From NCBI GenBank assembly GCA_902384455.1, contig CABMCB010000094.1, positions 1-64,000 on the forward strand: a stretch of 64,000 nt of DNA, read 5' to 3'. The notes below the pieces were generated by a model that did not search any database, had not been told where the DNA came from, and saw only the letters and a list, made by a program, of their open reading frames with translations. Source of the stretch: an uncultured archaeon. Lineage in GTDB: Archaea; Altiarchaeota; Altiarchaeia; IMC4; SCGC-AAA252-I15. Shown piece by piece: positions 1 through 64,000 of this stretch (position 1 is the first letter of the stretch; each line of letters starts with the position of its first letter). A program made the translations under genes and the position numbers.

Positions 1-2
1 AA

Positions 3-146
3 ACACTCGCCAAAGCCCAACTAACCGGACGCGTCCACAACCAAATAGACGGACCCCCAGACTACAAAAACACGGGAAACTTCAGAGACAGACTCACAAG
101 CGCAGTAATACAAGAACTCGTTGACATAGGCCGCCTAACAGCGTAA
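3..146 (+). CDS. C-terminal fragment of an unknown protein, paralogue of the next gene
   Basis: The reading frame is open from the window edge and stops with TAA at 144-146, so only the last 47 residues are visible. They align with the end of the next gene's product: both carry a GRVHxQIxGPP motif followed by a terminal IGRLTA. The family is not one I recognise, so no function is given. The two genes are on the same strand about 80 bases apart, which points to a tandem duplication. The middle of this copy is shorter and diverged compared with its neighbour. Confidence 0.75.
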   Translation, partial: TLAKAQLTGRVHNQIDGPPDYKNTGNFRDRLTSAVIQELVDIGRLTA

Positions 147-225
147 ATTCCCCTGAAAACGAAGCGACGATCTGCCGCAAACGAGGCCTCACTCAACTCA
201 ACGTTTTTTTCCTTACGTTGCGCGT

Positions 226-870
226 ATGTATGTGATGATTGAAGGAAGGCCGGTTTCACGGGCTCCTGCCGCGTTGGGGGAGCAACCGGATTTAAGGAGC
301 GCTCCCTCTGAAATGAACGTCATCGTCTTCGGGGAAAACCTAGGTGTCGTGGAAACTGTAAAAGACGTATTCACGCGAATCTCAGGCGAAACTGGATTGA
401 AATTCAAGGTTACAGACGAAGTGAGAGAAAGCATGGCGTATATGGCCCAGCAAATAGACCATCAAGACCTCCTCGTGTGGGTAGGCTACGGCGTCCCCGG
501 AACACAAGGCAACCAACACAAAGAGAAAAACATCGGAAGCCTTGTAGAATGCCTCGCGGGAACGGCTCCTGACGGGAGGAGGCCCGCATTAACGAATCAG
601 TCTCCGCTAAACCCTGGAATCAGGGTAATAGCGGTTACGCCGGTTGACGAAGTGGAGGCTGCGAGCAACCCTTACTTCGACGAGCAAACTCTTGAGAAGG
701 CGCTTCTAAAAGGGCGCGTCCACGCGCAGATATATGGACCGCCAAGGGGAACAAACGTAATAGCGGCATTGAGACAGCCTGCGGACGGTTGGGTTAGGGA
801 GGAGTTTATGGCGAAGCTGAGTGAAACTGTCAGAAACCAGATTAAGGAGATTGGCCGCCTCACCGCATAG
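226..870 (+). CDS. unknown 214-residue protein, tandem paralogue
   Basis: Unrecognised protein with no membrane segment or signal peptide. Residues ~30-60 (MNVIVFGENLGVVETV) and ~80-150 (DLLVWVGYGVPGT, RVIAVTPVDEVEAA) look like alternating beta strands and helices; a receiver-like or Rossmann-like fold is a guess only. The C-terminal motif GRVHAQIYGPP and the ending IGRLTA are shared with the fragment at the window edge. The start could be ATG 226 or ATG 235; neither has a clear ribosome binding site. The next gene begins 29 bases downstream. Confidence 0.7.
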   Translation: MYVMIEGRPVSRAPAALGEQPDLRSAPSEMNVIVFGENLGVVETVKDVFTRISGETGLKFKVTDEVRESMAYMAQQIDHQDLLVWVGYGVPGTQGNQHKEKNIGSLVECLAGTAPDGRRPALTNQSPLNPGIRVIAVTPVDEVEAASNPYFDEQTLEKALLKGRVHAQIYGPPRGTNVIAALRQPADGWVREEFMAKLSETVRNQIKEIGRLTA

Positions 871-899
871 CATTTAAGCTGCACCGCATATTTCAAACC

Positions 900-1502
900 A
901 TGAAGAAGATTTTTGCCGTTATGTTCGTGTTCATATTCTTTGCAGCGTGTGCGGCTGCGGAGTCTAACAAAGATGTGGGATTGATTGCGTCCATGATAAA
1001 CGCGATCAAATCGTTTATTGAGTCGTTGACGGGGGGCAACAAGACTGTTTCCTGCGACTCCTGGGAAATCCGCGACGGCGCCGGCTGCTGCCCGGACGTC
1101 AACAAAAACGGCGTCTGCGACACGAGAGAAACTACGACCACCACAACCACCACAGTGAAAGAGATCACTACGACCACAACAACTACTACGACAACGACTA
1201 CGACTACAACGACGACTACATCAACCACGACCACCACAGTCGCACAGCCGCCAAAGCCGACTGTAGCATGCCAGACCAACAAGGACTGCGGGGTAGACCG
1301 CGAGTACTACAAATGCTACGAAGGCAACGTCCACCAGATAACGTCATACTGGGTTTGCACAAACCCCGGAACAATAGCAAGCGCATGCAGACTCAAAGAA
1401 GCAGGGTTCTTCGACAGGCAAGGCAACCCCACGCCGTACACAATCTGCGGAAGAAGCGAAAAGTGCGTTGACGGACAATCCGAATGCGTGCTCGCAAGTT
1501 AG
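900..1502 (+). CDS. secreted Cys-rich protein with poly-threonine linker
   Basis: A 200-residue protein with a bacterial-like signal peptide (MKKIFAVMFVFIFFAACAAA). A short Cys module containing GCCPDVNKNGVCD follows, then a linker of about 30 threonines (8, then 18, then 5, broken by VKEI and a Ser), then a second Cys-rich module (CQTNKDCGV, ICGRSEKCVDGQSECV). The threonine codons vary (ACT, ACG, ACC, ACA), which suggests selection for the peptide rather than recent repeat slippage. Such linkers are usually O-glycosylated stalks on surface proteins (inference). The exact function is unknown. The incomplete secreted Cys-rich protein at the far end of the window is similar in style. Confidence 0.8.
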   Translation: MKKIFAVMFVFIFFAACAAAESNKDVGLIASMINAIKSFIESLTGGNKTVSCDSWEIRDGAGCCPDVNKNGVCDTRETTTTTTTTVKEITTTTTTTTTTTTTTTTTTSTTTTTVAQPPKPTVACQTNKDCGVDREYYKCYEGNVHQITSYWVCTNPGTIASACRLKEAGFFDRQGNPTPYTICGRSEKCVDGQSECVLAS

Positions 1503-1525
1503 GTTAATCAAAAGAGGAATTTCAA

Positions 1526-2770
1526 ATGAGCAGAGTAAAAGACAAGAATCTTGCGCCCCAAGGGCGCCTTAAGATAGAATGGGCAGTAGACCACATGCCG
1601 GTCCTTTCCGCGATAGAGGCGGAATTCTCAAAAGACAAGCCGCTTAAAGGAATCCGCGTGGGATTCGCGCTACACGTCACCAAAGAGACCGCGGTGCTGG
1701 TCAATACGCTCAAGGCGGCAGGCGCCGAAGTGGCGATAGCAAGCTGCAATCCGCTGTCAACACAAGACGACGTCGCAGCTTCTCTCGCCAAAGACGGCGT
1801 GGAAGTGTTCGCGTGGAGAGGCGAAAACACAAAGGAATACTACGAGAACATCGCAAGCGTCCTCGACTCCAAACCGCACATCACGGTGGACGACGGAGGA
1901 GACCTAGTGTTCATGGTCCACAAGGAAAGAACAGACCTAATCAAGGGGATAAAAGGAGGCTGCGAAGAAACAACGACAGGCGTCATACGGCTTCGCGCAA
2001 TGGAAAAAGACGGCGTACTCAAATACCCCGTATTCGCCACAAACGACGCAGACACAAAACACATGTTCGACAACCACTACGGCACAGGCCAAAGCAGCCT
2101 CGACGGAGTGCTAAGGGCCACCAACATCCTTTTCGCAGGAAAAACAGTGGTCGTCGCAGGATACGGCTGGTGCGGAAGAGGAATAGCCGCCCGAGCCCGA
2201 GGAATGGGCTCCCACGTCATAGTCACAGAAGTCGACCCAATACTAGCACTACGCGCCGCAATGGACGGGTTCACAGTCAAAAGCATGGACGACGCAGCGC
2301 CACTTGGCGACGCATTCATAACCGCCACAGGAAACGTCGACGTAATAACGGAACGCCACTTCAAGAAGATGAAGGCGGGCGCTGTGCTCGCAAACGCAGG
2401 CCACTTCAACAACGAAGTCAGCATCCCAGACTTGGAGAAGCTCGCAAAAAGCAAGAAGGAAATGCGCCCAAACGTAGAAAGATACGAACTACAAGGCGGA
2501 CGCCACATTTACCTTCTGGCTGAAGGCCGCCTTGTGAATCTTGCGGCTGCGGAGGGTCATCCTAGCGAGGTTATGGATATGAGTTTCGCCAATCAGGCTC
2601 TTGCCGTCAGGTACATCGCGGAGCATAAGATGAAACCGGGGGTGCATGAGATTCCTCGTGATATTGATGAGCGTGTTGCGCGGATGAAGATTGCGTCCAT
2701 GGGGATTACAATTGACGGGCTTTCGGACAGGCAGAAGAAGTATCTTTCCTCTTGGGATGAGGGAACATAG
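1526..2770 (+). CDS. ahcY: adenosylhomocysteinase
   Basis: S-adenosyl-L-homocysteine hydrolase, 414 residues, the shorter archaeal form. It reversibly cleaves S-adenosylhomocysteine to adenosine and homocysteine, clearing the product of methyltransferases. Visible family signatures are the substrate region around HVTKETAVLVNTLKAAGAEV, the TTTGVIRL segment, and the NAD-binding glycine loop GYGWCGRGIAARARGMG near residue 215. The C-terminal HPSEVMDMSFANQALA segment is also canonical. The start ATG has a GAGGAA element about 9 bases upstream. Third-codon composition changes abruptly near 2510-2525, from A/C-ending to G/T-ending codons, with no break in the reading frame. Confidence 0.97.
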   Translation: MSRVKDKNLAPQGRLKIEWAVDHMPVLSAIEAEFSKDKPLKGIRVGFALHVTKETAVLVNTLKAAGAEVAIASCNPLSTQDDVAASLAKDGVEVFAWRGENTKEYYENIASVLDSKPHITVDDGGDLVFMVHKERTDLIKGIKGGCEETTTGVIRLRAMEKDGVLKYPVFATNDADTKHMFDNHYGTGQSSLDGVLRATNILFAGKTVVVAGYGWCGRGIAARARGMGSHVIVTEVDPILALRAAMDGFTVKSMDDAAPLGDAFITATGNVDVITERHFKKMKAGAVLANAGHFNNEVSIPDLEKLAKSKKEMRPNVERYELQGGRHIYLLAEGRLVNLAAAEGHPSEVMDMSFANQALAVRYIAEHKMKPGVHEIPRDIDERVARMKIASMGITIDGLSDRQKKYLSSWDEGT

Positions 2771-2781
2771 CTTTTAAATTA
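2771..2781 (+). promoter_or_regulatory. TATA-like promoter of the csl4-rpoL cluster
   Basis: CTTTTAAATTA lies directly after the ahcY stop codon and about 60 bases before the csl4 start. It resembles an archaeal TATA box and would start a transcript covering the four overlapping or closely spaced genes to 4414. This is a sequence match only. Confidence 0.45.
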
Positions 2782-2837
2782 AGAGGAGTAGATAGATAGG
2801 CGAAAATAACTAACAAGCACGATACATAGGTTCGAAA

Positions 2838-3398
2838 ATGAGCAATGAAGTTACATTATGCGGTGACTACCTGGGGACGATAGAAGAATACGTCCCAGGC
2901 AAAGGCACCTACGTGGAAGACGGAAAAATATACGCAGCCATCATAGGCAAACCAAATCTCGACAAAGAAAAACACATCGCAAGCGTCGAAGGCAAACAAC
3001 CAGCAGACCTCAAAATAGGCGACGTAATCTACGGCGAAGTAGTAGCGATGCGAAAAAACATAGTCACAGTAATCGCCTACCTAATACAAGGAAACAAAAC
3101 CAAAGTAGACATAAAAACAGGCCTATTCGTCTCAAACATAGCCGACAAATACATAGAACGCCCAGAAGACATGTTCAGCCTAGGCGACCTAGTCAAAGGC
3201 AAAGTAGTCAAAATAGAACCCGGCCTAATAGACATCTCAACCAAAGGAGGACTCGGCGTCGTAAGAGCATACTGCAACAGATGCCGCCACATACTACCAA
3301 AAGGAAACCCAGGCCCCACAACAATCGAATGCACAAGATGCGGCCTAAGGCAGACACGCCACGTAGCCGAAGACTACGGAAGAGTAGAGGACATGTAA
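2838..3398 (+). CDS. csl4: exosome complex RNA-binding subunit Csl4
   Basis: Cap subunit of the archaeal exosome, which binds RNA and DnaG and feeds RNA to the Rrp41/Rrp42 core. It has 186 residues with the expected order: an N-terminal strand domain (GDYLGTIEEYVPGKGTY), a central S1-type RNA-binding domain (GDVIYGEVVAM to VKGKVVKIEPGLIDISTKGG), and a C-terminal zinc ribbon with CNRCRH and CTRCG pairs at about residues 146-170. It is followed after 10 bases by rpoL with a strong GGAGG site, so the two are probably co-transcribed. Confidence 0.95.
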   Translation: MSNEVTLCGDYLGTIEEYVPGKGTYVEDGKIYAAIIGKPNLDKEKHIASVEGKQPADLKIGDVIYGEVVAMRKNIVTVIAYLIQGNKTKVDIKTGLFVSNIADKYIERPEDMFSLGDLVKGKVVKIEPGLIDISTKGGLGVVRAYCNRCRHILPKGNPGPTTIECTRCGLRQTRHVAEDYGRVEDM

Positions 3399-3408
3399 GG
3401 AGGAAAAA

Positions 3409-3672
3409 ATGAACATACGAATTGTCACCAAGAAGAAGGACGAAATAGAGATTGAATGCGACGACAAAGGAATAGCAAACGCAGTGCTAAACGCACTCAT
3501 AGACCAAGGAGCCGACGCATACACATACGAACCGCACCCGCTCACAGCCGGATACCGCCTTAACGTCAAAGCCGACGACCCGCAGAAAGAAATGAAAAAA
3601 GCAATCGACAAAGTAAAAGGCGAAATCCAGCAACTACAAAAACAAGTCGAAAAGGAACTCAAATCCAAATGA
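3409..3672 (+). CDS. rpoL: DNA-directed RNA polymerase subunit L (Rpb11-like)
   Basis: Small RNA polymerase assembly subunit that pairs with subunit D. It is 87 residues, normal for the family, and contains the dimerisation core DKGIANAVLNALIDQGADAY followed by the strand-helix unit PLTAGYRLNVKADDPQKE and a charged terminal helix. GGAGGAAAAA lies 5 bases before the ATG. The stop overlaps the start of the heat shock gene (ATGA), implying coupled translation. Confidence 0.93.
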   Translation: MNIRIVTKKKDEIEIECDDKGIANAVLNALIDQGADAYTYEPHPLTAGYRLNVKADDPQKEMKKAIDKVKGEIQQLQKQVEKELKSK

Positions 3673-4079
3673 GCGAACCGGAAAAAAAAGAAGAAACACC
3701 GGAAGCCCGACCAGGCGTCCGCCACATGCTTGAGAGAACAGTCGCCACAGGATTCTTCAGCCGACACAAAAGCCACCTGCCAGCCACACTCAAACTCAAA
3801 GCAGACATCACCGAAAAACCCGACAAAATAATACTCACAACATCAGTCGCAGGATACGCAGAAGCAAACGTCAAAGTATCAGCAAGCGAAAACACAATAG
3901 ACGTCGCACTAATAACCGACGAACCAAAAGAACAAAAAGAAAATAAAGGCCACGAAGACGACCCAACATTCCACTCCGCATACACAACACCCAAACCCAT
4001 AGACCCAAAAAACCTGACAATAGAAATCAAAGGCGGCATCCTAACTGTAACGGCACCCAAAAGGAATCCCAAAAAATGA
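3669..4079 (+). CDS. small heat shock protein, Hsp20/alpha-crystallin type
   Basis: A 136-residue protein with an alpha-crystallin-like beta domain. After a charged N-terminus, residues ~38-75 (LKLKADITEKPDKIILTTSV, then GYAEANVKVSASENTIDV) and the terminal LTIEIKGGILTVTAPKR match the expected strands, including the GxLTVTAP motif. Family members are ATP-independent chaperones that hold unfolded proteins. It overlaps rpoL and the following wHTH gene by ATGA, so the three are one translational unit. The IXI tail motif is not obvious. Nearly all codons end in A or C. Confidence 0.75.
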   Translation: MSEPEKKEETPEARPGVRHMLERTVATGFFSRHKSHLPATLKLKADITEKPDKIILTTSVAGYAEANVKVSASENTIDVALITDEPKEQKENKGHEDDPTFHSAYTTPKPIDPKNLTIEIKGGILTVTAPKRNPKK

Positions 4080-4414
4080 ACCCCACAGAAGAAGACAAAA
4101 CGCTCGCAGGACTACTGCTACACCAAAAGCCCGCCAAAATGCTTCTTGCCCTCAAAAGCACCACAAAATACGCCACACAACTAGCCAAAGAAAGCGACTG
4201 CACATACACCCACACACTCAAAATACTAGACGAATTCCAAAAATACGGCCTAGTCCAATTCAACAAAGAAGGCCGAATCAAAGAAGTCACATTAACCGAC
4301 CGCGGCGTGGACATAGCCCACGAACTCGAAGGCCTCGTACGACTTCTGTCGCGGATGGGGCCGGCCGAGAAAGCAGGAGACAAAAACGAGACGACAGAAG
4401 CCGCAGTAGAATAA
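4076..4414 (+). CDS. winged helix-turn-helix regulator
   Basis: A 112-residue MarR/PadR-sized DNA-binding protein. Residues ~15-75 give helix-helix-wing (LLLHQKPAKMLLALKSTTKY, TYTHTLKILDEFQKYGLVQF, then wing GRIKEVTLTDRGVDIAHEL). The 'GLV..NKEGRIK.VTLTDRG' layout is typical of archaeal wHTH repressors. It overlaps the heat shock gene by ATGA, so it may control that operon (inference). The tail (last ~25 residues) is charged and low-complexity. Confidence 0.8.
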   Translation: MNPTEEDKTLAGLLLHQKPAKMLLALKSTTKYATQLAKESDCTYTHTLKILDEFQKYGLVQFNKEGRIKEVTLTDRGVDIAHELEGLVRLLSRMGPAEKAGDKNETTEAAVE

Positions 4415-4470
4415 TATATAGGATATGAGGGCGGATCGGAGGATTGGGGGGATTTTTTGTTAGAGGGTAT

Positions 4471-5319
4471 ATGGCAAACTCAATTCAAAAAAATGTTCGG
4501 ACTATTCTCTCGGTTCTTTATAACGAGCCGACAGATCATTTAGGTCATGCAACGGTAAATGGGAAAAGGTTACAGGAACTAACTCAGTTGACACCACCAG
4601 AGATAAATCATGCAGTTACCGTTCTGGAGGATATGGGTTATGTGGATTGGATGCGCTTTTTAGGGACTGCACCTTTCACTTTCGGTTTCGTCGAGATTAA
4701 CCCTCGCGGCAGATACGAGTTTGAACGTATGAAAAAAGAAGAGACTGTTCAAGCAACATCAACACCTCAGATGATACTCCCGAGAAGCCCGGTTGGATCA
4801 CCATATGGCTTTAGAGATGAAGACTGGGAAATCGTCTCAGAACGAAAGAGAGAGCAACGGTTATATGTCGTTTTCGGATTCAAATTTGAGTCGACGTATT
4901 ATGATACAGAAAAGTTGAAACTAAATGTTGAAAATATGTTTAAGGTGGCTTTAGAGGAGTATAAAAAACTGCCTACTGCCATTTCGGTTGACCTTGTTTT
5001 TGAACCACTTAGTGCGGGTTATGGTGAACATCTCTTTAACAAAATCGCTCGTGATATAATCTCGGCAGATATTGCCGTGTTTGACACATCTGATCAAAAC
5101 CCTAACGTCATGCTTGAAATGGGGGTCGCCCTAACGTGGGGTATCAGGGTGCTACCTATAAGAGAAAAAGATAGCCCGGCAGTACCATCAGATATTTCTG
5201 GCCAAACATGGGCACGATATGAAGGTAGTGGTAGAGTATTTGTTGAACCCCCAGATCATATAAAAAAATTAAGCACAATGATTGAGGGAGCAGTTCGGAA
5301 AAAAGGAGTTAGTCAATAA
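4471..5319 (+). CDS. wHTH protein with TIR-like/nucleoside-deoxyribosyltransferase-like domain
   Basis: About 282 residues. The N-terminal ~85 residues look like a winged helix (QLTPPEINHAVTVLEDMGYV). A linker leads to a C-terminal domain from residue ~125 with the pattern LYVVFGFKFES ... IISADIAVFDTSDQNPNVMLEMGVA, the signature of TIR-like and nucleoside 2-deoxyribosyltransferase-like proteins; the Glu in LEMG sits where the catalytic acid is expected. Such domains act as NADases or nucleotide hydrolases in anti-phage systems (family knowledge); the role here is inferred. I chose ATG 4471 over an in-frame TTG at 4444. A TATA-like ATAATATATA lies at 4411-4420. The AT-rich composition differs from the upstream cluster, suggesting later acquisition. 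Confidence 0.7.
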   Translation: MANSIQKNVRTILSVLYNEPTDHLGHATVNGKRLQELTQLTPPEINHAVTVLEDMGYVDWMRFLGTAPFTFGFVEINPRGRYEFERMKKEETVQATSTPQMILPRSPVGSPYGFRDEDWEIVSERKREQRLYVVFGFKFESTYYDTEKLKLNVENMFKVALEEYKKLPTAISVDLVFEPLSAGYGEHLFNKIARDIISADIAVFDTSDQNPNVMLEMGVALTWGIRVLPIREKDSPAVPSDISGQTWARYEGSGRVFVEPPDHIKKLSTMIEGAVRKKGVSQ

Positions 5320-5324
5320 ATCTG

Positions 5325-5828
5325 TTAAAACCCATCATCCGCTTCTACGCCTTTCTTTTTGCGCGCCGTGACCACATTAACGTTCCACGCGCCCGCAATC
5401 CGACTTAGGTAATTGCTGAATGTAAGCGACTCAGACACCACAAGAGGCCTTCCTCTGCCCATTGTTCCCATGGCGAGCCGTTCGCGTTTTATGAGGCCGA
5501 ATCGGGCGAGTTTGGGTACGACTTTGTTTTCCAGCGTGCTTTTGCTGTGGCCGGTTGTCTGCAGGAATTCGCTTATTTCCTTTTTGCCCACCCTTTTTGA
5601 AGCCAAAACTAGGTTTAGGAAGTCGCACGCCACAATGTGGTATGTGGGCTGGTAGCGGCGGGGAAAAATAAAGTCCACCACGTCCTCCACCGCCCAATGA
5701 ACGTTGGGGTCTAAGCCTCCTTTTCTTTTTATTTCTTTTCCTTGGTGCGGCGGAAGCCATAGGGAGTCGGCTGACGGTATGCCTGAGGAGGAGGGAGGTT
5801 TAGGCGACGGGTTTCCTTTTGGCGGCAT
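5325..5828 (-). CDS. wHTH-type protein, paralogue of the island genes near 31 kb
   Basis: A 167-residue protein with a proline-rich N-terminus and a C-terminal winged-helix-like half. It shares a distinctive layout with the gene at 30708-31265: a W..(D)D/VVDFIFP..Y.P..H opening, a VVPKLARFGLIKRER recognition segment, then ESLTFSNYLSRIAGAWN and a basic tail. It is convergent with the TIR-like gene and only 5 bases from it. The family is unknown to me; binding DNA is inferred from the fold-like pattern. Confidence 0.65.
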   Translation of the reverse strand: MPPKGNPSPKPPSSSGIPSADSLWLPPHQGKEIKRKGGLDPNVHWAVEDVVDFIFPRRYQPTYHIVACDFLNLVLASKRVGKKEISEFLQTTGHSKSTLENKVVPKLARFGLIKRERLAMGTMGRGRPLVVSESLTFSNYLSRIAGAWNVNVVTARKKKGVEADDGF

Positions 5829-5859
5829 TGCGTTAGGAGAAGGGAAACGCGTAATAAAA

Positions 5860-5869
5860 TATGTTTTAA
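5860..5869 (+). promoter_or_regulatory. TATA-like box before the kinase-like gene
   Basis: TGTTTTAAGG sits about 30 bases upstream of the ATG at 5895, the spacing expected for an archaeal promoter giving a very short leader. Confidence 0.4.
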
Positions 5870-5894
5870 GGGCGTAGGAGTAAGGATAGGTAGT

Positions 5895-7094
5895 ATGAAG
5901 AAGTCCGATGAGGAGCCGGCCGGAAAATCTCCTTACTCCGCCATTAGGAGGGAATTCTTTTTGTGCCTTGCCGAAGAGGACGCAGTCAAGGCGGTGACGC
6001 GCGGGTTGCTTACTGCTTTTGACGCTGACGTGGTTTATGTCGCATTAATTGACGGGGATGTTTTCCGCATAACTTCCGCTTCTCGCGTGGGCGTGCTGCA
6101 TGAAGGCAGTTCCTGGGTTGTTTCAAGCGGCAAGACGCCTGTGCTTAAGGGGGTTTTAGGCAAGCGCGGAAGCGTTTTCTTCGATGCTTTGGCCGCAGAC
6201 GACGCTTTGTTTTCCAAGATGAAGGACTCTTTAATCCGTTCGGTCTGGAGTGCGCCGTTGGAGGCGAGGGAGAGTACATTAGGCGTTGTCGCCGTTGGGT
6301 ACAGGAAAGCAAAGACTGAGAAGAATCCTTATTTTGATGAGGCGGTTTTAGATGCCGGCGCTGCTTTGGACAACGCCAGGCGCTTTGAGGATTTGCGTCG
6401 CTTAAACGAGGCGAAAGACAACTTTATCGCCTCTATTTCAGGCGAACTAAACTCGTCTCTTACCGATATGCTGCGTTACGTTAATCTTCTGGTTCAACCG
6501 CATATGCCGCAGAACAAGAGGAGAGCGTACGTTGACGTCGTATCCAGAAGCGGCTCCCAGATTCGCCGCATAGTCCAGGACCTCGTCGACTTAAGCGGCC
6601 GCCGGGGGGAGAAGATTGAGCTTGCTCTTAAGCCGATTGACGTGGGAGGGGTTTTGTATGAGGTTCAGAGGGAGACGGAGGTTGTTGCGGCGGAGAAGAA
6701 CATTCCCGTCTGCTTCATCATGGCGGACAATCTTCCGCGCGTCGTTGCTGACAGGGACCGGCTTAAGCAGATTCTTCATACGCTCATAGGGAACGCAATA
6801 AAGCATACGCCAAACGGCGGCAGCGTTACGGTTTCCGCGAAGAAGGACCTCAAGTTCATACTCTTTAGGGTAGAAGACACGGGGAAGGTCGTTCCGTTGC
6901 AGCTTCGTCCGCTGATATTCAAGAAGTTCATGAATGCAGGCGTCTTATCGGGAGACTACAGGCTGGAGATGAGCCTGCCTGTCGCCAAGGAGCTTGCCGA
7001 ATACCACGGAGGAAACGTCTGGTATGAGGAAGGAAAGAAGGGCGAGTCGATGTTTATACTGAGGATTCCGGCCGAACCAGCCCCGCTGAAATAA
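5895..7094 (+). CDS. GAF-histidine kinase-like protein with degenerate catalytic boxes
   Basis: A 399-residue cytoplasmic protein. Residues ~15-160 resemble a GAF sensor domain; ~165-235 a HisKA-type two-helix region; ~240-395 a HATPase_c domain. The N box is readable (TLIGNAIKHTPNGGSV). The H box, normally FxxxxSHELRTPL, reads FIASISGELNSSL, with Gly183 in place of the phosphorylated His. The G1 box reads EDTGKVVP instead of DxGxGI, and no GLGL-type G2 box is visible. It is therefore probably not an autophosphorylating kinase; a nucleotide sensor or scaffold role is possible. No response regulator gene lies next to it. Confidence 0.8.
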   Translation: MKKSDEEPAGKSPYSAIRREFFLCLAEEDAVKAVTRGLLTAFDADVVYVALIDGDVFRITSASRVGVLHEGSSWVVSSGKTPVLKGVLGKRGSVFFDALAADDALFSKMKDSLIRSVWSAPLEARESTLGVVAVGYRKAKTEKNPYFDEAVLDAGAALDNARRFEDLRRLNEAKDNFIASISGELNSSLTDMLRYVNLLVQPHMPQNKRRAYVDVVSRSGSQIRRIVQDLVDLSGRRGEKIELALKPIDVGGVLYEVQRETEVVAAEKNIPVCFIMADNLPRVVADRDRLKQILHTLIGNAIKHTPNGGSVTVSAKKDLKFILFRVEDTGKVVPLQLRPLIFKKFMNAGVLSGDYRLEMSLPVAKELAEYHGGNVWYEEGKKGESMFILRIPAEPAPLK

Positions 7095-7101
7095 GCGCCT
7101 C

Positions 7102-8175
7102 TTACTTGCTTGTTTTACGCTGCTTCTTCAGGCGCGCATACGTCTTAGACACGTCCGTCTGCTTCAAGGGGACAAGCTCGTCCATGTCCAAAGTTATCTT
7201 ATACTTGCTCCCCTGCCTGCTGCCACGGTTTTTCAACTCGCGCTCAACGCGCGGAGTCACGATGTTGCGGTACGTATCCCACGTGGGCGCAAGCTTAGTC
7301 TCCAACCCGCAGTCCTTGCTCAAACGCTGAATAAGGACATACGGCGACAAATGCTCCAAAAAGTCAGCCACAAGATTAACGTACTCCATGAAACCAAGCG
7401 GCCGATACTCGCCTTTCATGTACTGTTGGGCTAGACGCGTGTCTTTCATGATGATTAGAGGGTAAAGCTTTATTGCGTCAACTCCGAGAGCCGAAATTAT
7501 GCGCGCAGTCTCCATCATCTCAGTCGGAGTCTCGCCGGGCAGGCCCAGTATTATGAAGGACAGCGCCTTTATTTTCCGGCTGTGACATTCATCGACCACG
7601 CGGATTAATTCCGCAAACCCGTGGCACCTGTTTATCGCCTCAAGCGTGTGGTAGTGGACTGTCTGCTGGCCTGCCTCAACCCATACGTCGTATCCGCTTT
7701 GGACATATTCTTCAAGGAGGTCGAATACTTCGTCGGGGAGGCAGTCTGGCCTTGTGCCGACTGTGAATCCTATGACGTCTTCGTGGGCTACGCAGTCGTC
7801 GAAAATCTTGCGTAACGTGGGAAGTGGCGCGTAAGTGTTGGTGCCGAACGCCACGTAAACAAGCGCTTTTTCTCCCGCGCCCATCGACTTGTAATGCTCA
7901 ATCTGATGCGCAATCTGCGCCCTAAAACCCTTGTCTATGACCTGCCTGAAACTGTCGTACGTAAACTGCCGCGCCAAAGCAGGACAAAAAGTGCACCCCC
8001 CATTAGAGAGGCGGCCGTCCCACACGGGGCAGGTGAACTCCGCGTTCAAGGGCACCTTAAACACCTTGCAGCCGTGAACCTTCCTCTCGTAAGACCCGTA
8101 CTTGGAGTATATGAGGCCGTCTTTAGCGTAGAGGTCATCCACTACCTTTTGGTCTATGATTTGTAGGTGGCGCAT
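7102..8175 (-). CDS. radical SAM protein, YhcC/TIGR01212 type
   Basis: A 357-residue radical SAM enzyme. The family opening GLIYSKYGSYERKVHGCKVFK leads to the [4Fe-4S] ligands in CPVWDGRLSNGGCTFC (C-x11-C-x2-C, about residues 50-65), unlike the usual CxxxCxxC but typical of this family. Later segments (VGTRPDCLPDEV, VEAGQQTVHYHTLEAINRCH, FIILGLPGETPTEM) also match the YhcC/TIGR01212 branch, which is related to Elp3; its substrate is not established. It is divergent from the membrane-nuclease gene at 8249. Confidence 0.9.
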   Translation of the reverse strand: MRHLQIIDQKVVDDLYAKDGLIYSKYGSYERKVHGCKVFKVPLNAEFTCPVWDGRLSNGGCTFCPALARQFTYDSFRQVIDKGFRAQIAHQIEHYKSMGAGEKALVYVAFGTNTYAPLPTLRKIFDDCVAHEDVIGFTVGTRPDCLPDEVFDLLEEYVQSGYDVWVEAGQQTVHYHTLEAINRCHGFAELIRVVDECHSRKIKALSFIILGLPGETPTEMMETARIISALGVDAIKLYPLIIMKDTRLAQQYMKGEYRPLGFMEYVNLVADFLEHLSPYVLIQRLSKDCGLETKLAPTWDTYRNIVTPRVERELKNRGSRQGSKYKITLDMDELVPLKQTDVSKTYARLKKQRKTSK

Positions 8176-8248
8176 GAGGGTAGTGATACGGAAAAACGGG
8201 GTTAAAAACCGCCTTAAACCTCTTTACTTTCGCCTCAAAGATGTTACC

Positions 8249-8689
8249 ATGGAATACGGAGTCGCACTTGTTGCGTTGGCGTTCCTTGTTGCGGGCGCGC
8301 TATTAGGTTGGCTTATCGGGGCTTATTCGACGGCCCGACGGCTGGAGAAGGAAATACCGGCTCTGAGGGAGGACGCTGTCAAGAAGAGCAGGCAGGTTCT
8401 TGCGGGGCAATTTAGCGAGCAGCTTGCGCCTTATCTGCCCGATTTCCCCTTCAATCCCACCGAAGTCCGCTTCTTAGGGAAACCCGTGGACTTCGTCGTG
8501 TTTAGGGGGCTGGATGAACGCGAGCCGACTGAGATTGTTTTCGTTGAAGTGAAAAGCGGAAACGCTCAGCTGTCGCCCACCGAAAGAAAGATAAAGCAGA
8601 TAATAGCCGAAAAGAAAATCAGCTTCATCGAATACAGGATACCTAAAGACCTCACTGACGACAGAAAGAACTCACACCAACCTAACTAG
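8249..8689 (+). CDS. membrane-anchored Holliday-junction-resolvase-like nuclease
   Basis: A 146-residue protein when started at ATG 8249; an in-frame upstream ATG at 8156 would add 31 basic residues and overlap the divergent radical SAM gene. Residues 3-26 form one transmembrane helix (LVALAFLVAGALLGWLIGAY). A helix follows, then a PD-(D/E)XK-like core: VDFVVFRG as the Asp strand and EIVFVEVKSG as the ExK strand. This matches the family of endonucleases related to archaeal Holliday junction resolvase. Its biological role is unknown. It overlaps the convergent glycosyltransferase gene by 8 bases. Confidence 0.8.
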   Translation: MEYGVALVALAFLVAGALLGWLIGAYSTARRLEKEIPALREDAVKKSRQVLAGQFSEQLAPYLPDFPFNPTEVRFLGKPVDFVVFRGLDEREPTEIVFVEVKSGNAQLSPTERKIKQIIAEKKISFIEYRIPKDLTDDRKNSHQPN

Positions 8690-10274
8690 AGGGAGTACTC
8701 GGACGGCAGTACACTACGATGTTTCCCATAACGTTCTTCGAAGTGAAGTTCATCTGGTTTAATGCCCCGGTGATTTCAATCACCATCTCTTCATACCGCT
8801 TGGTGTAAGACGCAGGGAAAGACGAAGGGACAACAGAGGACACCTGATAATTAGTGTCAATAAAGCAGGCTACGCCCTTAGTTACGTTGCTGAAATACCC
8901 CACAGAAACATTGTCCGCATAAAACCTGTTCTCAAAAAACTCTATCCCATCAGGAGGTATAATGCGGCCGGATAGTATTGCGGCAACTCCCGTCACCGCG
9001 GGAGAGCCAAATATCAGGTCTCCTGAGTTCGTCTTGTTTTGTACGTATGAAACGGCGGTAATTACCTGCTGGTTCTGCGAATACACGTCGATTAAAGAGT
9101 CCGAGCACGCGGAAATAGACAGAGACACCGCCATTACGACGAGGAGTATGAATCTGACGGGAATACGGGCGATGAACCACCCGCCGAAAACGCAAAGAGG
9201 AAAAAGAAGAATGACGGAATGCATGTAAACGTGGGAGAAAAAACAAGGGCGCTTAACGAACACGACAGCAAGAAACGCCAGCGCCAGATAAAACAAAATT
9301 AAGTAGGACCCGTTAGAATCCTTCTTTTTAGCAGGTCGCCTAAACAGATAGGCAAGAACTCCGGCAACACCAAAAACCCAAACAAGCAGCTCCTTAAACG
9401 CAGACCCCAGAAGGTGGATTAATTTGCCCTCAACGTAGCAGTCTGGGAATTTAGAGTGATGAAGGAACACCTGATAGACGAAATTAGGAGAATAGAAAAA
9501 CAGCAGGACTACGGCCGAGAACGCAATGAAACCTCCCGCGATATGTAGAACCGGTCGAATTGAACGTTGCCTTTGCGACCAGGCGAGAAACAGAATCTCG
9601 CATGCTAAAGGCAGGATTCCGAAAAGCCGCGACCAAAAAGCCATTGAAGCCGCGATTCCTGCAAAAAAAAGTAGTGTGGGACGCTCTTTCTTTACTCCGT
9701 CAAGAAACAGCCAAAGTGAAAGCATAGACATGAAGGTCATAGTGGAATAAAGGTTATTGGTTGCCGTCAGACTCCCCAAAAGCAAAGAGGTGGAAAAAAG
9801 CAGAGTCGAAAAAACAGCGCCTGCCCCGTCTCCAAGCACGCGCCTAGACAGCAAGTACATTAAAGGCAGCGACGCAACAGACAACAAAAAAGGCATAAGA
9901 TGAAACTGGACAACGCCCACCCCAAACAAACGGAAAACAAGCGCAGTCAAAATCAAATCCAAAGGCGGCTGAGAAAAGAAGAAGTCGACATAAGGCTGAT
10001 GGCCCAGGAAAACCTGGTATGCCGCATAAATGTAAAACGGCTCGTCGTTGAAGGAAAAAGTAAGCAGATAAAACAGCCGCAAAACAACCCCGAAAGCAAA
10101 AACCAGGACAAGAATCCGCCCCTCATTACCCCTCAAAGCACCGCCGATGCTTAGGCGCTTAAACCGCCTTAAAGCCCCCCCGTAAGAAAACGCAAGCCAC
10201 AGAAGGCACGATAAGATGGCAGCCAAGAAAAAGAAGTCCCTGGACGCCGCCAGAAATTCGTTTAACTGAACCAT
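8682..10274 (-). CDS. GT-C family membrane glycosyltransferase (GT39/PMT-like)
   Basis: About 530 residues with roughly 11-12 membrane helices. After the first helices comes the acidic loop FSFNDEPFYIYAAYQVFLG, the place of the catalytic Asp in dolichyl-phosphate-mannose-type GT-C enzymes, followed by QPYVDFFFSQPPLDL. Such enzymes transfer a sugar from a lipid-phosphate donor to protein or lipid outside the membrane. I chose ATG at 10274; the open frame extends to 10454 but that part covers the divergent promoter and hypC. The soluble C-terminal ~120 residues may bind acceptor. Confidence 0.85.
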   Translation of the reverse strand: MVQLNEFLAASRDFFFLAAILSCLLWLAFSYGGALRRFKRLSIGGALRGNEGRILVLVFAFGVVLRLFYLLTFSFNDEPFYIYAAYQVFLGHQPYVDFFFSQPPLDLILTALVFRLFGVGVVQFHLMPFLLSVASLPLMYLLSRRVLGDGAGAVFSTLLFSTSLLLGSLTATNNLYSTMTFMSMLSLWLFLDGVKKERPTLLFFAGIAASMAFWSRLFGILPLACEILFLAWSQRQRSIRPVLHIAGGFIAFSAVVLLFFYSPNFVYQVFLHHSKFPDCYVEGKLIHLLGSAFKELLVWVFGVAGVLAYLFRRPAKKKDSNGSYLILFYLALAFLAVVFVKRPCFFSHVYMHSVILLFPLCVFGGWFIARIPVRFILLVVMAVSLSISACSDSLIDVYSQNQQVITAVSYVQNKTNSGDLIFGSPAVTGVAAILSGRIIPPDGIEFFENRFYADNVSVGYFSNVTKGVACFIDTNYQVSSVVPSSFPASYTKRYEEMVIEITGALNQMNFTSKNVMGNIVVYCRPSTPSS

Positions 10275-10359
10275 CGAACACCACCGGCAAAGTGATTTAA
10301 TCCTTTTGACATATGAATTAAGATTTATCCGCCTACACACAGAATAAAACCGAACAAAC

Positions 10360-10575
10360 ATGTGCGACGCGCCAATAGGAAAAGTCATCTCAGTGAAAGG
10401 AGACGAAGCCGTAGTGGAAACTCCCCGCAAAAACAAAACGACGGTGAACACCAAAATGGTCGGCGGCGCAAAAAAAGGGGACTACCTTTACTACAGCATC
10501 AACCTGGCCGTGGAAAAACCAGACCGCGCAGACGGCCGTATTCAGTGGGAGGCACGTAGGGATGCGCATCGTTGA
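10360..10575 (+). CDS. hypC: hydrogenase maturation chaperone HypC
   Basis: A 71-residue HypC/HupF protein beginning MCDAPIGKVISVKGDEAVVE. Cys2, exposed after Met removal, is the residue that carries the Fe(CN)2CO unit with HypD and contacts the hydrogenase large subunit. The later KKGDYLYYSINLAVEK matches the conserved GDYVLVHxGxAxxK segment. An A/T-rich TATA-like stretch lies about 30-40 bases upstream. The 3' end overlaps the next gene by 14 bases in another frame, so the pair is co-expressed. Confidence 0.88.
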   Translation: MCDAPIGKVISVKGDEAVVETPRKNKTTVNTKMVGGAKKGDYLYYSINLAVEKPDRADGRIQWEARRDAHR

Positions 10576-11089
10576 GCGGGGTCTTTTTTTCAGGTATGCG
10601 CTTCCTTGCGCTGGAACGCTTGTTAGAAGGGGGAATATTTCGGGGGAGGAGTTGGATGAGGTTGTGGCTCTTGTCGCTGCGGGTAAGGATGCGCCGAATG
10701 GTTGGGAGAAGCATTTTAAGGTTGCTTTGACTTGGCTTACGTTCATAGCGGAAAACAACGGGAAGAACGTGATTGACGCCGACGTAATGCACCGCTACTA
10801 CTGGTTTATGCACGATAGGGTTATAGCCGACAGGTACGCTTTGATGGGAGACTTCGACCCGCAGTCATGCCGCATACACGTTGGGAAAGTGATGAATGTG
10901 CGCGGGAAAAAAGCAATTCTCTACTCAACAAAAGGCAAAGTCGCGGTATCAACGCTTCTGTCCGGCCCGCTTAAGGAGGGGGACTACGTAGCATTCCACT
11001 ACGGCTACGTGGTGGAAAAAATAAGCGAAGACGAATACCTGGCATTAAAGACGCTTAGGGAAAAGCCTCTGCCAAAACCCAGAAACTAG
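10562..11089 (+). CDS. HypC-like domain protein with a helical N-terminal extension
   Basis: A 175-residue protein. Residues 1-105 form an unfamiliar mostly helical region (AKDAPNGWEKHF-type segments, then DADVMHRYYWFMHDRVIADRY). Residues ~110-165 repeat the HypC beta fold: CRIHVGKVMNVRGKKAILYS, then LKEGDYVAFHYGYVVEKIS. The Cys that opens this copy corresponds to HypC Cys2 but is internal, so it cannot act as an N-terminal Cys unless processed. I recall DUF6390-type proteins with a similar layout but cannot confirm. It is probably a hydrogenase maturation or assembly factor, given overlap with hypC. Confidence 0.75.
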   Translation: MRIVERGLFFRYALPCAGTLVRRGNISGEELDEVVALVAAGKDAPNGWEKHFKVALTWLTFIAENNGKNVIDADVMHRYYWFMHDRVIADRYALMGDFDPQSCRIHVGKVMNVRGKKAILYSTKGKVAVSTLLSGPLKEGDYVAFHYGYVVEKISEDEYLALKTLREKPLPKPRN

Positions 11090-12012
11090 GATTTTACGCC
11101 AGACGGCGCCCTACCTAACGTCGTCCTGAATTCTGCCTCGAAAACCCAGAACAAAAGCCCCGCAGGAACAAGAACAAGGCCTGCCGCTTGCGTGAACGTC
11201 AACGATGAGCCGGCGAACAAAAAGGACAGTAGCGCCGTAATTGGAGCGCCCAAAAGCAGTATCGCAGTTGCAACGCCGGCGGGAAGCCGCGACAAAGAGA
11301 CATACCAGCAGCCGACATAAAGGAACAAAAGCACACCAGTAACAAAAGACCACTCCCACGCAGCAGCAGACAAAGACAACAAACCGCCTAATTGACCTGT
11401 CAACGCTAGATAGACGAGGAGGAAGACCGAACCGAACACCATGCGCGCGCAAGCAAGAACGCCCGAAGGCACGGACGAAAGCAACCTTCTGCTTAAGAGG
11501 TTTTCTGCCGCCCAAAACAACGTCGCAGCAGCCACAAGAACGTCTCCAAACTCGACGCCGGACGGGGAGAAACCAGCCAAAAATGCGCTGCCCAAAAGCA
11601 ACAATACACCTGCGAAAACAACGCCAAAAGTCAAACGCTCACCAAGCAAAAAAACCGCGCCAACCGCAACGAAAACAAACATAGTCTTGTGTATGAAGGC
11701 GGCATGAGCCGCAGACGTCAACGCAAGACCCTTGAAGTATAGGATGAAAGGCACGCATCCGCCCACCAGACCAACCGCCAAAAGACCCGCCCACTGCCAA
11801 CGCGTCACCCTGCCGACCTTAGAGTAATCCCTGCCGACAAGAAGCACCCCGGCAAGAAGAGCCGCCGCAACCATGTTTTTTGCCGTAGTGTACACGGAGG
11901 GGTCTGCTATTGATACGCCGTATTTGTTGATGAAAACTGAGAACCCGGACATGAATGCCGTTGCAAGCGCCAGCTTAAGTCCGAGTTTGTCGTATTTGAG
12001 GTTCATTTTCAC
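11086..12012 (-). CDS. EamA/DMT-family transporter
   Basis: A 308-residue membrane protein with ten predicted helices in two homologous halves, as in drug/metabolite transporters of the EamA type. The first half has GFSVFINKYGVS and the second FWAAENLLSRRLLSSVPSG, the repeated unit starts. The C-terminus is short and cytoplasmic. It overlaps the convergent HypC-like gene by 4 bases. The substrate is not predictable; nickel or a metabolite for hydrogenase assembly would be speculation. ATG at 12006 is an alternative start. Confidence 0.88.
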   Translation of the reverse strand: MKMNLKYDKLGLKLALATAFMSGFSVFINKYGVSIADPSVYTTAKNMVAAALLAGVLLVGRDYSKVGRVTRWQWAGLLAVGLVGGCVPFILYFKGLALTSAAHAAFIHKTMFVFVAVGAVFLLGERLTFGVVFAGVLLLLGSAFLAGFSPSGVEFGDVLVAAATLFWAAENLLSRRLLSSVPSGVLACARMVFGSVFLLVYLALTGQLGGLLSLSAAAWEWSFVTGVLLFLYVGCWYVSLSRLPAGVATAILLLGAPITALLSFLFAGSSLTFTQAAGLVLVPAGLLFWVFEAEFRTTLGRAPSGVKS

Positions 12013-12053
12013 TGAATAGCCACTAATTAGTTGAGCGTCCTGAATAATAAAAT

Positions 12054-12464
12054 ATGGTAGGTAAAAAGGCGCACAACAATAAACCCTGCGTTCTGGTTGT
12101 CGGAAACCTTCTTCTACCAGACGACAACCTGCCGCTCAGACTGCTTCCTCGACTGAAAAAATCCCTGCCGCACGTACAGTTCATAGAAGCCGACCCCGCA
12201 GAAGACATACACAGGTTCGGCAGAAACCCCATCTTCCTTGACGCCGCAGAAGGAGTAGAAAAAGTAACAGTCGTCTCAGACGTAGACCAAATCGAGTCTG
12301 CCCCAACGCTATCGCTGCACGGCCACGACCTCGCCTGGGAAGTAAAACTCATGAGGAAGGCGGGGATGCTTGATTCAGTCAGGATAATAGCTGTACCCAG
12401 AAACGCCCGCGCCGATGACGTCGTCGAAGACGTGGTTTCGGCAGTAAAATCCCTGACAAGCTAA
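12054..12464 (+). CDS. [NiFe] hydrogenase maturation endopeptidase (M52)
   Basis: A 136-residue HycI/HyaD-like protease that trims the large-subunit C-terminus after nickel insertion. The N-terminal VLVVGNLLLPDDN matches the GNxLxxDDG motif but with Asn in place of Gly. FLDAAEG supplies the second acidic ligand and LHGHDL the His ligand for nickel recognition. It is convergent with the large-subunit gene and overlaps its 3' end by 4 bases, and is the only protease candidate in the locus. Confidence 0.85.
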   Translation: MVGKKAHNNKPCVLVVGNLLLPDDNLPLRLLPRLKKSLPHVQFIEADPAEDIHRFGRNPIFLDAAEGVEKVTVVSDVDQIESAPTLSLHGHDLAWEVKLMRKAGMLDSVRIIAVPRNARADDVVEDVVSAVKSLTS

Positions 12465-13768
12465 TGCCGGTGAATGTGCGGCTTGCCGTCGCCTTTCCAC
12501 TTTAGCTTAAGGAAGTGGCTTGCGCAACTCATGCAAGGATCATAAGCGCGCACCATCTTCTCCAACTCAAACCTTATTTTGTCGTCAGGCAAATCCATGA
12601 CGGAAGGCAAAAACAAGCGGATGTCGTTGGCCAGTTTAATCTGGTTTTGAGCGGAGGGAATCACAAGGTTGCCCCAACGGACAGTTCCGTCCGCGTTGAT
12701 GGAAAGCATGTAATAAAGAGTCCCCCGCGGCGCCTCAATTACGCCAACCCCCTCGCCCGCCTTAGGCTCAAGGGAAGGCGGCTTCTCCTGCTTGAAATCA
12801 GTAGACTCCAAAAGCTCCACTGCCGCATCTATGCTGTGCAAAGTCTCTATCGCCTGAGCGAGGTTGTTGTCGAATATGTTCATGCTGGGGAACCGCTTGA
12901 GGTACTCGCCGACGTCCCTTCTTGTATCCTTGTGCAGGCTATCGCGGTTTAGGTTCATCCGGGCAAGAGCGCCCACCATGTACTCCCGGCCCTCAAACTC
13001 AAATGCGGTCGCCTGACTGTAGGGGATGACGACGCGGTTCAGGTGCTCCCAATAGTGCGTCTCGTCAAAGCAAACGCCGGCGGTGCTGTGAATGTGCCCG
13101 GTAAGGAAATTGTAGTCGTCGTTAACAATCCCCACGAAATTGGATTTCCGTTCAAAACGGAAATCGCATGCGCCCAGCACCCCGATAAGATCGAGAACGC
13201 GCTCTCTTACAGCCTTCAGCTCCTGCGCAGAATTCTTGCATTCTTCGGCAGTAGGCTGCTTCATGTAACCTCCGGGTTGGGCTATGGTGCCGTGAACCGC
13301 CCGACCGACGGTTATCCGGGAAAGAAGGTTTCCCGCCGCCTTCACTGCGAAAGAATCGTGGACGAAACGCTCCAATTTGCCGTCAAACTCCAAAATGCTA
13401 TCTTTGCCGTACAAGTCGGGGAGAGTGAAAATGTACAAATGCATCGCATGGTCGCGCACCATAAGACCGTACATGCCCAAATTACGCTGAATCAACGACT
13501 GCTCGCTAAGCTGTATCCCCCACGCATGCTCCACCGCCTCAGCGCAAGCAGTCAAATGCGCCACACTGCACGTCCCGCAAATTCGAGATACCATCTGAGG
13601 CAAAAGGGCAGCAGACTTACCGCGAATAGCCTGATGGAAAAACCTCTTGTTCTCGCTAATCGCCAGCTTAACGTCCTCTACTTTGCCGTCGCGCACAGTG
13701 ACATTCAAGTCGACGTGCCCCTCAATCTTGCTTACCCCGTCAATATGTATGTCCAAATCGCGGTGCAT
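12461..13768 (-). CDS. [NiFe] hydrogenase large subunit, group 3-like
   Basis: A 435-residue catalytic subunit. Both nickel-binding pairs are intact: RICGTCSVAHL near residue 62 and DPCMSCASHFLKLK near the C-terminus. The expected protease site follows the His of DPCxSCxxH, leaving a 16-residue removable tail rich in Lys and His. The N-terminal VSKIEGHVDLNVTV is canonical. Length and sequence style suit the cytoplasmic group 3 (Mvh/Frh/sulfhydrogenase) enzymes. No diaphorase, F420 or ferredoxin partner gene is nearby, so the electron carrier is unknown. Its start overlaps the small-subunit stop (TGATG). Confidence 0.95.
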   Translation of the reverse strand: MHRDLDIHIDGVSKIEGHVDLNVTVRDGKVEDVKLAISENKRFFHQAIRGKSAALLPQMVSRICGTCSVAHLTACAEAVEHAWGIQLSEQSLIQRNLGMYGLMVRDHAMHLYIFTLPDLYGKDSILEFDGKLERFVHDSFAVKAAGNLLSRITVGRAVHGTIAQPGGYMKQPTAEECKNSAQELKAVRERVLDLIGVLGACDFRFERKSNFVGIVNDDYNFLTGHIHSTAGVCFDETHYWEHLNRVVIPYSQATAFEFEGREYMVGALARMNLNRDSLHKDTRRDVGEYLKRFPSMNIFDNNLAQAIETLHSIDAAVELLESTDFKQEKPPSLEPKAGEGVGVIEAPRGTLYYMLSINADGTVRWGNLVIPSAQNQIKLANDIRLFLPSVMDLPDDKIRFELEKMVRAYDPCMSCASHFLKLKWKGDGKPHIHRH

Positions 13769-14259
13769 CAGGACATCACCCCGAACTCCTTAAGGTAAGA
13801 ATCCATGACTTCCACGAATTTCCCTTCAATCATGGGGCAACCAGGCACCTCCGCATCCACCTGAATAAACTCCTTCAAAGGAACGACCTTAGGCAGATGA
13901 TGGAAACGCGTAACCACCGAATTAATCTCAGCCAGCCGCTCCTCATCGAAAAAGTTCCTGTGATTGCTGGGAGTACCGTTGATTGCGCAACTGCCAACTG
14001 CCACGACCTTCTTCGACAAATCGCGGATTAGCTTAATCCGCTCCCTTTCCCGCTCGTTGGCTATAGCCCCCTCCACGAAAGCCACGTCCATCGGCTCCAT
14101 CCTGTTGTCGCTCTTCAACGCGCGGGCGTTGATGAAATCCAGATGAGGAAGCCAATCCCTGTATTTGTAGTTAAGTATCTCTATGAAGGTGATTATGCAC
14201 CCTTCATCGCTGGTGAACGAAAAAACGCCCACCCGCAGTTTCTTTCCGCCATCCGTCAT
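13768..14259 (-). CDS. [NiFe] hydrogenase small subunit with an Asp in place of one cluster Cys
   Basis: A 163-residue short small subunit with only the proximal-cluster domain, as in group 3 enzymes. Three of the four proximal [4Fe-4S] ligands are visible: Cys21 (EGCIITF), Cys91 (GSCAIN) and Cys141 (PGCPM). The usual CxGC pair reads D18-E-G-C21, so Asp18 takes the first ligand position. Asp can ligate Fe-S clusters, so the cluster may still assemble with altered potential (inference). It is upstream of and coupled to the large-subunit gene. Confidence 0.9.
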   Translation of the reverse strand: MTDGGKKLRVGVFSFTSDEGCIITFIEILNYKYRDWLPHLDFINARALKSDNRMEPMDVAFVEGAIANERERERIKLIRDLSKKVVAVGSCAINGTPSNHRNFFDEERLAEINSVVTRFHHLPKVVPLKEFIQVDAEVPGCPMIEGKFVEVMDSYLKEFGVMS

Positions 14260-14301
14260 CGCATGAAGCCAGACTGTGTTTGATACGAATTACGACTCAA
14301 A

Positions 14302-14949
14302 CTACTTCTTCTTGGGCCTTCGCCCAACATGCTTTTTCTTCTTCCACTCAGGCTGCACTGGCTTGCTCTCAACAACTTTCTTGACTTTTGACTCGCCGGA
14401 CTTCTCCGTTTCCGCCTTATCCTCAACCGACAGCATCCTCGACGTCGTCTTCTTCACCTTAGACTCAATCTTGTCGGACAAAAGCATACCAGCACTATAA
14501 AGCGTACCAACAGCCCAAAAGAACATGACAATCAACACTATACCCGACAAAGCAGGGTGTATCTCATTCAGGAGGCTGCTGAAAAACAGGAACGCAATGG
14601 CCGCGACAAGAACATACGCTAGACTGCGCACAGCCCTCTGGTACACCTGGGATTCTAGTGTTGCCGTGTTTCTGTCTATGGAGTAAGCTATGATACCAGC
14701 TATGGCGTCGCATATGTCGCGGATTTCCTTGAGTATTTTCAGGATTATCACTAGGATTGTGAGTATTGCGACCGCTACTATGACCGATGAGGCTCGGACG
14801 TCACTGTATAGCGTAATGTTGCCCAGCGGCACGAAAAGGAATTTTGTGAACAGCCAAATCACGAATGCTGTCATCGAATAAACCAATGCTTTGGGTATGC
14901 TGTCTACAAGCTCAAACTTGAATTTCTTTACTGCTTCATTTTCTGCCAT
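14302..14949 (-). CDS. unknown multi-spanning membrane protein with basic tail
   Basis: A 215-residue protein from ATG 14949; the open frame runs further upstream but that part lacks protein-like character and would cover the intergenic region. Four hydrophobic segments are visible at about residues 17-38, 47-67, 110-130 and 138-160. The segment between helices 2 and 3 (ILKEIRDICDAIAGI) is amphipathic. The last 50 residues are highly charged and end in a run of Lys and Arg. I do not recognise the family. Confidence 0.7.
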   Translation of the reverse strand: MAENEAVKKFKFELVDSIPKALVYSMTAFVIWLFTKFLFVPLGNITLYSDVRASSVIVAVAILTILVIILKILKEIRDICDAIAGIIAYSIDRNTATLESQVYQRAVRSLAYVLVAAIAFLFFSSLLNEIHPALSGIVLIVMFFWAVGTLYSAGMLLSDKIESKVKKTTSRMLSVEDKAETEKSGESKVKKVVESKPVQPEWKKKKHVGRRPKKK

Positions 14950-15098
14950 GAAAATCACCTGTAAGTTTATGAAACAGTAGGAGCGAGCCAATAAAAAGGC
15001 GCTTTTGATGAGCATACGATGTGAAATTCCCGACACGCGGCACATGGATGGGATAGGCGGAATATGCCCCCGCCCCCAAGCGGACAAAAATTCCCTGT

Positions 15099-15114
15099 AC
15101 ACAATATGTCGTAT
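15099..15114 (+). promoter_or_regulatory. NrdR-like box 1
   Basis: ACACAATATGTCGTAT matches 13 of 16 positions of the bacterial NrdR operator consensus (ACACWATATATWGTGT). It begins exactly 32 bases, about three helical turns, before box 2, the pairing usual for NrdR targets. Confidence 0.6.
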
Positions 15115-15130
15115 ATTCGACAACTGTATT

Positions 15131-15146
15131 ACACAATATATTGTGT
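15131..15146 (+). promoter_or_regulatory. NrdR-like box 2, perfect palindrome
   Basis: ACACAATATATTGTGT matches the NrdR consensus at all 16 positions and is a perfect palindrome. It lies 14 bases before a TATA-like element and 110 bases before the nrdD start, so the class III ribonucleotide reductase operon is probably under NrdR-type control. Confidence 0.75.
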
Positions 15147-15160
15147 TTCCAGAGAACAAG

Positions 15161-15170
15161 CTTTTTAAGG
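15161..15170 (+). promoter_or_regulatory. TATA-like box of nrdD
   Basis: CTTTTTAAGG, the same form as other A/T-rich boxes in this window, directly downstream of the NrdR-like pair. Confidence 0.45.
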
Positions 15171-15255
15171 CGAACGCTAACAAGTATAAACCCAAAGAGA
15201 CGAGAGGAGATCTACCCAACTCTGACGGAAAAAAAGAGAAAAAGAGGAACTGGCA

Positions 15256-17361
15256 ATGAACGCACCATTCGCAAAAATAAGGAAAAGGGACGGACGCATA
15301 GACGACTTCAACTCGGAAAAAATAACAGAAGCTATAAGAAAAGCCGGCGAAGCAACAGGAGAATTCGATAAGCAGACAGCTGAAGCCCTCACGCTCCTTG
15401 TGTTAGACCTTGTGAAAAGGCGGATTGACGGCGAAATTCCTTCCGTCGAAGGGGTGCAGGATTGCGTCGAAGACATATTGCTTGCGTCCCCGTACAAGGA
15501 AACGGCGAAGGCGTACATCATCTACCGTGACCAGCATGCGAGGATAAGGGAGATTGTTTCTTCCGCCGACGTAGAACTGGTAGACAAGTACCTTGAGAAG
15601 CTCGACTGGCAGGTGAACGAGAACAGCAACATGTCGTACTCGCTTCAGGGGCTCAACAACTACATCTCAACAGAAATAAGCAAGATATACTGGCTTAACA
15701 AGATTTACCCGCCCGAGATAAGGAAAGCCCACTCTGAAGGCGACTTCCACATGCACGACCTCGGAGTACTATCAGTGTACTGCGTAGGCTGGGACTTGCC
15801 TACGCTGCTTATGGAAGGATTCAGGGGAGCGGAAGGCAAAGTAGAAAGCCGCCCCGCCAAGCACTTCAGAAGCGCTCTGGGGCAGATAGTCAACTTCTTC
15901 TACACACTACAAGGAGAATCTGCCGGCGCACAGGCGTTCTCAAACTTCGACACACTGCTCGCACCATACATCCGATACGACAAACTCACATACACCGAAG
16001 TAAAGCAAGCGCTTCAGGAATTCGTATTCAACATCAACGTACCCACAAGAGTAGGATTCCAGACGCCGTTCACCAACATAACAATGGACTGGACGGTGCC
16101 ATCCATCTACGCCAACGCGCCAGTCGTCATAGGGGGCGAATTCAAGAAGGAAACATACGGCGACTTCCAGGAGGAAATGAACATACTAAACAGAGCATTC
16201 CTCGAAGTAATGATAGAAGGAGACGCCAAAGGACGCGCATTCACATTCCCAATACCCACATACAACATAACCAAAGACTTCGACTGGAACAACCCCAACC
16301 TCGACGTCCTATGGACAGTCACAGGAAAATACGGCATACCCTACTTCAGCAACTTCGTCAACTCCAGCATGAACCCCGAAGACGCACGAAGCATGTGCTG
16401 CCGCCTAAGACTCGACACCCGTAAACTGGAAAGCCGCGGCGGAGGACTATTCGGAGCCAACCCCATGACCGGCTCAATAGGAGTAGTCACAATAAACATG
16501 CCCCGCATAGGATACCTCTCCAAAAACGAAGACGACTTCATAGCGCGCCTAGACCAAATAATGAACCTAGCCCGCGAAAGCCTCGAAATAAAACGCAAAG
16601 TCCTAGAACGATTCACAGAACGCGGACTATACCCCTACACCAAATTCTACCTAAACGACGTCAAAAAACGCTTCAACGAATACTGGAAAAACCACTTCTC
16701 CACAATAGGACTAGTCGGCATGAACGAAGCATGCATCAACCTACTAGGGAAATCAATAGCAACCCCAGAAGGCCACGACTTCAGCGTACGCGTACTGGAC
16801 CACATGAGAAACAAGATGGTAGAATTCCAGGAGCAAACAGGAAACAACTACAACCTAGAAGCCACACCCGCAGAAAGCACCTCATACCGCCTCGCCCGAC
16901 TAGACAAAGCACGCCACCCGGCAATCATCACGGCAAACGGCGCGGAAACCAAAAAAGGAGCAGAACCATTCTACACCAACTCCACGCACCTCCCAGTCAA
17001 CTACACAGACGACATATTCGAGACCCTCGACCTGCAGGACGACATACAAATCCGCTACACAGGCGGCACAGTCATCCACATATTCGCAGGAGAACAAATC
17101 AACGACAACGAAAGCGTCAAAAGCCTAGTCCACAAAATATGCCACCAATACCACCTACCATACTTCACACTAACGCCCACATTCAGCGTCTGCCCAACAC
17201 ACGGATACATCAAAGGCGAAGAACACACATGCCCCAAATGCAGCGCCTCATGCGAAGTATACTCAAGAATCGTAGGATACCTCAGACCCGTAAAACACTG
17301 GAACCCAGGCAAAAAAGAGGAATTCACAATGAGAAAATCCTACAAACTCAGCCCAACATGA
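15256..17361 (+). CDS. nrdD: anaerobic ribonucleoside-triphosphate reductase
   Basis: Class III ribonucleotide reductase catalytic subunit, 701 residues; it reduces NTPs to dNTPs without oxygen. Residues 1-95 form the regulatory ATP-cone (KIRKRDGRIDDFNSEKITEAI). The catalytic barrel follows (NYISTEISKIYWLNKIY, DFHMHDLG, FQTPFTNITMDW). The C-terminus has the zinc site CPTHGYIKGEEHTCPKC and the glycyl radical loop SRIVGYLRPVKHWN. It overlaps nrdG by ATGA. The middle and 3' parts have almost only A/C-ending codons, unlike the first third. Confidence 0.97.
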   Translation: MNAPFAKIRKRDGRIDDFNSEKITEAIRKAGEATGEFDKQTAEALTLLVLDLVKRRIDGEIPSVEGVQDCVEDILLASPYKETAKAYIIYRDQHARIREIVSSADVELVDKYLEKLDWQVNENSNMSYSLQGLNNYISTEISKIYWLNKIYPPEIRKAHSEGDFHMHDLGVLSVYCVGWDLPTLLMEGFRGAEGKVESRPAKHFRSALGQIVNFFYTLQGESAGAQAFSNFDTLLAPYIRYDKLTYTEVKQALQEFVFNINVPTRVGFQTPFTNITMDWTVPSIYANAPVVIGGEFKKETYGDFQEEMNILNRAFLEVMIEGDAKGRAFTFPIPTYNITKDFDWNNPNLDVLWTVTGKYGIPYFSNFVNSSMNPEDARSMCCRLRLDTRKLESRGGGLFGANPMTGSIGVVTINMPRIGYLSKNEDDFIARLDQIMNLARESLEIKRKVLERFTERGLYPYTKFYLNDVKKRFNEYWKNHFSTIGLVGMNEACINLLGKSIATPEGHDFSVRVLDHMRNKMVEFQEQTGNNYNLEATPAESTSYRLARLDKARHPAIITANGAETKKGAEPFYTNSTHLPVNYTDDIFETLDLQDDIQIRYTGGTVIHIFAGEQINDNESVKSLVHKICHQYHLPYFTLTPTFSVCPTHGYIKGEEHTCPKCSASCEVYSRIVGYLRPVKHWNPGKKEEFTMRKSYKLSPT

Positions 17362-18050
17362 GGATAGGAGGCCTACAGAAGGTTTCGCTCATAGACTACC
17401 CTGGAAAGATCAGCGCCATCGTTTTCACGCAGGGCTGCAACTACAGGTGCCCATTCTGCCACAACAAAGAACTTGTCTATCCCGAGTTCTACGAGGAGCC
17501 CATCCCCGAGGAAGACGTGCTTTCTTTCCTGGAAAAAAGAAAGGGGAAACTGGACGCAGTAGTGATAACCGGCGGAGAACCCACAATACAAAAAGACCTC
17601 CCGCAGTTCATCAAAAAAATCAAGTCAATGGGCTACCTCATAAAACTTGACACAAACGGAAGCAACCCCGAAACCCTCGCAGAACTGCTGAAAAAAAGCC
17701 AAATAGACTACGTAGCCATGGATGTAAAAGCCCCGCCAAGCAAATACGACACCCTCACAGGCGTAGAAACAGACACCAAAAAAACCCAAAAAAGCATAAA
17801 AACAATCATCGCCTCAGGAATCCCACACGAATTCAGAACCACCGTAATGCGGCCGCTGCTGAAGCCAGCTGACGTGTTGTCTATTGCTAAGGAGATTAAG
17901 GGCGCTAGGCTTTATGCTCTGCAGAAATACGCTTCGCCCAAGGACAAGGCAGGTAGTCATTCTTCTTACACTTCTTTCACTGACGAGGAGCTCGCCCGCC
18001 TCAAGGACGAGGTGAAAAACCGATACGATGTGGACTGTCTGATACGCTGA
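17358..18050 (+). CDS. nrdG: anaerobic ribonucleotide reductase activating protein
   Basis: A 230-residue radical SAM activase that generates the glycyl radical on NrdD. The start ATG overlaps the nrdD stop; the frame is open far upstream only because of nrdD codon composition. It begins MRIGGLQKVSLIDYPGKISA, then has the SAM-cluster motif CNYRCPFC and the glycine segment VVITGGEPTIQKDL. The branch is the archaeal type also annotated as NrdG-like or pyruvate-formate-lyase-activase-like. Codons switch from A/C-ending to G/T-ending close to 17848. Confidence 0.95.
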   Translation: MRIGGLQKVSLIDYPGKISAIVFTQGCNYRCPFCHNKELVYPEFYEEPIPEEDVLSFLEKRKGKLDAVVITGGEPTIQKDLPQFIKKIKSMGYLIKLDTNGSNPETLAELLKKSQIDYVAMDVKAPPSKYDTLTGVETDTKKTQKSIKTIIASGIPHEFRTTVMRPLLKPADVLSIAKEIKGARLYALQKYASPKDKAGSHSSYTSFTDEELARLKDEVKNRYDVDCLIR

Positions 18051-18101
18051 CTCTGGTTTGTGGTGCCGGTTTTTATGGTTCTGGATAAATAAGATACCGT
18101 C

Positions 18102-18932
18102 ATGGTTTACGTCACCAAACATTCAGGCGAACGCGAAGAATTCGACCCTCAGAAAGTGGAGTATGCGCTTCTTAGGTCGGGAGCGGACAAAACCCTGGCC
18201 CAGTACATAACCGAGGAAGTCAAACGTAGGCTGTATGACGGCATAAAAACAGGCGAAATATACGCAATCGCATTCGAACTGCTGAGCAAAAGCGACACGC
18301 ACACCGCCGCCCGATTCGGACTCAAGCAGGCGATAATGCGCTTAGGCCCAAGCGGATACACTTTTGAAAAATTCATGTCCCGCGTCCTTGCGGAATACGG
18401 CTACAAGACGAAAATCAACCAGACTATTCCGGGGCGCTGCGCCCTGCATGAAGTAGACATCGTAGCGGAAAACGGGAAAATGAAGTACATGATAGAATGC
18501 AAGTACCACAACACCCAAGGCATGGACACAGGCCTCAAGGAGGCGTTGTACAGTTTCGCGCGCTTTGAGGATCTTCGGGACGCAGGGAACGATTTCACTG
18601 CGCCTTGGATAATCTGCAATACTAAGGTGACAACTGAGGCCGTGAAGTATGCGGAATGCAAGGGTATGCGGGTTACTAGTTGGGGTTATCCGCCGCAGGG
18701 TAGCCTGCAGGAGCTCATTGACGGAAAAAGCTTGTACCCCCTCACGATGCTCGCCACGCTCACTGAAGATGAGAAGAATAAGCTGGCTAATTCAGGGGAA
18801 GTGTTGCTTCAGGATTTGATTAGTATGGATGCCCGCAAGCTTGCGGAGATTACTGGCGTCCCGGAAGGCAAGCTTAAGCCGCTTGAGGAGGAGATACGGG
18901 GTATAGCCACCAACCTGCCTAAGGGGCTTTAA
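18102..18932 (+). CDS. ATP-cone, Mrr-type nuclease and HhH-like fusion protein
   Basis: A 276-residue three-part protein. Residues 1-90 form an ATP-cone (VTKHSGEREEFDPQKVEYAL), the nucleotide sensor also found in NrdD and NrdR. Residues ~100-215 form a restriction-endonuclease-like Mrr domain with HEVDIVAENGKMKYMIECKY as the D...ExK core. The last ~50 residues (ISMDARKLAEITGVPEGKL) resemble a helix-hairpin-helix. It directly follows nrdD-nrdG. A nuclease gated by ATP/dATP is a reasonable inference; the biological role is unknown. Confidence 0.85.
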   Translation: MVYVTKHSGEREEFDPQKVEYALLRSGADKTLAQYITEEVKRRLYDGIKTGEIYAIAFELLSKSDTHTAARFGLKQAIMRLGPSGYTFEKFMSRVLAEYGYKTKINQTIPGRCALHEVDIVAENGKMKYMIECKYHNTQGMDTGLKEALYSFARFEDLRDAGNDFTAPWIICNTKVTTEAVKYAECKGMRVTSWGYPPQGSLQELIDGKSLYPLTMLATLTEDEKNKLANSGEVLLQDLISMDARKLAEITGVPEGKLKPLEEEIRGIATNLPKGL

Positions 18933-18947
18933 GGAAGAGAGACTAGT

Positions 18948-19493
18948 TTAGAATATTGGCACTTCCCCTTTGAATCTTGCAGGAACCGTAATGCCGCGAT
19001 ACTGCAGTTGAAGAATCCGGTTTTCCGGGTGGTCTCTTAAAGCGGCCACGCATTGTTCGCGGTCGGCTTTTCGTTCTGCGCCACCAAGATTCTCCGGAGC
19101 CTCCACTATTTTTGTCATCAAGGAGAGTTCTATTTCACCATAAGCAGACCAAAGAGGCGGGCTTGCCCCCGCAACTGAATCAACGGGCAGTAACTGAGGC
19201 CGGTAAGGAGCTGCGGCGACGGGCGCCCCAACTATTGGGTCGCCTCCCGTTCTGCATAATGCGTCTCTGAAAGAATTGTATGCGGCAGGGACCTGTATCC
19301 CAAATTCTATGGCAGAAGCAACTTCTGGCACAAGCCGCCGTAATGCCGTACTCTTAGCATCATCTGCGCGGGCTTCCGTATAAGCAACAAGATGCTCCCT
19401 AGCACTAGCGCCTAAAACACCGCTAATAGCCGTCCATTCCTCTGCGCGCACTGTCTTTTGCCTAAGACCATCATCGCCTTGCGCTATCGCCAT
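18948..19493 (-). CDS. unknown 181-residue protein
   Basis: Unrecognised soluble protein, convergent with the ATP-cone gene and 15 bases from it. I chose ATG 19493; a TTG at 19514 would add 7 residues. The N-terminal half is helical and alanine-rich; a proline-rich stretch sits near residue 95-110 (APVAAAPYRPQLLPVDS); the C-terminal third contains REQCVAALRDHPENRILQLQ. No motif suggests a function. Codon use and length are gene-like, but with no recognised relative it could still be a spurious frame. Confidence 0.5.
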   Translation of the reverse strand: MAIAQGDDGLRQKTVRAEEWTAISGVLGASAREHLVAYTEARADDAKSTALRRLVPEVASAIEFGIQVPAAYNSFRDALCRTGGDPIVGAPVAAAPYRPQLLPVDSVAGASPPLWSAYGEIELSLMTKIVEAPENLGGAERKADREQCVAALRDHPENRILQLQYRGITVPARFKGEVPIF

Positions 19494-19545
19494 AGTAAAT
19501 ACCGTGCAGAACAAACATAAAAGAGGGGGTTAGGCGCAAAGTCGC

Positions 19546-19553
19546 ATTTAATT
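19546..19553 (+). promoter_or_regulatory. TATA-like box of the PAP2 gene
   Basis: ATTTAATT lies 22-29 bases before ATG 19575, a spacing expected for leaderless archaeal transcripts; it supports ATG 19575 over the TTG at 19554. Confidence 0.4.
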
Positions 19554-19574
19554 TTGCTTTCACATCCATATTCC

Positions 19575-20288
19575 ATGCATTCTCAAAAGGGAGATAACCG
19601 ATTGGCCACCAAGGCGAGAAGCAAAATTACTTCATTCGTAAGCCAGAACCCCGCCGTATTATTGCTAAACATCACAGCCCTGCTGACTTTCGCCAAGCTG
19701 CTTGACGACGTCGTGGAAAAAGAACTCGTATACGACATCGACACATGGATAAACCACATGACAGCGGCGATAAGAACACCGTTCACCAACGCGATAATCC
19801 TCAAAATCAACGAACTAATGACACCCATATTCATACTTCTAACGCTCACTACACTCGCATACCTAATAAACAGAAAAAAACTACGCGAAACAACCATCCT
19901 AACGCTAAGCCTAAGCTGCGGATACGCCTCAGAATACGCCATCAAACCCCTAATACACCGAGTGCGGCCGGAAAACGCCCTTCTTCCTAACGCAGACTAC
20001 AGTTTCCCAAGCGGACACGCAACGCTCTCGATAATCATCTTCGCCTTCATCGTCTACGCATTCAAAGACGAAATCAAAAGCGAACTAAAAAGATACGCGT
20101 TCATACTCGCCAACATCGCTGGCATAACCGCGGTCGGATTCGAACGAGTATACTTGAGCGTACACTGGACAAGCGACGTAGCAGCAGGATACGCACTAGG
20201 AATATTTTGGCTGACAACTATGGTACTAGCCCTAAACTATACGACCGCCAAAAAAAAGCGGCACCGCTTTTTAACGGAGGCGACATAA
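19575..20288 (+). CDS. PAP2-family membrane phosphatase
   Basis: A 237-residue membrane protein with about six helices. It carries all three type-2 phosphatidic acid phosphatase motifs: KPLIHRVRPE, the central SFPSGHAT, and the C-terminal ERVYLSVHWTSDVAAG with the nucleophilic His. Family members remove phosphate from lipid phosphates, for example polyprenyl diphosphate recycling in glycan synthesis, which would suit the several GT-C enzymes in this window (inference). Confidence 0.9.
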   Translation: MHSQKGDNRLATKARSKITSFVSQNPAVLLLNITALLTFAKLLDDVVEKELVYDIDTWINHMTAAIRTPFTNAIILKINELMTPIFILLTLTTLAYLINRKKLRETTILTLSLSCGYASEYAIKPLIHRVRPENALLPNADYSFPSGHATLSIIIFAFIVYAFKDEIKSELKRYAFILANIAGITAVGFERVYLSVHWTSDVAAGYALGIFWLTTMVLALNYTTAKKKRHRFLTEAT

Positions 20289-20309
20289 AGACAGTACACG
20301 GTGGTAAAC

Positions 20310-20783
20310 ATGGCAAATGAAACTGCACGGACGGAAATCATCCAGCTCTTGAACAAAGCACTTGAACTCGAACATCAAGCTAACATCCAATACCTGTCGC
20401 ACGCGGAAGTAATAGACGGATTAAACTGCGAACCAATCATAGAGCGCCTTAAAGAAATCGCCTCGGACGAAGCAAAGCACGCGGAAAAATTCAGAACCCT
20501 GATAGGAGACTTCCTAGACGGGACGCCTTCCGTGAACATGGCGAAAGCCGTAAACGCCAAAACCATAAAAGACATCCTCGAAGTCAACCTGAAAGGCGAA
20601 AAAGAAGCCGTCGACTACTACAAAACAATCCTCAAGAAAATCTCAGACAACAAAGACAACCTCCCCTACACCTTCCTTACATTAGAACACGACATACGCC
20701 ACGTAATCATGGACGAACAAGAACACATAGCCGAACTAAGACGACTACTATCTAAGACAATCACAGACGTAGAGAAAAAATAA
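20310..20783 (+). CDS. ferritin-like di-iron protein
   Basis: A 157-residue four-helix-bundle protein. Each half supplies an acid and an ExxH pair: LELEHQANIQYLSH with ASDEAKHAEKF in the first, and LKGEKEAVDYYKTI with MDEQEHIAELRRL in the second. This is the bacterioferritin/rubrerythrin-like layout without a rubredoxin domain. It could store iron or reduce peroxides in an anaerobe. ATG 20310 is preferred over GTG 20301. Confidence 0.85.
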   Translation: MANETARTEIIQLLNKALELEHQANIQYLSHAEVIDGLNCEPIIERLKEIASDEAKHAEKFRTLIGDFLDGTPSVNMAKAVNAKTIKDILEVNLKGEKEAVDYYKTILKKISDNKDNLPYTFLTLEHDIRHVIMDEQEHIAELRRLLSKTITDVEKK

Positions 20784-20861
20784 GCCGCCCGAAAGAAGCA
20801 GGCCGCTGAACCTGCCCCGCTTAATGCCGCATTAAACCCCCTTAAAGAGGGCATACACACA

Positions 20862-20874
20862 GGAATTATATTTT
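20862..20874 (+). promoter_or_regulatory. TATA-like box before the GTG-start membrane gene
   Basis: TTATATTTTAG-type stretch (20865-20875) about 20-28 bases upstream of the GTG at 20892, consistent with a leaderless transcript and supporting that start. Confidence 0.35.
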
Positions 20875-20891
20875 AGATACCAAAAGGTAGT

Positions 20892-22673
20892 GTGGAATTA
20901 CAGATTTTCTGGGCTACCGGCTTCACCCTACTAGTGTGGGCGACCTTTTTTTCCGTGTTTTCAGGCGTCGGGCTTTTAGTGTCCGCGCCGTTCAGGAAAA
21001 AATCGTTTAACGCAGAAAACTGGCTTATGTCGTTCTGGGTTGGGTGGGCGTCCACGATATTTCTTTTGCAGATAGGGCAGATTTTCCTGAAAGTAGACTA
21101 TAGGCTACTCACAATAGTTTCGTTGATAGGCGCGGTCGGCCTAACTCTCGGGCGGGCGGATTTGGCGCAGTTTATGAAAAAACTGCCTAAGCATTACTTT
21201 GTTTTATTTGTCTTCTTGGCGGCGTCTTTGTTGACCGCGAACCGCGCATTGCAGGCGGAGAGGTTGTCCGATAGCGGCTTGTATTACCTTAATTACGTAC
21301 GTTGGGTGGCTGAGTATCCTGTTGTCCCGGGACTTGGCAACCTGCACATCAGACTTGCTTTAAATAGCCCTTATTTTCTTTATGTCGCGCTTTTGGGGAC
21401 GTTGCCTTACAGTCCGGGCCATTTTGCTAACGGGCTTTTGATTCTGGTTTTTTTTGCGCAGGTTCTTTTGAGCATCCGTAGGGTTTTGGCGAAACAGGGT
21501 GCTGGTAGGGCTGATGTTTTTTGCGGCTTTTGCCTTTTCCCGGCGGTTACGCTGTTTTTTAGCGACGCAGTTCCGTCTTTATCGCCGGATTTGCCTGTTT
21601 TTATTTTGGGTTTTGTGGTTTCTGCCCAACTGCTGAGGTTGATTGAAGCCCACCGTTTCGACCAATCAAACGAGCATGTCCTTTTCTCAATAGTTGTTGT
21701 CGCTCTCGCGGGGGTTTTGGTAAGGTACGGCTTTTTTGTGTTTGGAGCAGCGAGCTTATATTGGGGGGTTTACGCGTACCGCCAAAAAAGTGAGGTAGGA
21801 CGCATACGCATCCGCTGGATGCCTAAGTGGTTGACTGCGATTGCGGCGATTGCCATCCTACCGGCCGTGTATAGGAACATTGTACTTACAGGTTACCCGT
21901 TTTTTCCCGTAACATACGGCGCTTTACCTGTGATATGGCAGGTGCCTCAAAGCGTAGTTTCTGACTATACGAACTGGGTGATGTCGTGGGCGCGCACGCC
22001 CGGACCCCACTGGTCAACGGTCCTGGGGAACTGGGACTGGATTAAGCCTTGGATAATCAGGACATCCGGCAATAGCGACGTCGTTTACCCCATGATCCTG
22101 ACTTTCGCAGCCTTAATTTTAATTGCCATGCAGCACTTCAAGAAGCGTATTTTAGGAAAAACCGTTGAAAGCGCAATTGTCTTCATACCGCCCCTGCTCA
22201 GTCTGATATGTTGGTTTTTTGTCGCCCCAGACCCCCGATTCGCAGGCGCGTCTTTTTGGGTAATAGGGTTGCTGGCACTAACGCTAGCAGTTTACTTAAG
22301 CAGACACCTGAAAAAAATATTCGCCGTGTACATAACCATATGCCTGCTTTACGCAGCCTCTCAAATATTCGTCGACGACGGAGGCCTTATTCCCGCGTTA
22401 AACGATAAAGGTTTGGAGGGAGCGTTAAAACAGCTGCGTTGGAACCTCGTTCCTGCAGGTTACGACTCGGGATTCCATCGAACAGAGCCCGTCGGCTTAA
22501 AGCATTATGTGACGAATTCAGGGTTGGCCGTTTATGTGCCGGCTGAGGGTGATGGTTGCTTTGATTCTCCGCTTCCTTGCACCCCGGAACCTAACCCTGC
22601 TTTGAATCTGCTTAACGGAAACGATTTGGGAGGCGGCTTTTACGTTCAAACAAAAAACGCATCAGGAAGCTGA
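20892..22673 (+). CDS. GT-C-like integral membrane protein
   Basis: A 593-residue protein with about 12 hydrophobic segments, starting at GTG. The loop after helix 4 has DSGLYYLNYVRWVAE followed by PGLGNLHIRLALNSPYF, a pattern I associate with LIC_10190-type membrane proteins related to GT39 glycosyltransferases. The C-terminal ~70 residues lie outside the membrane and contain several Cys (GDGCFDSPLPCTPEPN). It probably handles lipid-linked sugars; the substrate is unknown. Codons mostly end in G or T, in contrast to neighbouring genes. Confidence 0.75.
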   Translation: MELQIFWATGFTLLVWATFFSVFSGVGLLVSAPFRKKSFNAENWLMSFWVGWASTIFLLQIGQIFLKVDYRLLTIVSLIGAVGLTLGRADLAQFMKKLPKHYFVLFVFLAASLLTANRALQAERLSDSGLYYLNYVRWVAEYPVVPGLGNLHIRLALNSPYFLYVALLGTLPYSPGHFANGLLILVFFAQVLLSIRRVLAKQGAGRADVFCGFCLFPAVTLFFSDAVPSLSPDLPVFILGFVVSAQLLRLIEAHRFDQSNEHVLFSIVVVALAGVLVRYGFFVFGAASLYWGVYAYRQKSEVGRIRIRWMPKWLTAIAAIAILPAVYRNIVLTGYPFFPVTYGALPVIWQVPQSVVSDYTNWVMSWARTPGPHWSTVLGNWDWIKPWIIRTSGNSDVVYPMILTFAALILIAMQHFKKRILGKTVESAIVFIPPLLSLICWFFVAPDPRFAGASFWVIGLLALTLAVYLSRHLKKIFAVYITICLLYAASQIFVDDGGLIPALNDKGLEGALKQLRWNLVPAGYDSGFHRTEPVGLKHYVTNSGLAVYVPAEGDGCFDSPLPCTPEPNPALNLLNGNDLGGGFYVQTKNASGS

Positions 22674-22749
22674 GCAAGACCCATTGAACGCAAACCCCCC
22701 GCAGGGAGCCATCTAGACGTTTTATGCCCCCCATCAGTACTATCATATA

Positions 22750-23283
22750 ATGCAACCCCCGTCAACCGTACCCGCCGAAAAACTTAGGAGAATTATCGCG
22801 AGCAAGACGGTGTCTGACGCTGATTTGGAACTCCTGGGAACATTAATGCTTAAAGGAGACTTAAGCAGCGAAGCTGCCGAACGGATTCTCCAAGGAAAAA
22901 CCACCGTACGCGGCGGCTCACGCAGGCAAACTCCCAAAAAAGATTACCGCATCGAGGAGGATGAAGGAGCAGTAAGAATCGAAATGCAAGACGGCGAGAA
23001 AATAGGGGATTTCCAATGGAGCACACGCAAGTTTTCAGGAAAGCCTGTGATGTTCATACACGAGATTTACGTCGAACCCGAATACAGAGAGAAAGGATAC
23101 TGATCCCATCTAATGGAATACGCCAGTGGAATAGCAAAAAGAGACGGATTGAACGGCATCATGCTTGAAGTGGACCAGCACAACACCCGCGCAATAGACT
23201 TCTTCTCACGACAAGGCTTCTTCGAAATCGACGCAACAAGCCGAGGAAACCAAGACACACTAACAATGCTGAAAGAAACATAA
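22750..23283 (+). pseudogene. GNAT acetyltransferase interrupted by an in-frame TGA
   Basis: The frame from ATG 22750 runs 117 codons to TGA at 23101-23103 and then continues in the same frame for 59 more sense codons to TAA. The joined product is one GNAT fold: a helical N-terminus, FIHEIYVEPEYREKGY before the stop, then SHLMEYASGIAKRDG and LEVDQHNTRAIDFFSRQGF after it. The stop replaces the second Gly of the acetyl-CoA loop (RxxGxG), and a GGA codon differs from TGA by one base. Other genes here end in TGA, so recoding is unlikely; a nonsense mutation or a base-calling error is likelier. Confidence 0.8.
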
Positions 23284-23368
23284 TACGGCCCTCAGTTGCG
23301 ACTTTTTACAACCCATACGCCCAGTACCCCAACATACCCACTCACATGAACGAAACGCCGAAACACAT

Positions 23369-24175
23369 TCACACCCCAGACAGCTTCTGGCCAAAATAAA
23401 TCCTCCGGTGATTAGTCGCCAAAGGATGCTTGGAGGGCTTCAACGGAGCCAGAACCCACTTCACCACATCTTCCACCGGAAAGTCCCCGGCATCGACGAC
23501 GTCCACCCTGAAACCCGCCGCCTCCATCCTACCGCGGAAGTCGAGGCCATAAATCCTAAGGTGATCATACTGCCCAAACAACCTCTCGCGCATCTTCGGC
23601 GAAGTAGCCGACGAATCCTCAAAAGTCGTCTCCAACCCATCCTTCTGAGGAACCGAAAAAACCGCGGTTCCCCCTGGAGCCAACACACGATAAACTTCCC
23701 TCAACGCCTTCAAATCGTCCGCGACGTGCTCCAGCACGTCGAAAGCAACCACCGCACCTAAGGACCCGTCCGCAAAACACCTCAAATCCGAGATGTCCGC
23801 CCGAAAATCCAAGCCACCATAAGAGTACCCGCCACCACCGAAGTCCGCGCTAAGGTACTCCCCCGCAACCTCCATCAGCCGCTTACTCAAGGAACCCTCA
23901 GGAGCGAAATGCAAAACCCGCCTACCCCCAAACAACCGACCGACCCCAAAACGGTCTATACAGGAGACTGCAGCCCAAAAAAGCCGATGCCTAACCTGCG
24001 ACCCGCAACGGGGACAGACTGTCCCAGGATGCCACCTGTCGCCTGAAAACCTGAAGCCAACCCAACCGCAGAGATTGCACTCCAACCTCCGCCCGCCAAA
24101 AAACACGGGGAGGCCGTACAGAAAACTCTCAAAACGCCTAACCCAACGGCGAACCCAAACCCGCAGACCCGCCAT
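23369..24175 (-). CDS. zinc-ribbon SAM-dependent methyltransferase
   Basis: A 268-residue class I methyltransferase. Residues ~33-65 form a Cys4 zinc-ribbon-like module (CNLCGW and CPRCGS). The SAM domain follows: VLHFAPEGSLSKRL as motif I variant, then AVVAFDVLEHVADDLKALREVYRVLAPGG as motifs post-I and II. Similar proteins are common in glycan clusters and act on small molecules or sugars. The substrate is unknown. The coding strand is strongly G/T-rich. Confidence 0.88.
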   Translation of the reverse strand: MAGLRVWVRRWVRRFESFLYGLPVFFGGRRLECNLCGWVGFRFSGDRWHPGTVCPRCGSQVRHRLFWAAVSCIDRFGVGRLFGGRRVLHFAPEGSLSKRLMEVAGEYLSADFGGGGYSYGGLDFRADISDLRCFADGSLGAVVAFDVLEHVADDLKALREVYRVLAPGGTAVFSVPQKDGLETTFEDSSATSPKMRERLFGQYDHLRIYGLDFRGRMEAAGFRVDVVDAGDFPVEDVVKWVLAPLKPSKHPLATNHRRIYFGQKLSGV

Positions 24176-24809
24176 ACATCACCTATCTGAAAAACAAGAT
24201 AAAAATGGGCCGCCCCGAAGCAGGCGCGAATCCGGCGGCGTCCTGATCAAACGCCTGAGGCAGACCAAGCAACCCAGCAGGAGGCGAACTTGCCGACATA
24301 GCGCCCTACTTAGGCAGCATAGTCCGCCTCTTAAGGCGCTTTTTAATGCCCACAATCCTAGTACATAGACACCGAAAACACCGGAATTTTCCCTTACCTG
24401 TGGCGTACTCTCTTTCTACCACGGCTAGGCATACCGCCAAAGACTAGTTTACTGCATTCTGTCAGTCCACACAGTGTATAATGACGACTTTTTAGAGGCG
24501 ACTTTTTCGCTGTTTGTATAATAGTCGGCTTTTAGGTCTTCTCTGCCGATACGAACTGGAGGGACCTGTTAGCAGGAGCGTGAAAAACGTTGTATTTCCA
24601 GCAACTTTGCGTTCCATAAATTCAAGGGTGTAACGTTTCTTTAATTTGGTGAAGAGGGGTTGAAGAAACCTGCTTTGAACGCGTTAAGGCTGGATTAGCC
24701 GCTTTTTCTACCTCTTTCTAAGCTTCTTTAAAACCACCTTCTCATTGTCGTGCCCTGTTTAATGCTAATAATCCGCTAATCCATTAGGTTGACTGGTGGT
24801 GGCAAAATT
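24176..24809. other. gene-free left edge of the accessory island
   Basis: No convincing gene in these ~630 bases. The first ~170 bases are GC-rich with inverted repeats (for example AGCGCC near 24300 against GGCGCT near 24334, followed by a T-run) and could hold a structured RNA or terminator. From about 24400 composition falls towards AT. A copy of the 15-bp island-edge motif lies at 24468-24482 and a degenerate copy (TTTGTATAAT) at 24513-24522. Confidence 0.6.
24468..24482 (+). repeat. island-edge 15-mer, left copy
   Basis: CACACAGTGTATAAT, identical to two copies at 47301-47315 and 47330-47344 near the opposite island edge. It contains the near-palindrome ACACAGTGT. Confidence 0.7.
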
Positions 24810-25505
24810 ATGAGAAACTTAGGTAAAAGAAAATCGCGTAGTTTAGTGGTTGATCAGTTAGAGAATTTATCCAAGAGATGGTTTACTACTCACTATAATC
24901 TTATTACTGAAGCCATCGGAGATTCCCCCGGCATCTATGCTCTCTATGATGGTGATGAGTTGTATTATGTGGGTAAATCGATAGAGCTCAGGAAGCGAGT
25001 AAAAGAGCATCTTCGGGATAGGCACTTAGCTAGTTGGACTCGTTTTAGCTTATTTCTTGTACGGAAAGAGGAACATATCCCTGAAATTGAATCTTTGATA
25101 GTTAGAATCGCTAATCCAAAGGGGAATAGGCAAGTACCAACGGGAAGAGCAAGCAGTTCTATGTTGAAGACTCTTGTAGCTAAGCTCAACGAGGAGTTTA
25201 ATCAGGAAAAGGAGGAATTAATCGGCGGCTTAAAATCGAAAGGTGCAGGAAGAGTTAAGATGTCTATTGGAAGAGAACTGCAAGGCTTAGTTTCTAAGAA
25301 AACGCCGCTATATAAAACGTATAAAAACAGGGAGTATCAAGCAATTTTGACGCCATCTGGGGTTATCCGGTACAAAAATAAGGATTACACTAACCCAACC
25401 GCAGCAGCGAAAGCAGTTGTGGGGCGATCATCAGTAAACGGTTGGATCTTTTGGTACATCCAAGACCCAAAAGGCGACTGGATAAGACTTTCAGAATATA
25501 ATTGA
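24810..25505 (+). CDS. GIY-YIG nuclease-domain protein
   Basis: A 231-residue protein from ATG 24810 (a TTG at 24789 is possible). Residues ~35-110 form a GIY-YIG domain: PGIYALYDGDELYYVGKS, then the Arg helix ELRKRVKEH, and a later Glu in EIESLIVRI. The C-terminal ~70 residues (ILTPSGVIRYKNKDYTNPTAAAKAVVG, WIFWYIQDP) look like a RAMA/DUF4357-type domain, which is linked to modified-DNA recognition. It is the first gene of the AT-rich island and is probably a restriction-like or homing-like nuclease. Confidence 0.8.
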   Translation: MRNLGKRKSRSLVVDQLENLSKRWFTTHYNLITEAIGDSPGIYALYDGDELYYVGKSIELRKRVKEHLRDRHLASWTRFSLFLVRKEEHIPEIESLIVRIANPKGNRQVPTGRASSSMLKTLVAKLNEEFNQEKEELIGGLKSKGAGRVKMSIGRELQGLVSKKTPLYKTYKNREYQAILTPSGVIRYKNKDYTNPTAAAKAVVGRSSVNGWIFWYIQDPKGDWIRLSEYN

Positions 25506-25567
25506 TTCTAGAGATTTTTGTATCCCTATTAGAATCATGTCTTGACAGGGGTTGACTAAGACTAACG

Positions 25568-27349
25568 TTATTTTGGTTGGAGCATATTTAGGACAATTTC
25601 TTTAAGGTTCTGGTGTCGTTCTGTTAGTTTTTGCATATCCCATCGATCTAAGCCTTCTAATTCTTTAGTAATAAGGAACTCTGTGCTCTTCTTTTTTTTG
25701 TAGAAGTATGTATCTTTCTTCTTCTTGAATTCAAAATTTTGTGCTGATGAATTTCTCATTCCGCTAAGTAGCACAAGGTTTCCTAATTTGTTGGTCCATT
25801 CGAGTCTTTGTTCTTCAGAAAACAGCCGCTGCCATTCACTATCTTTTGGCGGATTTCTTGGCAGAATATGTTCAACAGTAATAAGCCCAGTATATTCTTT
25901 ACTAATATTAGCTAGTTCTGATTTTTCAACGTCAATCCGTAGGAGGAAATATCTTGCTAATCGGCCACCGTATATGCTATACAATTGCGGGTGGTCTAGG
26001 ACGTCAGTTAGTATTTTTTTGACTTCTAACTGGTTACGATAGTCGATAAATCTTGCTTTTTTACCGCGAGAATCATCTTCGCGATAATATAACATCTTTT
26101 GGATAACCTCACTTGGGTCATCTGTAATATCAATTAATTTTATTATTCTATTGAAGCTTGTTGTCCTTTCGCTAAATGTAAATCCAGAGGATAACTCAAC
26201 AATCACCTTTTTCTCTAAAGTTAGGAGGAAATCGAGGAGAAGGTCTTCTCTTTTATACTTATGACAGAAGTGGATTAGGGGGGGTATCCAGTCCGCGAAG
26301 GGGATGTATTGCCCCATCAAATTTACGATTATTTTATATCTGTTCTTTGTTACTGAGTCGGTAGTGTTGATCTCGCCCTCAATTATCTTTTCCTTGTAAA
26401 TGTCTGCAATTTCCTTAACCAATTTAATGAATGCAGGGCCTTGAGGAAGGAGTTTCTTTTTAAAAATGGTCTGGTATTCTTCGTATATGCTTACTTTGGC
26501 TTTTTCCTGAAGTATTATAGTCCTTAAGAACCCCATTACATCTTCAAGTTCTTCTCTTCCGATGCTTTCTTCTATATCCACCCAGATTTTAGCGTATTTC
26601 CTTCTTTCGTTAGAATCTGATATCTCTCCAAGGCTTTCGTTCTTTAGTAAATCTGATGTTGTGAGTGGGAGTCCTCTAGCGTTTAGCACACTAAAGAGCC
26701 TAAATGCAGATATAAGATCTGTTGTTTTGATGTAAACGATATATACTCTATTCAGAAGATATTTCACAAAAGATTCTCTATCGGTTATTTCTTCTAATTT
26801 CGTCTTGAAGGTGGAAATAGCTTCGTATAAATGGTAGCGTGGAGTTTCTTCATCAATAAACTTTATCCGCTTATTTTCAAAATCTTTTAAGAATAGTGCA
26901 GTCCCTCCTATGGAGTACACATATTTTCTAAAATCATCTTTTAGTTCGTCCCAAGGCGTTACTTTCATAGCCTCTGGAATTTCTTTTAACGTATCCTCTT
27001 CAAGGTAGATGTATTTTTGTATTTGAGCCTTTTGCTTTTCATCCGAAGTGTTATCTCTTATGACTGCTAAAAGAACGGAGAGGGATACAATTCGTTGCTG
27101 ACCATCAATAATCTCAAATAGATTTTTACCTTTTCCTTGAAGGATTATCGAACCAATAAAATACTGTTCCTCCCCGCTTGTTTGAGCATCATAAATGTCT
27201 TCTATTAATTTCTGAAAATTTTCGCTTGTCCAGCTCAATGGTCTTTGGTATTCCGGTACTTCGAAAAGGAATTCATCACTAAAAATACGGGATAATAGTA
27301 CTTCTCTGGCCTCTATCTTTCGTTCTACTTCCATTCGTTCTACTTCCAT
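25568..27349 (-). CDS. GmrSD-like DUF262/DUF1524 type IV restriction protein
   Basis: A 593-residue protein. The N-terminal DUF262 domain has VPEYQRPLSW, FIGSIIL and FEIIDGQQRIVSLSVLLA, the ParB/Srx-like NTPase signature. The C-terminal DUF1524 domain has an HNH-type nuclease: VEHILPRNP near residue 490 and LGNLVLLSGMRNSSAQN. The order matches single-chain GmrSD, which cuts DNA with modified (often glucosylated hydroxymethyl) cytosine. The first residues are a tandem duplicate, MEVERMEVER, from a 15-base repeat, so either Met could be the start. Confidence 0.9.
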   Translation of the reverse strand: MEVERMEVERKIEAREVLLSRIFSDEFLFEVPEYQRPLSWTSENFQKLIEDIYDAQTSGEEQYFIGSIILQGKGKNLFEIIDGQQRIVSLSVLLAVIRDNTSDEKQKAQIQKYIYLEEDTLKEIPEAMKVTPWDELKDDFRKYVYSIGGTALFLKDFENKRIKFIDEETPRYHLYEAISTFKTKLEEITDRESFVKYLLNRVYIVYIKTTDLISAFRLFSVLNARGLPLTTSDLLKNESLGEISDSNERRKYAKIWVDIEESIGREELEDVMGFLRTIILQEKAKVSIYEEYQTIFKKKLLPQGPAFIKLVKEIADIYKEKIIEGEINTTDSVTKNRYKIIVNLMGQYIPFADWIPPLIHFCHKYKREDLLLDFLLTLEKKVIVELSSGFTFSERTTSFNRIIKLIDITDDPSEVIQKMLYYREDDSRGKKARFIDYRNQLEVKKILTDVLDHPQLYSIYGGRLARYFLLRIDVEKSELANISKEYTGLITVEHILPRNPPKDSEWQRLFSEEQRLEWTNKLGNLVLLSGMRNSSAQNFEFKKKKDTYFYKKKKSTEFLITKELEGLDRWDMQKLTERHQNLKEIVLNMLQPK

Positions 27350-27488
27350 TGTATCTACTCTAATAAAGAAGCTATATTAAGTGTATCTATTCCGAGCGAT
27401 AACAGTAAACACCCCTTTTTTCGCACAATCATTTTGGAAGGATTAATGAGGTCTGGCTCTTTAAGTCATTATTCTATCCTTTATTGTT

Positions 27489-28703
27489 ATGAAGTATTCG
27501 TATTCTCGTCTTCAGTGTTTTGAGAATTGTCCTTTGTCATTCAGATTCCGGTATATCGATAAGCTAGAGGTTGAGGCTTTTGAGACTATTGAGGCGTTCA
27601 TGGGTTCAAGAGTCCATGAGGCTTTAGAGAAGTTCTACATCGATAGAAATCATGGAAAAATAGCCTCGATTGAGGAGCTTATCGTCGGCTACAATGACTT
27701 GTGGAAGCGCTATCTTACTCCGGATATCGTAGTGAATAAAGAGGGTTTGACGCCGGAGCATTACCGGATCGTCGGGGAGAAATGCCTAATCGACTACTAT
27801 AACCGCTATAAGCCCTTTGCAATCGGCAAGACGCTTAGTACCGAGGTGATGGTCAACATTGACCTCCTAGGCGACGGGGAACACCAGTTCATAGGCTATA
27901 TCGACCGCCTAGATGCCGTCAACGATGGCGTATACGAGATCCACGATTATAAGACTAGCCAGCACCTACCGACCCAAGACCAGAAGGACCGGGACCAGCA
28001 GCTTGCCCTCTACGAAATAGGGATACGACAGATGTGGGACGACATCAAGGAAGTAGATCTAATCTGGCATTACCTCGTGTTCGACAAGGAAATCAGATCA
28101 AAAAGGACAAGCCAACACCTAGAAGACCTAAAGCAAGAGTTTCTAAACGTCATAAAGCGGATCGAGGAAGCCGAAGCCAAAGACGACTACCCTGCCATCG
28201 AATCCGGCTTATGCTCCTGGTGCGCCTACCAAGAACACTGTAAACTCAAGAAACACCAGGTGAAAACGAAGCAGCTACCGCTGAACAAATACATGACAGA
28301 GGAGGGCGTAGTCCTAGCCAACAAGTACTCCGAATTGAAAGCAAAAGAGAAGGAGTTCACGGATTGGTTCGAGGGCGAATACAATCAGCTCGCCGAAGCA
28401 CTCATAGCCTACGCCAAAAAAGAAGGCGTAGAATTCATCTATGGAACAGACAAACGAGTACGCGTAGCCATAAAAGAAGCACTCAAATTCCCCGCCGCTG
28501 AAACCCCAGAACGCCAAAAACTAGAGGAAATCCTCAAAAAAGACGGTTTCTGGGAAGACGTAAGCACCCTAAACATCCGGGGACTAGAGAAGAAAATACA
28601 GGAACACGAATTTCCATCCCAACTAGAAAAAATACTTAAAAAATACGCCACAACAGAAGAAACCACGCGACTAACACTAAGCAAAATCAAAGAAAACGAC
28701 TAA
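27489..28703 (+). CDS. RecB/AddB-like PD-(D/E)XK nuclease with Fe-S cysteines
   Basis: A 404-residue PDDEXK_1 protein. It opens with the RecB-type start YSYSRLQCFENCPLSFRFRY, then GSRVHEALEKFY, then the catalytic GYIDRLDAVNDGVYEIHDYKTS, and ends the domain with CSWCAYQEHC. Four cysteines (one near residue 10 and three in the last motif) are placed to bind a [4Fe-4S] cluster, as in Cas4 and AddB. A helical C-terminal extension of ~150 residues follows. No CRISPR array or cas gene is near. Wobble bases shift from G/T at the 5' end to A/C at the 3' end. Confidence 0.88.
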   Translation: MKYSYSRLQCFENCPLSFRFRYIDKLEVEAFETIEAFMGSRVHEALEKFYIDRNHGKIASIEELIVGYNDLWKRYLTPDIVVNKEGLTPEHYRIVGEKCLIDYYNRYKPFAIGKTLSTEVMVNIDLLGDGEHQFIGYIDRLDAVNDGVYEIHDYKTSQHLPTQDQKDRDQQLALYEIGIRQMWDDIKEVDLIWHYLVFDKEIRSKRTSQHLEDLKQEFLNVIKRIEEAEAKDDYPAIESGLCSWCAYQEHCKLKKHQVKTKQLPLNKYMTEEGVVLANKYSELKAKEKEFTDWFEGEYNQLAEALIAYAKKEGVEFIYGTDKRVRVAIKEALKFPAAETPERQKLEEILKKDGFWEDVSTLNIRGLEKKIQEHEFPSQLEKILKKYATTEETTRLTLSKIKEND

Positions 28704-28738
28704 TAATCTCTAAATTAATACATAATAGGTCGAGGTCT

Positions 28739-29854
28739 ATGGCAGGGTTACAGGAACATGATATGCGATCAATGAAAGAATCATTGCAAGCCTATCTATC
28801 AAAAACACCTGCTGAAGAGGATGATGAAGAGGAAGAAAAAGGTAATGACAATAAAGTTAAGACGTATATAGTTGAATCAAATATTGACGATCCTAGGCGA
28901 ATTGAATATTGGCCTTTGGAATCTAAATTAAATGGGACCACTGACTCAAACTTATGGACGGTAAATATTCCCACGAATAGTAGTGATGACTTGTTTCTTT
29001 TTTTGGATACCACAGATCCGCGTTTCTGGCTATTTCACACATATGGAAAATCTAAGCCAGTACAAGATTTTATAGATAAACTTATAACTCAGGATAGGAG
29101 CAAGTTAGATTATTCTTGGTTTGCGTCTAACTTCCTCGAAAATAGATGTAATATAGGCGTTGGGACTGGTTTTGGATTGAAATATTTTAATTCTTTTTTG
29201 GAGAACACAGAAGAGATTGAGGAAAAAGGACTCCATCGATTTTCTATGCTCTTTTGGGGACAACAGCCTAGTCAAGTTCTAGCGGGGTTAAAAGGAAATC
29301 AAGTATTAGTTTCGGGTGTAGCGTTATCGCGAATAAAAAGGATATTTAAAACGCAGGATGGTTATGTTAAAGAAAATATTCATTCGAACGGGCAGTTTAC
29401 CCTAACAAAAGGCGATTCAATAGATAGTCATTTTTTAGCAGTGGATAAAGTCAAAAATCAATACTCGCAATTGATAGAAAAAATTGAAAATAATTATAGA
29501 ATACAATACCAAAGTACTGATTCTGGTTTTAGAATTAAGGGAACTTATGTGGTTATTGAATTCACAAAAAAGATAGAGAATATGGGGTTATTCATTAAGA
29601 ATTTTCTTTCTTGCACTCAACCATTTAGGCTTTTTGGCATACCCCGAATAGAGAGTGAGACTTTTGTTAAAGTTGCAGCTGTTGATCTCCACACCTATGA
29701 TAAATTCAATATGGAAATAACTCCTGAAAGCATCCGACTATTTTTAGATCAAGAAAGTTGTGGAAATGTGATTACGCGATTGATGACAAATCTTCAACAC
29801 TACTATGATTCACAAATAGTAATTAAGGGGTGCAATGATGAGCAAATCCTCTAA
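28739..29854 (+). CDS. unknown 371-residue protein, first gene of a two-gene unit
   Basis: Not a family I recognise. After a helical N-terminus comes an acidic stretch (residues ~25-38, EEDDEEEEKGND). Then an alpha/beta region contains LFLFLDTTDPRFWLFHTYG and a glycine-rich GVGTGFGLKYFNSF near residue 140. Later sections are strand-rich (NYRIQYQSTDSGFRIKGTYV). No nuclease, NTPase or membrane motif is evident. It overlaps the next gene, which has a nuclease signature, by 20 bases. Position between restriction genes suggests a defence role, possibly target sensing (inference). Confidence 0.7.
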   Translation: MAGLQEHDMRSMKESLQAYLSKTPAEEDDEEEEKGNDNKVKTYIVESNIDDPRRIEYWPLESKLNGTTDSNLWTVNIPTNSSDDLFLFLDTTDPRFWLFHTYGKSKPVQDFIDKLITQDRSKLDYSWFASNFLENRCNIGVGTGFGLKYFNSFLENTEEIEEKGLHRFSMLFWGQQPSQVLAGLKGNQVLVSGVALSRIKRIFKTQDGYVKENIHSNGQFTLTKGDSIDSHFLAVDKVKNQYSQLIEKIENNYRIQYQSTDSGFRIKGTYVVIEFTKKIENMGLFIKNFLSCTQPFRLFGIPRIESETFVKVAAVDLHTYDKFNMEITPESIRLFLDQESCGNVITRLMTNLQHYYDSQIVIKGCNDEQIL

Positions 29855-30698
29855 AAGTACGAAATTATTGAATTGTATTATTGCTCTCACAACTAAAACT
29901 CCGGATTTTCCTAGCCCATTATACGACAATGGGTATCAAATAGAAGTTATAGAACCAAGAATTTTATTGTCGGATGGTTCTCAATCAAATCCAGATATTC
30001 AATTAAAGAAAAACGATGATTACCTATTGTTCTTTGAGTGTAAGGATGGGTTTTGTGAAAAAGATCAATTAGATAGGTATAAACGGATGACTTGTGATGA
30101 CATCAAGCGAACAAAAACATCATCTCTCTCCTCTTCTAAGTTATATTATGACCTAAGTTATTTTTGCACAAAGGAAAGCGAGGATAAGTTAATACCAAGC
30201 ATTGACAAGGACGGAAATATTTTTCCGATTATCGTTCTCGATTCGGATAAAATTTTTCATCATGTACAATCCAAAGGTTTTAACAATAAACAAACAGAAG
30301 CGATCTTAAAAGAGATCAAATTTGATAAACCTGTGCCCGAAAGCTTTATACCCTTTACAGTGGACGATAGTAATGAAACAATCACGATATTTCTATTACA
30401 GCATTTTATGTCTCGTTCAGGATATGAGTTTACATTAGATACTCTATTACAGGAACTCTTTTCGCATTTAATATTCAATTACTCCAGAAAAAGTAAAGAC
30501 GAACTAAAGGCTAGAATTGGACAGATAATAACTGGTTTAAAAAAGCGACCGGATATAGATGGTGCGATAACCCAAAAAGGGGATAAATACAAAGTTGAGC
30601 CTTCTGGCCCTAAAAAATTTAGGAGTTCTTGCATGAAAATTATTACTCAATATGAAGAACAACAGAACAAAATAACTCTTCAAAATTGGATGGACTGA
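29835..30698 (+). CDS. putative PD-(D/E)XK nuclease, second gene of an unknown two-gene unit
   Basis: A 287-residue protein. Residues ~50-75 read NPDIQLKKNDDYLLFFECKD, an Asp followed after 16 residues by E-x-K, the core of PD-(D/E)XK nucleases. The rest has an alpha/beta middle and a C-terminal wHTH-like section (TLDTLLQELFSHLIFNYSRK, KKRPDIDGAITQKGDKYKVE). I do not recognise the full-length family. Translation is probably coupled to the upstream gene through a 20-base overlap, so the two products likely work together. Confidence 0.7.
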   Translation: MMSKSSKSTKLLNCIIALTTKTPDFPSPLYDNGYQIEVIEPRILLSDGSQSNPDIQLKKNDDYLLFFECKDGFCEKDQLDRYKRMTCDDIKRTKTSSLSSSKLYYDLSYFCTKESEDKLIPSIDKDGNIFPIIVLDSDKIFHHVQSKGFNNKQTEAILKEIKFDKPVPESFIPFTVDDSNETITIFLLQHFMSRSGYEFTLDTLLQELFSHLIFNYSRKSKDELKARIGQIITGLKKRPDIDGAITQKGDKYKVEPSGPKKFRSSCMKIITQYEEQQNKITLQNWMD

Positions 30699-30707
30699 TT
30701 GGATATA

Positions 30708-31265
30708 CTAAGTCCTCTCTTTTTCCCATTGTTCCCATTCTTGTTTTTCTTGTTTTTGTATCTCGTTGAGGCGTTCCTTCTCCTTCTGATCGTCGTGTTT
30801 TCTTCGTGTTCGGGCGGTGGTGGTTATTGCGTCCCATTCATCGGCTATTTTCCTTAGGAAGGTGCTGAATTGCAGGCTTTCGTGTTCGTAACTTCGTCTT
30901 TTGCTTTTGATTGTCCAACGTGTGTTTTTTGGTATTTCTCTTGTTCGGTGGATTAAACCGAATCGGTATAGTTTGGGTATGATGTGTTTGTTGAGGGTGT
31001 TTATGCTGTATTTATTTTTCAGGCAGAATTCGACCTTGTCTTGGTAGGTTACTTCGCCTTTTTCGACGAGAAATTCGACGTATTTTGCCGCTATCTTATG
31101 GCATATCGGACTGTATTCCGTTGGGAAGAGGAATTCCAGAAGGTCGTCTGTGTTCCAGCGGAAGGAGTAGTCCCATATTTTGGCGCCGTATTTTCGTCCG
31201 CCTTTCTCCGGGAAATATAGGGCGTGCCTTGAGGGTATTCCTTTTCCGTTGTGGTTACCCACCAT
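30708..31265 (-). CDS. wHTH-type island protein A
   Basis: A 185-residue protein from ATG 31265 (GTG 31274 possible). Residues ~30-150 match the gene at 5325-5828: DDLLEFLFPTEYSPICHKIA, then HIIPKLYRFGLIHR, then ESLQFSTFLRKIADEWD. The tail is a long charged helix rich in Lys, Glu and Gln, likely a coiled coil. The first ten codons lie in a 32-bp sequence repeated at 47472-47503. It overlaps gene B. The family is unknown; DNA binding is inferred. Confidence 0.7.
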   Translation of the reverse strand: MVGNHNGKGIPSRHALYFPEKGGRKYGAKIWDYSFRWNTDDLLEFLFPTEYSPICHKIAAKYVEFLVEKGEVTYQDKVEFCLKNKYSINTLNKHIIPKLYRFGLIHRTREIPKNTRWTIKSKRRSYEHESLQFSTFLRKIADEWDAITTTARTRRKHDDQKEKERLNEIQKQEKQEWEQWEKERT

Positions 31266-31268
31266 AGG
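31237..31268. repeat. 32-bp repeat, left copy (start region of wHTH gene A)
   Basis: Thirty-two bases covering the first codons of wHTH gene A and its start. They recur with one mismatch (T to G at position 9) at 47472-47503, 16.2 kb away in the same orientation. Confidence 0.7.
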
Positions 31269-31665
31269 TATCACCGTATCTAGCGTATATCCTGAACCAT
31301 TCTAAGCCGATGAAACGTATCCTGTCTGAGAAAGCCTTTTCCAGATGAACCGTGTATTTCTTGCCTTTACCTCGTTCTCCCTCAACCCGGACTAGCCCGA
31401 ACTTCTCGAGTTTGGGCAATACGACGCTTATCAGCGTGTGGTAGTCAGATCCTACAACCTGCTTGATGTTGTTGCTCTCAATGGACTTGAGCTCAAGCAT
31501 CTGTTTCATGAACTTGAAGGCACAGTCAAACTGCTTCTTGTTGGTTTCTTCCGGGAAGAACAGCTGCATGAACTCCCAGACGCCCATATGCTGCCTCCCG
31601 TCAACCCTCCGTAACAGGTCGTCCTTGATGAATACGCTATCGTTAGCCCTTCGGTTCATTTTCAC
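31255..31665 (-). CDS. wHTH-type island protein B
   Basis: A 136-residue diverged relative of proteins A and C: WEFMQLFFPEETNKKQFDCAFKF, then LISVVLPKLEKFGLVRVEGERG as the wing and recognition region. It overlaps A by ~11 bases and C by 23 bases, so the three minus-strand genes form one operon, C then B then A. Confidence 0.65.
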   Translation of the reverse strand: MKMNRRANDSVFIKDDLLRRVDGRQHMGVWEFMQLFFPEETNKKQFDCAFKFMKQMLELKSIESNNIKQVVGSDYHTLISVVLPKLEKFGLVRVEGERGKGKKYTVHLEKAFSDRIRFIGLEWFRIYARYGDTYGG

Positions 31666-32074
31666 AGATCAATACCCAACTTTGAGCCAGATACTCTAGG
31701 TACTCAAGGAACTTGTCACTTAACCTAATCTCATACTGCATCTTGCTCTTACCCACCTTCTCTACCAAACCAAGGTACATGAGCTTATACAACATGACAT
31801 CCCTACTGCTCCTGCTATGGCTCACCTTACTGGAAAACCTAGCCCAATCATCCTGCGTAAAAGACTTACCCGCCCGCCGATAAGCCACCAGCTCCCTCAA
31901 AAACATCAAACAGATATCAGAAACATAGCTAGGATGATCATGCCACAAAAAAGACACAAAACCACCCAAATCTACGAGCTCCCCGGAATCGAACTTCTCA
32001 GTCAAACCCTTACGAAAAAATAACTTCTCAACCCTCAACTCATTATCCCGGTTACTAGGCGCGTGCTTACCCAT
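31643..32074 (-). CDS. wHTH-type island protein C, first gene of the trio
   Basis: A 143-residue protein from ATG 32074; a frame to 32122 adds 16 residues of poor quality. The layout is like A and B: LGGFVSFLWHDHPSYVSDICLMFLREL, then SSRDVMLYKLMYLGLVEKVG and a C-terminal helix. Its promoter region is shared with the divergent PLD-helicase gene starting at 32160, so the trio could regulate that restriction operon (inference). Confidence 0.65.
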   Translation of the reverse strand: MGKHAPSNRDNELRVEKLFFRKGLTEKFDSGELVDLGGFVSFLWHDHPSYVSDICLMFLRELVAYRRAGKSFTQDDWARFSSKVSHSRSSRDVMLYKLMYLGLVEKVGKSKMQYEIRLSDKFLEYLEYLAQSWVLICENEPKG

Positions 32075-32159
32075 CCTCCACACACGTGAGGAACACGCAT
32101 ATAAAAACCCAGATCCTAGCAAAATTGACTAATTTTAACTGTCCAGCAAATAACATACC

Positions 32160-35100
32160 ATGACCGAGGATTTTGATTTTAGCACTTTCCTAAACCAGGG
32201 GGCTATAATTGATAACCGCCGGTCATTTAATGAAAAGACAGTAACTCTAAAAAGGGTTTTAGAGAGCCTTGCTAAGGGTTCTGAGGCGTTCAAATGTGCT
32301 GTTGGATACTTTTACATTGAGGGTCTTTCTGAGATAATCAACTCCTTAGATAACTTCAAAGAAATAAAGATTTTGATGGGCAGTGAGACAACGCCAAAAA
32401 CAAAGACAGAACTGATTAATGCATTCAAGAACGGCTTCGATAAAATAGAAAAAAATGAAACGACTATTCCCGCTATCCTACTTTTTCATAAGCTTGTTAA
32501 AGAGGCAAAAACTCTAAAAGTAAAAGTCTACTTGGGTGAAGATGGTAACTTCCAAAGACTACACTCAAAACTATATTTGTTCATAAAAGATAACGAATCA
32601 AAAGAAGCCTTAGATAAGTACAAGGCCGCGGTTGTCGGATCATCCAATTTAACCCCGAGCGGTTTAATCGGCAATACTGAACTTGATGTAATAATTGAAA
32701 GAAGGCCGGATTTACAGTATCTTGAGAAGTGGTTTGACGGTCTGTGGACAATTGGGACTGAGGAATTCGAGAAACTCAGGGTATCTGATGCAATAATTGA
32801 AGCTATCGAAAAGTCGAAGTTTGGGGAGCATCTAAATGAATCGTATACTTACCTAGAACCGGTTGAGTTCTTTACCGTATTAATAAAATTCCTAAAAGCA
32901 GATTATCTCTTTGAAGACTGGAAGAAATCAGGACTGTTCAAATTCCAAGTTATTGACACTATACGGTGTTTACGGCTCTTTAGGGAAAAGGACTATCGGG
33001 GCGTATTCTTAACCTCCTCAGTAGGTTTAGGTAAATCCTATGTGGCCTGCCAAATATCTGAAATACATTTACGCGAAAAAAAGGACGTACTCATAATAGG
33101 TCCAGCAAACCTTGTGCAAAGCGAAGACCAATGGCCGAGGTATCTAAAGGAGTTTAATCTTATTGGGAAAGTCCACCTTGTCTCTATGGGGGCTCTTCAG
33201 GACGATCCAGGCATAGTTTTCAACAAGAGATTTGTCAATTATTCCACCGGTGGAAAAGTTAAACTTGATAGCGAAAACAAATATGACCTCATTATTGTTG
33301 ACGAAGCCCACAACTATCGTAACCCCGATGCTTACCGCACACGCAACCTAAAGAGGATAATAGATTTAAACGGTAAAGCAAAGATACTTTTCTTAACTGC
33401 CACGCCGATTAATACACGCCTAGAAGACTTGATAAACCTGATTAACTTATTCCACCGACCCGGCGCGAATCTTTACTTTGATAAGATAATCCGTGACTTT
33501 AAGGCCATCCTAGGACATTTAGCGACTACTGAATTTGAGGATTTAACCGAATACGAAAGGGGTGAACTGGTTAAATTGCAGGAAGAAGTTGAAAAAGAAT
33601 TGTTTGTCAAATCAACAAGAGAAACAATAAAATCAGATGAAACATACATCCAAGAACTCAAGTATTTTACTGGTGTAGACATAACCAACATACCAGACCC
33701 CACTGTTGAGGGGGAGGTATATGTCCTTCATGAGCGTTACAGGCCCATTGTGAATGGAATTGTAGATTTCATAAATAGCCTAAGTGCAGCACACCTACGG
33801 ATAGTAGACCCCGAGAAGGGTATTAGGTTAGGTGGATTCTTCAAATGGGTGCTTTACAAGAGATTTGAAAGCAGTATCTACGCATATTACCTAACTCTGA
33901 CAAGATTAGCCAAGAAAAACATAAGCATTGAATCTGCAATACAAAACCGAGATATTAAATACCTTGAACCTGAAGACGAAGATGATATCCCGATCACTTT
34001 TGAGCTTGACTTCAAAGAAAATCTTCAAAAAGTTATCGACAAAATAAAACAGGGGAAAGGCGCAGAACACCTAGCAATCTTATCTGAACTCACAAAGGAT
34101 AGGGAACTGATTCAGGAAGAACTGAAAAAATTGACGCCCTTACTCAACAAAAAACAAATATTCGAGGACGACAAAAAACTAGAGAAATTAGAGCAAACAC
34201 TCAGAGAACAAAAAAATAAGAAGATACTTGTCTTTACCGAATACAAAGACACACTAAAAGCAATAAAGCAAGTAATAAGCGAAAATTTCGACCAGGAAAC
34301 AATAAGATTCGTCTCCTCAGACACAAAAAACAAAGAAGGGATAATAGAAAAATTCAACAACAAAAACTCCAACCTTAGAATACTAATAACTACCGACACC
34401 CTATCTGAAGGAGTTAACATAAGCGGGGCGGATATCGTAATAAACTACGACATACCCTACAATCCCGTAAGAATCATCCAAAGAATCGGTCGTGCAACTA
34501 GACTAGACAATCCCAAAGAGGTCCTAGTTATAAACTATAAACCTGATTCGGACATAGACAAAGAGCTTGAATTAGTCTCTAAGATGGATCTCCGAATCAA
34601 GGACATAATCAAATTCGTAGGAGTAGACTACAGAGTATGGATTGACAAAGAAAATGAGGTAAAAAAACTCTTAGAAGAAAGACGAGCAAGAGATAGGGTA
34701 AACTATGCCAAAGTACTAGAAAACATAAGAAACGACGTATGGTCCGGAGACTTCTCAGACCTCGAATCCAAGATACAATACACAAAACCGTCGCTAATCC
34801 TATTACAAAAAGCAATAAACAAATACCACCTGAAAAGAGAGGATATAGAAAAAACACAAGAAATACCACAAAAAGCGTACACCTGCCTGCAAGGACAACA
34901 TAACCTATCTGTATTCTACGGTAATGGAGAAACATTCAACGAAGAGCATCTCTCAAAAATCGACATAAAAGAGACGCGAAAAGAGATAATACTCGAAAGA
35001 GAATTCAAGAACGAATTAGATGACTTTTCAGAGCAACTAAAGAAGGAAAAACAAGAGGAGTTAAGCCTTAGGTATTATAACGACCGGATTGATAGAAAAA

Positions 35101-35375
35101 TCTACGATGTACTAGACATACTCAAAGCCGAGGGGTATACTGAGATATATCCAAAATCTAAGGGGTTTATTGATGTATTATTATCCGTTAAAGACAATTG
35201 TGGGGGTACTACAGAACAAGTTGTAAATAGAATACATAACGATATACGCAAAATATCAAATCAGAATTTAGATGAATGGATAGAGCGTATAACTATGAGT
35301 TTCACAAGAAAACACGTGCAAGAAAAACTAGTCAAAGAATCAGAGCACCGGCTAGCATTAGCACTCATTGAATAA
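32160..35375 (+). CDS. PLD-nuclease/SNF2-type helicase of a restriction-like system
   Basis: A 1071-residue protein. The N-terminal domain has one HKD motif near residue 133 (LHSKLYLFIKD) followed by VVGSSNLTPSGL, a phospholipase-D-type nuclease. A superfamily 2 helicase follows: Walker A SSVGLGKS near 290, DEAH in LIIVDEAHNYRNP, LTATPIN, and the C-terminal motif VI IQRIGRATRLDNP. The last ~250 residues are helical and charged. Six bases separate it from the methyltransferase gene, so the pair likely forms an ATP-dependent restriction system. DISARM has similar SNF2 and methylase parts, but its other genes are absent. Confidence 0.85.
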   Translation: MTEDFDFSTFLNQGAIIDNRRSFNEKTVTLKRVLESLAKGSEAFKCAVGYFYIEGLSEIINSLDNFKEIKILMGSETTPKTKTELINAFKNGFDKIEKNETTIPAILLFHKLVKEAKTLKVKVYLGEDGNFQRLHSKLYLFIKDNESKEALDKYKAAVVGSSNLTPSGLIGNTELDVIIERRPDLQYLEKWFDGLWTIGTEEFEKLRVSDAIIEAIEKSKFGEHLNESYTYLEPVEFFTVLIKFLKADYLFEDWKKSGLFKFQVIDTIRCLRLFREKDYRGVFLTSSVGLGKSYVACQISEIHLREKKDVLIIGPANLVQSEDQWPRYLKEFNLIGKVHLVSMGALQDDPGIVFNKRFVNYSTGGKVKLDSENKYDLIIVDEAHNYRNPDAYRTRNLKRIIDLNGKAKILFLTATPINTRLEDLINLINLFHRPGANLYFDKIIRDFKAILGHLATTEFEDLTEYERGELVKLQEEVEKELFVKSTRETIKSDETYIQELKYFTGVDITNIPDPTVEGEVYVLHERYRPIVNGIVDFINSLSAAHLRIVDPEKGIRLGGFFKWVLYKRFESSIYAYYLTLTRLAKKNISIESAIQNRDIKYLEPEDEDDIPITFELDFKENLQKVIDKIKQGKGAEHLAILSELTKDRELIQEELKKLTPLLNKKQIFEDDKKLEKLEQTLREQKNKKILVFTEYKDTLKAIKQVISENFDQETIRFVSSDTKNKEGIIEKFNNKNSNLRILITTDTLSEGVNISGADIVINYDIPYNPVRIIQRIGRATRLDNPKEVLVINYKPDSDIDKELELVSKMDLRIKDIIKFVGVDYRVWIDKENEVKKLLEERRARDRVNYAKVLENIRNDVWSGDFSDLESKIQYTKPSLILLQKAINKYHLKREDIEKTQEIPQKAYTCLQGQHNLSVFYGNGETFNEEHLSKIDIKETRKEIILEREFKNELDDFSEQLKKEKQEELSLRYYNDRIDRKIYDVLDILKAEGYTEIYPKSKGFIDVLLSVKDNCGGTTEQVVNRIHNDIRKISNQNLDEWIERITMSFTRKHVQEKLVKESEHRLALALIE

Positions 35376-35381
35376 TCAAAG

Positions 35382-38300
35382 ATGAGGATACAGGACATCT
35401 TAGGGGGGGGACAAAAACTTGAGGAATTTTTAATAGAAAAAGGCTATAAAGTTGAAACTGAGTATATTGACAAAGAATATCCCTCAGCACTTTTTATTAA
35501 GTTAGATAAAAGACGATTACTAGCAATTATTGAATTATCTAATGAAGAATCTATTAAGGAAATAAAAAATTATTTTCTTATTGATAAAGGATTAACCCAT
35601 TGTTGTTTGATTCTTCCTCAAAAACTGTTATTCTTTAGGAACTTCGGTGAACGAAGATATTTCCTATACTCTCAAAGGACTAGTGATTCAATTTCAAAAA
35701 TCGACAAACTAGATAAAATAAATGATGATTTTGATTTGTTATTCCAAACTCGAGATGTCTCTGGCGACTTTTACGAAAAATTTAGACTTAAACGAGATTT
35801 TCTTGTCAGGCATATACAGAATGATTTTGAGTCTCCAGAAAAATATCTCATTGCTCAAAAAATATTTGATAGAATCTTCTTTATCTATTTTTTGTGTCAT
35901 AAGGGTATAATAAAATTTTCAGATGGTCGTGCTATAGGGGGGAAATCTCTATTTAAAATACTGCTTGAAAATGGCGAATTCACAAAAAATTTAAAAAATT
36001 TATTCCATCTATTCAATGACGTTGAAGGAAAGTCCATTAAGATTGGTGATAATGTTATCTTAGTACCATATCTTAATGGTGGCCTTTTTCGCCCAGATGT
36101 TTTAGAGCTAGATTTAGATATTTCTCTCACAAATAAAGATTGGAATTCTATCCTAGATTTTCTTAATGACTATCATTGGATTATAGAGGACGATATTACC
36201 GTAGCTGTCCACGACGAAGAAAAAGTATTAACTCCCGAGATATTGGGGCATGTTTATGAACGGGGTGTAGTTGAATGGGAGAATATTGGTTATAATAATG
36301 CTGCAGATGAATCTACAGGTAAAAAGTCGATAAGTGAAAGGAAGAAGAAGGGAGTATATTATACTCCCGAAGAGATTACTGACTATATATCTAGAAACAC
36401 AATTTTCCCATATATCCTTGAAAAATTTGGGGGAAAGTATTCGAGTATAGAAGATATCTTGGATATTGGGGATAAATCAGATTTAGAAGAATTAAAAAAT
36501 ATTTCATTAAATCTGAAGATATTAGACCCTGCATGCGGTAGTGGGGCTTTTTTAATAAATGCGGCCGAAATTTTGTTCTATCTTAATGCAAGAATAAATT
36601 CAAAGCTGGGTATAAAACAGAGATATTATGACATTAAACTTGATATTGTAACAGAAAACATATATGGTGTTGATATACTGCAAGGATCTTCAGAAATATC
36701 AAAGTTACGACTATGGTTATGGTTGATAGCTGATTATGTTGACGTAGTAGATATCAAAGCATTACCCAACATCGAGTATAACATCCGTGTAGGGAATAGT
36801 CTCGTTGGATGGATAGATGAAAAATTGGCCCAGATACCATTAAGGAGCCCACTAACAGATGAGATAGTGGGAATATTCAAAGGACTTAGGGTATACTCAA
36901 ATAATCAAGATACGCAAAAAATTGAAAAAGCTAGAGCATTATTAGGGGATAATGAATGGACCTCAAATAACCCTACCCATCCATTAGAGCGGTATATAGA
37001 AGCATATTCACTTCTCTACTCGATATATAGGAAATCTCATGGGATTAAGGCTGAAAATTTAAAGGGCATAATCGAAACTATTCGAAAAGCAATTTACTCG
37101 AGTATAAGTCCCGGATATTACGAGTATGTTAATGACCGCTTAAAAAAAGACCATATTCGCCCTATTCCGTATACTGAATTTTACCAATTAAAACCATTCC
37201 ATTGGAGAGTAGATTTTGGGGATATTATCAAGAGGGGGGGATTTGATATAGTAATTGGAAATCCACCTTATGTCGATGCACAAACCCAATCATCTAAATA
37301 TGAAAAAACAACGATTAAGGCGCTGTATTTGTCATACACAAATAATTGTGATTATTATGTTCCGTTCATTGAGCTAGGTGCAATAAAACTATGCAGTAAA
37401 GACGGTAGGTTCTCATATATCTGCCCAAATAATTTTTTAAAGCTAGAGTATGGTAAAAACATAAGGAAGCTATTAGAAGGGAGAGTGTATGAGATAGATG
37501 ATTTTGGAGCAAACCAAGTATTTTATGGGTCAGATATCACTAACTATTCCCTTTTGATATTTTCTAGAGGCAAATGTAAGATTCTGGATTATCGATATTT
37601 TAAGTATAAAAAAGATTTTGAACCTATCCTTAAGTCGGGTAGATTAAACTTTTCTTATCCAGCTGATGAATTTGAAGATAATATTTCATATCATTCATTA
37701 TATCAAGATTATAAGGGATTTGTACTTTTTAATGAAAGTCCCTGGATTTTTTTAACAAAGCTTGAGGAGAAATATCTCCCAAATATAATAACAGATAATA
37801 TTCCATTAACTGAAGTTATTGGTGCAAAAATCCATGAAGGAAGTAGTACCGGAGATGATGATTTCTATCTCTTAGAGGATTGTAAAAACAAGAAGGGTTT
37901 GATTGAGGGTTTTTCTAAACTGAAAGAGGAGAGGATTACTATTGAAAAAGAGTTATGTAAAAAATATGTTAAAAGAATATCTGAAGACTTCAGGATAGTT
38001 GATGAAAATATGTTCTTGGTATTTCCATATAAAAAACAGGGCGACGGATACATTTCCCTCTCCGAAAAAGAACTAAAAAAATACTCGATTGGTTATCCAT
38101 ATTTCAAGGAATTTAGGGGTAGACTGGAAAAACGAGAAGACATTAAGAAGAAATCAAATTTTGAAGACACGTGGTTTCTATTCTCTGCAGCGAGAAGTTT
38201 AGAGTATTACGATAAAAACAAGATTATTATGAAATTTACCTCTAAAGACAAACCAAAATTTGCTATCGATAAAGAGGGATACTTTCATAATGCTTCGATT

Positions 38301-38591
38301 AATAACATCACGATAGAGGCATCTATTGATATCCCGGTAGAAGTGTTATTCAATATTCTAGTTTCAGATTTTACAAAATATTTTATTGCAAGGTTTGGTA
38401 CTTTTCTCAGGGGGGGGTATATTAGATATGAAGAACGTTTTTTGAAAAATTTACCAATACCAAAAAAGATAAAGACGAAAAGATGTACGGATATGAAAAC
38501 TAGTTATGGATATGATTCCTTATTTGATAAATTTATTGAAAAATTTTTAGAAGAATGGATTTCAGATAACGGTAATTCAGAACTGCAATAG
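35382..38591 (+). CDS. N6-adenine DNA methyltransferase, Eco57I/type IIG-like
   Basis: A 1069-residue protein partnered with the upstream helicase. The N-terminal ~320 residues are of unknown fold. The methylase has KKGVYYTPEEITDYI, motif I LDPACGSGAFLINAAE near residue 382, the Asp of motif III, and catalytic NPPY in DIVIGNPPYVDAQ near 626. The last ~350 residues include FGTFLRGGYIRYEERFLKNLPIP, the TaqI-C-like target recognition end. It would protect host DNA at a 5-7 bp site. No separate specificity subunit is seen, so specificity is probably within this chain. Confidence 0.9.
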   Translation: MRIQDILGGGQKLEEFLIEKGYKVETEYIDKEYPSALFIKLDKRRLLAIIELSNEESIKEIKNYFLIDKGLTHCCLILPQKLLFFRNFGERRYFLYSQRTSDSISKIDKLDKINDDFDLLFQTRDVSGDFYEKFRLKRDFLVRHIQNDFESPEKYLIAQKIFDRIFFIYFLCHKGIIKFSDGRAIGGKSLFKILLENGEFTKNLKNLFHLFNDVEGKSIKIGDNVILVPYLNGGLFRPDVLELDLDISLTNKDWNSILDFLNDYHWIIEDDITVAVHDEEKVLTPEILGHVYERGVVEWENIGYNNAADESTGKKSISERKKKGVYYTPEEITDYISRNTIFPYILEKFGGKYSSIEDILDIGDKSDLEELKNISLNLKILDPACGSGAFLINAAEILFYLNARINSKLGIKQRYYDIKLDIVTENIYGVDILQGSSEISKLRLWLWLIADYVDVVDIKALPNIEYNIRVGNSLVGWIDEKLAQIPLRSPLTDEIVGIFKGLRVYSNNQDTQKIEKARALLGDNEWTSNNPTHPLERYIEAYSLLYSIYRKSHGIKAENLKGIIETIRKAIYSSISPGYYEYVNDRLKKDHIRPIPYTEFYQLKPFHWRVDFGDIIKRGGFDIVIGNPPYVDAQTQSSKYEKTTIKALYLSYTNNCDYYVPFIELGAIKLCSKDGRFSYICPNNFLKLEYGKNIRKLLEGRVYEIDDFGANQVFYGSDITNYSLLIFSRGKCKILDYRYFKYKKDFEPILKSGRLNFSYPADEFEDNISYHSLYQDYKGFVLFNESPWIFLTKLEEKYLPNIITDNIPLTEVIGAKIHEGSSTGDDDFYLLEDCKNKKGLIEGFSKLKEERITIEKELCKKYVKRISEDFRIVDENMFLVFPYKKQGDGYISLSEKELKKYSIGYPYFKEFRGRLEKREDIKKKSNFEDTWFLFSAARSLEYYDKNKIIMKFTSKDKPKFAIDKEGYFHNASINNITIEASIDIPVEVLFNILVSDFTKYFIARFGTFLRGGYIRYEERFLKNLPIPKKIKTKRCTDMKTSYGYDSLFDKFIEKFLEEWISDNGNSELQ

Positions 38592-38626
38592 TCTGTCACA
38601 AGTTAACTCGAGTATATTATTTGTTC

Positions 38627-39712
38627 ATGCAAGTACATGAACAAAAGATACGTCTTGAGCATAAGCGGGCTGTTATCCATTCTTTTTCGCCTTATCTGGC
38701 AACTTTTCCGGATGAGATTCCGAAGTACGTTATCGACAGGTTTCTGCCTCCTGCGGCGTTGAGGAAGAATTGCGGCGGCAAGAAGCTGATTCTAGACCCA
38801 TTTTGCGGCTCTGGGACCACGCTCGTCGTGGCGGCCGAGAACAATGTGAAGGCTATTGGGGTGGATTTTAATCCTATGGCGGTTTTGATTTCGAACGTCA
38901 AGTGTCGTCCTTTCTGTGAGCGGGATTTTGCGGATGCCGAGGCGCTGCTTGAGGAGATCAGCGGGTGTTTGCCTTTCTCCGGCGGCAGAAACATCGATTT
39001 GTCGGTGGATTTGGATAAGGTGAAGTACTGGTTTCACTCCAAGGTCGCGGATGACCTATTTACGTTGAGGGACGTTATCATAGGATGCAGGAACGAGAAG
39101 GTCAGGAACCTGGCGCTGGTAGTCTATGCCGTCACTTTGAGGGCCTGCAGCTATGCAAAGAATGACACTCTTTCGAGGGCGAGGAAGACGTACGCGATAA
39201 TCGAGGCCTCTCGCGCCAATGCCTTCAGGGATTTCGCCGGGCGGTTCGAGAAGGCGTTGACGTTGAAGCGGGATCAGAAGTTGCTGGTCGCGGATAATAT
39301 GGCTGTGGAGGGGGATTCTAGGCGTCTTTTCTTCGATGACTGCTTGTTTGATTGCATTGTGACGTCGCCGCCTTACATAGCGAGCATCAGCTATTCGACT
39401 CCTTTCGATTTGTTCTACGTCTTCATGAACCAGCGGATTGAGAAGAAGGGGTTCATCAACGGCGAAGACAAGGAGAAGTTCTTCGACGGCATGAAGCAGG
39501 CGTATAACGAGATGTTCAGGGTCTTGAAGAAAGACGCTCCGTGCGTGATGGTCGTCGGCGAGCGGGAGGTGAAAGGCACGATAGAACACATGGTTGAGGC
39601 CGGATTCGTCCTTGAGGAGAAGTTGTTTTACGACATCAAAGGCGGATGCCGCGGCTTTTTCCACGGAATAAAGAGGCTGAAGGAATACGTGCTGGTGTTC
39701 CGTAAGCCTTAG
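38627..39712 (+). CDS. site-specific DNA methyltransferase (DPFCGSGTT/SPPY type)
   Basis: About 361 residues from ATG 38627. Motif I is LILDPFCGSGTTLVVAAE near residue 57, and catalytic motif IV is TSPPYIASISY near 246; SPPY is typical of N4-cytosine enzymes in the beta class. A helical insertion lies between. No cognate nuclease is adjacent, so it may be solitary. Base composition is much richer in GC than the restriction genes just upstream, marking a different origin. The stop overlaps the convergent TBP-like gene by 4 bases. Confidence 0.88.
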   Translation: MQVHEQKIRLEHKRAVIHSFSPYLATFPDEIPKYVIDRFLPPAALRKNCGGKKLILDPFCGSGTTLVVAAENNVKAIGVDFNPMAVLISNVKCRPFCERDFADAEALLEEISGCLPFSGGRNIDLSVDLDKVKYWFHSKVADDLFTLRDVIIGCRNEKVRNLALVVYAVTLRACSYAKNDTLSRARKTYAIIEASRANAFRDFAGRFEKALTLKRDQKLLVADNMAVEGDSRRLFFDDCLFDCIVTSPPYIASISYSTPFDLFYVFMNQRIEKKGFINGEDKEKFFDGMKQAYNEMFRVLKKDAPCVMVVGEREVKGTIEHMVEAGFVLEEKLFYDIKGGCRGFFHGIKRLKEYVLVFRKP

Positions 39713-40005
39713 AATTCAGCCGAGAAGTCGGGGTTGATGAGGCCTATTATTTTGTTGGCCTCGTTTATCGTTTCTTCCTTCTTGCAGGGGTCTTTGAGGT
39801 AGATTTGTATCGTGCCGGAGGTGAAGAACAACACCGAGGCGTCGGGTAGGTGGACTATAACCCTGTTGGTTATGTCCGGGTTGTATTCGGCTGAATACTT
39901 CTCGTTCAGCAACTGATAGAGCTTGTCAAGGTTGATCCGATTCTTTATCCTGCCCTTCAGCATCATACCGCATACTTTGTAGTCCACTTCGACACCCCCA
40001 CTCAT
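39709..40005 (-). CDS. single-repeat TBP-like protein
   Basis: A 98-residue protein with the layout of one half of TATA-binding protein: VCGMMLKGRIKNRINLDKLY as the first strand and helix, YNPDITNRVIVHLPDASVLFF as the convex strands, TSGTIQIYLKD as the characteristic SSGK(I/V)-type strand, then a terminal helix. Full TBP has two such repeats; this has one, so it would have to dimerise to mimic TBP. The wHTH gene 45 bases upstream is in the same operon. TBP homology is from pattern matching and needs a profile search. Confidence 0.6.
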   Translation of the reverse strand: MSGGVEVDYKVCGMMLKGRIKNRINLDKLYQLLNEKYSAEYNPDITNRVIVHLPDASVLFFTSGTIQIYLKDPCKKEETINEANKIIGLINPDFSAEF

Positions 40006-40050
40006 AGTCTAAGTTCTTGGTTATCCCGTGACTTGTCGTTTTAGCTAGTC

Positions 40051-40485
40051 CTATCGGTAGGCATCTATGTTCTTCTCCACCGTCCCTAGGAATTCCTTAA
40101 CCTCCCTTATCTTGTCTTTGGTTATCATGACGTCGCCGAAGTTCTCCCAATGGCCTCCCTTCTTCTTGGCTTCTTTGATTCGTATGAAGGGTTTTCCGTA
40201 CTGGGATATGAAAGTGTCCAGGAACAGGATGTGGTCTTGGTCGAGCCTGACCCTCTTCTGCCATTTCCCGTTTCCGTTGAAGAAGTAGATTATGGAGTTG
40301 CCTAGGCGTTCGCTGTTGACCCTGCCGATGGACTCCAAGTAGTCCATGTGTTTTTGCACTGTCGCCCAGGCAAGGTTAGTTCCTTCTGATACTTGGTTTG
40401 TGGATGCCTTCTTGTTCTTCGCAAGGAAGCACTCTATCCGCTTTCTCGCCTCGTCCTCGACTTCGTTGTGAGTCGGCTCTTTCAT
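40051..40485 (-). CDS. winged-helix regulator of the transfer region
   Basis: A 144-residue protein from ATG 40485. Residues ~10-70 form a helix-turn-helix (FLAKNKKASTNQVSEGTNLA, TVQKHMDYLESIGRV) and wing. The C-terminal half (FGDVMITKDKIREVKEFLG) is a separate alpha/beta unit. The open frame extends to 40989 but that part lies over the oppositely oriented gene at 40609 and is not credible. It is divergent from the secretion operon across a 123-base gap, so it could regulate it. Confidence 0.75.
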   Translation of the reverse strand: MKEPTHNEVEDEARKRIECFLAKNKKASTNQVSEGTNLAWATVQKHMDYLESIGRVNSERLGNSIIYFFNGNGKWQKRVRLDQDHILFLDTFISQYGKPFIRIKEAKKKGGHWENFGDVMITKDKIREVKEFLGTVEKNIDAYR

Positions 40486-40608
40486 GAGATAGATTGCGCT
40501 CTCGCGATATAAAGAACTTCTCTCAGAGAGCATGGGAAAAGTTTCATTTTTCCTGTGGACATCGACGAAACCCACAAGTGAACCAACTGCATCATATGTT
40601 ACCTCAAA

Positions 40609-41022
40609 ATGGACAACAAACTTTTCACCAGAACCGTATGGAAGCCCGAGAAGGGCGAATACATCGTGGAGATAGAGGAAATGGGGAAGATGCTCGTGGA
40701 CACGCCCTACGGGAAACGCAAGGCCGTTTTCATCAAAGTGGGCGGGGAGCCGTACGTCTGGTTCATAAACCACTACGGCAAGGTGGTGGAGAAGGCCATA
40801 GAAACGCGGCTTGACGGCATACTCTCTAAGAGGAAATCGGGCAAGGCGCTTGTCAAGGTCACTGTGGATGAGGCGGACGGGAGGAAGCTCTATGACATTG
40901 AGGAAGTCAAAGCTACGCCTGAGTCCATCGTCGTTTCCGTCGGTATATACGTGAGCGACGGCGAAGGCGAGGACTACCACCTCATCCACTCTGACACGAT
41001 ACCCGTTGGAGGTAAGAAATGA
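40609..41022 (+). CDS. unknown protein, first gene of the secretion operon
   Basis: A 137-residue soluble protein with mostly beta structure (GEYIVEIEEMGKMLVDTPYG, FIKVGGEPYVWFIN, ALVKVTVDEADGRKLYDIEE). I do not recognise it. It has no signal peptide. The stop overlaps the VirB2-like start by ATGA, so it belongs to the transfer operon, perhaps as a regulator or accessory protein. Confidence 0.75.
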   Translation: MDNKLFTRTVWKPEKGEYIVEIEEMGKMLVDTPYGKRKAVFIKVGGEPYVWFINHYGKVVEKAIETRLDGILSKRKSGKALVKVTVDEADGRKLYDIEEVKATPESIVVSVGIYVSDGEGEDYHLIHSDTIPVGGKK

Positions 41023-41345
41023 AGGAAAAACTTTGGATCACGATGTTTGCGGTGATGGTGATGACGCAGATTGCGGTCGCGGGTCTGGGGGACATAAACG
41101 ACCCCAGCCAGGGGATAGCGATAAACGAGTTCCTCTGGAACGTCATAAACCTCATACGGTTCATAGCCGCCGCAGTCTGCGTACTCGCCCTAAGCTGGGC
41201 TGGCCTAGTCATGATATTCGGCCTCTTCGGAGGTACGGAGAACCACGCCAGAGCCAAGGAAATAGCAGGAGCCGCGATACTAGGCCTCATCCTGGTTGTG
41301 CTGGCTCCGAGCATAGTGAATTGGATAGTCAACGGGATTCACTGA
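41019..41345 (+). CDS. VirB2/TrbC-like pilin subunit
   Basis: A 108-residue protein with signal peptide (MKEKLWITMFAVMVMTQIAV), a short polar segment, then two hydrophobic helices (LIRFIAAAVCVLALSWAGLV and AGAAILGLILVVLAPSIVNW) separated by a charged loop with GTENHARAKE. This is the VirB2/TrbC layout. It sits at the start of a VirB6, PrgI and VirB4 series. Confidence 0.75.
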   Translation: MKEKLWITMFAVMVMTQIAVAGLGDINDPSQGIAINEFLWNVINLIRFIAAAVCVLALSWAGLVMIFGLFGGTENHARAKEIAGAAILGLILVVLAPSIVNWIVNGIH

Positions 41346-41365
41346 AATCCCGTCTTTCCCCATCA

Positions 41366-42784
41366 ATGAACTTTCGAGCCCTCGTAGTCTTGGTCTTTCT
41401 GTCCCAGGCGGCGGCAGCACTCGGCTATACGAACCTGCCTCAGATGAACCTGACAATAGCCACGCCGCCCTACCAAGTAGTCTGGGGCTACAACCTGGTT
41501 CGCGGCAATTCCACGAGCGGGCCGCCCAACGGGACCGTCCTCTCCCAGGGTTCGGGGTTCACGGACGCGTGGGTGAAGATACTGGCGTTGGACAAGGCCG
41601 TATTCGACAGCGAGATCAACTCCTCGTACGCGTCAAGGCAGGGGCAAGTGCTCTCCAAGTACGGCTACACGCCAGTCTGTCCGCCCTCGGACTACTGCTG
41701 GCCAAGCTGCATAGGCACGCGATACGAGTACGCAGGCTCGACAGGAAGATTCACCCTCTTCGCCAACGGGCAGTTGCAGGGCAGCAACGCGATACAGGGC
41801 TACAGCATTCCTGACACGGCAACTCAATTGAATCTTAACGCGCAACTAAACGTGGACACGCGGTGCAGGAAATACAAGCTCAGGTTGCGCGTAGATCCGA
41901 ACACCGGGCTGAGGTACTGCAATGAACGCTACTTCGGCGTGGTGACGTTCAGCGGGGTCGTAAGCGATAAGGCAGCCTACGGTCTCTTCGACCTTAAGCC
42001 GCAGGCTAACGTTTCCTTTCAGCGCATCGCCCAAGACGTTTCCGAAATCAGCCGAGGAAGGCTGACTGTCAGAACGGCAGCGCCCTACTCCAATCTCACG
42101 TTCATTCTGGGAAACAACTCCCTGTCCTACTCCGGGAACGCCTACGACGTCGGCTACTACCTACCCGACTACAACCTCCTGAGGGTAAGCACATACGGCC
42201 TCTCGAGGATAACGCAGTACGGCCTATTCTCAAACGTTTCAAGAGCCAGAGAAAACGGGAGCGGGGTCGTGGTTACAGACGTGGATTTCACTTTGACGTA
42301 TGGCGAAACCAAGGCCCTACTTCAAAGGAGGATATGTAGGCTCATCGTCGAAGACTTGTTCAAGCGGCAGTACGTGCTCGAAAATCTCTGTCCAACGGAC
42401 TGGAAGCAGCCTGTAATCGACGCCTCGACCAACGGCAGGATATTCGCCGACAACGGCGAAGTAAACATATCCGTATCTTTGGCTTACAACGGAACCCAGA
42501 TTCCGGGCAGACGGGTGTTTGTTCGCTACGCGAATAGACAATACGCTAAGACTACGGACTCTAATGGCAAGGCGGACTTCGTCTTCAACGCGGAGTATCC
42601 AAACAATAGGGTAGAGGTCGAGTTTCCCGGCGACGGCGTTTACCTAGGTTGCTCCAAGACGGTCTTGATAGCCGTTTCAGACTCCGAGGTGAAAGATCTG
42701 TTGGCTCAGATACTGCCTGCCTTTCTGGTATTCGTAATATCGGTCTACGGGGCGTATCGGATGCTCAAGTTCTGGGGGTTATAA
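41366..42784 (+). CDS. secreted, C-terminally anchored surface protein
   Basis: About 472 residues from ATG 41366: signal peptide (ALVVLVFLSQAAAALG), a large extracellular part with paired cysteines (CPPSDYCWPSC, CRKYKL, LRYC), many N-x-S/T sites, an Ig-like domain near residues 365-435 (AYNGTQIPGRRVFVRYANRQ, then TTDSNGKADFVFN) and a C-terminal membrane helix (ILPAFLVFVISVYGAYRML). It lies between the pilin and VirB6-like genes. A host-contact adhesin of the transfer machine is a reasonable inference. Confidence 0.8.
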   Translation: MNFRALVVLVFLSQAAAALGYTNLPQMNLTIATPPYQVVWGYNLVRGNSTSGPPNGTVLSQGSGFTDAWVKILALDKAVFDSEINSSYASRQGQVLSKYGYTPVCPPSDYCWPSCIGTRYEYAGSTGRFTLFANGQLQGSNAIQGYSIPDTATQLNLNAQLNVDTRCRKYKLRLRVDPNTGLRYCNERYFGVVTFSGVVSDKAAYGLFDLKPQANVSFQRIAQDVSEISRGRLTVRTAAPYSNLTFILGNNSLSYSGNAYDVGYYLPDYNLLRVSTYGLSRITQYGLFSNVSRARENGSGVVVTDVDFTLTYGETKALLQRRICRLIVEDLFKRQYVLENLCPTDWKQPVIDASTNGRIFADNGEVNISVSLAYNGTQIPGRRVFVRYANRQYAKTTDSNGKADFVFNAEYPNNRVEVEFPGDGVYLGCSKTVLIAVSDSEVKDLLAQILPAFLVFVISVYGAYRMLKFWGL

Positions 42785-43690
42785 ATGAGGAAACTAGTTC
42801 TAGCTGTCCTGAGTATAGCGTTCGCCACCTCCACAGCCTCAGCGGACTTGATAGGGGACTTGGGAAAGACTCTTGTCGAGGCGGTGTATACGCCAGCCTA
42901 CAACGCAGTATACGCCCTGCTCACGGCGTTCATGCAGCTTGTTTTGGATATCCTAGTCTGGAACCCTCCGCTCGACTCCGCATATGACGCCTGGAGCATA
43001 GTGCGGACCGTCATAACGTCGATGTACCTCGTGGTGTTGACGTATGCAGGCCTCAAGTTGATGGCGGGAACGATGGTCGGGGAGAATGAGCGGTCTACGC
43101 TGAAGAAGTGGGTCGGCGGCTCGATACTCTCCCTACTCCTCGTGAACATGTCCTATGTCTTGTACGAGTCGGTCATCCAGCTTAACGTGGGCCTGTCTGC
43201 GCTCGTCTACAAGCAGCCAAACATCCAGGGGTTCATAGCGGCATCCGCCGCCTTCATCATACTCCTCTCCTTGCAGACCTCAATCGTGATGCTGGTCATC
43301 CTCCTATTGATAGTGAGGACGCTATTAGTTTTGGTCGGCGTGGTACTGTTCCCTATAGGCATCTTCCTCTACTATCTCCCGCCGACGAGAAGGTTCGGGA
43401 AGCTGATAATCACCGTCATATTCGCCAACATATTCATCCAGTTCTTCGAGGTCCTATGCCTCAGGGTCTGCCTGGACATGTTCGGCGCCATCGGCGGAAG
43501 CTTCACTAGCTCAGTCTTTAACACCATGTTCGGCATGGCGATGATGCTCCTGATGCTCTTCGTGCCTCTAGTGTCCTACGGCTTCGCTACTCTGACAGGG
43601 ATGATACTACAAAAGGCCACGGAAGTCGTAACAAACGTCGTCCCCATGCCCGTACACCTTGACACGTTCAGGACGAGGGGGAAGCAGTAG
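42785..43690 (+). CDS. VirB6/TrbL-like channel protein
   Basis: A 301-residue protein with a signal peptide and about six membrane helices, including long ones (FIILLSLQTSIVMLVILLLI, LLVLVGVVLFPIGIFLYYLP). The loop-helix pattern and the GFATLTGMILQKATEVV tail suit the VirB6/TrbL family. It starts directly after the stop codon of the surface protein. Confidence 0.75.
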   Translation: MRKLVLAVLSIAFATSTASADLIGDLGKTLVEAVYTPAYNAVYALLTAFMQLVLDILVWNPPLDSAYDAWSIVRTVITSMYLVVLTYAGLKLMAGTMVGENERSTLKKWVGGSILSLLLVNMSYVLYESVIQLNVGLSALVYKQPNIQGFIAASAAFIILLSLQTSIVMLVILLLIVRTLLVLVGVVLFPIGIFLYYLPPTRRFGKLIITVIFANIFIQFFEVLCLRVCLDMFGAIGGSFTSSVFNTMFGMAMMLLMLFVPLVSYGFATLTGMILQKATEVVTNVVPMPVHLDTFRTRGKQ

Positions 43691-44551
43691 ATGGCGTACG
43701 ACATACCGCAGGAATTGAAGTACAAGGAGATATTCGCCTACGGCATGACCTTAAAGCAGTTCATCTACGGGGCGATATTCGGCATGGCGGCGGTCCTGAT
43801 ACTGTCGCAAGACAAGATTCCGTGGGAAATAGGGGCGGTCGCCGGAATCGTCCTCATGGGCATTGCGGTGCTCCTCGGATTCTTCGACTTCGACAAGAAG
43901 ATAATCGAGTTCATATCCTACCTGCGAACCCCGAAGAACATAACGTTCCTGACGAAGGAGGCCTCCCAGTTCCTCGGCGTAAAGTACCTCAAGGACTCGG
44001 CGATAGTGCTCAAAGACGGCACCCTCGTTGGCGTACTCAAAGTAGAGGCCATAAACTTCTCCATCCTCTCCAAGGAGCAGAAGGACGCGGTGATACACAA
44101 CTTCATGAACTTCCTGAACTCTCTGGGCTTCAGGATACAGATCATAATGCGGACGGTGACATTGGACATGACCCCGTACCTTAGGAACATGGAATCCAAG
44201 ACGTCCGCCAACGCAGAAGGCGGCCTCGCCGAGTCCTACAGCCTAAAGGAGTTTCTCCAAAACTACGTCCAAACGAACAAGGTGACAGACAGGGTATTCT
44301 ACATAGCAGTGCCCCTGAGAAACGCAGGCCCTTCCGTCAAAACGATCAGGGGATCGGGTAAAGAGTCGCTTGCGTTCAGGGAGCTTGAGGAGAGGATGGA
44401 AGTCGTCCGCGAGTGGCTCTCAAAGTCGATGCTCAACTCAAAGAGACTGGACAACACAGGCCTTCTGGCGTTCTTGGCCTCGTTCTTCGACGACGGCGTT
44501 AAGCTGGATGCGGGATGCACAAGTCCCTACACGGACTATAAAGGTGACTAG
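43691..44551 (+). CDS. PrgI/VirB3-like membrane protein with soluble domain
   Basis: A 286-residue protein. The N-terminal ~75 residues match PrgI: MAYDIPQELKYKEIFAYGMT, two closely spaced helices, and FDFDKKIIEFISYLR. The remaining ~200 residues are soluble and resemble the VirB4 N-terminal domain (KDSAIVLKDGTLVGVLKVEA, INFSILSKEQKDAV). Thus it reads like a split VirB3-VirB4 fusion. It is 1 base from the ATPase gene. Confidence 0.8.
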   Translation: MAYDIPQELKYKEIFAYGMTLKQFIYGAIFGMAAVLILSQDKIPWEIGAVAGIVLMGIAVLLGFFDFDKKIIEFISYLRTPKNITFLTKEASQFLGVKYLKDSAIVLKDGTLVGVLKVEAINFSILSKEQKDAVIHNFMNFLNSLGFRIQIIMRTVTLDMTPYLRNMESKTSANAEGGLAESYSLKEFLQNYVQTNKVTDRVFYIAVPLRNAGPSVKTIRGSGKESLAFRELEERMEVVREWLSKSMLNSKRLDNTGLLAFLASFFDDGVKLDAGCTSPYTDYKGD

Positions 44552-44552
44552 G

Positions 44553-46874
44553 ATGGTCTGGAAGAAGACGCCTAAGGAAAAGACTGACGAGGAGCTCGCG
44601 GAGGAGGCGAGGATAGAGGAAGGCCAACGTATGAACAGGATAATATTCCCCAACCTCATCCAGAACCGGATGAGCGAGGTCAAGATAAACGACAGATGGA
44701 ACAGGCTGATTTCTGCGGACGGCTACCCAAGAAGCGTCAGCGACGGCTGGCTTGACAAGCTGGTTTCCATGTCCGGCAACTTCGACATGGCGATACACAT
44801 AGAGCCTCTCGAGCTGAACAACGTAATGAACCAACTCAACAGGGAACTTAGAAAGCAGGCAAGCGACATAAACACCCTATCCAAGAAGGGCGAGATAATC
44901 CCGACGTCCCTCCAAATCCAGCACGAGGACACCAAAAGCGTCCTACGCGTCATCCAGAAGGGCGAGGAAAAGATGTTCAACGTATCGATATACGTCAGCC
45001 CCAAGGCCGAAAGCCTGGAAGAACTCGAACTGCTGACTAAAAGAGTCAATGCGACGTTGAACAGCGTGATGATAGTACCTAAGATACCGACGATGCGAAT
45101 GCTCGACGGCCTGAAAAGCATCCTGCCTTTCGCGCAAGACAAACTCAAGATAACGAGAAACATCACTTCCTCGGCGTTGGCCGCCTGCTTCCCCTTCACC
45201 ACGTCGGGCCTCAAGATAGAGGATAATGGCGTGATGTTCGGCGTAAACTCGAACAACAAAATCCCCGTGATAATAGACCCGTTCGAACTCAACAATCCCA
45301 ACGGGCTAATCCTGGCTACGTCAGGCGCGGGCAAGAGCTTCTTCGTCAAGATATTCGAGATACGGGAGCTATTGCAGGGCGTAAACGTCATAAACCTAGA
45401 CCCACAGGGCGAGTACACCAAACTCACCGAAGCCTACCACGGGCAGTCAATCAAGATATCCAAGGACTCGGACACCGTCATAAACCCCTTTGACATGATG
45501 GGCATGGACTACGCGGACAAGATAGCTTCGCTGCATTCGCTGATGCACACGATAGTTGAGGACATAACCTCGCCGCAGCAGGCCCTCCTCGACGACGCAT
45601 TCAGGAGAATCTATCTCGAGGCGGGGATAACCGAGGAGAAACACACGTGGAACAACACGCCGCCCACGTTCAGCGACCTCTATTCCGTGATCAAGGGGAA
45701 GGAGTCGGACGAAAACCACTTTACTCGGGCCTCGGCCATGGCGTTGACTAACCGCCTCAGGATGTTCACCGAAGGGTCGCTCAAGTTTCTGAACCAGCAG
45801 ACGGACTTGGACTTCGACAACCGCATGGTGACGTTCGACATAAGCCAGGTGCCTAAACTCGCCAAACCCGCGATGATGTACACAATCCTGGAGTACATAA
45901 TGCACAAGATGAAGCATGACATGAAGCGGAAGATATTCGTCATAGACGAAACTTGGCTGCTCCTACAGCATCCGCAGGCCGCAGAACGGATATTTGAGAT
46001 AGTCAAGACTAGCAGGAAATACAACATGAGCTTCATCCTCATAACTCAGGAGGTGAATGACCTCCTGAGTTCACAGGCCGGAAACTCCGTTCTCGCCAAC
46101 ACAGCCTGGAAGCTGCTCCTAAGACAAGACCCCTCGGTAATCGACTCCGTATCCAAGACGTTCAAGCTCAACTACGGCGAAACCATGCTGTTGATGAACG
46201 CCCAACCCGGCGAAGGGATACTCATGGCGTACAACAACCACATACCGTTGAAGGTCATCGCCTCCAAGAGGGAGTACGACATAGTGACGACTAAGCCAGA
46301 AGACCTACTCAAGCTGGAGCCTAAGACGCAGCCGCAAAAGCTGGAAACTTTGGAAGAGCCCAAGAAACGGTTCGACATAACAAGAAAACTCCACTTGAAA
46401 AGCGAGTTGACGCCAGGGCAGATAGACATACTCAAACGGAGCGGCTTCAAGGAAATACGGGACCCCAGTTTTGTCAAAGGACGCGGGCCGGTGTATCTTG
46501 TGAATAACACCACCGTAGAATCGGACGAACACTTCATCCTACGGCAGCTCGTCTACGACGAAATCAGGAAATACACCGGGGACTTGACGCACAACTTCAC
46601 CAAGGAACCGGACATAGTATTCAAGACCCCAGAAGGTAAAGCCATCGCAGTCGAGATAGAGACGGACAAGTCCCCCAAGTCCAAGGAGCAACTGGAGCTG
46701 AAACTGAGCATACTACAGAAATACGACGGATGGTTCTTCATACTCACAAACTACGAGTCCTTCCCCCACTACGGAACCTACGGGGAAACGATAACCCGGA
46801 CAAAAGTCCCGGAGAAGATCAAGTCATACTTCAGGACTCCCGGAAACGAACCAAACCCGGAAACGGCAACCTAA
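44553..46874 (+). CDS. VirB4-like ATPase with C-terminal nuclease-like domain
   Basis: A 773-residue protein from ATG 44553. Residues ~1-245 form the VirB4 N-terminal domain. The ATPase has Walker A LATSGAGKSFF near 255, INLDPQGEYTKL, and Walker B KIFVIDETWLLL near 461, followed by ILITQEVNDLL. From ~590 there is an extra domain: EPDIVFKTPEGKAIAVEIETDK near 685-705, an Asp plus ExE pattern reminiscent of PD-(D/E)XK nucleases. It ends the operon. Typical VirB4 proteins lack this tail. No VirD4 coupling protein or relaxase was seen. Confidence 0.88.
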   Translation: MVWKKTPKEKTDEELAEEARIEEGQRMNRIIFPNLIQNRMSEVKINDRWNRLISADGYPRSVSDGWLDKLVSMSGNFDMAIHIEPLELNNVMNQLNRELRKQASDINTLSKKGEIIPTSLQIQHEDTKSVLRVIQKGEEKMFNVSIYVSPKAESLEELELLTKRVNATLNSVMIVPKIPTMRMLDGLKSILPFAQDKLKITRNITSSALAACFPFTTSGLKIEDNGVMFGVNSNNKIPVIIDPFELNNPNGLILATSGAGKSFFVKIFEIRELLQGVNVINLDPQGEYTKLTEAYHGQSIKISKDSDTVINPFDMMGMDYADKIASLHSLMHTIVEDITSPQQALLDDAFRRIYLEAGITEEKHTWNNTPPTFSDLYSVIKGKESDENHFTRASAMALTNRLRMFTEGSLKFLNQQTDLDFDNRMVTFDISQVPKLAKPAMMYTILEYIMHKMKHDMKRKIFVIDETWLLLQHPQAAERIFEIVKTSRKYNMSFILITQEVNDLLSSQAGNSVLANTAWKLLLRQDPSVIDSVSKTFKLNYGETMLLMNAQPGEGILMAYNNHIPLKVIASKREYDIVTTKPEDLLKLEPKTQPQKLETLEEPKKRFDITRKLHLKSELTPGQIDILKRSGFKEIRDPSFVKGRGPVYLVNNTTVESDEHFILRQLVYDEIRKYTGDLTHNFTKEPDIVFKTPEGKAIAVEIETDKSPKSKEQLELKLSILQKYDGWFFILTNYESFPHYGTYGETITRTKVPEKIKSYFRTPGNEPNPETAT

Positions 46875-47132
46875 AACCAAAAACAATTAGAACGCCAATC
46901 AAAGCCAAACCGCTGTTCAATCTACAACCAACTACAACAGAAACGCCCAAAACAACAAACAAAGCCCAACCAAAGACTTTCAGAAAATGTATATTCCTCC
47001 TCTAATATCCTGGCTCGCCTACAGCCGCCTAGGACAGAAGCGGCTCAGAACCTATTGAAACACCAATAGCCCGGGGGGAAATACGCATTAAAACACGTCT
47101 TACACGGTGCAACATCAGGCCGACACTTTGTT

Positions 47133-47255
47133 GTGGTGGAGCGTCTGTTTGCTCTGGTGCGACTTAGGTTGTTGGTTGAAACACATGGTTTACCGGATAT
47201 AGTCTGGGCGCACCCGTTTATGACTTGTTCGTTTTGGGCTCCACCGCTTTTTATT
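47133..47255 (+). ncRNA. candidate structured RNA
   Basis: Nested inverted repeats: outer stem GGTGGAGC (47135-47142) with GCTCCACC (47238-47245), extended by G-C and a wobble pair; inner stem GGTGCG (47156-47161) with CGCACC (47209-47214); then ACT with AGT inside. A T-rich tract (CTTTTTATTTT) follows the outer stem, as at an archaeal terminator. It matches no RNA family I recognise. A 93-codon frame crosses it but looks unlike a protein. Confidence 0.45.
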
Positions 47256-47300
47256 TTAATGTGTTTTAATAGGTATGGTAGTTTAGGAAAGAGAGAATTA

Positions 47301-47315
47301 CACACAGTGTATAAT
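47301..47315 (+). repeat. island-edge 15-mer, right copy 1
   Basis: CACACAGTGTATAAT; with the next copy it forms part of an 18-bp direct repeat (47298-47315 and 47327-47344) with a 29-base period. Confidence 0.75.
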
Positions 47316-47329
47316 ACTCGCCAGTATTA

Positions 47330-47344
47330 CACACAGTGTATAAT
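47330..47344 (+). repeat. island-edge 15-mer, right copy 2
   Basis: Second tandem right-edge copy; see 24468-24482 for the left-edge copy. Confidence 0.75.
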
Positions 47345-47471
47345 TCTTCCTACTTCCAGAAAAGCCGGAAAAACGCGTTATGCAAGGCGCAGTAAGCGTT
47401 TTTACTGCTTTTAGAGCCTAAACATCCATACATGACATTTGCCTCAAAAAGGCAAATCGAAACCAATTTCC

Positions 47472-47503
47472 ATTCCTTTGCCGTTGTGGTTACCCACCAT
47501 AGG
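47472..47503. repeat. 32-bp repeat, right copy (orphan wHTH gene start)
   Basis: 31 of 32 bases equal 31237-31268. On the minus strand it reads MVGNHNGKG then diverges and stops, so it is a decapitated gene start, consistent with rearrangement of a wHTH gene. Confidence 0.7.
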
Positions 47504-47667
47504 CGTGCCTTGGCACAAGCAGTTCTGTATTCGCTAGTTGTGGAGGCCTGCAACACGAGGTTCCTTGTGATGGAACCTCATCCCCCGCAGCTCCGAACAA
47601 TTTTTAATACGCTAAATCCTTATAATTAGACACTCAAACGCCCAAAAAGGCCAAAAACCTTCATCAC

Positions 47668-47750
47668 GCGGGGGTGCCGGAGTGGTCAAACGGGCAGGGC
47701 TTAGGACCCTGTGGCGAAGGCCTACGCGAGTTCGAACCTCGTCCCCCGCA
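47668..47750 (+). tRNA. tRNA-Leu (anticodon TAG)
   Basis: An 83-base class II tRNA. The acceptor GCGGGGG pairs with CCCCCGC, with discriminator A; the anticodon stem CAGGG/CCCTG encloses loop CTTAGGA, giving anticodon TAG for Leu CUA; a long variable arm follows; the T arm is GCGAG-TTCGAAC-CTCGT. CCA is not encoded. Its 3' end is repeated 189 bases downstream. Confidence 0.95.
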
Positions 47751-47763
47751 AACCTTTTTCTTT
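47738..47763 (+). repeat. 26-bp direct repeat, tRNA 3'-end copy
   Basis: Covers the end of the T arm, the 3' acceptor strand and 13 bases of flank, perfectly repeated at 47927-47952. Duplication of a tRNA 3' end is the classic footprint of integrase attachment sites. Confidence 0.8.
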
Positions 47764-47775
47764 AGAAAAGAAAAA

Positions 47776-47829
47776 GCGCAACGAAGACGTCGGTCTTCGT
47801 GCGCACCGAGACGAATGTCTCGGTTGCGT
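47776..47829. ncRNA. three-stem hairpin element between the repeats
   Basis: Closing stem GCGCA (47776-47780) with TGCGT (47825-47829); hairpin 1 ACGAAGAC-GTCG-GTCTTCGT (47781-47800); hairpin 2 ACCGAGAC-GAAT-GTCTCGGT (47805-47824). Both hairpins have perfect 8-bp stems and tetraloops, joined by GCGC. Preceded by an inverted CTTTTTCTTT/AAAGAAAAAG that may terminate the tRNA transcript. Function unknown. Confidence 0.45.
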
Positions 47830-47926
47830 TGATGGAAAAAGAAACTGTTTGTTTGAATGCTCGAACGGGGTGGGGTCAGGATTAACCTAAAACTGGGGGA
47901 GGGGTGTCCCCTCCCGCGGTTTGGTA

Positions 47927-47952
47927 CTCGTCCCCCGCAAACCTTTTTCTTT
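47927..47952 (+). repeat. 26-bp direct repeat, distal copy
   Basis: Perfect copy of 47738-47763, preceded by a GGGAGGGG-TGT-CCCCTCCC hairpin and not part of a second complete tRNA. Confidence 0.8.
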
Positions 47953-47964
47953 CAGGTAGAGTGT

Positions 47965-49572
47965 TTACGTTAGGGGGTATGTTTCGTTGAACTGCGTTAG
48001 TATGCCGTATATCCGGTAGAAGCGTATTTTGTACTGCGGACCCCACGAGGCCTCAACTATTAGGGTGTTGTTGAATGTGTTCCTGTATTTTTCCTGAAAC
48101 ACGGTGTATTTCGGCAGGCTTGTGTCGGGTTGATAGTAATATAAGCATATTTTATCCAAAATCAGGTTTAGGTTTTCAGGTGTCGCCATCGTTTGGTCTA
48201 TCACACGCATTTTGAGGCCGGACAGGATGTAGGGGCTTATGCCCGGCGCTAGCACGTAGCATTCGCGGTTTATTGTGCCGTTTACCGTTAGGTTATGGAT
48301 TATCTCCGAGAACTGGTCGTTAGGGTGCTTGTTTACGGGAGGACTAAGCGTCAAATAATCGGTTGAGACAGCTAACGGATTTTGAAGGTTTAGGCCTCCT
48401 GTTAATGCGGATGCTGTAATTAGGAGTATGCATCCTGCGGCTGCTCTTTTTTGTTTTTCGTATTGCGTGGGTAGTATTTTGTTGAGGGCGTATCCTGCTG
48501 TGATGGCGAGTGAGGGGTATAGGACGATTAGGCGGCGTATGCTGTATCGTGTGTTGTAGTCTATCCACCATGCAGGGTAAAGCAGGAAAGGTAGTGTGAG
48601 CATTAGCAGTAGGATGAGTAGTTCGCGTTTTTTCCCTTTCTGCGCAAGTGTTATGAATCCTGCCGCCGAAAGCAGAAGCAGCAGCGGGCTGTGGTTGTTT
48701 GTGCCGGTTAAGTATCCTATGAAGCCCGTGAAGTTGGTGATGTACCGTTCTACGGTGAAGCCTATGTTGGAGTTTACGTCGCTGTGCAAAAGGGCTTGAA
48801 ACGCAAGCGGCACGATGAGTAGTGGGGGAATAATTCCCGGCAGAACATTCTTTAATTCGCTGCGTTTTGGAGCGAGAATTGCTATTAGAGGTATGAATGC
48901 CAGGCCGTTTTCCACCCTGAGGAATACGGCGTACGTCATGTATGAGACAGACGCGAACAGAAGGGCGTAGGAGGGTTTTCTTTTCCACGCTAAGGCCAAT
49001 GCGAACGAGGAGGTGATGAAGAACAATGCGGGAACCTCCGAGTTCGTGGATGAACCGTACGTTAGGTACAACGGCAAAACAGCGATGAAAACTCCGGAAA
49101 ACACTGCTCCAACTAAGCTGCCAAGCAGCAGATAAGCCAAAAACGCCACTGCGAGAGGAGTTAGTATTGCGGTTAACTTGGGGATTATGAAGACTGCGTT
49201 AGGGAATTCTCCCCAAAGCATATAGGAGGGGGATAAAAGCATCGCCTGCCCGGGAGGGTGATAAGGGAGATTGAACGCCGGACATACGTGCACGTCGCCC
49301 ATTTGACAGGTGCCGTATATGTGGCGGACAATCATCGTTTCAGCCGCCGCCATATCCTCCCACTCATCGTAACTCACTTGATGCCTAAGAGGAACAGAAA
49401 GATTAGTCCAACAAGAAACAACAAGAAGAAACAACACCGCATAAACGACTTTTTTCTGCCTTATTCGGCCGCCGAAAACTTCCAGCAAATCTGAAAAAGC
49501 GAACGGAGTGGCTGCGAGGACCATCAGCAGGCTTAAAGCTGCCGTTTGGAAGAGTATGACTTCTAGCATCAC
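47965..49572 (-). CDS. GT-C family membrane glycosyltransferase
   Basis: A 535-residue protein with about 11 helices. The first external loop has SYDEWEDMAAAET, placing Asp/Glu where GT39-type enzymes have the catalytic acid, followed by PYHPPGQAMLLSP. Later YGSSTNSEVPALFF is the second typical loop. The external C-terminal ~120 residues follow the last helix. It probably uses a polyprenyl-phosphate sugar donor; together with the other GT-C proteins and the PAP2 phosphatase it suggests surface glycosylation. Its stop is just beyond the tRNA repeat. Confidence 0.83.
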   Translation of the reverse strand: MMLEVILFQTAALSLLMVLAATPFAFSDLLEVFGGRIRQKKVVYAVLFLLVVSCWTNLSVPLRHQVSYDEWEDMAAAETMIVRHIYGTCQMGDVHVCPAFNLPYHPPGQAMLLSPSYMLWGEFPNAVFIIPKLTAILTPLAVAFLAYLLLGSLVGAVFSGVFIAVLPLYLTYGSSTNSEVPALFFITSSFALALAWKRKPSYALLFASVSYMTYAVFLRVENGLAFIPLIAILAPKRSELKNVLPGIIPPLLIVPLAFQALLHSDVNSNIGFTVERYITNFTGFIGYLTGTNNHSPLLLLLSAAGFITLAQKGKKRELLILLLMLTLPFLLYPAWWIDYNTRYSIRRLIVLYPSLAITAGYALNKILPTQYEKQKRAAAGCILLITASALTGGLNLQNPLAVSTDYLTLSPPVNKHPNDQFSEIIHNLTVNGTINRECYVLAPGISPYILSGLKMRVIDQTMATPENLNLILDKICLYYYQPDTSLPKYTVFQEKYRNTFNNTLIVEASWGPQYKIRFYRIYGILTQFNETYPLT

Positions 49573-49632
49573 GGGAAAGGGATTAAGCGTACGCTAACTA
49601 GAAATAGGAGAGATAATAGAAAAATGGGGGAA

Positions 49633-49658
49633 GAAGGCCCCTGAAAAGCGGGGCCTTC
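49633..49658 (-). terminator. hairpin terminator after the thioredoxin-fold gene
   Basis: A perfect 9-bp stem, GAAGGCCCC and GGGGCCTTC, around an 8-base loop, lies between two minus-strand genes. The minus-strand side is followed by CCCCCATTTTTC, the plus side by CTTCTTTTTATT. Confidence 0.6.
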
Positions 49659-49680
49659 CTTCTTTTTATTGCGTTTGCCT

Positions 49681-51504
49681 TTATGTTGCCTTCGCAAGTT
49701 GTTCGTCTATGACTTGCTTGAAGTTTGCGTAGGGTTGGGCTCCGCTTAGTGCCGTGTCTCCGACGAAGAATGACGGTGTGCCGGATACTCCTACTGCTTC
49801 GGCGTCGGCTGTGTCTTTCTGTACTGTGCTTGCGTATTTTGCTGTGTCTAGGCAGTCGTTGAATTTGGCTGCGTCAAGTCCCAGGTCTGTTGCGTACTTC
49901 TTTAGTGACGCTATGTCTAGTGCGTTCTGGTTGGCGAATAGTTTGTCGTGGTATTCCCAGAACTTGCCTTGCTCGTTGGCGCATTCCGATGCTTCGGCTG
50001 CTTTTTCAGCGTTTGCGTGTAGGCTTGTTAAGGGCAGGTTTTTGAACGCTATTTTTACTTTGCCTGTGTCTACGTAGTCTTTCTTGATTGACGGGTATGT
50101 GTCTGTGAAGAACTTGCCGCAGTAGGGGCACTGGAAGTCGCTGAATTCTATTATGGTCACTTTTGCGGTTGGGCTGCCAAGTACTGGGCTGTTTCCGGCT
50201 GTTGGCGGGTGAAGGTATCTCCCTGCGCCTCCTGCTGCGCCGGCTTTAATCAGGTAGGATCCTGCGATTTGGTCTAACGCGGATGCTACTTGGGCGTAGT
50301 TGGCTGCTTTGGTTACGTTGGGGCCGAATATGTATGTGGGTATGGCGTTTATGTTGTATTTTTGTATTAGGGCTTGGCCTTCTGCGCTGTTCCATTCTAC
50401 TTGTCGGACGTTTATTGTTGGGAATATTTGTTGTCTGGTGACTGATATTACTTGGCTTGGGTCGCATGTTGTGCAGTTGCTGTCTGTGACTATTATGAAG
50501 TCGATTGGGGGGTCGTTGGTGGTGGTTGTTGTTCCGTTGTCTTGTACGCCGAGTTTTTTGTTTATTACAGTCTGGAATGCGGTGTAGGGTTGTGCTCCGA
50601 CGACTAGTTCGCCGTTGACGAGGAAGCTTGGTGTTCCTGAGACGCCTGCTTGTGTGCCTGCGGCTACGTCTGCTTGTACGGCGGATGCGTATTTGCCTGT
50701 GTCGAGGCAGCTGTTGAATTTAGCGGTGTCGAGGCCGACGTCTGCTGCGTATTTTTTGAGTGAGGTGGTGTCGAGTGCGTTTTGGTTGGTGAATAGTTTG
50801 TCGTGGTATTCCCAGAATTTGCCTTGTTCTTTGGCGCATTCAGCGGCTTCTGCCGCTTTTTGTGCGTATTGGTGGAAGCTTAGTGGGAAGTTGTGGAATT
50901 CTAGTTTTACTTTTCCTGTGTCTATGTAGTTGGTTTTGATTGATGGGAATGTTTGTGTTTCGAAGGCGCCGCAGTATGGGCATTGGAAGTCGGTGAATAT
51001 TACGATGGTCACGGGTGCGTTTGCGTTGCCTAGCACTGGTGCGCTTCCTGCGGTTGATGTTCCTGTTGAGGGTGTTGGGGTCGTTGCTGGGACTGCAGGT
51101 ATGGTTGTTGTGGGTATTATTGTGTTTGCGGGAGATGTTCCTTGGCGCATGTAAACGATGGCTCCTGCGACAAGTACGAGGACTAGGAATATTGCGACTG
51201 CTTTCCATGGGTCGGATTCCTCCTCTTTTTTCTTGGCTTTGGGGGCTTCATCGTCTTCTGACGGTTCTGCCGCGTGTTTTTTCGCCTTGGCGGCGCTTTT
51301 GTGAGCTGGGCGTTGGACTGCTTTTTCCTCAACTGGAGTTGATTCTTTGGCAGCCGTTTCCTCTGGCTCGGCGGTGTATTTTCTTTTTCGACCCCGCTTG
51401 CCTTTGGCTGGAGCCGCAGATGCGGTGTTTTCCATTTGCGTTTCTGTTTCCGTCTCAACGGAATCTGGTAGTATTTCCATTTTAGTTGGTACCTTTTCAG
51501 CCAT
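49681..51504 (-). CDS. membrane-anchored triple thioredoxin-fold (DsbA-like) protein
   Basis: A 607-residue protein. Residues 1-100 are charged and Ala/Lys/Glu-rich (cytoplasmic); a single helix (AVAIFLVLVLVAGAIVYM) anchors it. Outside are a DsbA-like domain with FTDFQCPYCGAFE, a smaller thioredoxin-like domain with SNCTTCDPSQV, and a second DsbA-like domain with FSDFQCPYCGKFF. The first and third are near-identical over long stretches (EQGKFWEYHDKLF, NQNALD), so they arose by duplication. It likely forms or isomerises disulfides in secreted Cys-rich proteins such as those at both window ends (inference). Confidence 0.9.
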   Translation of the reverse strand: MAEKVPTKMEILPDSVETETETQMENTASAAPAKGKRGRKRKYTAEPEETAAKESTPVEEKAVQRPAHKSAAKAKKHAAEPSEDDEAPKAKKKEEESDPWKAVAIFLVLVLVAGAIVYMRQGTSPANTIIPTTTIPAVPATTPTPSTGTSTAGSAPVLGNANAPVTIVIFTDFQCPYCGAFETQTFPSIKTNYIDTGKVKLEFHNFPLSFHQYAQKAAEAAECAKEQGKFWEYHDKLFTNQNALDTTSLKKYAADVGLDTAKFNSCLDTGKYASAVQADVAAGTQAGVSGTPSFLVNGELVVGAQPYTAFQTVINKKLGVQDNGTTTTTNDPPIDFIIVTDSNCTTCDPSQVISVTRQQIFPTINVRQVEWNSAEGQALIQKYNINAIPTYIFGPNVTKAANYAQVASALDQIAGSYLIKAGAAGGAGRYLHPPTAGNSPVLGSPTAKVTIIEFSDFQCPYCGKFFTDTYPSIKKDYVDTGKVKIAFKNLPLTSLHANAEKAAEASECANEQGKFWEYHDKLFANQNALDIASLKKYATDLGLDAAKFNDCLDTAKYASTVQKDTADAEAVGVSGTPSFFVGDTALSGAQPYANFKQVIDEQLAKAT

Positions 51505-51648
51505 TCTTTCGTTAGCTTGATTTTTGATGGTTAAATTGAGATGAATTGAGCACTGGTAATTAAAAATAGATGCTTTACCGTCTCACAACATAAAACTAAT
51601 TTTTTATGGCACACACATTCGATTTTTGTATTATCACGCTGTTTTGCT

Positions 51649-51690
51649 GGGGGATTGGAATCCCCCTGAATTTGAAAAATATAAAAAAAT
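51649..51690 (-). terminator. hairpin and T-rich tract after the zinc-ribbon gene
   Basis: On the minus strand, a T-rich tract (complement of 51674-51690) follows the zinc-ribbon stop, and the stem GGGGGAT/ATCCCCC lies at 51649-51666. The tract is probably the archaeal terminator. Confidence 0.45.
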
Positions 51691-51724
51691 AGGGAACTAA
51701 TTTTTTGCCTTATCCTCCTCGCGT

Positions 51725-51877
51725 TTATCTGCGTGGGGGGCGGTGCTTGGCGAAACATTCGCGGCAGTACACCGGTCGTCCAGCTGTTGGCTGGAATGGG
51801 ACCTGAGTCTGAATGCCGCAGTCGCTACATACGACGTCGAACATCTTTCTCGGTCCTCGGTCATCTCGGAAACCCAT
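51725..51877 (-). CDS. 50-residue zinc-ribbon protein
   Basis: A short gene on the minus strand. The product begins MGFRDDRGPRKMFDVVCSDC and has two zinc knuckles, CSDCG and CRECF, separated by VPFQPTAGRPVY. This 'CxxC ... VPF.PT.GRPVYC..CF' protein is a widespread small conserved family in DPANN archaea and candidate-phyla bacteria with no agreed function. GAGGTGAGAGCA directly upstream of the ATG supplies a strong ribosome binding site. Terminators on both sides suggest it is transcribed alone. Confidence 0.85.
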   Translation of the reverse strand: MGFRDDRGPRKMFDVVCSDCGIQTQVPFQPTAGRPVYCRECFAKHRPPRR

Positions 51878-52043
51878 TGCTCTCACCTCTTTCTTTTTTA
51901 CTGGCGCGAGAACGGACGACTTATACTATTCTCTAGAAAGAGAAACGCTCCGTCAAACCTATTCCTTTTGCCAACACACTCCCATATGGAGTGCGCATAG
52001 TAGTTTACTGATGGGGAGCTTAAATAGGCGTTTTTCCCCGGCT

Positions 52044-52976
52044 TTAGAGAAAATCGTTAAGCGTCGGGTTGCTTCTGCGCTTCCTGCAGATAACGTTGAA
52101 CCCGCAGTAACGTTGTTTTGCCTGCGGGCACCTTAGGCATCGACCGTCTATTTTTCCGTTGGAAAGAAGCGCCTCGCATGTTTTGTCGAATCTTTGCGAG
52201 ACGGAGTCTGCGTCTACGTCAGCGTACACTGTGAGGACGTTTTCGACAGAATTGCCAAAGCGGATTGTTGCTGTGGATTCGCCGCCGTAATTGTCGGTTA
52301 ACCCTATTTCAGATTCCTGCATTTCCTTTACGGGTTGGGGGGAGTTGTTTTCCGGGTTTTCCCCCCTTAACCGTATCTCTACGGCGGTCGTGATGTATGA
52401 TGGGTCTACGACGTCTATTTGCGTGTAGGATGCGGCGGCCGCAAGTATGTCTGATATGAGCTTTTTTTGTATGTGGAGTTGGTATATGTCGTCGGTGAAG
52501 ACGTGGGGTAGGCCTTCTTCTCCGTATAGTCTGGTTCTTGTTTTGCGTTCTGTGATTTGGATTTTTCCGTTGTTTATTGTGATTAGGTCTGGTATGCCCC
52601 ATATGGGGCGGGTGGGGCTGAAGTAGGGTAGTTCGGTGAGTGTTGGCGTTTCTTTTGTTAGTGCTGCGTTTATGAGGTTTAGGGAGTTGATTAGTGCTGC
52701 TTCTTCTGGGGGTGCTTCTTCTTTTGGCGTGGTGTCTAGTGTTTGGTGTATGCGTGTTCCTTCTTGGCTTTCTGGTGTTTCTATGCGGGCTGGTCGGTGT
52801 CCTTCTAGGATGTATCTTGCGTAGTTTGGGCAGTACATTGAGTTTTTGAGGCGGCTTACGCTTAGGTAGTTGTGGGGGTTTAGGTTTAGGTAGGCTTTTT
52901 TGAGTTCTTTTTCTATTTCGGTGAGGGTTTGGTTGTAGGGCGGGTTTTTTGTCTGTGCCTGCATGTATTGCCTCAT
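52044..52976 (-). CDS. Cas4-like PD-(D/E)XK nuclease, no CRISPR nearby
   Basis: A 310-residue protein. After ~40 residues comes YLSVSRLKNSMYCPNYARYI with the first Cys, then GTRIHQTLD, then the nuclease core GIPDLITINNGKIQITERKT, and at the end CLRCPQAKQRYCGFNVIC, giving a four-Cys set that fits the Fe-S cluster of Cas4. The ExK motif reads ERK. Stand-alone Cas4-like nucleases occur in DNA repair and mobile elements. It starts within the stop of the 36-residue membrane peptide gene (ATGA). Confidence 0.82.
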   Translation of the reverse strand: MRQYMQAQTKNPPYNQTLTEIEKELKKAYLNLNPHNYLSVSRLKNSMYCPNYARYILEGHRPARIETPESQEGTRIHQTLDTTPKEEAPPEEAALINSLNLINAALTKETPTLTELPYFSPTRPIWGIPDLITINNGKIQITERKTRTRLYGEEGLPHVFTDDIYQLHIQKKLISDILAAAASYTQIDVVDPSYITTAVEIRLRGENPENNSPQPVKEMQESEIGLTDNYGGESTATIRFGNSVENVLTVYADVDADSVSQRFDKTCEALLSNGKIDGRCLRCPQAKQRYCGFNVICRKRRSNPTLNDFL

Positions 52977-53083
52977 GGTTGCCCTCCTTGTGCGTATTTT
53001 TTTAGTATTATGAATGCGAGTGCGGCTAGGAATGCGAATCCGACTAGTATTCGGACTAGGCGTTGTTGTTCTTCGTCGCTCAT
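52973..53083 (-). CDS. 36-residue single-pass membrane peptide
   Basis: Minus-strand ATG at 53083, ending in a TGA that overlaps the ATG of the Cas4-like gene. The peptide has a polar N-terminus (MSDEEQQRLVRI), one hydrophobic helix (LVGFAFLAALAFIIL) and a KKYAQGGQP tail. The coding overlap, clean topology and an AGGAGGG just before the next start argue that it is a real gene coupled to the nuclease. Function unknown. Confidence 0.6.
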   Translation of the reverse strand: MSDEEQQRLVRILVGFAFLAALAFIILKKYAQGGQP

Positions 53084-53132
53084 CGTTAATGAATTTTGCG
53101 GCTGGGCTAAAATGCGGTCGGTTGCTTGCAGG

Positions 53133-53498
53133 CTACAGTTTTTCAGGGTCTTGTCCTGCTGCGAGTATGCTGCATGCGTTGATTAGGCGTAGTTTTAGGG
53201 TTTTTCCTTTCGCGGATAGTTCGGGGCTTTCTACGCCGGGGTTCACGTACACTAGGCCTACTTTTTTTTCCGCTATCTGGTCGAGCGCTAATACGGCGGC
53301 GGATGGCGGCAGGTATAGTGTGGCAACGTCTACGTTTACGGGGATTTCGGATATGCTTTTGTAGCAGCGTATGCCTTCTATTTCGTTTTCTTTGGGGTTT
53401 ACGGGGTATACAGAATGGCCGGCCGCAATCCAGGCGCGTACTGCTTTGTTTCCGTATTTTTTCCTGTCTGCGCTTGCGCCTATGACCGCGACGTTCAT
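53133..53498 (-). CDS. CoA-binding domain protein
   Basis: A 121-residue protein of the CoA_binding_2 type: MNVAVIGASADRKKYGNKAV, then GHSVYPVNPKENEIEGIRCY and VGLVYVNPGVESPEL. The Rossmann fold is complete. Such small proteins bind coenzyme A or related nucleotides; the exact role is unknown. It overlaps the glutaredoxin-like gene upstream by 4 bases and lies at the 3' end of the Hyf-like operon. Confidence 0.88.
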   Translation of the reverse strand: MNVAVIGASADRKKYGNKAVRAWIAAGHSVYPVNPKENEIEGIRCYKSISEIPVNVDVATLYLPPSAAVLALDQIAEKKVGLVYVNPGVESPELSAKGKTLKLRLINACSILAAGQDPEKL

Positions 53499-53737
53499 TC
53501 GGCTAGTTCTTCTTCTATTGCTTGCCGGTCGAATCCTACTATTATTTTCCCGTTTATGTCCAGTACGGGGACGCCCATTTGACCGCTTTTCTCGAACATT
53601 TCGGTCGCCCCTTTTTCGTCGGACGAGACGTCCACTTCCTTGTAGGCGACTTTCTTCTGTTTCAGAAGATCACGTGCTTTATGACACCACGGGCACGAAG
53701 GCGTCGCATAAATAGTTATTTGAATGTTTTTTGCCAT
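53495..53737 (-). CDS. glutaredoxin-like protein
   Basis: An 80-residue single-domain glutaredoxin/thioredoxin fold with active site TPSCPWCHKARDLL near residue 15, the cis-Pro loop MGVPVLDINGKIIVGFD, and the terminal helix. The CPWC pair suggests a dithiol oxidoreductase. It is 49 bases after the NuoB-like gene and overlaps the CoA-binding gene. Confidence 0.9.
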   Translation of the reverse strand: MAKNIQITIYATPSCPWCHKARDLLKQKKVAYKEVDVSSDEKGATEMFEKSGQMGVPVLDINGKIIVGFDRQAIEEELAE

Positions 53738-53786
53738 TTCACCACCCTTGCTTAGGGATTGGAACGAGGGGATTTAAATGGCGGGA

Positions 53787-54305
53787 CTATTTTTTCTTCT
53801 TTATCGTTTCCGTAAGCGCCAAAAGGCCTTTGAGTATTTCCGTCGGAGTCGGGGGGTTGCCGGGTATTTTAGCGTCCACGGGGAGTATTTTGTCGGCTCC
53901 GCCGAGGACGGCGTATGAGTCTTTGAATATGCCTCCGTCGCATGCGTCGTCTCCGACTGCGATTACGAATTTGGGGTTTGGCATCGCATCGTAAGTTTTT
54001 TTGGCGGCAATAGCCATGTTATGGGTGATGGGGCCTGTGACAACCAGGACGTCGGCGTGCCGCGGGGAGGCGACGAATGTTATGCCGAACCGTTCGACGT
54101 CGTAGTAGGGTGTTGTAAGGTTTACGAGCTCTATTTCAGGGGAGTTGTCGCTTCCTGTGTCCAGTTCGCGGAGGGCTAGGCTTCTCCCGAAGATGGCGTC
54201 TACTTCCTTTCGCAGCTTGATTCCGACGGCATCAAATTCTTCGTCTGTGAACGTGAAGTTTTTTGTCGACTTTGGTGTAACTATGTTTTTGAGTGGGTTC
54301 GCCAT
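53787..54305 (-). CDS. NuoB/HyfI-like subunit without any Fe-S ligand cysteines
   Basis: A 172-residue homologue of the complex-I/energy-converting-hydrogenase small subunit, clear from YYDVERFGITFVASPRHADV, VTGPITHNM and IPGNPPTP. The four Cys positions that hold the proximal cluster are changed: CNGC reads D53-N-S-P56, GDCA reads GDDA with Asp120 (a Cys is two residues later), and PGCPP reads PGNPP with Asn150. A conventional [4Fe-4S] cluster cannot form. The fold core is well conserved, so this is not a decaying gene. Confidence 0.9.
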   Translation of the reverse strand: MANPLKNIVTPKSTKNFTFTDEEFDAVGIKLRKEVDAIFGRSLALRELDTGSDNSPEIELVNLTTPYYDVERFGITFVASPRHADVLVVTGPITHNMAIAAKKTYDAMPNPKFVIAVGDDACDGGIFKDSYAVLGGADKILPVDAKIPGNPPTPTEILKGLLALTETIKKKK

Positions 54306-54315
54306 TGTTTTTTCC

Positions 54316-55893
54316 TCACAGGTCCGTTCCCGCGTACGACAGGTTCAGGCTTTTATTGATTAAGGGGAAATCGGGCACGATGTTGCCCAAAACCGCATGC
54401 TCTATGGCCTGCCAGTTGCAAAACGACGCCGTCCGCACTTTGTAGCGGTCGATGCGACCGTCTTTTATTCGCACCCAATGCAGGTTTTGGCCTCTTGGCG
54501 CTTCTATTAGGGATAGTGCGCTGCCGTCTGCGGGCTTGAGCGTAGTGTGGATGGCTTTGTTTTCGGGTATCCTGCAGATTAGTTTTTGTATTATGGCGGA
54601 GGAGTCATGTATTTCCGCCGCTTTGACTTCGAACCTAGACAGGACGTCGCCTTCTTCCCTCGTCCGCTTTTGCAGGTGCAGCTTGGGGTAGAGGCCGTAG
54701 GGGTGGTCTATTCGGGTGTCTACTTGTGCGCCTGATGCGCGGGCGGCTGGTCCGGTTATGTTAAGGGGTTCGATAAGCTCTTTTTTGATTACGCCCGTGC
54801 GCTCCAGGCGGTCTATGACTGATGTGGATGAGCGGATTGCGTTTACCGCTTCAGTGAATTTGCCGGAGAATTCCTCGAGGTAGTCTGAGAATTCGGTGAG
54901 CGATTCGTCGGGGATGTTTTTTGTGAGGCCGCCTGTTGTGATTATGTCGCGTAGGAAGCGGGAGCCGGTTAGTTTTTGGTTTTGTTGTAGTGTTTGTTCG
55001 CGTAGGATGAAGAAGGGGCTTGCGCCTGCTGGGTATGCGACGTCTATTATCATTCCGGCCATGTCGCCAAGGTGGGAGTAGATGCGTTCTGTTTCCAGCA
55101 GTATTGTTCGTATGTGCCATGCTCTTTCGGGTGCGTTTGTGTCGGTTATTTTTTCTATGGCGTTGCAGTAGGCGGTTGTGTTTGCGGCGGTTTCGTCGCC
55201 GCTTATGGCTTGGGCTATTTTGACGGATTCTTGTGGTGTTTTTCCTTCGGCTAGTTTTTCTATGCCTCGGTGTTTGTAGAACATCCGGATTTCGAGGTTG
55301 AATATTGTTTCGCCTATTACGCTGAATCTGAAGTGGCCTGGTTCTATTATGCCTGCGTGTACTGGGCCGACGGGTATTTGGTATACTCCTTCTCCGTGTA
55401 CTTGTTTGAAGGGGTATTCGTCGGCTGCGTTGTTTTTTGTGTTTGTTGTTATTGGTCCGTTTTTGATTGTTTTTAGTAGGGGGTGGAAGTCGTTGGGGTA
55501 TGTTTCGTGTAGGAATAGGCGGCGGATGTCGAATGCGTTTTTGAATTTGATGCCGAATCCGTCTGTGATTTCTCGTTCGTACCAGCAGGCGGCGGGGAAT
55601 GTTTCGGCTATTGATTGGGCTGTTGTGTTTTTTAGTGGTATTTGGATTGTGAGGGTGTGTGGTTGGTGGCGTCGTTCGAAGACGTAGTGTAATGTGAATC
55701 CTTTTTTTGTGTCGGTTTCTTGTGTGCAGAATAGGGCTATTAGGATGAAGCCTTTTTGAGCGATGGCTGGAAGCGTCTCTTCCATCTCTTCTTCGCTGAG
55801 GGTTATGGCGATTTCTTGGCTGCGTCCGTCGGTGGCCAATTCGGCTTTTTTGTTGCCGAATATGCCGTTCAGTTCTGCTCGTAGTTCGTCCAT
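54316..55893 (-). CDS. NuoCD/HyfG-like subunit lacking the NiFe site
   Basis: A 525-residue fusion of a NuoC-like N-terminus (CWYEREITDGFGIKF) and a NuoD/hydrogenase-large-subunit-like body (VGPVHAGIIEPGHFRFSVIG, MFYKHRGIEKLAEGK). The first nickel motif, normally RICGICxxxH, reads QAISGDETAANTTAY near residue 231; the second, normally DPCxxC, is replaced by a C-terminus SLNLSYAGTDL. It therefore cannot bind NiFe and is of the 'energy-converting hydrogenase related' (Ehr) kind. Strong conservation elsewhere argues for a working subunit. Confidence 0.92.
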   Translation of the reverse strand: MDELRAELNGIFGNKKAELATDGRSQEIAITLSEEEMEETLPAIAQKGFILIALFCTQETDTKKGFTLHYVFERRHQPHTLTIQIPLKNTTAQSIAETFPAACWYEREITDGFGIKFKNAFDIRRLFLHETYPNDFHPLLKTIKNGPITTNTKNNAADEYPFKQVHGEGVYQIPVGPVHAGIIEPGHFRFSVIGETIFNLEIRMFYKHRGIEKLAEGKTPQESVKIAQAISGDETAANTTAYCNAIEKITDTNAPERAWHIRTILLETERIYSHLGDMAGMIIDVAYPAGASPFFILREQTLQQNQKLTGSRFLRDIITTGGLTKNIPDESLTEFSDYLEEFSGKFTEAVNAIRSSTSVIDRLERTGVIKKELIEPLNITGPAARASGAQVDTRIDHPYGLYPKLHLQKRTREEGDVLSRFEVKAAEIHDSSAIIQKLICRIPENKAIHTTLKPADGSALSLIEAPRGQNLHWVRIKDGRIDRYKVRTASFCNWQAIEHAVLGNIVPDFPLINKSLNLSYAGTDL

Positions 55894-55897
55894 TTGT

Positions 55898-57355
55898 TTA
55901 CACCCCCACGTCGGCGACGATGCGCGTTAGTAACGAAGTAAGCCATGCGGGGAAGTATATTCCCAGCACGAATATGAGTATGAGCAATGCTACAATAGGC
56001 ATTTCCATGCCTATGTGCACCTGGTATTTCTTTGATGAAGCGACGTTTTTCTCCTCTATCTGAGAGAACATTTTGGTGAGCACAAGGGCGAATGATGACG
56101 CTGCCGCAACCAGCAGTATGAGTAGGATAAGCAGGAGTCCTGTGGATGCGTTCCCCGCCTGCAGCAGGATGGACAGCTTGGACATGAATATCATGAATGG
56201 CGGCATTCCAGCTATTGCGGCGCTGCCAAGCATCATGCCCAATGATGCGAGGGGTTGCAGCTTAAGCGCATTCTCCATTTTTTCCACGCGGTTGCTTTGG
56301 TACTGCTGGTGGAGTATTCCCGCTGAGAAGAATAGCAGCGCCTTTGTGAGCGCGTGAGCTAGGACGTGGTAGAGGACCCAGAATAGGGCTATTGGAGTGC
56401 CTATGCCTATGCCCACCAGCATTATGCCCATATGTTCTATGCTGGAGAAAGCGATGAGTTTCTTGAGGTTTCTCTGCGTTAGCATGCTGAATGCCGCAAT
56501 GAAAATGCTGAGCATGCCGAAAAATAGGAGTATCTTGGTGAAGGGGATTATTGCTGGCGTTTGCCTTACTATGGCCGTAAGCCGCAGTATCCCGTAGACG
56601 CCTATGTTGAGTAGTACCGCAGAGAGCACGGCGCTTATCGCAGATGGGGCTCGTGAGTGGGCGTGCGGAAGCCAGGTGTGGAATGGGGCTATCCCGGATT
56701 TGGCGGCAAACCCTATGAAAACAAAGACGGCGGCGGCCGCAAGTAGTGTGGGAGGGAACTCTTTGGCGTGCGCTGTGATGTCGCTTAGGTTTAGTGTTCC
56801 TGCGGCAAGCGTGTGCTGCGTAAGCGCGAAAAAGAGTATGATGCCGATGAACGAGAAGAGCATTGCAATCGACGTTACAAATATGTATTTGAGGGAGGCG
56901 TCGATGTTCTTGGTGGAGTTGAGGATGGCGATAAGCAGCGCGGAAACGAATGTAGTCAGCTCCGCGAAAATCCAAAAGAGCGCCAGATTGTTTGAGGAAA
57001 ACACAAGAACAGTCAGCAGCATCAGTATGTTGTATGCGATGTAGAACACCTGCATGTCCCTTTTGTCGAGCTCCTGATGCTGTATCATCCCCTTTATGTA
57101 CCCCTTCAGGTACACGGCCGCAAGTAGGAACACCGTTCCCGCAATCAGTATTTCGTAAGCGGCTAGGTGGTCTATTAGGAGGTCTTTGTTTTCTAGGTAA
57201 GTGAGGGGTAGGTTTCCTTGGAAGGCGATAATCGCCGTTATCATCGCTCCCGCGGCGTTCATAACGGTCAGGATGTTCATTATCCGGTGCGACCTCGCAA
57301 CGGACACTACCGAGGAGACCAGCAGACTGAAAACCACGTAGTATATGAGTATCAT
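55898..57355 (-). CDS. HyfF/NuoN-Mrp-like antiporter subunit
   Basis: A 485-residue protein with about 14 helices of the proton-pumping antiporter family. Key channel segments are present: AAKSGIAPFHTWLPHAHSRA with Lys and His, and IAFSSIEHMGIMLVGIG. It has two bases' spacing from the next subunit. In related complexes this subunit moves H+ or Na+. Confidence 0.92.
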   Translation of the reverse strand: MILIYYVVFSLLVSSVVSVARSHRIMNILTVMNAAGAMITAIIAFQGNLPLTYLENKDLLIDHLAAYEILIAGTVFLLAAVYLKGYIKGMIQHQELDKRDMQVFYIAYNILMLLTVLVFSSNNLALFWIFAELTTFVSALLIAILNSTKNIDASLKYIFVTSIAMLFSFIGIILFFALTQHTLAAGTLNLSDITAHAKEFPPTLLAAAAVFVFIGFAAKSGIAPFHTWLPHAHSRAPSAISAVLSAVLLNIGVYGILRLTAIVRQTPAIIPFTKILLFFGMLSIFIAAFSMLTQRNLKKLIAFSSIEHMGIMLVGIGIGTPIALFWVLYHVLAHALTKALLFFSAGILHQQYQSNRVEKMENALKLQPLASLGMMLGSAAIAGMPPFMIFMSKLSILLQAGNASTGLLLILLILLVAAASSFALVLTKMFSQIEEKNVASSKKYQVHIGMEMPIVALLILIFVLGIYFPAWLTSLLTRIVADVGV

Positions 57356-57356
57356 C

Positions 57357-58040
57357 TTAATCCTCCTCCTTAGACCACCCGTGGAAAGGGTGAAGCCGCA
57401 TATGGAATTCCTCGATGCTCGAGTCTATGCCTATAGTGAGTATCAACGCAAGCAGCACAAGGATGAACAGGTCAATCATAATCAAAACCTCCACGATGAA
57501 AGGAAGCTCGGCCAAAAATAAACTGAAAAGTAGGACGCCGTTCTCCATCACCAAGTACCCGATGATTTTGGTGACAAGCTTCTTGCGGCTGACAGCCACC
57601 ATCATGCCCATTAACGTAAGCGAGACGCCGAATACTGCGCCAAGGTAAAATAGGTTGCTTAAGGCCAGTTCACGGATGATCTCGGAAAAAGCCGTATAGA
57701 CCAGCAGGATGAGTATTATGGTGGCAACCAAAGAGCGCGCAGGAGTGAAATAATGAAACTCAAGGTCCCGTTTTATGCGCATCTCCCTCTGAATGCTGCG
57801 CATTACGTACGGAATCAGTATGACCTTGCTTATGAGAGTTAGAGCGGCAAGGTACAGAAGAACCGAACTTCCATCCAACAGGTAAAGGAATACGGCCGCA
57901 AGCACCAGAAGGAATGACTGTGCGGCATATGTGGAGACTAGCGAGAATAGGTCTCGTCTGGTGACGACTAATGCGCCTGTGATGAACGTGAGTGCTAGAA
58001 GTACTTTAATCCATTCTGTTAGTAGCAGCGGGTCGATCAT
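57357..58040 (-). CDS. HyfE/NuoK-like membrane subunit
   Basis: A 227-residue protein with six or seven helices. The second half (IGYLVMENGVLLFSLFLAEL) carries the conserved membrane Glu of the NuoK/MrpC lineage. The size matches HyfE, a NuoK domain fused to extra helices. It overlaps the HyfC-like gene by ATGA. Confidence 0.9.
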   Translation of the reverse strand: MIDPLLLTEWIKVLLALTFITGALVVTRRDLFSLVSTYAAQSFLLVLAAVFLYLLDGSSVLLYLAALTLISKVILIPYVMRSIQREMRIKRDLEFHYFTPARSLVATIILILLVYTAFSEIIRELALSNLFYLGAVFGVSLTLMGMMVAVSRKKLVTKIIGYLVMENGVLLFSLFLAELPFIVEVLIMIDLFILVLLALILTIGIDSSIEEFHMRLHPFHGWSKEED

Positions 58041-58987
58041 TTGAAGACCTCCAGGAATAGTGTGAGGACTGAAAAGAAGAATGCGGTCATGAACACGTTA
58101 GGCAGGTTGAATAGGCGCAATTTGGCTATTGACGACTCGACGACTCCTATGGCGAACGCAAGCACAGCGCCCTTAACAAGGAAGCTTAATGCGCCGACTG
58201 CTATTCCCACGAGCGTCGCATCTGAGGATAGGCCCCATGGTACGAGGAGGTTTATGAATATACCCATTAGTAGGGTCTGTTTTACTGCGTGGGAAAGTTC
58301 CATGAGAGCAAGGTCGCTGCCGGATAGTTCCAGAATCATGGCTTCATGTATCATGGTGAGCTCAAGGTGTGTTTCGGGGTTGTCTACAGGTATCCGCGCA
58401 GTTTCCGTGATTAGGACGATAAACAGTGGAATAGAGATTAGGATAAATGCGGGGTCCATGAAGAAGCCGGTTCCTGCCGTCGCCCTAAACATCTCATGGA
58501 AGTTGGTGGTATGCAGTATGAACGCAAGCGCGGTGAAAACCATGACGGTAATCGGCTCTATTACCGCGGAGATGCTCATCTCCCGTGAGCTTCCCATCCC
58601 CCCGAATGTGCTTCCTGCGTCCAAACCCGCAAGAGCCATGAAAAACCGCGCGAGCGCCAGCAGGTACAGGAACAGTATGACGTTTCCTATGCCGTCGACA
58701 GGCGAAGGAACGAAAGCGAGGGGCACGAAAAGTGCGGCAACTACCATCGCTATTATGCTAACGTAAGGTGTTGCCCGCATAATCCACGACGCGTTTGAGG
58801 AGTACACCCGCTCTTTCCTCATCAATTTCGCAATGCTATAGTACTGCTGAAGAAGCGGCGGACCCCTGCGCCTTTGGGCGTACGCCTTGACCTTCTTTAT
58901 GAGCCCCATGAACAGCGGAGAAACCAATAAAGCCACCGCCACGTTCACTATACAGTATAGTACGAAGGAGCCGGTCACAGGTACCAC
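58037..58987 (-). CDS. HyfC/NuoH-like membrane subunit
   Basis: A 316-residue protein with eight helices. Conserved NuoH features are KVKAYAQRRRGPPLLQQYYS in the first loop and ETARIPVDNPETHLELTMIH near residue 190. This subunit joins the membrane arm to the soluble NuoB/NuoD-like module. It overlaps the HyfB-like gene by 13 bases. Confidence 0.95.
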   Translation of the reverse strand: MVPVTGSFVLYCIVNVAVALLVSPLFMGLIKKVKAYAQRRRGPPLLQQYYSIAKLMRKERVYSSNASWIMRATPYVSIIAMVVAALFVPLAFVPSPVDGIGNVILFLYLLALARFFMALAGLDAGSTFGGMGSSREMSISAVIEPITVMVFTALAFILHTTNFHEMFRATAGTGFFMDPAFILISIPLFIVLITETARIPVDNPETHLELTMIHEAMILELSGSDLALMELSHAVKQTLLMGIFINLLVPWGLSSDATLVGIAVGALSFLVKGAVLAFAIGVVESSIAKLRLFNLPNVFMTAFFFSVLTLFLEVFK

Positions 58988-60921
58988 CCCAAAAGAACCA
59001 GTAACGCCACGACCGCTATGAAGCCGTAGTTAATGTACGAATCGAGGTTGCCGTTCTGCAGCGCCGAAACCGAACGCGAAATGCCGCCCGCCATCTTAGC
59101 AACAGGCATGTAAAGGTACTCCTCAAAAAACTTCATCAGGTGAATCTCTGCATATCCCCCCTTGAAAATAACCTGCTTATTATCGAAGAACGTCCTATCA
59201 CTGACTTTCTTAGTCTGGTAAACAGGCTTGAATATGGTGACAATAGGCTCGGAAAACCCTGACGCCGTATACTCCATCTTACTGTTCTGCGAAAGCAGCC
59301 CGCACCCCCACGTCTCGCTAACACGACTTCTGCGAACGGACAACGTAAAGACCGCAATATACACTGCCGCATAAACCAAAAGCAAAAGCAAACCAACCAA
59401 AAGAAGATTCGGGATAAGAAGCGGATAACCTAACCACGACAAAAGCGGCGCGGAAAAGACACCGAGAAAAACGCACAAAAAGGCAAGAAAACCAGGACCA
59501 ACCAACATCAGAAACGGCACCTCCTTCGACTTCTGCGCCTCCTCAGACCTCGGAACCGCAAGGAACATGACACCGAACGCCTTAACGAAACACGCGGCAG
59601 CAAGCGCGCTGGTTAATGCGAAAACGGAGAGGCACATCATCAGCGACAACTGAAGCATCGGGTGGTTCTGCAGCGCGTAAGACTGAAGAAGCACCTGGAA
59701 TATCATCAATTCGCTTACAAATCCATTGAAAGGAGGCAACGCCGATATGGACACCGCACCCACAAGGAAGAATAACGCAGTATACGGCATACGCTTAATC
59801 AAGCCTCCCATTTCCTCTATGTTCTGCGTCTTTACTGCGCTTACGACCGAACCCGCAGTGAGGAACAGGAGGCTCTTGAACAGCGCGTGATTGAGGGTGT
59901 GGAATAGGGCGCCTATGAGGCTGAGGAACGCCAGGTCCGCAAGCCCGTAATGCAGGAAGATAGGATACAAACCAAATCCTATAAGAATTATGCCGACGTT
60001 CTCTATGCTGTGGTACGCAAGAAGCCGCTTGATATCATGCTCCTTGAGGGCGTATATCACGCCCAAAATGGCGGACGTAGTACCTACGACTAAGATGATG
60101 ATGCCCCACCAGGGGTTGGGCGGCAGGACATATAGGACGAACCGCATCAGACCGTATATCGCCACCTTTATCATTACGCCGGACATTAAGGCGGATATGT
60201 TTGAGGGGCTGGCGGGGTGCGCGTAAGGCAACCACTTGTGGAAAGGTATGACTCCCGCTTTAATCCCGAATCCCACAAGCAACGCCAAGAATACGGCGGC
60301 CGCAGACCCAGTCGCGATTTCAACGGCCGTTATGCTAAGTGATCCGCTTGCGCGGTATAGCAGGGAGAATGCGATTATTAGGAAGACTGTGCTTAACTGC
60401 GTCATTGCGAAGTAGAATATTCCTGCTTTTCTTGTTTCCGGCTTCTCGTACTCGAACATCACAAGGAAGAAGGATGAAAGCGACATGAGCTCCCAGAAGA
60501 ATAGGAATGAAAAGGTGTTTTCTGACGCCACTACGAGGACCATGGAGAGTATGAAAACGTTCATTAGGGAGGCCAGCACGTTTTTGCGGCGCACGTGCCT
60601 GCCGTGTTCCACATACTGGATGGAGTATACCGCCACCGCCAGCGAGACTACGGATATTACGAGGATGAAGAATGAGGCAAGCCGGTCTACTGCGAATGAC
60701 AACGCCAGCGACGGCGCAAGGGAATAAGCGGCGAAATAAGTCTCCTGATTCGCATATATTGTTGCCGAAGAGAAGGATAGAAACAGAAGGGACGATACTA
60801 CAGTAAGCAGAAAAGAAATCCGCCTAACAGACCTGCCCAGACGCAAAGAAAAAAGAAGCGGCAACAGAGAGCCGACGAGGGAGAACGCCACACCACCGCA
60901 GAACAATGAAGACGTAAGCAT
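58975..60921 (-). CDS. HyfB/NuoL-like antiporter subunit, first gene of the operon
   Basis: A 648-residue protein with about 16 helices. It has the antiporter signature KAGVIPFHKWLPYAHPASPS and LLAYHSIENVGIILIGFG, with Lys and His residues in place for proton transfer. The C-terminal extension (residues ~510-640) includes an amphipathic stretch and a last helix. With the NuoN-, NuoK- and NuoH-like subunits, all membrane parts needed for ion movement are present. Confidence 0.94.
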   Translation of the reverse strand: MLTSSLFCGGVAFSLVGSLLPLLFSLRLGRSVRRISFLLTVVSSLLFLSFSSATIYANQETYFAAYSLAPSLALSFAVDRLASFFILVISVVSLAVAVYSIQYVEHGRHVRRKNVLASLMNVFILSMVLVVASENTFSFLFFWELMSLSSFFLVMFEYEKPETRKAGIFYFAMTQLSTVFLIIAFSLLYRASGSLSITAVEIATGSAAAVFLALLVGFGIKAGVIPFHKWLPYAHPASPSNISALMSGVMIKVAIYGLMRFVLYVLPPNPWWGIIILVVGTTSAILGVIYALKEHDIKRLLAYHSIENVGIILIGFGLYPIFLHYGLADLAFLSLIGALFHTLNHALFKSLLFLTAGSVVSAVKTQNIEEMGGLIKRMPYTALFFLVGAVSISALPPFNGFVSELMIFQVLLQSYALQNHPMLQLSLMMCLSVFALTSALAAACFVKAFGVMFLAVPRSEEAQKSKEVPFLMLVGPGFLAFLCVFLGVFSAPLLSWLGYPLLIPNLLLVGLLLLLVYAAVYIAVFTLSVRRSRVSETWGCGLLSQNSKMEYTASGFSEPIVTIFKPVYQTKKVSDRTFFDNKQVIFKGGYAEIHLMKFFEEYLYMPVAKMAGGISRSVSALQNGNLDSYINYGFIAVVALLVLLGWYL

Positions 60922-61012
60922 CTTAGTCGCCTTTGGATTTCATAACGCAATTTCTAGCGTTCTTATTCATCCCCCCTCTTTAAGAACATTCATTCAATGA
61001 CCAAAAAAAGCG

Positions 61013-62224
61013 TCATCCGCCAAACATCAGAATGCCCGGCTTGAATATTAGTATGAGGCCGAGAAGCAGCATTAGTGTGCCGCCGATTAGTTTTCCTATT
61101 TTTCCTTCTTTCGCATCTAGTTTGCGGCTGCGCAACGTATATACCGCTATGCTAAAGACGAGAAGGTCATCCAGCATGTAGAAGAAGATGTATAGGCTCA
61201 AGTAAGCGTAGTACATTGGAGCGGAGAGGTTGTTTAAAGTCAATACTCTAGTGTAAATGGCGGGAAACCCGGCCGTGCACGCAAGCTCCACTAGGTTGAC
61301 GGCGAACGCCAAAACTATTGTGCCGGCGATTGTCGCAGGCAACGCTCCCTCGTGGACTATACTGCGCATCCGCTTGAATATGCCTGGTTTGACGCTTTCA
61401 GGTATCGTAAGCGACGGACCCTTCTTGAACCAAAACACGTCCTTAAGGTTTATGAGGCCTGCTGCCACCGCGAACGCTCCTATTGCAACGCGGGTCGGGG
61501 TTGCGTAGCCCACAAACAGGAATAAATTAAGCCACGCGGCCATAAACAGGAAGTAGCTTATGCCGGAAGCCAAAATGAATATCCCGCCTACGAGGAACAT
61601 CTTTCTTCGGCTTCTTGTGTACACTAAAAGCGCAAGAAGGAAAGTCAACACCCACATAGCGCAGGGGTTAAATCCGTCCAAAAGGCCGACGGCCATTGTG
61701 AAGGCGGGCAAGCTGACTGTGAGAGGGTCTACTTCGCCAAGGCCAGGAACCAGCATGATGTTTGAAACGTTTTCCGGCTGAACCAACTCCAGTTTCATGG
61801 AGGAATTAGTAAGTTTGAGGTATGGGCTGAGGCAGCCGTATTTTATGCAGAATTTTACTTTGTTTTCAATTCTCTGCCCTGAAACAAACGTGTTGCCGTA
61901 GCCGGCAAAGTATGTGTCGCCTATGAAGTTTGCCGGCACTCCGCCGGGTTTCTCGCCGTATGCGTCCGTGAAATTCAGAAGCAGAGGCACAAATTCAGGA
62001 TTCGTCTCTAAGTCGTAATAATCAAACGTGACCTGAGGATAACGGACTAAAAGTTCAGACATGAACTCTTTCTCCGCCTGACAGTGAGGGCAACTTGTGC
62101 GCCCGAAAACAACCAACGTGACGTTGTACTCCGGCTGCCCCACATCATCCGCTGAAACAGGCAGAAGAAGGAGAAAGACGGAGAATAGTATGATTGCCGC
62201 CTTGAAACTCAAATATGACGCCAT
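61013..62224 (-). CDS. thioredoxin-CcdA fusion membrane protein
   Basis: A 403-residue protein: signal peptide, an external thioredoxin-like domain with GRTSCPHCQAEKEF (residues ~40-55) and VPANFIGDT, then six to seven helices of a CcdA/DsbD-type transporter with conserved Cys in LDGFNPCAMWVL and VELACTAGFPAIY. CcdA-type proteins carry electrons across the membrane to keep external thiols reduced. It may serve the DsbA-like protein of this window. It starts 10 bases after the TFB gene, so they share a transcript. Confidence 0.88.
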   Translation of the reverse strand: MASYLSFKAAIILFSVFLLLLPVSADDVGQPEYNVTLVVFGRTSCPHCQAEKEFMSELLVRYPQVTFDYYDLETNPEFVPLLLNFTDAYGEKPGGVPANFIGDTYFAGYGNTFVSGQRIENKVKFCIKYGCLSPYLKLTNSSMKLELVQPENVSNIMLVPGLGEVDPLTVSLPAFTMAVGLLDGFNPCAMWVLTFLLALLVYTRSRRKMFLVGGIFILASGISYFLFMAAWLNLFLFVGYATPTRVAIGAFAVAAGLINLKDVFWFKKGPSLTIPESVKPGIFKRMRSIVHEGALPATIAGTIVLAFAVNLVELACTAGFPAIYTRVLTLNNLSAPMYYAYLSLYIFFYMLDDLLVFSIAVYTLRSRKLDAKEGKIGKLIGGTLMLLLGLILIFKPGILMFGG

Positions 62225-62234
62225 ATCAGCGGTC

Positions 62235-63197
62235 CTAAACTTCGTAACCTAATTCCCGCGTAAGCTCCTCATACCTATTGCGGATAGTAATCTCGGTCAC
62301 ACCCGACAGCTTCTCAGCAATCTCCTTCTGAGTGTAACGCTCACGAGTAAGCTTCCCAGCCAAATAAATAGCAGCAGCCGCAACACCAGTAGGACCGCGG
62401 CCCGACGTAATACCCTTCTCGCGGGCCCGCTGAATTATTTCCATAGCCTTCGCCTCAGTCTCCCCGCTTATTCCCAACTCGCTAGCGAACTTAGGAACAT
62501 AATCCATGGGAGTCGCAACAGGCATCTTAAGGCCGAGTTTGCGGCAGCAGAAGCGGTAACTTTTTCCGATGTCCTTCTTGCTTTTGCCGGTCGCCTCGGA
62601 AAGCTCGTCCAGCGTCTTAGGCTGCCCGTGCTTCCGGGTTACGAAATATACGATTGCGGCAACAACACTCTCTATGCTGCGCCCCCGCGTCAGCCCCTGA
62701 TTGACGGCTTTGCGGTAAATCATGGCGCACTCCTCCTTTATGTTGTTGTTTATGGAAAGGAAACTGCAGACTCGGTCCAACTCCGGAAGCGCAATAGAAA
62801 GGTTCCTGTGGACGCTGTCGCTCATGCGGCTGCGCCGCTGCCACTTACGCAGACGATACAACTGAGCCTTCCTCTCCGGCTGAATGTTACCCCCGCGAAT
62901 GTCGCGATCATAACGGTCGATTTCAGTGGTAAGACCTTTGTTAAGCTTAGCGAACTTGACTGGGCCGCCGGTGCGGCTTCTTTTGGCGGTCTGCTCCTGA
63001 TCGAACGCCCGCCACTCCGGACCGCTGTCGATAAGATTTTCCTCAATAACGGTGCCGCATGCTTTGCAGACTATTTCAGCGTGCTTGCGGTCCGTGAACA
63101 AGTTTCCGCTGCCGCATTCAGGGCAGACCTTTATTTCTTCTCCGGGGGTAGACTCAGGTTTTTCCCCCTTCACCATTTGCATTGATTTAACTGTCAT
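62235..63197 (-). CDS. tfb: transcription initiation factor TFB (TFIIB homologue)
   Basis: A 320-residue general transcription factor that joins TBP-bound promoters to RNA polymerase. The N-terminal zinc ribbon has CPECGSGNL and CKACGTVI, then the B-finger (GPEWRAFDQEQTAKRSRTG). Two cyclin repeats follow (VAAIVYFVTRKHGQPKTLDE, VAAAAIYLAGKLTRERYTQ). ATG 63197 begins MTVKSMQMVKG; 63182 and 63176 are alternatives, and a longer frame to 63269 looks wrong. A TATA-like CTTTTTTAAGC lies on the minus strand near 63250. Confidence 0.97.
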   Translation of the reverse strand: MTVKSMQMVKGEKPESTPGEEIKVCPECGSGNLFTDRKHAEIVCKACGTVIEENLIDSGPEWRAFDQEQTAKRSRTGGPVKFAKLNKGLTTEIDRYDRDIRGGNIQPERKAQLYRLRKWQRRSRMSDSVHRNLSIALPELDRVCSFLSINNNIKEECAMIYRKAVNQGLTRGRSIESVVAAIVYFVTRKHGQPKTLDELSEATGKSKKDIGKSYRFCCRKLGLKMPVATPMDYVPKFASELGISGETEAKAMEIIQRAREKGITSGRGPTGVAAAAIYLAGKLTRERYTQKEIAEKLSGVTEITIRNRYEELTRELGYEV

Positions 63198-63360
63198 CTT
63201 AGAACCGTGTAAAAGGCAGAATGAAGAGTATATTGCTTCTTTACCGCTTAAAAAAGAGGCAGTATTCAAAAAGTTACCTGATTTCGGCCGGATTCTTATT
63301 CTTTAGCATTTTTTAAGGGGGGAACATAAAGAGTGGATGACAGTTTTTGTAGGCACTCAC

Positions 63361-64000
63361 ATGAAAAAAATCTATTTAGGATTAATGGTTTTCACCTTGG
63401 CCCTGTTTGCTTTCAACGCATCCGGAGCAGGACAGAACGGGCAAGACAACCGCCCTGACGCTCAAGTCGTCCCATACAAAGGGAACGAGATTAAGAACTA
63501 CAGCCTGTTTGACTGCGGCAACACCACAGACAAGAAGGAGGAATTAAAGTGCAAAACATCTGCACGGATAAGAGAGGATGAAGGAAACAAAAGCAGATTT
63601 ACCGGAATCAACTGCTCAAACATAACTGGAGTAGGAGACCGAATAAGATGCCGCATCAAAACGCAAGTAAACGAAAAAACAAACAAAAGCGAATGCGCCG
63701 AGCAAACAGGAGAAAACCAGACTCAATGCGAACAAAAATACCAGAAAACCAAAGACTGCTGGAAGAAAAACCTAACTGACGACCGCATATCATGCATAAA
63801 AGAAAAACTAAACGCCACAGACTTCCAAGAGCGCAAACAAGAATGCATGAACAAAACAGAACAAGAACGCGGACAATGCATAGCAGACCTAAAACGCGCG
63901 GCCTACGACGCAGTGCTACTTAGGTTTGAAAACATCGAAGACCGCATACAAACCCTCCAAAACAAAAGCCTGCTCACAACGGCAGAAGCCGATGAATACA
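63361..64000 (+). CDS. secreted Cys-rich coiled-coil protein, cut by the window end
   Basis: The frame starts at ATG 63361 and is open to the last base, giving at least 213 residues. The product has a signal peptide (MKKIYLGLMVFTLALFAFNA), then at least ten cysteines spaced roughly every 7-20 residues in a highly charged, helical context (KDCWKKNL, ISCIKEKL, QECMNKTEQERGQCIADLK), and several N-x-T/S sites. It looks like a disulfide-stabilised surface protein. No homologue is recognised. Confidence 0.8.
   Translation, partial: MKKIYLGLMVFTLALFAFNASGAGQNGQDNRPDAQVVPYKGNEIKNYSLFDCGNTTDKKEELKCKTSARIREDEGNKSRFTGINCSNITGVGDRIRCRIKTQVNEKTNKSECAEQTGENQTQCEQKYQKTKDCWKKNLTDDRISCIKEKLNATDFQERKQECMNKTEQERGQCIADLKRAAYDAVLLRFENIEDRIQTLQNKSLLTTAEADEY

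Follow-up and report, generated by a model that had tools for sequence, protein, structure and literature searches.

A mobile gene pair in an Altiarchaeota defence island encodes a predicted PD-(D/E)XK nuclease with a clamp-binding-like tail

Gene organization of the locus

In an Altiarchaeota MAG, genes A and B lie in a defence island that is AT-rich, within a window of 64,000 nucleotides, by which we mean the whole stretch of DNA that was analysed (Table 1). The first-pass annotation had described two genes that overlap by 20 bases and are flanked by GmrSD-like, RecB-like and restriction genes; both open reading frames and their overlap are present, and profile matches confirm the identity of the flanking genes. 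The overlap suggests that translation of A and B is coupled, and the actual start of A may lie a few codons 3' of the annotated one. The GmrSD-type gene encodes a complete single chain, which matches Orf5 of PADLOC and, with its N-terminal part, HEC-06, and the helicase and methylase genes downstream constitute an R-M or Hma/DISARM-like unit. One of the short ORFs that separate this unit from B has weak HTH similarity to CasR/Csa3.

The GC3 of A and B is 0.29-0.30, and a low GC3 is common to the pair and to the GmrSD, helicase and methylase genes (0.27-0.39), with values of 0.5-0.7 for sampled genes elsewhere in the window. The minus-strand ORFs have a host-like GC3. The PD-(D/E)XK gene upstream, separated from A by a 35-bp gap, was considered as an operon partner of A-B and rejected, as the other loci have no common upstream gene and its own GC3 is host-like. 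Two further features of the window were recorded. At 24789-25505 a RAMA domain is fused to a GIY-YIG nuclease, resembling the PADLOC candidate PDC-S14, and the minus strand of 53787-60921 holds four gene families (f8, f9, f18 and f19) that also occur, in similar order, at another A-B locus (L074).

Table 1. Features of the A-B locus and its surroundings in the window
Feature	Position	Strand	Description
GmrSD gene	25568-27349		GmrSD_N 1.1e-34, GmrSD_C 2e-24
RecB/Cas4-like PD-(D/E)XK gene	27489-28703		PDDEXK_1 2.2e-29
Gene A	28739..29854	+	371 aa; partner protein, family without assigned function
A/B overlap	29835..29854	+	20 bp
Gene B	29835..30698	+	287 aa; predicted PD-(D/E)XK nuclease, winged helix and clamp-binding-like C-terminal tail
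B residues 1-145	29835..30269	+	Restriction-endonuclease-like nuclease domain (AF2, Foldseek)
B nuclease core codons	29952..30080	+	E40 (29952), D54 (29994), E68-C-K70 (30036-30044), Q78 (30066), Y82 (30078)
B residues 180-278	30372..30668	+	Winged-helix DNA-binding domain (AF2, pLDDT about 90)
B C-terminal tail	30669..30692	+	KITLQNWM; degenerate PIP-box, K for first Q
Three short overlapping ORFs	30708-32122	-	Between B and helicase/methylase
PLD-SNF2 helicase and Eco57I-type (Eco57I/TaqI_C) methylase	32160-38591

Distribution and evolution of the gene pair

Homologous A-B pairs were found at about 35 loci, in taxa that include Methanocaldococcus, Methanoperedens, haloarchaea and Acidobacteriota and on Bacillus-type plasmids; owing to this recurrence and to low dN/dS values, the pairing far exceeds chance. 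Plasmid searches returned the pair in Methanocaldococcus jannaschii, Halobacterium hubeiense, Lysinibacillus irui and Metabacillus, where the homologues are annotated as neighbouring hypothetical proteins. Genome searches, in which relatives in contigs were retrieved with a subset alignment as the query, added Altiarchaeota, methanococci, Methanoperedens, Methanoregula, haloarchaea with relatives from their phylum, and Acidobacteriota. The pair is present in 4 of the 29 genomes of its own phylum (Altiarchaeota), in 3 of 36 from the methanococcal phylum, in 22 of 394 from the phylum that contains Methanoperedens and haloarchaea (that of genome G134; a few weak matches are partial) and in 2 of 399 in a bacterial sample, and certain genomes carry two copies. 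The distribution is patchy: A-B is an old, mobile pair scattered over archaea and a few bacteria. With the queries tried, no viral relative was found in 2.9 million viral contigs and no phage relative in 50,697 phage records.

Wherever the contig extends far enough, A is always adjoined by B or by a remnant of B. The two genes overlap by 4-32 bp at most main-clade loci (by 20 bp in M. jannaschii and one relative), and one Acidiferrales locus has them swapped, as B-A, with a gap of 13 bp. Decay of B next to an intact A was observed twice; B is interrupted by a 2.2-kb insert in one case (L073:6905-9683) and reduced to about 71 residues in the other (L077:10655-10864). The C-terminal unit of A occurs alone on a Natronosalvus plasmid (L005:7971-8411), among small genes without assigned function, and a similar short match to this unit was obtained on a Salinibaculum plasmid (L112).

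A and B co-evolve. Their pairwise distances are correlated overall (r = 0.97; 0 of 2000 permutations) and inside each of the two main clades (r = 0.94 and 0.97). Among unsaturated close pairs, the dN/dS of A lies at 0.08-0.13 and that of B at 0.11-0.30 (dS is saturated in the L064/L065 pair); purifying selection acts on both genes, and A evolves more slowly than B.

Database searches

Profile and structure searches identified neither protein as a known defence or housekeeping family at full length, which upholds the earlier statement that A belongs to no recognised family and extends it to B. The only full-length matches are PHROG clusters without function, phrog_22469 for A (2.1e-60) and phrog_27163 for B (6.9e-16); in neither case does any member correspond over its whole length to a named family. 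Searches against PDB sequences with A and B, as single sequences and as profiles, gave no significant match. When 42 A and B homologues were scanned singly, the matches were at chance level except for HSDR_N_2, a restriction-enzyme N-terminal domain that weakly matches two members (best E 3.7e-4). No full-length PADLOC match was obtained for A or B, the best chance-level E value being 0.0022. For the window proteins themselves, A has no match at E <= 1 in Pfam, NCBIfam or PADLOC, and B has chance-level matches only, with none in Pfam.

Nuclease core and winged helix of protein B

The PD...ECK core previously noticed in B is present, with the PD pair at residues 53-54 and ECK at residues 68-70, accompanied by E40, Q78 and Y82. 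At about 20% identity, all 17 main-clade B proteins retain D54 (D/E), E68 (D/E), K70, Q78 and Y82. The PD-(D/E)XK motif is thus found in the main clade and not in a second, mostly Methanomicrobia clade (L072-L087), where ECK is replaced by ELT, the catalytic lysine is lost and the PIP tail is kept; in these proteins a catalytic residue may be displaced, or B may be an inactive binder.

The AF2 model of B from four sequences (pLDDT 75.6, pTM 0.76) has a nuclease core of H7-19, E35-39, E55-59, E62-68, H76-83 and E105-112, a winged helix of H180-192, E197-199, H201-215, H218-237, E245-248, E251-254 and H259-278, to which the previously noted wHTH-like end corresponds, and a disordered tail. This structure rests on one model, since the five AF2 models differ in quality (75.6 for the best, 50-56 for the others). 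The Foldseek neighbours of the nuclease domain are mostly nuclease folds (XisH, Bax1, AF1548, Hjc and R2 endonuclease), with a probability of 0.99 to XisH, yet no match reaches E <= 1e-3. From conserved residues and model together, B is probably a PD-(D/E)XK DNA endonuclease with a winged helix, and it is predicted to cleave DNA.

The C-terminal tail of protein B

Most B proteins carry a short terminal motif beyond the winged helix, in one aligned block of columns. The archaeal tails read QTTLD, QMTLDKFL, QTSLDDF, QSTLDDF, QSNLSNF, QRTIADF, QRTLSDF and QTNLSDF, and the bacterial tails QLSLFDY, QLTIDEF and QEDLPL; QLSLF, at the end of the Lysinibacillus protein, is the exact beta-clamp consensus. 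According to published work (PMC9690074), motifs that bind PCNA follow the consensus Qxx[I/L]xxFF and those that bind the beta clamp follow QL(S/D)LF. The tail in the window aligns with QTNLSDF, QTSLDDF, QRTLSDF and QLSLF of the homologues, and the AF2 pLDDT of its residues 280-287 is below 50. A clamp motif at a flexible terminus is a property of the family, with a degenerate copy in the window. The haloarchaeal tails are off-spacing (QSRLDSDAW), and those of Acidiferrales, Methanoperedens and locus L085 fit the motif poorly.

Within their last 20 residues, 13 of the 28 B proteins have the strict PIP pattern Q..[ILM]..[FWY], versus 4 of 511 tails of neighbouring proteins, with a Fisher value of 2e-15 that is overstated because the B rows are related; the mean for the pattern in shuffled tails is 0.43. 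The beta-clamp class motif occurs in 4 of 28 B proteins and 0 of 511 controls, and both contrasts are flattered by patterns that were written after some tails had been seen. Stronger points for the tail than these counts are the exact match to QLSLF and the fact that the consensus was published independently. Judged by sequence, B ends in a putative sliding-clamp-binding motif, of the PCNA type in archaea and of the beta-clamp type in bacteria, and docking of B on PCNA or the beta clamp is predicted from it. The motif, which the first-pass annotation did not contain, is new here and is our best mechanistic clue.

Protein A

Twelve positions are identical in 30 of 30 A homologues (K41, E46, R95, D124, W127, G218, Y242, D316, H318, C341, N343 and R347), and on this ground they suggest a ligand, nucleic-acid or catalytic site. 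The AF2 model of A (pLDDT 63) leaves the middle, 132-216, unmodelled and has an alpha/beta C-terminal unit. Its Foldseek neighbours are RnlA, TBP, CENP-N, Iml3, KA1 and AdoMetDC, none of them significant (E >= 0.04); as we read it, this list of neighbours suggests, with low confidence, a TBP/helix-grip-like topology and a TBP/RnlA-like fold.

Several other ideas about A were rejected. An internal duplication, proposed from two alpha/beta units, received no support from hhalign, and a clamp-like fold, proposed from the topology, received none from Foldseek. The acidic N-terminal stretch to which attention had been drawn before is real (AEEDDEEEE), but it is a low-confidence linker that most homologues lack, and thus is no functional hallmark of A. 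On an Altiarchaeales contig, the gene that overlaps the start of A (L010:45-899) looked PglZ-like by eye; this identity found no confirmation in Pfam at 1e-3 or in PADLOC at 1e-6.

Defence neighbourhood

Defence neighbours (R-M, Hma, type III R-M, OLD and Lamassu-like) accompany A-B at about 10 loci, about a third. Besides GmrSD and R-M in the window, they comprise a type III Mod-Res immediately 3' of B (L056), a type III methylase (L022), Hma (L064 and L065), a helicase with a methylase (L067 and L076, where a unit like that at 32160-38591 of the window recurs beside A-B), a Lamassu/Gabija-like ATPase (L079), PDC-S28 (L003) and an OLD-like gene (L002). BrxL-type matches were obtained in two neighbour proteins, not assigned to a locus. 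Many A-B loci have no recognised defence neighbour. With PADLOC at 1e-10, the 138 nearest neighbours matched 212 families, and 142 control proteins, chosen by position only from other regions of the same genomes, matched 14; this ratio is inflated, since families were counted and a few large helicases and methylases weigh heavily.

A neighbourhood survey had been proposed in the first-pass annotation, and its outcome is a conserved, co-evolving pair, patchily distributed and enriched near defence genes when families are counted, which is the pattern of defence by association. As the neighbours otherwise differ widely, A-B is a unit of its own. The case for a defence role is circumstantial. Of the earlier reading, a new defence system made of a sensor and a nuclease effector, the conserved and unrecognised unit, the PD-(D/E)XK nuclease and the defence-type setting stand; the role of A as a sensor and the purpose of defence are predictions.

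Discussion

We propose, at an even chance, that A-B is a mobile defence cassette against mobile genetic elements, in which B is a clamp-docked nuclease and A a recognition or licensing subunit. The flexible C-terminal tail of B would dock on a sliding clamp, which is PCNA in archaea and the beta clamp in bacteria, and would thereby put the nuclease onto DNA under replication. A, the product of the overlapping and co-evolving gene, would recognise the trigger and license B; it is probably a TBP/RnlA-like protein that binds nucleic acid or a ligand in a conserved polar pocket. If the DNA being copied is foreign or abnormal, A would release the activity of B, which, delivered via the clamp, would cut that DNA and perhaps stop viruses or plasmids. 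The narrower idea that an immune nuclease travels on the sliding clamp and cleaves DNA during copying, with a tail that changes from PCNA-type to beta-clamp-type between archaea and bacteria, is tentative, and we rate its chance at rather less than even.

The main rival to defence is DNA repair, which we consider unlikely. B would be an accessory, horizontally spread, NucS-like nuclease that is tethered to the clamp and acts behind the fork, cutting DNA that contains damage or mismatches, with lesion recognition by A. Its architecture and the motif swap between archaea and bacteria closely parallel NucS/EndoMS (PMC8228993), and clamp tethering is classically a trait of repair and replication (PMC9690074). 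Nevertheless, the pair is patchy, borne on plasmids and islands and present twice in certain genomes; decayed B copies are tolerated, the GC3 of A-B is low, and repair genes were not noticed as recurrent neighbours.

Next comes an addiction or TA-like module of plasmids and islands, in which B would be a toxin that cuts DNA at the host fork and A would restrain it. Overlapping genes, plasmid carriage and the weak similarity of A to the RnlA fold suit such a module, and a sliding-clamp-binding toxin, SocB (cited in PMC9690074), provides a precedent. We regard the module as rather improbable, because A exceeds B in size, conservation and constraint, unlike a typical antitoxin, and persists next to truncated or interrupted B. 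Replication or copy-number control encoded by the element, or competition between plasmids and proviruses, would account for the presence of the pair on several plasmids and as PHROG families, and for the clamp motif of B; this is quite improbable given the viral and phage searches, which returned no relative with the queries tried, and the many chromosomal copies, part of which lie beside defence genes. Least probable is that A and B are subunits of an adjacent R-M or Hma system, as the SNF2-type helicase and methylase near A-B (window, L064, L065, L067 and L076) and the type III Mod-Res (L056) might imply, for such genes are absent from most of the roughly 35 loci, the neighbours differ widely, and in the window the strands and spacing do not place A-B and the R-M genes in one operon.

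In most known defences that target DNA, the feature recognised is the sequence, a modification or a DNA end. If B docks on the clamp as we propose for a defence cassette, ongoing replication would be the place or the cue of attack, and immune nucleases would be connected with repair nucleases such as NucS. A likely biochemical role would also be given to two families that have none in the libraries searched, including the pair of hypothetical proteins on the M. jannaschii plasmid. That the clamp motif is swapped from one domain of life to the other is a clear prediction that can be tested directly.

Comparison with known systems

PHROG 22469 and PHROG 27163 are the full-length families of A and B, and their annotation includes neither the pairing nor the nuclease core nor the clamp tail. 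Bax1 (the XPB partner nuclease), Hjc, XisH, AF1548 and R2 endonuclease are fold neighbours of the nuclease domain of B; they have no sequence relation to it except for a weak R2 match (E 0.89), and differ from it in partners and functions. The best fold neighbours of A, which are non-significant, are RnlA/TBP-like proteins (RnlA, TBP, CENP-N, Iml3 and KA1), from which A differs in having no recognised HEPN domain and no sequence similarity to them.

Two-gene defences composed of a sensor and a PD-(D/E)XK effector exist, examples being Hachiman and Lamassu-type nuclease modules. A-B shares with these a small operon, an effector of the REase fold and a place in defence islands, but Pfam finds no helicase, ATPase or SMC domain in A, and a clamp tail such as that of B is not described for them in the literature searched. 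No paper on a clamp-tethered defence nuclease was found, which is weak evidence since the search covered only a minority of subscription papers.

The closest parallel to the tail comes from the endonuclease NucS/EndoMS, which has a PIP at its C-terminus in archaea and a motif for the beta clamp in actinobacteria (PMC8228993). The C-terminal clamp motif of B is likewise PIP-like in archaeal members and beta-clamp-like in bacterial ones. B does not match a NucS profile in Pfam (window B and members) or NCBIfam (window B), is paired with A and has a C-terminal winged helix; and B is patchy and mobile, whereas NucS is widely conserved in archaea.
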